Shown here: positions 1 to 24,647 of the stretch, piece after piece | Layout of the letters: each line of letters opens with the position of its first letter | Numbering within the stretch: the first letter of the stretch is position 1 | Virus record (IMG/VR): IMGVR_UViG_3300042995_000014 | Coordinates: 1 to 24,647 of that record | Length of the DNA stretch: 24,647 nucleotides | DNA from: a virus | Direction: 5' to 3' (one strand) | Position numbers and translations under genes: made by a program | Notes under the pieces: model-generated | Told to the model about the DNA's origin: nothing | The model's input: only the letters and a program-made list of their open reading frames with translations | Database searches by the model: none

Positions 1-56
1 GAGGGTGGCAGCAGCCAGACCTCGTCCACCTTCCAGGGTCGAAAGCTCTTCGTCAT
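1..56 (-). CDS. IS1182-like transposase, N-terminal fragment running off the window
   Basis: An ATG on the minus strand at 54-56 opens a frame that reads MTKSFRPWKVDEVWLLPPS up to the window edge. The pattern 'FRPW..D...LLPPS' is how transposases of the IS1182 (IS5-related, DDE) group begin, so this is read as the first 19 residues of such an enzyme. The rest lies outside the window. It follows directly after a small gene that is cut off mid-family (99-251), which fits an IS inserted there. Family recall from 19 residues is suggestive rather than conclusive. Confidence 0.6.
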   Translation of the reverse strand, partial: MTKSFRPWKVDEVWLLPP

Positions 57-125
57 GTCGACGAGCGAATCACCGCTCGCCCCAGCTGTCGAGCATTTTC
101 ACCCGTTACCGGGACGAGCTCCTAG
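1..125 (-). mobile_element. Terminal segment of an insertion sequence (IS1182/IS5-like)
   Basis: The segment holds the transposase start (1-56) and a short leader. The inner end is placed near 122-125, where the truncated small gene stops resembling its family; a CTAG tetranucleotide lies there, and short palindromic targets are common for IS5-related elements. The terminal inverted repeat cannot be checked because the other end is outside the window, so the boundary is an estimate. Confidence 0.45.
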
Positions 126-251
126 CGCCGGATCGGCGCGCGTCGTGACCGGCGCCACGCCATCCGTCATCGGTGTCACGACGGTCTTCCTGCCTGGCCG
201 GTGCCTGATGGCCAGCGGCACCCGAACCGTCACGCTGGTCGCGGCGGTCAT
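99..251 (-). pseudogene. Recombinase-associated small protein, truncated by the IS
   Basis: A 50-codon frame starts at ATG 249-251 and overlaps the recombinase stop by four bases (ATGA). Its N-terminus (MTAATSVTVRVPL, then RPGRKTVVTP and TRADPAL) matches my memory of a roughly 100-150 aa protein often encoded directly after DUF2924-associated recombinases in alphaproteobacteria. In that family the 'RADPAL' segment is followed by an Ala/Arg-rich helical region. Here the reading passes into GARPGNG and stops, at the point where IS sequence begins. The role of the intact protein is unknown; a helper or regulator of the recombinase is only a guess from position. Confidence 0.55.
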
Positions 252-1600
252 GCTGCGGTCCTCAAGGCACTGGGCGAGATGGCGGTGAGATCGCGGACGA
301 GGCCGCCGAGCCCATCTAGCCGCAGCCGAATGTCCGCACCGGCCGGGCCGACCACCACCCGCTCCACCAGCGAGCGGACAATCCGAGCCTGCTCTGCCGG
401 GAAGAGGTGCTCCCACAGCGGGTCGAGCCGATGCAGGGCGTCCTGGGTTTCGGCCTCGGTGAGATCCGGCGCCTCCCTGCGCGTTGCCCGCCAAGTGCCG
501 ACCACGATCTCCGGCTGCCGCAGCAGCGCCCGCACCTGATCCACCACCGCCGCCTCGATCTCCGCGGCCGACACCCGGCGCACGATGCTGGCGTCGCCGG
601 CGGCGTCGCCCTTCAGGACCCGCTGCGCAACGTAGTAGCGGTAGAGCCGGCCATTCTTCCTGGAATGGGTTGGCGACAGCGCCCGTCCATCCACCCCAAA
701 GATCAGCCCTTTCAACAGCGCCGGCGTCTGTGCCCGGTTCTGGTTGGCGCGAACCCGCGGGCTGACCTGCAGCACGGCATGTGCCCGGTCCCATAGCTCC
801 CGCGGCACGATCCCCTGGTGCTCGCCGGGATAGACCTGCCCCTTGTGAGCGGCCTCGCCGACGTAGGTGCGGTTGTTCAGCAGCTTGTAGACGTCGCCCT
901 TGTCCAGCGGCCGACCCGCCTTGCTGGTGGCGCCCTCCTCCCGGAGGCGGGCCACTGTCTCGATGCCCGACCCAGTCTCGGCGAAGATCTCGAACACGCG
1001 GCGCACCCGCGGTGCCTCGTTCTCGTTCACCACCAACTTCCTTGCCGCGACGTCGTAGCCGAGCGGCACCTTGCCCCCCATCCACATGCCCCGCGCCCGG
1101 GAGGCGGCAAACTTGTCCCGAATGCGCTCGCCAATGACCTCGCGTTCAAACTGCGCGAAGCTGAGCAAGATGTTCAGCGTCAGCCGCCCCATGCTGGTCG
1201 TCGTGTTGAAGCTCTGCGTGACGGACACGAAGGTGACGCCATGCGCGTCCATCACCTCCACCAGCTTCGCGAAATCCATCAGCGAGCGGCTGAGCCTGTC
1301 GATCTTGTAGACCACGATCACATCGACCAGGTCGGCCTGAATATCGCGCAGCAGGCGTTGTAGGGCCGGCCGCTCCAGCGTGCCGCCGGAGAAGCCGCCA
1401 TCGTCGTAGCGGTCGCGGACCAGTACCCACCCCTCGGCGCGCTGGCTGGTGATATAGGCCTCGCAGGCGTCACGCTGGGCGTCGAGCGTGTTGAATTCCT
1501 TCTCTAGCCCTTCGTCCGTGGATTTCCGCGTATAGACGGCGCAGCGCAGCTTCTTCGTCGTGGCCGGCATGGCCGGCTCGATGCGGGCGCGGCGGCTCAT
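248..1600 (-). CDS. Large serine recombinase (site-specific integrase family)
   Basis: This 450-aa protein is a serine recombinase of the resolvase/integrase superfamily. The resolvase catalytic domain covers roughly residues 18-165, with nucleophile Ser27 in YTRKS, an IDRLSRS motif near residue 100 and a QFEREVIGERIRDK helix near 150. A 'recombinase' DNA-binding domain follows at about 175-290 (GYDVAARKLVVNENEA... DVYKLLNNRTYVGE). A zinc-ribbon-like region with the usual Cys ligands is not evident. The protein probably cuts and rejoins DNA at attachment sites to move the element. The start overlaps the DUF2924 stop (ATGA) and the stop overlaps the next start (ATGA), so the three genes look translationally coupled. 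Confidence 0.93.
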   Translation of the reverse strand: MSRRARIEPAMPATTKKLRCAVYTRKSTDEGLEKEFNTLDAQRDACEAYITSQRAEGWVLVRDRYDDGGFSGGTLERPALQRLLRDIQADLVDVIVVYKIDRLSRSLMDFAKLVEVMDAHGVTFVSVTQSFNTTTSMGRLTLNILLSFAQFEREVIGERIRDKFAASRARGMWMGGKVPLGYDVAARKLVVNENEAPRVRRVFEIFAETGSGIETVARLREEGATSKAGRPLDKGDVYKLLNNRTYVGEAAHKGQVYPGEHQGIVPRELWDRAHAVLQVSPRVRANQNRAQTPALLKGLIFGVDGRALSPTHSRKNGRLYRYYVAQRVLKGDAAGDASIVRRVSAAEIEAAVVDQVRALLRQPEIVVGTWRATRREAPDLTEAETQDALHRLDPLWEHLFPAEQARIVRSLVERVVVGPAGADIRLRLDGLGGLVRDLTAISPSALRTAA

Positions 1601-2127
1601 GCGTCACCTCGCGCGCGCAGCCCGAAAAACGTCCAGCCATTCCACCTTGTGCCGGTGATGTGCCGGGCGATGGCCGACAGTGACCGGTAGGGCCGGCCCT
1701 CGAACTCGAAGTCGTCGGCGCGGACAGTGACCACGTGCTGGACGCCGTCGTACTCCCGCAGCAGCCGTGTGCCGGGCAGTGGCCGGCTGTCGGCACGGAT
1801 GCGGCGCAGGACGATGTTGCCGCCGTCCAGCTGCTCGCCTAGCGCCTCCAGCCGCGCCCGCGTCTCCGGCCTCAGGCCGCCATAGGCCAGCTCCTGGATG
1901 CGGTAGGCCAGGCGGCTCTGGATGTAGGTCCGGCTGAAGGGCGGCGGCTCCTTGCCGTACAGCTCCCGCCACTGCTGTTTCAGCACGGCAATGGGCGCCG
2001 CCTGGAGGACCGCCAGGCGCCCCAGGACGTCGGCAGGGGGAATGGCGGGGAAGACCTGCACAGGCGCCTCCGGGGCGGCCTGTACGGCATCTCTGCTCTT
2101 CCTCGTCGCGGTGCTGGTGCGGATCAT
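1597..2127 (-). CDS. DUF2924 family protein
   Basis: A 176-aa protein of the DUF2924 family. Diagnostic stretches are LKQQWRELYGKEPPPFSR, SRLAYRIQELAYGGL, GTRLLREYDGVQH and a C-terminal RPYRSLSAIARHITGTRWNG. The chosen ATG (2125-2127) has a GGAG about eight bases upstream; an alternative upstream start at 2208 adds 27 low-complexity residues without an obvious ribosome site. The function is not established. The family is regularly found immediately upstream of serine recombinases in alphaproteobacterial mobile elements, which suggests a helper role in recombination or DNA recognition. The 3' end overlaps the recombinase start by four bases. Confidence 0.88.
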   Translation of the reverse strand: MIRTSTATRKSRDAVQAAPEAPVQVFPAIPPADVLGRLAVLQAAPIAVLKQQWRELYGKEPPPFSRTYIQSRLAYRIQELAYGGLRPETRARLEALGEQLDGGNIVLRRIRADSRPLPGTRLLREYDGVQHVVTVRADDFEFEGRPYRSLSAIARHITGTRWNGWTFFGLRARGDA

Positions 2128-2349
2128 GCGCGTCTCCGGTTGGTCCGGTTCGCACACACGCTCTGGTCGGCGGTGAAGTGTAGCGAACTCTCTTCGGCGC
2201 CGGCACAAGTCAAAGGGTCGGCCGCTGTGTGCTCCGCCGAGCGATCCCTAAGCCGCAGCAGCCCGACGGCCAGTATCGCGCAAACCTTGCGGAGGTGCGG
2301 CGGCAGGTGTGCGTTCAGCGGTAGCTTGGGGGCCAGTTCACGCATGAAT

Positions 2350-2378
2350 TTGCAATGCCCGACCGGCCAGCAATGCAA
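2350..2378. promoter_or_regulatory. Imperfect dyad, operator candidate
   Basis: TTGCAATGC at 2350-2358 and GCAATGCAA at 2370-2378 form an inverted repeat with eight of nine positions complementary and an 11-base spacer. It sits about midway between two divergent transcription units, where an autoregulator of a mobile element would be expected to bind. The winged-helix-like protein at 3674-4600 or the HTH protein at 4703-4942 are possible ligands, but this is inference. Confidence 0.3.
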
Positions 2379-2491
2379 CAGCACAAACTCACGCGGCAGG
2401 TACAGGTGCGAAAACAAGAGTATCAGCGTCGTGAATTGGCTATGGTGCCGTCTGCAATCCGGGATCGACTCGGAATGTCGCCTGTCTCTGC

Positions 2492-2496
2492 AGGAG
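2492..2496 (+). promoter_or_regulatory. Shine-Dalgarno AGGAG deciding a TTG start
   Basis: AGGAG lies seven bases before TTG 2504-2506. The frame upstream of this TTG runs to a TGA at 2432 without any ATG, GTG or TTG codon, so the ribosome site supports TTG as the real start. Confidence 0.6.
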
Positions 2497-2503
2497 CCCC
2501 GGT

Positions 2504-3673
2504 TTGCTCACCCTGCTTGAATTCCTCGGCTCAACGCCGGCTGGAGCTTTGCGCAGCTACTTCAGCGAGCTCAACATCGACCTGCCCCCAACCATTCCCT
2601 GGAGTGGTAAGACACGCACCCTCGGGTCAGCCTTGGCGGCTGCAGTGGAGGCCTTGCCGGAGCCCCAGCGCGCTGGTGTCGTGGCCGACGCACAACGCGT
2701 TGTCGAAATGGCGGACGAGCCAGGCGAGGCGGCACTCTACAGCTGCGTAGATGAAAACATCCGCGGTGTACTCGATCATTTGGCAAACAGGCATGAGCGG
2801 GCCCTCCACGTCTTTAAACACGTGACCCACCTCTTCCAGCGTGCTGAGCAGGTCCGGCATGCTGACATGTACCGCCGCGGGCGGAGCTGGAGCGGGTACG
2901 TCGGCGGGACCGGCGGCATCGTGTCTCGCGACCCAGAGCGGCTGAAGTCTTTCAAGCTCGCGGTTGCAGAATGCCTGCGCAGCCGTCTCGTCGAGGCCGA
3001 AGTCTATGACCGGACCCGAGTGGAGCAGCAAAACGACGTCGAGTTGGTGCAAGTGACGATCTACAGCCAGGGCCGGCCCGAAACCCGCCTCGCCTTCGTG
3101 CGCGGCATGCTTGACCGGGTACCAGATCATCGCGTGCTGGAGGCATCCCTCACCTACAGTCCCGGCGACGGCGTGATCGAAGTGGTGGCCAAGGACCGTG
3201 AGATGCGTGAGCCGCTGGTCCGGCTGCTGGCGGAGCATCTGCTGGGGATGCCGATCAGCGGAGAGAAGGTCACCTTGCGCCGGTACCGGCTCGATGGATT
3301 GTGCAGCCGCTTCGATTTTCCGACGGATCCCGAGGACAACATCGAGGACGTACGGCTGCTCCAGCTGCGCCTGATGCCGCTGGAGGGCAGCGGCGAGCGC
3401 ATCACCCTAGAGTGCCTTCGCGATGCTCCGCACAGCATCTGGAAGATGGCAGATGAACGCTTCGGCCAGCATAACCCTTTGGCCGGAGGATATACCGTGA
3501 CCCAGGCTCGGCTCAGTGTGCGCTTCTTTGCCCAACTTGGCGGGCGAGGCGCACGCACATTGACGGTCCAGATCACCATGCCCCAGGGCTGCGATCTGAA
3601 GGATCGGGATGGGCGGCAGCGCCTGGTCGGGGAGAAGTACCTCGCCCGCTGGGGCCTGGTGCAGTCGCTGTAG
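2504..3673 (+). CDS. Uncharacterised protein, first gene of a two-gene cassette
   Basis: A 389-aa soluble protein with no membrane segment or signal peptide, and no motif I can tie to an enzyme. The start is TTG with a good AGGAG. The N-terminal third (1-130) is helical and charged. A middle region contains TIYSQGRPETRLAF (185-198) and an alternating beta-rich stretch with VIEVVAKDREMREPL. The C-terminal third has FPTDPEDNIEDVRL (272-285), IWKMADERFG (312-321) and TMPQGCDLKDR (358-368). I recall similar 'hypothetical' proteins from alphaproteobacterial genomes but no assigned function. The stop codon abuts the ATG of the next gene, implying co-translation. A defence, regulatory or element-maintenance role is possible but unsupported. 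Confidence 0.75.
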   Translation: MLTLLEFLGSTPAGALRSYFSELNIDLPPTIPWSGKTRTLGSALAAAVEALPEPQRAGVVADAQRVVEMADEPGEAALYSCVDENIRGVLDHLANRHERALHVFKHVTHLFQRAEQVRHADMYRRGRSWSGYVGGTGGIVSRDPERLKSFKLAVAECLRSRLVEAEVYDRTRVEQQNDVELVQVTIYSQGRPETRLAFVRGMLDRVPDHRVLEASLTYSPGDGVIEVVAKDREMREPLVRLLAEHLLGMPISGEKVTLRRYRLDGLCSRFDFPTDPEDNIEDVRLLQLRLMPLEGSGERITLECLRDAPHSIWKMADERFGQHNPLAGGYTVTQARLSVRFFAQLGGRGARTLTVQITMPQGCDLKDRDGRQRLVGEKYLARWGLVQSL

Positions 3674-4600
3674 ATGGCGCTGCGAATGACTCCCGAGGCC
3701 GTGGATCTGCTGTTCCAGGTGATCGAGACGCCGGAGGCGAGACTGTCAGGGGCCGCCGCCGCCCTCTGCGAAGAGCGGGTCCAGCCGCTTCGGGAGAATG
3801 GCCTTCTCCGCGCGCACGGCCACGCCGATGTTGCCGTCCTGCCCCACGACGATGAGGATCGGCCCGTGCCGCTGTTCTCCTGGGGCGAGGCGGGCGAGAT
3901 GGCGGGCTTTGATCCCACCTGCGGGCCGGTGGTGGTGCCTGGTGAGCAGCTGGTGAACTGGGCTGCCGACCTGCCGCATCTCATCAAGCTGATGGTAGCC
4001 GAACTTGACCTGCTGACCGCCGCCGCGCCTCACACGCTGGTCCCACAGCTGCTTTGGGAAGTGGGCGATGCCCGCATCGGGCGGCGCCGAGAGCGCGTTT
4101 CGGTATGGTTCTGCCGCCGGCTGTGGGATCCAGAGGTGCTACGCGAAGTGAGGCAAATGGCAGTCGTACGGCCGCACCCGCGCCAGCGCCTGCTGCTGAC
4201 CAGTAGCAGGCCCGCCCGAGTGCGCGACGTCGTCATAGCGGCACACCTCGTGGTGCCGGTCCAGGAGGTGCTGAGGTTCGCCGACAGCCCGATGATATCG
4301 TCTGAGATTCTGGACGCGCGAATTGCTGGCGTGCCGCCGGTCGCGGCAAGCGAAGCAGTATGGCTGTCGCCGGACGGCAAAAAGCTGGTGATCAACGGCA
4401 CCGAAACCTTCACCTTCAGGTCGAAGCCGCACATCGCAGCGATCAACGCGCTGGTCGCAGCCCATCGGCAAGGGCGCCGCATTCGCACACTGGACCTGAC
4501 GGACCTTGGAAGCCTTCGTCGGATGTTCGGTGAAGCTCGGTGGTCGGGGCTTTCGCGCTATCTGATCAACCGCGACGGAGGCTGGTCGATCGAGACCTGA
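3674..4600 (+). CDS. Uncharacterised protein with winged-helix-like C-terminus, second gene of the cassette
   Basis: A 308-aa protein starting at the ATG directly after the previous gene's TAG (zero-base gap). No strong ribosome site is present, fitting translational coupling. The N-terminal half (about 1-200) has no recognisable motif; WDPEVLREVRQ near 151 looks helical. The C-terminal region from about 228 (VWLSPDGKKLVINGTETFTF) followed by a helix-rich segment (RSKPHIAAINALVAAHRQG, then LGSLRRMFG, then SRYLINRDGGWSI) has the strand-helix-helix-strand pattern of winged-helix DNA-binding domains. It may be a sensor/regulator or DNA-binding partner of the first protein. I do not recognise the family and do not name a function. 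Confidence 0.75.
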   Translation: MALRMTPEAVDLLFQVIETPEARLSGAAAALCEERVQPLRENGLLRAHGHADVAVLPHDDEDRPVPLFSWGEAGEMAGFDPTCGPVVVPGEQLVNWAADLPHLIKLMVAELDLLTAAAPHTLVPQLLWEVGDARIGRRRERVSVWFCRRLWDPEVLREVRQMAVVRPHPRQRLLLTSSRPARVRDVVIAAHLVVPVQEVLRFADSPMISSEILDARIAGVPPVAASEAVWLSPDGKKLVINGTETFTFRSKPHIAAINALVAAHRQGRRIRTLDLTDLGSLRRMFGEARWSGLSRYLINRDGGWSIET

Positions 4601-4702
4601 GGCCGATTTCTCCCGGTTCTTCTCCCAGTCCGTGCATCGATTTCTCCCTTCTGGACGCCGATCTTCCCCGCAGTCATTGGACACGCTGCGAGGAGAACGA
4701 CG

Positions 4703-4942
4703 GTGGCCCTTACGCTTCTAAACCAGGCCGAACTGGCCCAGCGCTGGCGCATCAGCCCGCGGACGCTCGAGAGGTGGCGCTGGCTCGGTGAGGGCCCCGC
4801 CTACCTCAAGCTCGGCGGCTCGGTCGCCTACAGCCTGGATGACGTGCAGGCTTATGAGGCAGCGCAGCGGCGGGTGGCGAAGGCACAAGAGCAGCAACAG
4901 CTCACCGGACCCGAGCGCTTCGGTCTCGGTCTGCGGCGCTGA
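4703..4942 (+). CDS. AlpA/excisionase-like helix-turn-helix protein
   Basis: A 79-aa protein with an HTH_17/MerR-like fold: LLNQAELAQRWRISPRTLERWRW (about residues 5-27) is the helix-turn-helix, followed by a wing (GPAYLKLGGSVAYSLDDVQAYE). Proteins of this kind act as excisionases or as regulators of prophage and integrative-element genes. The start is GTG 4703-4705 with AGGAGA at 4691-4696. Its stop shares one base with the next start (TGATG), placing it first in a three-gene unit with the primase and helicase. It could control excision by the flanking serine recombinases or regulate replication. Confidence 0.8.
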   Translation: MALTLLNQAELAQRWRISPRTLERWRWLGEGPAYLKLGGSVAYSLDDVQAYEAAQRRVAKAQEQQQLTGPERFGLGLRR

Positions 4943-5955
4943 TGAACGGCGCCCTGCGGGATCCGGCGCCCGGCATTCGCATGGACAGGTCAGCGCTGCC
5001 CAGCCCTGCCGCAGCGGCCGATCTACTCGCCGGTCGCATCCGCGAACTGACGGATGTCCTGATCGGCCAAGCTCCCACCACGCAATCCGGCACCGAGCTG
5101 CGCTTTCGCTCGCGCGGCAGCCTCCAGGTCTGGATCTCCGGCAATAGGCGCGGGAAGTGGAAGGATCACGAGGAAGGCGCGTTCGGCGACGCTCTCGCCC
5201 TCGTGGCGCATCTGCGTCGGTCCAGCATGCGCGAGGCTTACGGTTGGTCCCTGGACTGGCTCGCGATCAGACGTTGCTCGCGGACTGACGCGCTCCCGCA
5301 GCAGCTGTCGCGGCAAGAGAGGGATCGACTGTCCACGCCGCGGCCGAACACCTCCAACGCCGACTTCGCGCTCCGGGTCTGGCGCGAAGGTGTCACGGCG
5401 CTGGGCACGCCGGTGGAAGCTTATCTGACCCATCGCGGCCTGATCCTGCCCGACATCGCGCCGATCCGGTTCCACGCGGCGTGTCCGCGCGGCAGGGACG
5501 AGCGTCTCCCGGCCATGTTGGCGCTGATGACCGACCCGCTCAGCGGCGAGCCGTGCGGCGTCCATCGCACCTTCCTGGCCTCGGACGGCCGGGGCAAGGC
5601 CGGTGGTCAGGCCAAGATGATGCTTGGCCGCGCAGGGGTCATCCGCTTGGTGCCCGACGAGGAGGTGACCTTGGGCCTCGGCATTGCCGAGGGAATCGAG
5701 ACGAGCTTGGCGATCATGCAAGAGTTCGAGTGGAGCCCGGTCTGGGCCGCTACCAGCGCCGGCGGGATCACCGTCTTCCCGGTGCTGTGTGGCGTCCAGG
5801 CGATCACGGTGTTCGCGGACGCGGATGACGGTGGGATCGGCATAAAGGCGGGCAAGGCCTGCATGACGCGGTGGGCTGATGCTGGTCGTGGTGCTCGGAT
5901 CATCGCCGCGCCGCCCAGCCACGACTTCGCCGACCTCGTCGCGAGCGCCGGGTGA
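4942..5955 (+). CDS. TOPRIM-domain primase-like protein (phage/plasmid type)
   Basis: A 337-aa protein. The N-terminal part has the pattern GSLQVWISGNRRGKWKDHEEG.FGDAL (59-84) typical of primase-like proteins of mobile elements in this bacterial group. The C-terminal part is a TOPRIM domain: IAEGIETSLAI (248-258) supplies the catalytic Glu250, and FADADDGGIGIKAG (291-304) supplies the Asp pair. It lacks an N-terminal CHC2 zinc finger, as is usual in this subgroup. It probably primes replication of the element together with the downstream helicase, with which it shares a TGATG junction. The start at 4942 overlaps the upstream stop by one base. Confidence 0.83.
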   Translation: MNGALRDPAPGIRMDRSALPSPAAAADLLAGRIRELTDVLIGQAPTTQSGTELRFRSRGSLQVWISGNRRGKWKDHEEGAFGDALALVAHLRRSSMREAYGWSLDWLAIRRCSRTDALPQQLSRQERDRLSTPRPNTSNADFALRVWREGVTALGTPVEAYLTHRGLILPDIAPIRFHAACPRGRDERLPAMLALMTDPLSGEPCGVHRTFLASDGRGKAGGQAKMMLGRAGVIRLVPDEEVTLGLGIAEGIETSLAIMQEFEWSPVWAATSAGGITVFPVLCGVQAITVFADADDGGIGIKAGKACMTRWADAGRGARIIAAPPSHDFADLVASAG

Positions 5956-7070
5956 TGGCGGCGCCCTCGCCTGAGGAGCGGCTGCGGGCCAGCGGCGCCA
6001 GGACGCAGAGCGGCCCCCTGTGCCCGCTCATCCTGATTGATCCCCGGGAGTGGAAAGGGCCTGCGCCGGCGCGACGTTGGGTGATTCAGGACTGGCTGCC
6101 GTCCGACACGGTGTCGGCGCTCTACGGCGACGGCGGGATCGGCAAGAGCCTGCTCGCGCAACAGCTCCTCACGGCGATGGCGCTGCGGAAGCCGTGGTGC
6201 GGCATCGACGTGTCCGGCGGGCGGGCGCTCGGCATCTTCTGCGAGGATCCCGAAGCCGAACTGCAACGCCGCCAGGAAGCCATCAACCGGCATCTTGGAG
6301 CCGGAATGAGCAACCTCTCGGATTTGCGCCTGCTGTCGCGGCTCGGCGAAGACAACGCGATGGTCTCGTTCGACCGAGAGCAGCGAGCTTTGACCGATTT
6401 TGCCGAGCAGGTCTCGTCGGCGTGCCACGACTTCAAGCCGGCGCTCCTGGTGCTTGATACCGCTGCAGACCTGTATCCCGACAACGAGAACGATCGGAGC
6501 AAGGTGCGCTGGTTCATCGCGTCGCTTGCGAGGATTGCCTCGCAGCACGGCTGTGCCGTCTTGCTGCTGGCTCACCCTTCGCAGTCAGGTTTGGCTTCCG
6601 GCCAGGGCACCGGTGGCAGTACCGCCTGGAACAACACGGTTCGCTCCCGTCTCTACCTCGACCGGCCGGACGAAAAAGATGGGGACGTGCGTCTCCTGCG
6701 GCGCATGAAGGCCAACTACGCCGCACAGGGCGGTGAGGTGCGGCTGCGCTGGAGCGGGGGCGTGCTGGTTTCCGAAGCGCAGCAACAAGGCAAAGACGAC
6801 GTCTCCTGGAACATCATCCGGGCTCTGTTCCAGACGATCGATAAGGCTTGGAAGGAGGGCAAACCATTGTCGACGACGCCGCAGACACGACGCAGTGGTC
6901 GCTATTTCCCGGCCATAGCACACAAGCTGCACCAGGTGCCGGAGAAGAAGGCGGCGAAGCTGATTGAAGACTGGATCGTCGAGGGGTATCTGACGGTCGA
7001 AGAGGCCAACGCAAAGCGCCATCTTTCCGGCCTTCGAGTGCTTCGGTGGCTTAGCCCTGCCGGCGCGTGA
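5955..7070 (+). CDS. RepA-like AAA ATPase / hexameric helicase
   Basis: A 371-aa RecA-fold ATPase of the RepA/AAA_25 group (related to the RSF1010 RepA helicase). Walker A is GDGGIGKS (58-65), Walker B is LLVLDTAADL (164-173), and an LLAHPSQSG segment follows near 205. The C-terminus from about 280 looks like a winged-helix module (KKAAKLIEDWIVEGYLTVEEA). The predicted role is to unwind DNA at the element's origin. The ATG at 5955 gives the same TGATG junction as the previous pair; a GTG one codon earlier (5952) is possible. The iteron-like array begins 39 bases after its stop, which strengthens the replication assignment. Confidence 0.85.
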   Translation: MAAPSPEERLRASGARTQSGPLCPLILIDPREWKGPAPARRWVIQDWLPSDTVSALYGDGGIGKSLLAQQLLTAMALRKPWCGIDVSGGRALGIFCEDPEAELQRRQEAINRHLGAGMSNLSDLRLLSRLGEDNAMVSFDREQRALTDFAEQVSSACHDFKPALLVLDTAADLYPDNENDRSKVRWFIASLARIASQHGCAVLLLAHPSQSGLASGQGTGGSTAWNNTVRSRLYLDRPDEKDGDVRLLRRMKANYAAQGGEVRLRWSGGVLVSEAQQQGKDDVSWNIIRALFQTIDKAWKEGKPLSTTPQTRRSGRYFPAIAHKLHQVPEKKAAKLIEDWIVEGYLTVEEANAKRHLSGLRVLRWLSPAGA

Positions 7071-7108
7071 GAACTGCGCGCAAACCGCCGACCGGGCCAT
7101 ATTAGTAC

Positions 7109-7239
7109 GGCGAAGGTTACATCACAAGCCATTGCATTCATTGGCGAAAGTTCGGCGAAGATGTTCGGCGAAGGTGGCGAAGGTTCGGGTTTAAGTCCCT
7201 GTTTTCCATGGCGAAGGTTCGGCGAAGGTCGGCGAAGGT
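7109..7239 (+). repeat. Iteron-like direct repeats, consensus GGCGAAGGT
   Basis: Eight direct copies of GGCGAAGGT or one-base variants start at 7109, 7143 (GGCGAAAGT), 7154 (GGCGAAGAT), 7167, 7176, 7210, 7221 and 7231. Spacing inside the two tight groups is 9 to 13 bases, close to one helical turn, so copies face nearly the same side of the DNA. Several copies are preceded by TTC. All copies are on the same strand. This resembles iterons bound by replication initiators, but no classical Rep initiator other than the helicase and primase is present. Confidence 0.65.
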
Positions 7240-7565
7240 GTATCCCCCATACCCCCTACGCACTGTCGCGCGCCTCAGGAGGCGCCGCGAGTGCGTCAGG
7301 AGCCGTGTAGAGAAGGCGCTCTCGTTGATCAGAAAGCACCTCGTCTGTGCGGGATGGAATGGCGCGTCACTCGCGCCCCGGCTCGAGCTACTGGCCCCGC
7401 GTGCTGAACTGCCAACCTTGGCGCCGTACGCGGCGACCCGATCTTGGGTGGGCGGATGACGCGACCTGCGTATGCGCGAGCAGCCGTGCGAAAGAATGTC
7501 GTGTGGCGGCACGGAATCCCGATGCGGTACCCTTGGCCCGGCGGCGCGCATCGTCAGCGCGATCT

Positions 7566-7570
7566 GGAGG
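7566..7570 (+). promoter_or_regulatory. Shine-Dalgarno GGAGG deciding the ParB-methyltransferase start
   Basis: GGAGG lies nine bases before ATG 7580-7582. The same frame is open upstream to 7472, but that extension has no protein-like sequence, so this site supports the shorter start. Confidence 0.6.
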
Positions 7571-7579
7571 CACGGCAGT

Positions 7580-8863
7580 ATGGCGCGCGGCGCGACGAAG
7601 ACCTTGTTCCCCGCCTACAAGCCGCAGCCCGTCGCGGCGCTGGTGCCCTACGCCCGCAACGCCCGCACCCACTCCGACGCGCAGGTGGCGCAGATCGCCG
7701 CCTCCATTCGCGAGTTCGGCTTCACCAACCCGATCCTGGTCGACGGCGACCGCGGCGTCATCGCCGGCCACGGCCGCCTGCTCGCCGCGCGCAAGCTCGG
7801 CATGGCGGAGGTGCCAACGCTGGAACTCAGCCACCTCACTCCCGCCCAGCGCCGTGCCTATGTCCTGGCCGACAACCGCCTGGCGCTGTCAGCCGGCTGG
7901 GACGACGCCATGCTGCGCCTTGAGCTCGGCGACCTGCAGGCTGAGGGCTTCGACCTCGCGCTGACCGGTTTCGACGAGCTGGAGATCGCGGGCTTCCTGG
8001 CCGAGCCGAGCGAGGGCCTCACCGACCCGGACGCGGTGCCCGAAGTGCCGGAGGTGCCCGTCAGCCGGCTGGGCGACGTGTGGATCCTCGGCTGCCACCG
8101 CCTCGTCTGCGGCGATGCCACCGATGCCGCCGTGGTCGAGCAGGCCCTGGCCGGCGTCCGCCCGCACCTCATGGTCACCGACCCGCCCTACGGCGTGGCC
8201 TATGACCCCGCTTGGCGCAACGCGGCCCTGGAGGGCAGCAAGACCGCCCGGGTGGGCAAGGTGCTGAATGACCACCGGGCCGACTGGCGTGAGGCCTGGG
8301 CGCTGTTCCCGGGTGACGTCGCCTCTGTCTGGCACGGCGCCCTGCACGCCAGCACCGTCGCCGACAGCCTCACTGGCTCGGGCTTCGACATCCGCGCTCA
8401 GATCGTCTGGGCCAAGGAGCGCCTGGTCATGGGCCGCGGGCACTACCACTGGCAGCACGAGCCCTGTTGGTACGCCGTCCGCGGCGGCGCCACCGGCCAC
8501 TGGAGCGGCGACCGCAAGCAGACGACCCTCTGGCAGATCGCCAGCCGTGGCCAGGATGCCGAGACCACCCACGGCACCCAGAAGCCGGTGGAGTGCATGC
8601 GCCGCCCGATCGAGAACAACTCCTCCCCCGGCCAGGCCATCTACGAGCCGTTCTCCGGATCCGGCACCACCCTGATCGCCGCCGAGGCGTCGGGCCGCGC
8701 CTGCCACGCGGTGGAGCTGTCGCCGGCCTATGTCGACGTGGCCGTGCTGCGCTGGCAGGCCTTCACAGGGCAACAGGCGGTGCTGGAGGCTGGTGGGCAG
8801 ACGTTCAGTGAGGTGGCGGCCCAGCGGGCGGCGGAGGCCTCTGATGGCGCCGCCGACCTATAG
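7580..8863 (+). CDS. ParB-domain / DNA methyltransferase fusion (phage type)
   Basis: A 427-aa protein. Residues about 12-105 form a ParB/Srx N-terminal domain (LVPYARNARTHSDAQVAQIAASIREFGF, then GVIAGHGRLLAARKLG). From about 165 it is an adenine-N6 or cytosine-N4 methyltransferase: DPPYG (201-205) is catalytic motif IV, HGTQKPVE (331-338) is motif X, and EPFSGSGTT (356-364) is the S-adenosylmethionine-binding motif I. Motif IV before motif I indicates the beta class. Such fusions are common upstream of terminase genes in alphaproteobacterial prophages and may protect the element DNA or mark it. No cognate restriction enzyme is seen. The last 20 bases overlap the small terminase gene. Confidence 0.9.
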   Translation: MARGATKTLFPAYKPQPVAALVPYARNARTHSDAQVAQIAASIREFGFTNPILVDGDRGVIAGHGRLLAARKLGMAEVPTLELSHLTPAQRRAYVLADNRLALSAGWDDAMLRLELGDLQAEGFDLALTGFDELEIAGFLAEPSEGLTDPDAVPEVPEVPVSRLGDVWILGCHRLVCGDATDAAVVEQALAGVRPHLMVTDPPYGVAYDPAWRNAALEGSKTARVGKVLNDHRADWREAWALFPGDVASVWHGALHASTVADSLTGSGFDIRAQIVWAKERLVMGRGHYHWQHEPCWYAVRGGATGHWSGDRKQTTLWQIASRGQDAETTHGTQKPVECMRRPIENNSSPGQAIYEPFSGSGTTLIAAEASGRACHAVELSPAYVDVAVLRWQAFTGQQAVLEAGGQTFSEVAAQRAAEASDGAADL

Positions 8864-9218
8864 CCCGACCGAGGAGCAGCGCCGCACCGTGCGCGCCATG
8901 TCCGGCTTCGGCATCCCGCAGACCGACATCGCCACCCTGCTCGAGATCGACGCCAAGACGCTACGCAAGCATTTTCGACGTGAACTCGACCGCGGCTCCA
9001 TCGAGGCCACCGTCAAGGTCGCCCAGACCCTGTTCCAGATGGCCACCTCCGGCCAGAACACCGCCGCCGCCATCTTCTGGATGAAGGCGCGCGCCGGCTG
9101 GCGGGAGAAGCACGAACTGGTGCTCTCGGCCAAGACCACCGAGGAGATGAGCGACGAGGAGCTGGTGGCCGAGATCGGCCGGGCCCGCGCCGCGCGGCTG
9201 ACCGTCGATGGGGGATGA
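8844..9218 (+). CDS. Small terminase subunit-like HTH protein
   Basis: A 124-aa protein. MAPPTYSPTEEQRRTVRAMSG leads into a helix-turn-helix (GIPQTDIATLLEIDAKTLRKHF, about 23-44), followed by ATVKVAQTLFQMATSGQ and AAIFWMKARAGWREK, the pattern of small terminase or terminase-associated HTH proteins. It would recognise packaging sites and pass DNA to the large terminase, which starts 11 bases before its stop. The ATG at 8844 lies inside the end of the methyltransferase gene, so all three appear to be one transcript. Identification rests on the HTH and the neighbour, as small terminases diverge strongly. Confidence 0.75.
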   Translation: MAPPTYSPTEEQRRTVRAMSGFGIPQTDIATLLEIDAKTLRKHFRRELDRGSIEATVKVAQTLFQMATSGQNTAAAIFWMKARAGWREKHELVLSAKTTEEMSDEELVAEIGRARAARLTVDGG

Positions 9219-10668
9219 CGCCGCCTGGGAGTTGGGCCAGCGCCGCGCCATCCGCCGCGACTTCGGCCTCTGGTGCGAGCATGCCCTGGCGCCGCAGGGC
9301 ATGGCACCGGCGGCCCACCACCGGCTGCTGATCCGCGAGCTGCAGGCGGTGGCGGATGGTAAGCAGGACCGGCTGATGGTGTTCATGCCGCCGGGCTCGG
9401 CCAAGTCCACCTACACCTCCGACCTGTTCCCCGCCTGGTTCCTGGCGCAAAGCCGCGACCGGCGCGTCATCGCCACCAGCAACACCGCCGACCTCGCCGG
9501 CACCTTCTCCCGCCGGGTGCGCGGGCGCATCCGCAGCCATGGCCCGACGCTGGGCTACCGGCTGGACCGCGAGGCGGAGGACCTCTGGACCACCAGCAAT
9601 GGCGGCGAGTACCGAGCGGCCGGCATCGGCGGCGTCATCACCGGGCTCCGGGCCGACCTGGCGCTGATCGACGACCCCGTGAAGTCGCGCGAGGAGGCGG
9701 ACAGCGAGGCGCGGCGCAACCGGGTGTGGGAGTGGTTCCAGGACGACCTCAGGACGCGGCTGCGGCCGTGCGCCTCGATCGTGGTGGTGCAGACCAGGTG
9801 GCACCAGGACGACCTGTCCGGCCGTCTGCTGGAGGCGCAGGGGGACCAGTGGCGGGTGGTGTCGCTGCCGGCGGAGGCGGAGGCCGAGGATCCGCTGGGG
9901 CGGGCGCCGGGCGACATGCTGTGGGCGGATGACGGCTACGGCTACGCCGCCTCACTGGCGCGGGTGAAGGCGGAGGCGAGCACGCGGAGCTGGTCGGCCT
10001 TGTACCAGCAGCGGCCGGTGCCGGACACCGGCGACTACTTCCTGCAGGCGTGGCTGCACCCGGTGGACGAGCTGCCGGACCCGGCGACGCTGCGGGTTTA
10101 TGGCGGCTCGGACTATGCCGTCACGGCCGGGGGTGGAGATTTCACCGCGCATGTGGTGGTGGGGATGGATCCTGAGGGACGGCTCTGGCTGCTGGATGTG
10201 TGGCGCGGCCAGGCGGCGGCGGACGTGTGGATCGAGGCGTTCTGCGACCTGGTCCGCAAGTGGCGGCCGATCGGCTGGGCGGAGGAGACCGGCCAGATCC
10301 GGGCCGGTGTGGGTCCTTTCCTCGCGCGCCGGATGCGCGAGCGGCAGGCCTATGTGGCGCGGCACGCCTTTCCCACGCGCGGCGACAAGGGCGTGCGGGC
10401 GCAGTCGATCAGGGGGCGCATGGCCATGGACGGGCTGCGGGTGCCGCGGCGGGCGGTGTGGCGGCAGGCCTTCGAGGCGGAGCTGCTGACGTTTCCGGCG
10501 GGCAAGCACGATGACCAGGTGGATGCGCTGGGGCTGGTCGGGCAGCTGCTCGACCAGATGGTCAAGGGCACGGCGCTGAAGCCGGCGCTCCGCGAGCCGG
10601 AGGACAGCTGGGCCAGGCTGTTCGATCGGGATCGCGACGGCGACGTCCCCAGCTGGCGAGTGGCCTGA
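9208..10668 (+). CDS. terL: Phage terminase large subunit
   Basis: A 486-aa, apparently complete terminase large subunit. The ATPase domain has Walker A MPPGSAKST (60-68), Walker B LALIDDP (151-157) and the coupling motif QTRWHQDD (195-202). The RNase H-like nuclease domain has an acidic residue in GGSDYAVT (Asp302) and the C-terminal KHDDQVDAL (433-441) metal site. It pumps and cuts phage DNA during head filling. The key residues are intact, so it is not obviously decayed. What is odd is the context: no portal, protease, capsid or tail gene follows; the next genes are unrelated and on the other strand. Confidence 0.93.
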   Translation: MGDDAAWELGQRRAIRRDFGLWCEHALAPQGMAPAAHHRLLIRELQAVADGKQDRLMVFMPPGSAKSTYTSDLFPAWFLAQSRDRRVIATSNTADLAGTFSRRVRGRIRSHGPTLGYRLDREAEDLWTTSNGGEYRAAGIGGVITGLRADLALIDDPVKSREEADSEARRNRVWEWFQDDLRTRLRPCASIVVVQTRWHQDDLSGRLLEAQGDQWRVVSLPAEAEAEDPLGRAPGDMLWADDGYGYAASLARVKAEASTRSWSALYQQRPVPDTGDYFLQAWLHPVDELPDPATLRVYGGSDYAVTAGGGDFTAHVVVGMDPEGRLWLLDVWRGQAAADVWIEAFCDLVRKWRPIGWAEETGQIRAGVGPFLARRMRERQAYVARHAFPTRGDKGVRAQSIRGRMAMDGLRVPRRAVWRQAFEAELLTFPAGKHDDQVDALGLVGQLLDQMVKGTALKPALREPEDSWARLFDRDRDGDVPSWRVA

Positions 10669-10679
10669 CGCCGCGGCGC

Positions 10680-10721
10680 ATGTTCAACACCGACCATCGA
10701 CCGTTGATCGGTGGTGAACAT
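10680..10721. repeat. 42-bp dyad just downstream of terL
   Basis: The left arm ATGTTCAACACCGACC (10680-10695) pairs with the right arm GATCGGTGGTGAACAT (10706-10721) at 14 of 16 positions around a 10-base loop. No run of T follows, so it is not a classical intrinsic terminator. It lies 11 bases after the terL stop. It could act as a terminator-like hairpin, a binding site, a packaging signal or a recombination site. Confidence 0.6.
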
Positions 10722-10795
10722 GCCTGTCGCGGTTGCAGGCCTTCTACAGCTGCCGGTGTCGCACCCTGCTGTGCACAAGCGTCGTTGGCTCCTCT

Positions 10796-11338
10796 TCAAT
10801 CTCGACCGCCCGCCTTGCGGTAGGCCTCAAGCGCCTCAGTCACTTTCGCCTCGGAAAGCCGACGCACCTCGACGTAACTCTCCTGGGCGGCAGCCATTTC
10901 TGCATCCAGGGCCACCTGGCGTTCCCGGAACGCCGCCTCCTCGGCCTTTCGCTGCTCATCGACAGCACGTAGCGCTGCCTCGGCTTTGCTCAGGATTGCC
11001 CGGTCGGGTGGCGGCGGAGGTGGCGCCTTGCTCAATGCCGGCTTCGCAACCTTCGGCGTGGCCTTCTTCGTCGGCACGTCAGGTAGTTCGGGAAGCGACG
11101 TCGGCTCGACCTCAAAGGGTCCATCGAAGCCAACCGGCCGCTTCAGAACCGTTCCCGGGTGCGCCATTGCCGCCGCCACGGCCGCCTCATCGGTTGTGAG
11201 CTTCGCCTGCCCATCGGCGAAGACGTTCCGATGGACATCCCAGGCCCGCATCGCCGCGGCCTGACTCGGCGCTGCCACGATAGTGTCGTAGAAGCCGAAG
11301 TGGGCCTGGAAGACCTTCAGCCTGCGGGCCTTCGCCAT
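10796..11338 (-). CDS. TolA-like coiled-coil protein of unknown function
   Basis: A 180-aa protein. The N-terminus (1-45; KVFQAHFGFYDTIVAAPSQAAAMRAW) is a conserved small domain. A Pro-rich linker with six prolines lies at about 106-111. The C-terminal 65 residues are a charged, Ala-rich predicted coiled coil (KAEAALRAVDEQRKAEEAAF). No signal peptide or membrane anchor is seen, so a true TolA function is unlikely even though similar proteins are often labelled 'cell envelope biogenesis'. The ATG has AAGGA about four bases upstream. It stands alone and opposite to terL. I recall such proteins from mobile elements of this group but know no function. Confidence 0.75.
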   Translation of the reverse strand: MAKARRLKVFQAHFGFYDTIVAAPSQAAAMRAWDVHRNVFADGQAKLTTDEAAVAAAMAHPGTVLKRPVGFDGPFEVEPTSLPELPDVPTKKATPKVAKPALSKAPPPPPPDRAILSKAEAALRAVDEQRKAEEAAFRERQVALDAEMAAAQESYVEVRRLSEAKVTEALEAYRKAGGRD

Positions 11339-11503
11339 GATGATCCTTGTATGCTACTCGCCAAGCCCGATGACGTGGCGCCCGCCGCTCTCGTGGCAAT
11401 CCACCCGGTCTCGTCCAGATGGGCCATGGCGCCTTGATCCAAGCCGCCAGGCGCCGCTTCTTGTCGGCGCCCGTGCAACCTTTGCCCGCACCAGGGCAGG
11501 ACG

Positions 11504-11953
11504 CTACCCCTGCTTGCGAAGCGACCGCACGAACCGCTGGCCTGCCTCTGCAAAGCCTGTGGCTTGGCAAAAGGCATCGAGCGAGGACGCACCTGGCGTA
11601 GTCAGGATTTCCATTTCGCCGCAGCCCGCCACGCGCGCAGCCTGAGCGGCCGCCTTGACCAGAATGCGCCCAATGCCCTGGCGCCGCTCATCGGCATTGA
11701 CCAACAGTGTCGTGATCTGCGCTGTCGGACGGGACGCATGAAGCGTCGGATACCAATGCATCACCACGAGGCCGCTGGGCGGTCCCCATTGCACGGCGAC
11801 AAGTGCCGTTGAGGAGGCCTGGCGCAACGCCACGATCAGCTCGGCCAATACACGCGCGTCGGTGATGTGGCCTGCCGTGGCGAGCAAGGTCGACAAGCCG
11901 GGCGCGTCGGTCGCCATGGCCGCGCGGATCTCCAGGCCGTAGCGTGACGTCAA
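11504..11953 (-). CDS. GNAT family N-acetyltransferase
   Basis: A 149-aa single-domain GNAT acetyltransferase. Motif A, which binds acetyl-CoA, is ITTLLVNADERRQGIGRILVKAA (80-102) with the R/Q-x-x-G-x-G pattern at 90-95. The C-terminal part (SSLDAFCQATGFAEAGQRF) is the usual motif B region. The substrate cannot be told. The start is a TTG with a weak ribosome site; the first in-frame ATG is 12 codons later and would cut the first beta strand, so TTG is preferred. It is the last gene of the minus-strand run after DUF3489 and the resolvase, 45 bases from the resolvase stop. Confidence 0.8.
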   Translation of the reverse strand: MTSRYGLEIRAAMATDAPGLSTLLATAGHITDARVLAELIVALRQASSTALVAVQWGPPSGLVVMHWYPTLHASRPTAQITTLLVNADERRQGIGRILVKAAAQAARVAGCGEMEILTTPGASSLDAFCQATGFAEAGQRFVRSLRKQG

Positions 11954-11998
11954 CAGGTTGATCCAGGGATGTAGCGCACCCTGAGGACGAACCAGCGC

Positions 11999-12715
11999 TC
12001 AGGTCAAGGGCGCAGAGACCGCGGCCGTTCGCATCAGTACTCGTGCGACGGTGGTATGTGTCCAGGTGCTGCCTCCACGCGGCGTCAGCACACCGCGCTC
12101 CGTCAGCAGGCGCGCCAGACCCTGGTGTGTTGCCGCACCGGCCTCTCGCGCCGCCCGCACCTCCAGGGCCAGCCGATGCGCCGCCAGCTCGGCCGTCTGG
12201 CGGCGTGCCAGAGCCGCGGCAGCGCTATCCGGGCCTGCTGCTGGCCGGTAGCCCCGGTCGCCGCCCAGCGCCTTCCCACGCGCCTTAGCGGACGCCAGCG
12301 CGGCCCGCGTCCGCTCCGAGATCAGCTCCCGCTCCTTCTGCGCCATCGCCGCGTAGATCCGCAGCATCAGTTCATCTGCGCCGGGCATATCGGCCGCCCG
12401 GATCGCCGTACCGTCCTCCAGCAGTTGCGACAGCGTGTGCGCGCGGCGGGTGATGCGGTCGAGCCGCGCCGCGACCAGCACCGCCCCCAGCTGCCGGCAC
12501 CGCGCCAGCGCAGCCTGGAACCCCGGCCGGTGGTCGTCCTTGCCGCTGGCAATGTCGGAGAACTCCGCCACCAGCGTCCAGCCTTGGCTCGTCACGAAGG
12601 CCCGCACGCTGGCCTGCTGCGCCTCCAGGCCCAGGCCGCTCTGTCCCTGCTCGGCCGTCGAGACGCGGTAGAGGCCGACTGCCAGGCGCGAGGAGCCGTG
12701 CTGCGTGGCGCGCAT
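11999..12715 (-). CDS. Small serine recombinase (resolvase/invertase family)
   Basis: A 238-aa serine recombinase. YRVST (16-20) carries the nucleophile Ser19. ARLDRITRRAHTL near 85 and MAQKERELISERTRAAL near 125 are the conserved active-site Arg region and the long E helix. The C-terminal part (QGLARLLTERGVLTPRGGSTWTHTTVARVL) is a helix-turn-helix DNA-binding domain. The protein probably resolves or inverts DNA at short sites. It differs from the left-hand recombinase in size and lacks the large 'recombinase' domain. The start shares one base with the DUF3489 stop (TGATG), so the two are coupled. Confidence 0.9.
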   Translation of the reverse strand: MRATQHGSSRLAVGLYRVSTAEQGQSGLGLEAQQASVRAFVTSQGWTLVAEFSDIASGKDDHRPGFQAALARCRQLGAVLVAARLDRITRRAHTLSQLLEDGTAIRAADMPGADELMLRIYAAMAQKERELISERTRAALASAKARGKALGGDRGYRPAAGPDSAAAALARRQTAELAAHRLALEVRAAREAGAATHQGLARLLTERGVLTPRGGSTWTHTTVARVLMRTAAVSAPLT

Positions 12716-13482
12716 CAGGCTGCCACCGCCGCGATCTGGTAGACGCTGTAGCTGCCGCGCGCGCCAATCTTGTTCGGCCCGACTTGGCGCACCCGCTCCA
12801 GCACCGTCACCTCGATGCCGTGCCGGATCCGAAGGCCGGCGAAGAAGCCGCGGACGGTGTGCGGTGCCCAGCCTGTGGCGTCGGCCACCTGGGCCACTGT
12901 TGCACCCTCCGGCCGGCGCAGCAGGGCCAGCACCGCCGCCTGCTTGGTGCCCTCGCGCGGCCTGCGGGGGATGTCGGCTGCTCGTGGCGCGCGGGCCGAT
13001 TGGCCGGCGAGGATCGCGCGCATGGAGGTCAAAGGAGCGTCGAGAGACTGCGAGGCTTCCCAGGCCGCGACCACGGCCGCGGCCGCCAAGCGCAGGGTGG
13101 CACGCCCGTCAGTCGCGCCCGTCAGCGGGCAGGCCCTTTCAGGACTCACAGGCGGGCCGTCAGAGCCGCCTGGCGTGCCGGGGTGTTCTTGCTGCCCCTC
13201 GGGCGCCGAAGCCTCCAGTGCGCCTCCCGTGCCCTCCTGCGCGGCCGCCAAGCCGGCGTCGGTGATCCGCAGTGTCATCCATGCGCCAGCCTCATCCTGG
13301 CGCCAGCCGAGGCCGACATGCTCTGGCGGCGCCGGCACCTCACCCAACAAGCGATTCTTGAGCATGCTGCGGAACACCGCGTTGCGCGCTCCGGCCGGCA
13401 GGCGCTCAGGCGCCTTGGCCAGTTGCGCTTCATGCTGTGCGGCCGCGGTCAGGATCTGCATTTGCGTGGTCGAGATGGTCAT
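12715..13482 (-). CDS. DUF3489 family protein
   Basis: A 255-aa protein whose C-terminal 75 residues are a DUF3489 domain: PREGTKQAAVLALLRRPEGATVAQVADATGW.PHTVRGFFAGL (175-217), a winged-helix-like fold, then RGSYSVYQI. The N-terminal part (7-80) is a second conserved block; residues about 85-170 are a variable Ala/Pro-rich linker. The ATG at 13480-13482 has AGGA seven bases upstream; a GTG at 13503 would add seven residues. Function is unknown. DUF3489 proteins are usually met beside DUF2924 and a recombinase, so DNA binding for recombination is plausible. Confidence 0.85.
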   Translation of the reverse strand: MTISTTQMQILTAAAQHEAQLAKAPERLPAGARNAVFRSMLKNRLLGEVPAPPEHVGLGWRQDEAGAWMTLRITDAGLAAAQEGTGGALEASAPEGQQEHPGTPGGSDGPPVSPERACPLTGATDGRATLRLAAAAVVAAWEASQSLDAPLTSMRAILAGQSARAPRAADIPRRPREGTKQAAVLALLRRPEGATVAQVADATGWAPHTVRGFFAGLRIRHGIEVTVLERVRQVGPNKIGARGSYSVYQIAAVAA

Positions 13483-13826
13483 CGTCCGGTCCTGGTCAGG
13501 CACCCGATGATCCGAATGCTACCAGCCTGAGCCCCGCAGGCGACGCCAGCCGGGGCAGAGAAGCGGGTCGCGCAGCACTGGACCATTCGCTCTGGATCGC
13601 CAGAAAAGCCAAGCAGATAGTCGGCTCGCCTGTCTGCTACGCAGTACTCTCTCGCGCTGCCATGACCCTCGCTAAAATGCCGATCGGGCCGACGAAGATC
13701 CACGGCAGCCGGCGATTTCCTTTGGAGGCCATCGCCAGCCGCGGCGCCTCAGAGCATTCTGGCAGACGCAATCCGGCGAGGGGGCGACGATGCGTCCTTG
13801 ATGCCGGCGTAGGGAGAGGGGCAGTC
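13483..13826. other. 344-bp spacer at the mobile region / backbone boundary
   Basis: No gene is supported here. It separates the minus-strand DUF3489 gene from plus-strand alanine dehydrogenase and must hold both promoters. TAAAAT at 13673-13678 could be a -10 box for ald, but the -35 position is poor. No repeat, tRNA fragment or clear attachment site was seen. Confidence 0.3.
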
Positions 13827-14942
13827 ATGCGGATCGGTGTGCCAAAGGAAATCAAGATCCACGAGTATCGCGTCGGGCTGACGCCGGGCTCGGTGCGGGA
13901 GCTTACAGCCCAGGGCCATCAGGTTCTCGTGGAGACGGGTGCGGGGGCGTCGATCGGCTTCGACGACGCGAGCTACCGGGCTGTCGGGGCGTCAATCGCT
14001 GCCAAGGCTGCGGATGTCTTCGCCGCGGCGGAGCTGGTCGTGAAGGTAAAGGAGCCCCAACCCGAGGAATGGATCCAGCTGCGCCCGGACCAAGTGCTGT
14101 TTACCTATCTGCACCTCGCGGCCGACCGCGACCAGGCAATCGGGCTGCTACAGTCGAACGCCAGCGCCGTGGCCTATGAGACCGTGACCGATGGCCAAGG
14201 GGGCCTGCCACTGCTGGCGCCGATGAGCGAGGTCGCCGGTCGCATGGCAGTGCAGGTCGGCGCGCGTTGCCTGGAGAAGGAGGCCGGCGGGGCTGGCATC
14301 CTGCTTGGTGGGGTGCCGGGCGTGCCCGGGGCTAATGTTGTTGTGCTCGGCGGCGGCGTGGTGGGGTCCAACGCCGCTCGGATCGCCCAGGGCATGCGCG
14401 CCCGCGTCACGGTGCTCGATCGCTCGCTGCGCGTGATGGCGGCGCTGGACGCCGAGTTCGGCGGCACCGTGGCAACACAATTTGCCAGCGTGGAAGCGAT
14501 CGAGGCGGCGGTATTGGCAGCAGACTTGGTGATCGGCGCCGTGCTGCTACCTGGCGCGGCGGCGCCCCGGCTGGTGACCAGGGAGATGGTGCGGAAAATG
14601 CGACCGGGCAGTGTGGTGGTAGATGTGGCGATCGATCAAGGCGGTTGCTTCGAGACGTCCCGCCCTACTACCCATGCAGAGCCCACATACCTCGTCGACG
14701 GTGTGGTGCACTACTGCGTGACAAACATGCCGGGCGCCGTGGCGCGCACCAGCGCTGTCGCTCTGAACAATGCGACCTTGCCCTTCACACTGCAGCTGGC
14801 TGGAAAGGGGCTGCGGCGGGCCTGTGCAGAGAACCCTCATCTGGCACAGGGCCTCAACGTGCACGCCGGCCGGATTACCCATCCCGCGGTCGCTGCTGCT
14901 TTGGGCATGACTTTCACGGCGCATGAGACACTGATGGGTTGA
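13827..14942 (+). CDS. ald: Alanine dehydrogenase
   Basis: A 371-aa NAD-dependent L-alanine dehydrogenase, which interconverts L-alanine with pyruvate and ammonium. The N-terminus [18 protein letters not shown] is diagnostic. Substrate and catalytic residues known in the family fall at their usual numbers: Arg15, Lys75, His96 and Asp270. The NAD-binding Rossmann loop is [14 protein letters not shown] (171-184). Length matches the family. The ATG at 13827 has GGGAGAGGGG just upstream; the longer open frame before it is not protein-like. It is the first backbone gene right of the mobile region, and converges on the amidase gene. No AldR regulator lies beside it. Confidence 0.95.
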
Positions 14943-15065
14943 TGTTTGATGGAGGTGAGACCCACGCTAACTCGCGGTCCATAAATGGACACAGGCGGTC
15001 TCCGCGCCAGCCCGCGCCCGTTTCCATGCGCTACGGAGCGTCAGGAGGAGGGTGAGGACAACGCG

Positions 15066-16454
15066 CTACAGCGCCGGCCGCCGCCGTTCGTCGGCGGTCA
15101 CGCGCTCGAAGGCATGGCCGGCGCGAAGGGCCAGCGCATCCTCGAAGGGACGCCCGATGATCTGCGCACCCACGGGCAGCCCGCCCGCCCCATAGCCCGT
15201 GCAGACAGAGACGACCGGCTGACCCGTTACGTTGAAGGGCGCGGTGAGGTTCGCGCCCTGCAGTGTCGTCCAGGTGCTTAGACTCTCGAGCAGGGCCGCC
15301 TCGACCGGCTGCCCAGCGGTGACCAGCAGGTCGCACTCCTGCATCACGGAGGCGACAGCCTCGCAAAGTTCGCGCCGCCGGCGCTGCGCCTGCACGTAGT
15401 CCGCCCCGGTGATGAGCGCCGCAATGGACAGCCGCTCGCGCAGAATGCGGCCATAGTCCTGGAAGCGGGTCCGCAGCCACGGCTGGTGGATCGCCAGCGC
15501 CTCGGCCATCAGCACCACCCAGCCAGCAGCATGGAAGTCGCACAGTGGCGGCAGCGTGACCTCGCGGATCTCGGCGCCCTCGGCGCGCAGCACCTCCAGC
15601 AGTCGCTCAATCCCGGCGCACACCGCCGGGCTCGCCGGCAGGTCCGACTCATGGAAGTGCCTCACCACGCCGATCCGCAGGCCGGCCACGCCACCCGCGA
15701 GGCCAGAGAGCAGGTCGGGCACCGGCCGGTCGGCTGAGGAGGGGTCCTCCGAATCATGGCCTGCCATGGCCTGCAGCAGGATCGCGCAATCCTCCACTGT
15801 CCAGGCCATCGGCCCGGCGGTGTCCATGCTGTGCGAGAGCGGTAGGATGCCGCGCCGACTGCAGAGCCCGTAGGTCGGCTTCACTCCGGCGATCCCGCAC
15901 CAGGCCGAAGGCAACCGGATGGAGCCGCCGGTATCGGAGCCCGTACCGCCCAGGATGATCCCCGCCGCCACCGCTGCGCCCGTACCCGAGGAGGAACCGC
16001 CCGTAGCGCGTGTCGTATCCCAGGGGTTGCGCGGCGGCGGCCAGGGCAGGTCGAAGGAGGGGCCGCCGCTGGCGAACTCATGCGTCGCGAGCTTGCCGAG
16101 CATCACCGCGCCGCACGAAGCCCAGGCTGCAACGGTCGCCGCGTCTCGAGCCGGCAAATGGTCCAGCAGGATGCGGGAATGCGCAGTGGTTGGGATGCCG
16201 GCCGTCTCGTAGATGTCCTTATGGGCGACGGGGATGCCATCCAGCGCGCTGAGCAGCGTTCCGGCCATCTGACGCGCCTCGGCCTCCCGCGCCTGGCGTA
16301 AAGCCACGTCTTCGGTCAGACGTATGAAGGCGTTGAGGCGCGGATTCAGTGCCTCGGCGCGTGCCAGCGCAATCCTTGTCAGCTCGACGGGGGAGAGCGC
16401 CCTCGTGGCGATCAACCGCGCGGCCTCGGCGAGGCTGCCGGGAAGCGTGGTCAT
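15066..16454 (-). CDS. Amidase signature enzyme, AtzE-like
   Basis: A 462-aa amidase signature hydrolase. The Ser-cisSer-Lys triad is visible: Lys79 in VAHKDIY, the cis-Ser region in GGSSSGTGAA (152-161), and nucleophile Ser178 in GSDTGGSIRLP (172-182). Length fits the family (GatA, AtzE and relatives). The start overlaps the stop of the small AtzG-like gene by four bases (ATGA). That pairing suggests an AtzE-type enzyme, which hydrolyses 1-carboxybiuret in the s-triazine/cyanuric acid route, or a related amidase that uses the same small partner; no other gene of that route is nearby, so the substrate is open. Confidence 0.9.
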   Translation of the reverse strand: MTTLPGSLAEAARLIATRALSPVELTRIALARAEALNPRLNAFIRLTEDVALRQAREAEARQMAGTLLSALDGIPVAHKDIYETAGIPTTAHSRILLDHLPARDAATVAAWASCGAVMLGKLATHEFASGGPSFDLPWPPPRNPWDTTRATGGSSSGTGAAVAAGIILGGTGSDTGGSIRLPSAWCGIAGVKPTYGLCSRRGILPLSHSMDTAGPMAWTVEDCAILLQAMAGHDSEDPSSADRPVPDLLSGLAGGVAGLRIGVVRHFHESDLPASPAVCAGIERLLEVLRAEGAEIREVTLPPLCDFHAAGWVVLMAEALAIHQPWLRTRFQDYGRILRERLSIAALITGADYVQAQRRRRELCEAVASVMQECDLLVTAGQPVEAALLESLSTWTTLQGANLTAPFNVTGQPVVSVCTGYGAGGLPVGAQIIGRPFEDALALRAGHAFERVTADERRRPAL

Positions 16455-16645
16455 GGGACGGCGTCGCGCGGTGAGAAGACGGGTGCGGGCTCCACCTCGA
16501 TGGGCAGCGGCGCGTGGAGACGTTCGATCATCGCAAGCAGCAGGCCGGAGGCGGCATGGACGCTGGTCCGACCCTCCGGGTCGAGCAAGATCCCGGCACG
16601 CGCCATCAGCGCGTCGAAGACAGGCTCGGGGATAAGATCTGGCAT
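16451..16645 (-). CDS. AtzG-like small amidase partner (DUF4089 type)
   Basis: A 64-aa protein ending in LHAPLPIEVEPAPVFSPRDAVP. The pattern 'hydrophobic helix - LDPEGR - helix - LP..VEPAPVF.P' matches the AtzG/DUF4089 small proteins, which have a GatC-like fold and bind an amidase signature enzyme. The start is ATG 16643-16645, because GGAGG stands six bases upstream; an ATG at 16651 directly touches that site. It overlaps the amidase start by four bases, which fits a stoichiometric complex. The spacing to upstream spoVR is about 100 bases, so shared transcription is possible. Confidence 0.7.
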   Translation of the reverse strand: MPDLIPEPVFDALMARAGILLDPEGRTSVHAASGLLLAMIERLHAPLPIEVEPAPVFSPRDAVP

Positions 16646-16651
16646 AGTCAT

Positions 16652-16656
16652 CCTCC
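16652..16656 (-). promoter_or_regulatory. Shine-Dalgarno GGAGG deciding the AtzG-like start
   Basis: On the minus strand GGAGG is followed by ATGACT and then ATG 16645. The first ATG has no spacer to the site, while the second has six bases, so the second is taken as the start. Confidence 0.6.
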
Positions 16657-16747
16657 GCTCAGTCAAGTCGCGCGAGCCAGCCTGGCGGTCCGGCCATCGA
16701 GCGCGGGGCGCGTCCACCACCCAGTGCGCGCTACCGCCTACTTAAAC

Positions 16748-18304
16748 CTATCCGAGCGCATGGATAATGCCCGGCCTTGCGGCAGCGCTCTGCTCCCGAA
16801 GCACGACGCCTGTGCCATCTACCTCGCGCAGCAGCACAGCGTAGCTCCAGAGGTCCGCCAGGTGTTGCAATACGTGATGTGTCTGGTCCGGGTCTAGCAA
16901 CTGGCCGTCGAGCACCTGGTGGTGAAGGATGAGCCGCCTGTCTCCCATCAGGTCTACATCATTGATCTGGATGTCAGGGCCGGTGCGCCCAACATCATGC
17001 AGGCGCGCCAGCGCCTGCCGAAGGCGCCGGAAGCCGCGCGCATCGTGGATAGCATCGACGCGCAACTCCCGTTCACCCTGGGCGTCCACCAGCTTGAACA
17101 TCCTGAACCGGCGCATCAGGCGCGGGCTCAGAAACTGGGCGATGAAGCTGTCGTCGCGATGGTTCGCCCAGGCGTCGCGCAGCACGCCAAGGGCATCCCG
17201 GCAGCCTGCGAAATCGGGGAACCACTCCCGGTCTTCGGCATCCGGCTCGGTGGCGATGCGGGCGATGTCCTCCATCATCGCATAGCCAAGCGCATAGGGG
17301 TTGAGGCCTGAATAGCGCCGGTCGTCGAAGTCGGGCTGTGTCACGACATTGGTGTGGCTGTGCAGGAACTCCAGGAACTGACCATCGGAAAGCCGGCCCT
17401 GCTGGTGCAGGCGCGACAGGATGCGGTGGTGCACAAAGGTGGCACAACCCTCGTTCATCACCTTGGTCTGTCGCTGAGGATAGAAATACTGCTCGATGTT
17501 GCGGACGATGCGCAGGATCTCGCGCTGCCAGGGCTTCAGGCGTGGTGCCGTCTTCTCCAGGAAATAGAGGATGTTCTCCTGCGGCAGCTCGAGCAGCGCG
17601 CGACGCCGTGCCTCGTCGAGTTGCGCGGCGGGTGCGGTTCCGCTGGCCGGCAGGGTGCGCCAGAGATCGTCGTAGATGCGTTCCTCATGCGCGCGACGCT
17701 CGCGTTCCCGCTTCTCCTCCCCGGCCAGGTCCAGCGCGCGGCGTCGCGGCACGCGGAAGATGGCCTGCGAGGACAGCGCATGCGCTGCATCCAGCACGCG
17801 TTCGACCTCCATCTCGCCGTGCTGCTCCTCGCAGCGGGCGATGTAGCCGCGGGCAAAGTCGATGTAGTCGAGGATGCCCGCGGCATCCGTCCATTCCCGG
17901 AACAGGCCGTTGTTGCGGAAGAAGTGGTTGTGGCCGAAGGCGGCATGCGCAATCACCAGCGCCTGCATCGTCGCCGTGTTCTCCTCCATGACGTAGCAGA
18001 GGCAGGGCGAGGAGTTGATGACGATCTCATAGGCCAGCCCCTGGAAGCCGGCACGGTAGAGCGCCTCGTGCCGGGCAAACCTCTTGCCGAAGCTCCAATG
18101 CCGATAGAACAGCGGCATGCCGTTGGCAGCGTAGGCGTCGAGCATCTGTTCGGCCGAGATGACCTCGATGCGCGTGGGGTAGAGCGTGAGCCCCAGTTCC
18201 CCGGTCGCGATCTCGCCGCAGGCGTCGTGGATGCGCTGGAGCGTGTCGAAATCCCAGTCCGCCCCGCGGAACAGAAGCCGGCCAGCCTCGGCCGTGGCAC
18301 TCAT
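16748..18304 (-). CDS. SpoVR family protein (YcgB-like)
   Basis: A 518-aa SpoVR/YcgB family protein, close to the usual 500-510. Diagnostic stretches are GLTLYPTRIEVISAEQMLDAYAANGMPLFYRHWSFGK region near 40-75, INSSPCLCYVMEENT, AHAAFGHNHFFRNN (His-rich), and VMNEGCATFVHHRI. The His/Glu clusters suggest a metal site, but the biochemical activity is not established. In Bacillus the homologue affects spore cortex; in Gram-negatives it belongs to the PrkA-YeaH-SpoVR stress/stationary-phase triad, as here. The start overlaps the yeaH stop (ATGA), so translation is coupled. Confidence 0.93.
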   Translation of the reverse strand: MSATAEAGRLLFRGADWDFDTLQRIHDACGEIATGELGLTLYPTRIEVISAEQMLDAYAANGMPLFYRHWSFGKRFARHEALYRAGFQGLAYEIVINSSPCLCYVMEENTATMQALVIAHAAFGHNHFFRNNGLFREWTDAAGILDYIDFARGYIARCEEQHGEMEVERVLDAAHALSSQAIFRVPRRRALDLAGEEKRERERRAHEERIYDDLWRTLPASGTAPAAQLDEARRRALLELPQENILYFLEKTAPRLKPWQREILRIVRNIEQYFYPQRQTKVMNEGCATFVHHRILSRLHQQGRLSDGQFLEFLHSHTNVVTQPDFDDRRYSGLNPYALGYAMMEDIARIATEPDAEDREWFPDFAGCRDALGVLRDAWANHRDDSFIAQFLSPRLMRRFRMFKLVDAQGERELRVDAIHDARGFRRLRQALARLHDVGRTGPDIQINDVDLMGDRRLILHHQVLDGQLLDPDQTHHVLQHLADLWSYAVLLREVDGTGVVLREQSAAARPGIIHALG

Positions 18305-19599
18305 GGGCCCGCTCCCTCCATGGCTCCCTTGCGGAACAACTCGCGGAAGACCGGATAGATCTCGCGCCGATGGCTGGCCTTCCGCATGGCCAGGCGACGA
18401 TTGGCGGCACCCAGGCGGACATAGGTGTTCCAGAGCTCCGTCTCCCGCGAGACGAAGCCGAAATTGCCGGCCTGATGCTCGTGGCCGATCTCGAGATAGG
18501 CGTAGTACTGGCAGACCGGCAGGATCTGCTTCGACAGGAGATCCGTGGTGCGCTCCCGGTCTCCGCTGGCATTGTCGCCGTCCGAGGCTTGGGCCACGTA
18601 GATGTTCCAGTCCGCCCGATCGTAGCGCGCCTGCATCACCTTCAGCATCACCTCGAAGGCGGTGGAGACGACGGTGCCGCCGGTCTCTGGACTGCGGAAG
18701 AAGGTCTCCTCATCCACCTCGCTGGCCTCATGCGTGTGGCGGATAAAGACGACCTCCACGTGACGGTAGCAGCGAGAAAGGAACAGGTGGAGCAGCAGGT
18801 AGAAGCGCTTCGCCAAGTCCTTCATGGCCTCGGTCATGGAGCCCGAGACATCCATCAGGCAGAACATCACGGCTTGTGCCACCGGTCGCGGCGCCGGTTC
18901 GAACTGGCGGTAGCGCACATCGATCGGATCGACATAGGGAATGCGCGTTCCACGGGCGCGCAGCAGCGCAAGCTTCTCGCGCAGTACCTCGGCTTGCGCT
19001 GATTCCCCGGCCTCCGCCTCGGCCTGGCGCAATTCCTCCTCGAGCCGCTCGATCTCCTCAGGCTTCGGGCGACGCAGCGCGATGCGGCGCGACATTGCGT
19101 TGCGCATGGTGCGCCCAAGCGCGAGATTGGCCGGTGAACCCTGTGTTCCGAAGCCGGCTCTCCGCAGTTCGAAGGCATCGCCTTCGACCAGTCGCTTCCT
19201 TGCAAGTTCCGGCAGTTCCAGATCCTCGAGGAAAAGGTCCAGGAACTCCTCCTGCGTCAGCGCGAAGCGGAAGCTGTCTTCGTCCTTCCCGTCCAGGCTG
19301 CCCTCCCGGCCGCCGCCCTCGCCGGAGCGAGGGCGCGGGATGCGGTCGCCCTCCAGGAACTCCCGGTTGCCCGGCAGTACATGCTCGCGAAGCCCGCCGG
19401 CGGCGCGATGGAACTGCGGCTCGTTCACGCCGCCGGCGGGAATGGTCACTTCGCCGCCGCGGGCCAGGTCGCGCACGCTGCGCTCGCCGGCCGCCTCGCG
19501 CACCGCCTCCCGGACCAGCTCCCTGGCGCGACGGATGAAGCGTTGCCGGTTGGAGAGGCTCTTCCCGCTCGGGTTCAGGCGACGGTCGACGATCTGCAT
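18301..19599 (-). CDS. yeaH: YeaH/YhbH family (DUF444) VWA-domain protein
   Basis: A 432-aa DUF444 protein (E. coli YeaH is 427). The opening MQIVDRRLNPSGKSLSNRQRF is typical and fixes the start at ATG 19597-19599; a longer frame to 19647 overlaps prkA and is not conserved-looking. A Gly-rich segment lies at 88-105 and a charged coiled-coil at 178-215. A von Willebrand A fold from about 240 has the MIDAS motif DVSGS (250-254). It is thought to work with the PrkA kinase under nutrient stress. Seventeen bases separate it from prkA, and it overlaps spoVR. Confidence 0.94.
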   Translation of the reverse strand: MQIVDRRLNPSGKSLSNRQRFIRRARELVREAVREAAGERSVRDLARGGEVTIPAGGVNEPQFHRAAGGLREHVLPGNREFLEGDRIPRPRSGEGGGREGSLDGKDEDSFRFALTQEEFLDLFLEDLELPELARKRLVEGDAFELRRAGFGTQGSPANLALGRTMRNAMSRRIALRRPKPEEIERLEEELRQAEAEAGESAQAEVLREKLALLRARGTRIPYVDPIDVRYRQFEPAPRPVAQAVMFCLMDVSGSMTEAMKDLAKRFYLLLHLFLSRCYRHVEVVFIRHTHEASEVDEETFFRSPETGGTVVSTAFEVMLKVMQARYDRADWNIYVAQASDGDNASGDRERTTDLLSKQILPVCQYYAYLEIGHEHQAGNFGFVSRETELWNTYVRLGAANRRLAMRKASHRREIYPVFRELFRKGAMEGAGP

Positions 19600-19616
19600 C
19601 CGCGGCGCCTTGTGCC

Positions 19617-21563
19617 TCAGCTCGATTGCTTGACACGCATGTACCACTCCACCAGGCGGCGCACCTGCCGCTCGGTATAGCCCCGCGCGGTCATGCGGCG
19701 GACGAACTCGTTGTGCTTGCGCTCCGTCTCGTTGTCCTGCTTCGAGCCGAAGCTGATCACCGGCAGCAGCTCCTCGACCTGGCTGAACATCCGCTTCTCG
19801 ATGACGTCGCGGATCTTCTCGTAGCTGGTCCAGGACGGGTTGCGGCCGCCGGATGCAGCACGCGAGCGTAGCGAAAACTTCACCACCTCGTTGCGGAAGT
19901 CCTTCGGGTTGGCAATGCCCGCCGGCTTCTCGATCTTGGTCAGCTCGTGGTTCACGGCCTCGCGATTCAGCAGCTGGCCGGTATCCGGATCCTTGTAGTC
20001 CACATCCTCGATCCAGGCATCGGCATAGGCGACGTACCGGTCGAACAGGTTCTGGCCGTAGTCGTGGTAGCTTTCGAGATAGGCTTTCTGGATTTCATGC
20101 CCGATGAACTCGGCATAGCGCGGTGCCAGCTCGCCCTTGATGAATTCCAGGTAGCGCTTCTCGGCGTCGCTGCCGAACTGTTCCCGCCGCACGGATTGTT
20201 CCAGGGCGTACATCAGGTGGACAGGGTCGGCGGCAACCTCGCTGGTATCGTGGTTGAAGGTGGCTGCCAGCACCTTGAAGGCAAAGCGCGTCGAAATACC
20301 GTCCATGCCTTCGTCCGGGCCGGCCGCATCTCGGTATTCCTGCAGGCTACGCGCCCGCGGATCGGTCTCCTTCAGGCTCTCGCCGTCATAGACACGCATC
20401 TTGGAGAACTGGTTGCTGTTCTCGTGCTTTCGCAGGCGCGACAGGACGGAGAAGCGTGCGAGCATCTCGAGGGTACCGGGCGCGCAGGCCGCCTGTGAAA
20501 GCTCGCTGCCCTGAAGCAGCTTCTCGTAGATCTTCTGCTCCTCGGTCACGCGCAGGCAGTAGGGTACCTTGATGACGTAGATGCGATCGATGAAGGCTTC
20601 GTTGTTCCGGTTGTTCCGGAAGCTGTGCCACTCCGCCTCGTTCGAATGCGCCATGATGATGCCGCGGAAGGGAATGGCGCCGATGTTCTCCGTGCCGATG
20701 TAGCTGCCTTCCTGCGTCGCCGTCAGCAGCGGATGCAGCATCTTGATCGGCGCCTTGAACATCTCGACGAATTCGAGCATGCCCTGGTTGGCGCGGTTGA
20801 GCCCCCCCGAGAAGCTGTAGGCGTCCGGGTCGTTCTGCGCGTGCAACTCCAGCTTGCGGATGTCGACCTTGCCGACCAGGGAGGAGATGTCCTGGTTGTT
20901 CTCGTCGCCCGGCTCGGTCTTCGCGATGGCAACCTGCCGCAGGCGCGACGGATTGACGCGCATCACGGTGAAGCGGGAGATGTCGCCGCGGAATTCATCG
21001 AGCCGCTTCACCGCCCAGGGGCTCATGAAGCCGCCGAGGCGCCGGCGCGGAATGCCGTAGCGCTCCTCCAGCAATGCGCCGTGGCGCTCAGGGTCGAAAA
21101 GATCCAGCGGGCTTTCGAAGACCGGACTGACCTGGCCCCCGGCCTTCAGCACATAGATCGGGTTGACCTCCATCAGCGCCTTCAGTCGCTCCGCGAGCGA
21201 GGACTTGCCGCCGCCGACCGGGCCGAGCAGATACAGGATCTGCTTGCGTTCCTCGAGCCCCTGCGCTGCGTGGCGGAAGAAGCCGACGATCCGCTCGATC
21301 GTCTCCTCCATGCCGTAGAACTCGTCGAAGGCGGGATAGCGCCGGATCGTGCGATTGAGAAAGATGCGCCCGAGCCGCGCGTCCTTCGACGTGTCCACCA
21401 ACACCGGCTCGCCGATGGCCGCCAAGATGCGCTCGGGCGCCGAAGCATGCATCATCGGGTTGTCCCGGCAGCCCTCCAGGAATTCCTGGAGGGACATCGC
21501 GGCGTCGCCTTGCCGGACGTAGTCCCGCGTATAGCTTGAAAAAAAGTCCTCGGAGAACGCCAT
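19617..21563 (-). CDS. prkA: PrkA family serine protein kinase
   Basis: A 648-aa PrkA (YeaG) protein, near the usual 640-650. The N-terminal AAA-like domain has Walker A GPVGGGKS (114-121) and ends with the ATPase-type region around NIGAIPFRGIIMAHSNEAEW. The C-terminal PrkA domain carries the kinase-assigned region. The start is ATG 21561-21563, since GGAGG lies five bases upstream; a GTG at 21575 would overlap that site. It leads a minus-strand run prkA-yeaH-spoVR and possibly the AtzG-like and amidase genes. In other bacteria the kinase responds to nitrogen or carbon starvation and stationary phase. Confidence 0.95.
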   Translation of the reverse strand: MAFSEDFFSSYTRDYVRQGDAAMSLQEFLEGCRDNPMMHASAPERILAAIGEPVLVDTSKDARLGRIFLNRTIRRYPAFDEFYGMEETIERIVGFFRHAAQGLEERKQILYLLGPVGGGKSSLAERLKALMEVNPIYVLKAGGQVSPVFESPLDLFDPERHGALLEERYGIPRRRLGGFMSPWAVKRLDEFRGDISRFTVMRVNPSRLRQVAIAKTEPGDENNQDISSLVGKVDIRKLELHAQNDPDAYSFSGGLNRANQGMLEFVEMFKAPIKMLHPLLTATQEGSYIGTENIGAIPFRGIIMAHSNEAEWHSFRNNRNNEAFIDRIYVIKVPYCLRVTEEQKIYEKLLQGSELSQAACAPGTLEMLARFSVLSRLRKHENSNQFSKMRVYDGESLKETDPRARSLQEYRDAAGPDEGMDGISTRFAFKVLAATFNHDTSEVAADPVHLMYALEQSVRREQFGSDAEKRYLEFIKGELAPRYAEFIGHEIQKAYLESYHDYGQNLFDRYVAYADAWIEDVDYKDPDTGQLLNREAVNHELTKIEKPAGIANPKDFRNEVVKFSLRSRAASGGRNPSWTSYEKIRDVIEKRMFSQVEELLPVISFGSKQDNETERKHNEFVRRMTARGYTERQVRRLVEWYMRVKQSS

Positions 21564-21568
21564 CAGCT

Positions 21569-21573
21569 CCTCC
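21569..21573 (-). promoter_or_regulatory. Shine-Dalgarno GGAGG deciding the prkA start
   Basis: On the minus strand GGAGG is followed by AGCTG and ATG 21563. A GTG at 21575 overlaps the site and is therefore unlikely to be the start. Confidence 0.65.
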
Positions 21574-21718
21574 ACTCAAACAACGTCAGGCCCGCATCCA
21601 AGCCAGCGAGACTGCCCACGCGGGGCACACGGGGCTGTCCAGTCTCGGCCAGAGCAAGGCCAGTAATGCCGCGCCGCATCAAACCACAGATGGATTACAG
21701 GTTCAGGCGTGCAACCGG

Positions 21719-21817
21719 GCTGCTCGCAATTCATCATAACGCCGATGAAGCGAAAAGGTGGCACGATCAGTCGTTATTGCGGAACCGTGATCTGCATTTA
21801 GAGCTGCCCGCAATTCA
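21719..21817 (+). repeat. Pair of 15-bp direct repeats upstream of prkA
   Basis: GCTGCTCGCAATTCA at 21719-21733 recurs as GCTGCCCGCAATTCA at 21803-21817, one mismatch, 84 bases apart. Read on the minus strand in one frame both encode ELRAA. They could be regulator sites of the prkA promoter region or a trace of a repeated protein sequence. Confidence 0.45.
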
Positions 21818-22279
21818 GCCCTACAGGCGGCGCCACCGTTAAGGCCTCGGCGGAAGTCTGAGCATGCGCCTATGGCCTCGAGCGCCGCCGGCGGCGCTAC
21901 CGTGCCTAGGGGAAAGGACAACTGGTCGAGGAGACCGCACGGCCGGTGTGACGGTTTTCGCGGTCCGCCGGCTACAAGGCGTTTCCCCCAGCCTGCTGTC
22001 CATTAACGGCGGCGCATGCCCAAGGGCAGGCACAAAGCGATTAGCGCGGACGAGGAAATCGTCTCCGTCAGCCGCGTCGGGGAATTTGAGGCCCGATCCA
22101 CAACCTCGAACGCCTACTCAGCCGCAAGGCCAGGTGGATGACGCCGCCTATGGCTACCGGGCCCGCCTCTGCCCCTTCTGATTGTCGCTGTACTAGCAGC
22201 AACGCGTCGGCGCTCACGATTAGATGCTGGGCGATAAAGAAATGTCGGAACAAGGCATGTGGCGCGCCCCACTGCTCGC

Positions 22280-23047
22280 TCAGCCACTCTCGTTTCCGGA
22301 TACCACCTCGGATCTTCCTCGCGTGGGTCTGTGCCCGGCGGCCCAGTTGGCGATCGCTGCCGCGATCTTTTCGCCACCTCTCACCGAGGGCCCTGTGGGG
22401 CCGGCGAAATCCCTGTCCTCGCTGCAGATCAGACGCAAGTCGATTAGCGCAGTACCCTGCGCGAAGGCGCCGCGGGTGATCACATCGTTGAACGTGGCGA
22501 GGGCCACAATCGCTACCCTCCGGCGTTCAGGCCCGGGGAAACGCGGGTCGTAGACCGTGCAGACTGCGGCTGGCAGCCCACGCCCGAGCAGCACGTCAAG
22601 CATCGTTCGGTAATCCTGTTCGAAGCTTTCGCGAAGGGTTGCAATCCGAGAGAGACCATGAGCCACGCTCCGCGCCGGTTCAGCAAGCACGCCCTCGCGC
22701 CGGCCGGCATCGTTGCCGCCCGCGCTGACCACCAAGTGGGTCGCATCGGGCGGCAGCCTCGCGAGCTGACCTGGCACGTCGGCCGCTACAGAGCCGCCTC
22801 CGGCTAGGAGAGTGGCCTGCCAGCCTGATGGCAATCGCCTGCGGAGCTGCGCCACCACGTCGGGCCCACTACCCCGGAGGTAGCCTGCATTGTCGAAGAC
22901 GGAATCGCCGAGAAGAACTACATGACCTACAGGTCGTGCCCCCAAAGACTGCGTGCTAGCAGTTCGCGAGCAAGTCATGAGTCCTGCAGCAGCAGTGACG
23001 CTGAGCGCTGTCCGGCGGGGCACAAGCAAGCCTAACGAAGCGGTCAT
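22280..23047 (-). CDS. Exported SGNH/GDSL hydrolase-like protein
   Basis: A 255-aa protein with a signal sequence: Arg11-Arg12, a hydrophobic stretch, then LMTC with Cys26, which fits a lipoprotein signal, possibly Tat-type because of the Arg pair. The SGNH fold is indicated by block I LLGDSVFD (nucleophile Ser49), the block II glycine in AGGGS (83-87) and block III SAGGND (108-113). Block V should carry D-x-x-H, but after Asp203 the segment DLRLICSE..DFAGP.GPS has no His. It may use another residue or be a binding protein. The ATG has AAGGA nine bases upstream. It stands alone. Confidence 0.8.
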   Translation of the reverse strand: MTASLGLLVPRRTALSVTAAAGLMTCSRTASTQSLGARPVGHVVLLGDSVFDNAGYLRGSGPDVVAQLRRRLPSGWQATLLAGGGSVAADVPGQLARLPPDATHLVVSAGGNDAGRREGVLAEPARSVAHGLSRIATLRESFEQDYRTMLDVLLGRGLPAAVCTVYDPRFPGPERRRVAIVALATFNDVITRGAFAQGTALIDLRLICSEDRDFAGPTGPSVRGGEKIAAAIANWAAGHRPTRGRSEVVSGNESG

Positions 23048-23842
23048 TCTACGCGTCCTTACCGGTTGGCTGAACGGCGGAATAGGTCTTGCGGGTAGGC
23101 ACTGGAACGCCTTGCCGTTCCGGTAGTTGACTCGGTCGCAGGGCCGCCCGGAGCTTTCTCCTGCCTATCGCCCCCACGCCGGGCACCAGCGCGGGTCGCC
23201 AAGGCACACGCGCTGCCCGTGCAGCCAAGCTGCCCCGGAAGCCCTCGCTGCCCCTGCGTGACGCTTGCAGGGAGCGCTTGACGCAGCCGATCGGTTGCTC
23301 ACTGCACCAGTGCAGTTCCGGCTGTCAGACGCGGATTAGCCCCTTTTGCATCAATCATCGGTTCGGCGATTGCCCCCGTGAAACAAACGCGGCAACCGCG
23401 ACTTCGGCAGTCAGCATCAGCCCTTGAGCGCACCACGATCCCCCGCGGCCGCAGCTCAACCACCGCCGCTCTCTGGTTCGTGGTGATGCCCTTCGGCCAA
23501 ACCAACAACCTGCCTCCACTTCGGCGGCTGGGGCGGCAAGGTCGGCCTCCGCGCGTTGCGTGACTTGCCGGATGCGCCGCTTCGCGCGACCGTATCGCAT
23601 GGAAGAAGACGCTGAAGTAGCCATTGGCGACTCGCGCATTCAGACCGCTGTTCGGGCGCTAGATGCCGCCCTTCGTGAAGGTGCTGAGCGCGGCCCTGAG
23701 GTCACGCTGCTGACCCGCCGACAACGGCTGAGGACCCGCGCCGGCACAGCGCCGGCAGCTGGAGTCACCGTCCGCCGAAGCTGATCCGGCTCATACCCAG
23801 CTTTCGCACCACATCGCCTCATGCGTGGTCAGACGCGGGGCG
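23048..23842. other. Gene-poor 795-bp stretch
   Basis: No supported gene. Frames on both strands are short and lack ribosome sites or recognisable motifs. The most protein-like is a plus-strand frame from ATG 23599 to 23784, listed among the rejected items. The SGNH promoter should lie near 23048-23150. No tRNA, repeat array or IS end was recognised. Confidence 0.4.
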
Positions 23843-24154
23843 CTACTCGCTCAGCCCATCGCTTTGAATGCCGCGCTCCGTGGCCAACGCAAACAAAACA
23901 GACGCCGCACGCTCATCCGGGTCCGGCTCGGCCTCAACTGATATCGGCAGGCGCATTCGAACACCAGGCTTCACTTGGTTGATTACGGTGAACCAGAACT
24001 GACCGTGCGGCAGGCGACTCAGCGCTCCGGCAGGCCACTCGCCCGGAACTTGAGGCCGCGCCCGGAAGGATCGGTTGGGGTTGGCCTCAAACCAAGCCCG
24101 GTCATCTTCGGAGGCCGCCTCAAGGGCAGCGTCGGAGGCGTCAGAAATGCTCAC
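23843..24154 (-). CDS. Uncharacterised small protein
   Basis: A 103-aa soluble, acidic protein starting at GTG 24152-24154 with GGAG nine bases upstream. Residues 17-36 (DDRAWFEANPNRSFRARPQV) and 49-74 (PHGQFWFTVINQVKPGVRMRLPISVE) look like genuine coding sequence, and the DDRAWF.ANP.RS.R.R pattern recalls small 'hypothetical' proteins of alphaproteobacterial plasmids and islands. The C-terminus (PDERAASVLFALATERG) is helical. No function can be given. It is isolated: no gene is supported within about 490 bases on its upstream side or 795 on the other. Confidence 0.6.
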   Translation of the reverse strand: MSISDASDAALEAASEDDRAWFEANPNRSFRARPQVPGEWPAGALSRLPHGQFWFTVINQVKPGVRMRLPISVEAEPDPDERAASVLFALATERGIQSDGLSE

Positions 24155-24647
24155 TAAACCAGCTCCAGAGCAGTTGGACAGGGCGTGGAGCAGTAGCGCA
24201 TCGGGAGCTGTCCGGTTTGACCGACAAGTTCAGATCCGCCGCTGCGCGTCCCCTACACCCGCAATAGCCTCAACGCTCCGAAGGCGGGATGAGGCTGTTC
24301 TGCCGGTCCGTGCGCCACTGCCAGCGCCAGCATGGGCGCATCGCGTGCTGCGTCGTGCCGCGGACTGTCACGAGTTTGGAGGCTGGACGGGCGAAGTACG
24401 GTGACGCATCCAGTGAGACGCATCTCACCGCGTCCAGAGAATTTCGTATCCCAGTTCCTACCGCTGCTCCAGTCGGCTTCATCACATCCTGTCTCTCCTG
24501 GCTAGGGCGCCGCGCTGAGGCGGGTTGTGCCCCCAGGCGTGGTGTAGGAGCTGATCGCCGGGTTTGAGGCGGTCACCGCGTTGGTTCGTGGCAGGGTTGG
24601 GTTGCTGACACTCAACCCCTGACCTGGAACTGACCGCGATGACCGAC
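24155..24647. other. Gene-free end of the window (493 bp)
   Basis: Nothing is recognised with confidence. A small hairpin, GGGTTG/CAACCC around an eight-base loop, lies at 24599-24618. An ATG at 24639 opens a frame that leaves the window after three codons. The right edge may be the start of another gene or insertion sequence, which cannot be tested from the bases given. Confidence 0.3.

Follow-up and report, generated by a model that had tools for sequence, protein, structure and literature searches.

W1 and W2, the two adjoining genes at positions 2504-4600 of the window (by which we mean the whole 24,647-nucleotide stretch of viral DNA, an IMG/VR record, analysed here), are an obligate two-gene unit of mobile elements. 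Besides its obligate pairing, the family to which they belong is marked by coupling of the two genes, gene fusions, purifying selection, adjacency to a repressor and/or protease gene, and operator-like dyads. We judge it an evenly balanced proposition that W1-W2 is a DNA-binding pair of RexA-like type, coupled to the repressor, which acts on prophage DNA as lysogeny gives way to induction and may in addition exclude other phages. RexA has long been an isolated oddity, associated with phage exclusion, DNA binding and a tilt of the lambda switch, its real job unsettled; a large repressor-linked family with a RexA-like predicted fold and a soluble DNA-binding partner would provide a comparative system in which to approach that job. 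It would also put a name to the function of a pair that ~8% of the sampled Pseudomonadota genomes carry and that Pfam, NCBIfam and PADLOC leave unannotated.

The gene pair in the window

The pair and its surroundings comprise the following features:

248-1600, minus strand: large serine recombinase (PF00239/PF07508)
1597-2208, minus strand: DUF2924 protein (PF11149, E 4.2e-48)
2127-2330, minus strand: small conserved protein of ~66 aa, first of the recombinase operon (tblastn, 66-aa ORF of locus L148, 57%, E 1.8e-19)
2209-2503, no strand: region upstream of W1, without dyad, XRE gene or ImmA gene, unlike most relatives
2492-2496, plus strand: AGGAG, the likely W1 ribosome-binding site, 7 nt 5' of the TTG
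2504-3673, plus strand: W1, an ORF of 389 aa with a TTG start and a TAG stop at 3671-3673
3674-4600, plus strand: W2, an ORF of 308 aa with its ATG directly after the W1 stop
4703-4942, plus strand: AlpA-like HTH_17 (excisionase-type) gene (PF12728, E 1e-8)
4942-7070, plus strand: Toprim primase-like and AAA_25 helicase-like replication genes (Pfam and PHROG matches)
W1 protein: predicted N-terminal helical domain (residues 1-122) and alpha/beta domain (129-389)
W2 protein: probable N-terminal winged helix, central alpha/beta region and C-terminal OmpR/PhoB-type winged helix (residues ~229-306), as predicted

W1 and W2 are intact, translationally coupled genes, and the TTG start of W1 is consistent with its homologues. 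The first-pass annotation, made from the sequence alone, had described a zero-base junction, divergence from a recombinase operon, a soluble 389-aa first protein and a winged-helix C-terminus in the second, and each of these descriptions holds: TAG runs directly into ATG at 3674, the serine recombinase/DUF2924 operon lies on the minus strand, and the maximal Kyte-Doolittle hydropathy over 19 residues is 0.84 for W1 and 1.35 for W2, which marks both as soluble and reveals no transmembrane segment in W2 (the winged helix is taken up with the structural models below). Among close homologue pairs, the median dN/dS is ~0.10 for W1 and ~0.20 for W2, and the two genes are separated by an overlapping junction or by ≤15 bp in 183 of the 185 measurable family loci; because of this purifying selection and these tight junctions, we regard W1 and W2 as real genes.

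The small protein of ~66 aa, for which we know of no family name, is encoded in many elements at the head of the operon of DUF2924 and serine recombinase genes, and an AlpA-like gene follows the pair in 104 relative loci. The nearest relatives of the window stand at ~50% identity, with recombinase, DUF2924, small ORF, XRE, ImmA, W1, W2 and AlpA as the usual order. Neither an XRE/ImmA remnant (by tblastn) nor a dyad upstream of W1 was found in the window, where the XRE and ImmA genes were either lost from a decaying prophage or replaced by a different regulation. The element looks decayed, since genes for capsid or tail could not be recognised in the window, and attachment-site repeats were likewise not recognised at the prophage ends. 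From a reading of the translations, we take the prophage to be the left part only, stopping after the terminase genes, and positions 13437-24647 to be host-like chromosome with alanine dehydrogenase-like, amidase, SpoVR-like, YeaH-like and PrkA-like kinase genes; on the same reading, almost half of the contig would be host DNA adjoining a truncated prophage. No RNA families were found within the window. The intergenic stretch after the AAA_25 gene (7140-7240) holds dense direct repeats around TGGCGAAGGTTCGG, which resemble iterons and may possibly mark a replication origin of the element.

An obligate pair in mobile elements

That the genes were unrecognised, as had been noted at the outset, stands as far as Pfam, NCBIfam and PADLOC are concerned (the 2023 edition of PADLOC was used for the defence-profile search), with no family for either protein, and needs amending for PHROG, in which W1 belongs to phrog_37634 (E 4.5e-71), a family without known function. 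Searches of PDB sequences gave nothing meaningful for W1 or W2 (the W1 profile drew weak helical matches only), neither the PDB nor the viral library yielded a match to W2 as a whole protein, W1 and W2 showed no homology when compared with each other, and neither protein displayed, by Pfam or hydropathy, a membrane segment, a nuclease domain or another effector that could be recognised. Tblastn brought up a Candidatus Tenderia plasmid and Acidithiobacillus phage AcaML1.

Scans of the genome and viral collections with one protein at a time came back empty, and alignments were required for detection. The alignment-based scans gave 62 viral loci in one case, 156 genome loci (80 retained) in a second and 200 viral loci (80 retained) in a third; the pooled set of 194 W1 loci comprises scan loci together with the window, the plasmid and AcaML1. 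W2 is present in 193 of these 194 loci, which are not independent counts, as related loci are included and certain prophages occur in both collections; in the sole exception (L070), the contig stops 39 bp past the W1 match. The suggestion that the window carries an undescribed two-gene system of mobile DNA is thus upheld, there being no Pfam, NCBIfam or PADLOC family and near-universal co-occurrence, and the survey of homologue pairing proposed with it came out almost without exception.

W1-W2 fusions were scored in 8 W1 entries and are carried by at least two lineages, with AcaML1 gp6 a single 751-aa protein in which W1 is fused to W2. The two genes also lie side by side on the Ca. Tenderia plasmid. 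Of 398 Pseudomonadota genomes drawn independently, 31 (~8%) have W1 and 29 a W2 match; on inspection of these loci W2 adjoins W1 almost everywhere that sequence exists, and there are independent fusions of ~720 aa. The gene pair is common to prophages of many alphaproteobacteria. Confinement to one type of element was considered and rejected, given that the pair occurs with serine recombinases, in elements with tyrosine integrases, in AcaML1 and on a plasmid.

Predicted structures

AlphaFold models, with inputs of 67 and 97 sequences taken from the window and the retrieved loci, reached a pLDDT of 90.1 (pTM 0.71) for W1 and 91.4 for W2. When the W1 model was compared with the PDB by Foldseek, 11 of the top 12 matches belonged to the group of RdgC, CENP-N/Chl4, CENP-L and RexA. 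RdgC led (2owy, E 1.2e-4, prob 0.99), accompanied by human and yeast CENP-N (E from 5.8e-4, for 7xho, to 8.5e-3, prob up to 1.00), Chl4 (6qld, prob 1.00), CENP-L (E 1.4e-2, prob 0.85) and, weakly, lambda RexA (8twq, E 0.021, prob 0.28); the global TM-scores of the RdgC, CENP and RexA matches are low, at 0.20-0.28 (0.21-0.28 for CENP-N/L). RexA, RdgC, Iml3 and Chl4 have been treated as one fold in the paper that describes the RexA structure (PMC11077077).

Profile-profile comparison by hhalign, with ten control families included, linked W1 neither to RdgC (prob 0.5% with 24 aligned RdgC sequences) nor to RexA, in a test that is underpowered, as RdgC against RexA was also negative. Because these tests were negative, we claim similarity to RdgC and RexA at the level of the fold only, and the relation of the modelled W1 to RdgC, RexA and CENP-N is of that kind. 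For W2, only the C-terminal winged helix finds neighbours, which are OmpR/PhoB-like and weak; together with the AlphaFold model and a remote W2 relative in L277 that scores above the Pfam cut-off for Trans_reg_C, they bear out the winged-helix C-terminus.

A repressor, a protease and operator-like sites beside W1

An XRE gene and/or an ImmA/IrrE-type protease gene (Peptidase_M78) adjoins W1 in 135 of the 150 loci with enough upstream sequence: both genes are present and divergent in 68, both are present and co-directional in 51, and only one was recognised in 16. In most co-directional loci, the distance from protease to W1 is constant at ~103-123 bp. The 15 loci without XRE or M78 include the window, the plasmid and seven AcaML1-type loci, in which an AlpA-like gene and a PIN gene take the place of XRE/M78; in AcaML1 itself (L002:4238-7557), an annotated excisionase gene and a PIN_3-domain gene lie directly 5' of the fused W1-W2, replacing XRE-ImmA.

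Many W1 promoters also contain dyads in pairs. The dyad TACGC-N6-GCGTA (≤1 mismatch) has, in the 160 bp 5' of W1, a density 109-fold that in the rest of the loci, and in the group that carries it 59 of 82 sites lie 5' of W1 and 9 lie 5' of XRE. A second group of loci has GTTCG-N6/8-CGAAC pairs before W1, mostly ~50 bp and sometimes ~65 bp apart. In many relatives, W1-W2 thus looks like a transcription unit with its own repressor-controlled promoter, in which these dyads are candidate operators.

The association extends to remote members of the family. Twelve DUF2924 elements missed by the close W1 profile were re-examined, and four held a remote W1; three of the four lie directly after a LexA/S24-type repressor, and the protein encoded downstream is weakly similar to W2 at best; a near-copy of one of these loci (L310) has the same gene order. 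Because the remote branch follows LexA/S24, the type of repressor varies while the position of W1 beside a repressor is kept. Two of the LexA-linked loci carry a DUF3800-like protein between W1 and a putative remote W2 (L271:9890-11032 and L273:3085-4215).

Other neighbours differ from locus to locus. In deep-branch loci, multiubiquitin/JAB/E1 genes adjoin the pair, and from the translations the nearby cargo presumably also includes type I and ISP restriction-modification, AbiE and a CBASS-like CD-NTase with patatin. The Ca. Tenderia plasmid has W1-W2 followed by an operon of multiubiquitin, JAB-like and ThiF/E1-like genes (L003:8983-13664), and SbcC/SbcD-like ATPase and nuclease genes (gene clusters 28 and 37) stand beside XRE-ImmA-W1-W2 in L134:2059-6710 and relatives. 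The first-pass annotation had read the pair as cargo, and it was right that this is a unit of mobile elements; its behaviour is not that of arbitrary cargo, with a repressor or protease beside W1 in ~90% of loci, and a simple cargo slot is weakened by the same statistics. Since the pair adjoins a prophage repressor in most relatives, it probably belongs to a lysogeny or phage-exclusion switch rather than to random cargo, and because the repressor/protease is a constant neighbour in ~90% of loci, with an operator-like promoter in many of them, while the cargo varies, the pair is better placed in the immunity/induction region.

A proposed RexA-like module of the immunity region and its alternatives

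We argue the mechanism from the family, as the window copy is without repressor, protease and dyads. In the RexA-like reading, W1 would supply the DNA-clamp fold common to RexA, RdgC and CENP-N, and W2 would contribute winged-helix DNA recognition as a soluble stand-in for the membrane protein RexB, the two forming a two-subunit complex. In intact elements, W1-W2 would have its own promoter, at which the XRE repressor encoded alongside would occupy paired operators; once the ImmA/IrrE-type protease next door clears that repressor, the pair would be expressed, as it would upon LexA-type self-cleavage of the repressor in the remote branch. The expressed pair would then attach to the DNA of the element and bias or stabilise the passage from lysogeny to induction, and it may, as a second effect, exclude other phages. 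Complex formation, DNA binding, the repressor that occupies the dyads, the timing and the outcome are what we infer here. Published work on RexA offers a precedent: its homologues bind DNA and adjoin CI/Cro-type repressor genes, and RexA alone, without RexB, tips the lambda switch towards the lytic state (PMC11077077). Against the RexA-like reading stand the window copy, with no repressor, protease or dyad, the copy on the mobilizable plasmid, with no adjoining repressor, the low TM-scores, a RexA match that is weak by itself, the negative profile-profile comparison of W1, and the joint transcription of lambda rexAB with its repressor.

A bolder form of the RexA-like reading, which we hold to be possible and somewhat doubtful, makes W1-W2 the founding member of a prophage "clamp plus winged-helix" switch, in which a prokaryotic, heteromeric CENP-N/RexA-like DNA clamp is released by the repressor/protease on DNA damage. 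If so, RexA-type proteins would represent a widespread, repressor-coupled control of lysogeny with interchangeable partners, and the kinetochore CENP-N/L fold would have functional counterparts in mobile elements.

The strongest rival to the RexA-like switch, although unlikely in our estimate, is a dedicated anti-phage system in which W1 would sense invading phage DNA or a replication intermediate, W2 would mediate growth arrest or transcriptional shut-off, and the repressor/protease would keep the pair silent until infection or damage. Defence stays a live rival because RexA, the nearest named functional relative, is a phage-exclusion protein; prophage-encoded RexA and P. putida RexApp are phage-defence proteins (PMC11077077, PMC12894663). 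The presumed restriction-modification, Abi/AbiE and CD-NTase/patatin genes and the multiubiquitin/JAB/E1 genes of the deep-branch loci, and the PIN-domain gene directly upstream in AcaML1-type loci, point the same way. Such defence neighbours vary by locus, however, whereas the repressor association is constant, and W1 and W2 have neither a PADLOC match nor a membrane, nuclease or other recognisable effector.

A role in DNA maintenance or recombination, whereby an RdgC/CENP-N-like clamp and a sequence-specific wHTH protein would aid replication, segregation or recombination of the excised element or plasmid, strikes us as improbable. It would suit the fold similarity of W1 to RdgC and CENP-N/L, the mobilizable plasmid, the absence of RdgC from the four host genomes tested, and the orientation of the pair, which in all scored cases is that of the AlpA, AAA_24 and cluster-5 genes lying downstream. 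Yet the close W1 family is often missing from DUF2924-recombinase elements (W1 lies within 10 kb at 26 of 137 DUF2924 places, an underestimate because remote W1s exist), and the repressor-type candidate operators suggest a switch. Very improbable, finally, is unrelated cargo whose link to XRE-ImmA reflects a shared insertion hotspot or an adjoining COG2856-Xre toxin-antitoxin unit: pairs of XRE and ImmA/IrrE-type protease have been put forward and investigated as a toxin-antitoxin type (PMC10538038, PMC2701414), and the window W1-W2 does without XRE-ImmA, but the association spans very divergent W1 branches, also with a different repressor type, and operator-like dyads lie in the W1 promoter.

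Comparison with known systems

The RexA-like reading can be set against systems that W1-W2 resembles in part:

(i) COG2856-Xre toxin-antitoxin units consist of genes that adjoin the family and are absent in the window; W1 and W2 themselves are neither XRE nor M78/ImmA proteins.

(ii) ImmR/ImmA of ICEBs1 and DdrO/IrrE share with most W1 loci an XRE repressor and an M78 protease, and have dyad operators at a regulated promoter (operator-like in the case of W1). Genes of these types adjoin W1-W2 and do not make up the pair; the window has none of them beside W1.

(iii) CENP-N/Chl4 resembles W1 in being the longer protein that works with a partner, with Foldseek matches over several entries. CENP-N/Chl4 and CENP-L/Iml3 belong to the eukaryotic inner kinetochore, W2 shows no sign of a CENP-L-like fold, and the likeness to W1 is a tentative one of predicted fold, given the low TM-scores.

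(iv) RdgC (PF04381) is the best Foldseek match of W1, which differs in having no PF04381 match, in being always paired with W2 and in being borne on mobile elements. As defined by sequence, W1-W2 is neither RdgC nor RexAB.

(v) RexAB is the closest parallel in the reading that we favour, with differences in sequence, partner and transcription. PF15969 (RexA) matches neither W1 nor any family member, while lambda RexA itself scores E 1e-97; the 398 genomes gave no PF15969 match in a search whose control also went undetected, which is not evidence of absence. W1 is ~110 aa longer than RexA and has an N-terminal helical domain; its partner is a soluble winged-helix protein, whereas RexB is a four-helix membrane protein; and in lambda PRM drives rexAB together with the repressor, whereas W1-W2 is usually served by a promoter of its own that bears operator-like sites. 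The likeness of the W1 model to the RdgC-like fold of RexA is tentative, with the E-values and low TM-scores given above. What W1 and RexA have in common is that both are soluble proteins encoded in a compact operon with a second gene and standing beside a prophage repressor, a position that W1 holds in the same 135 of 150 family loci, the window not among them.
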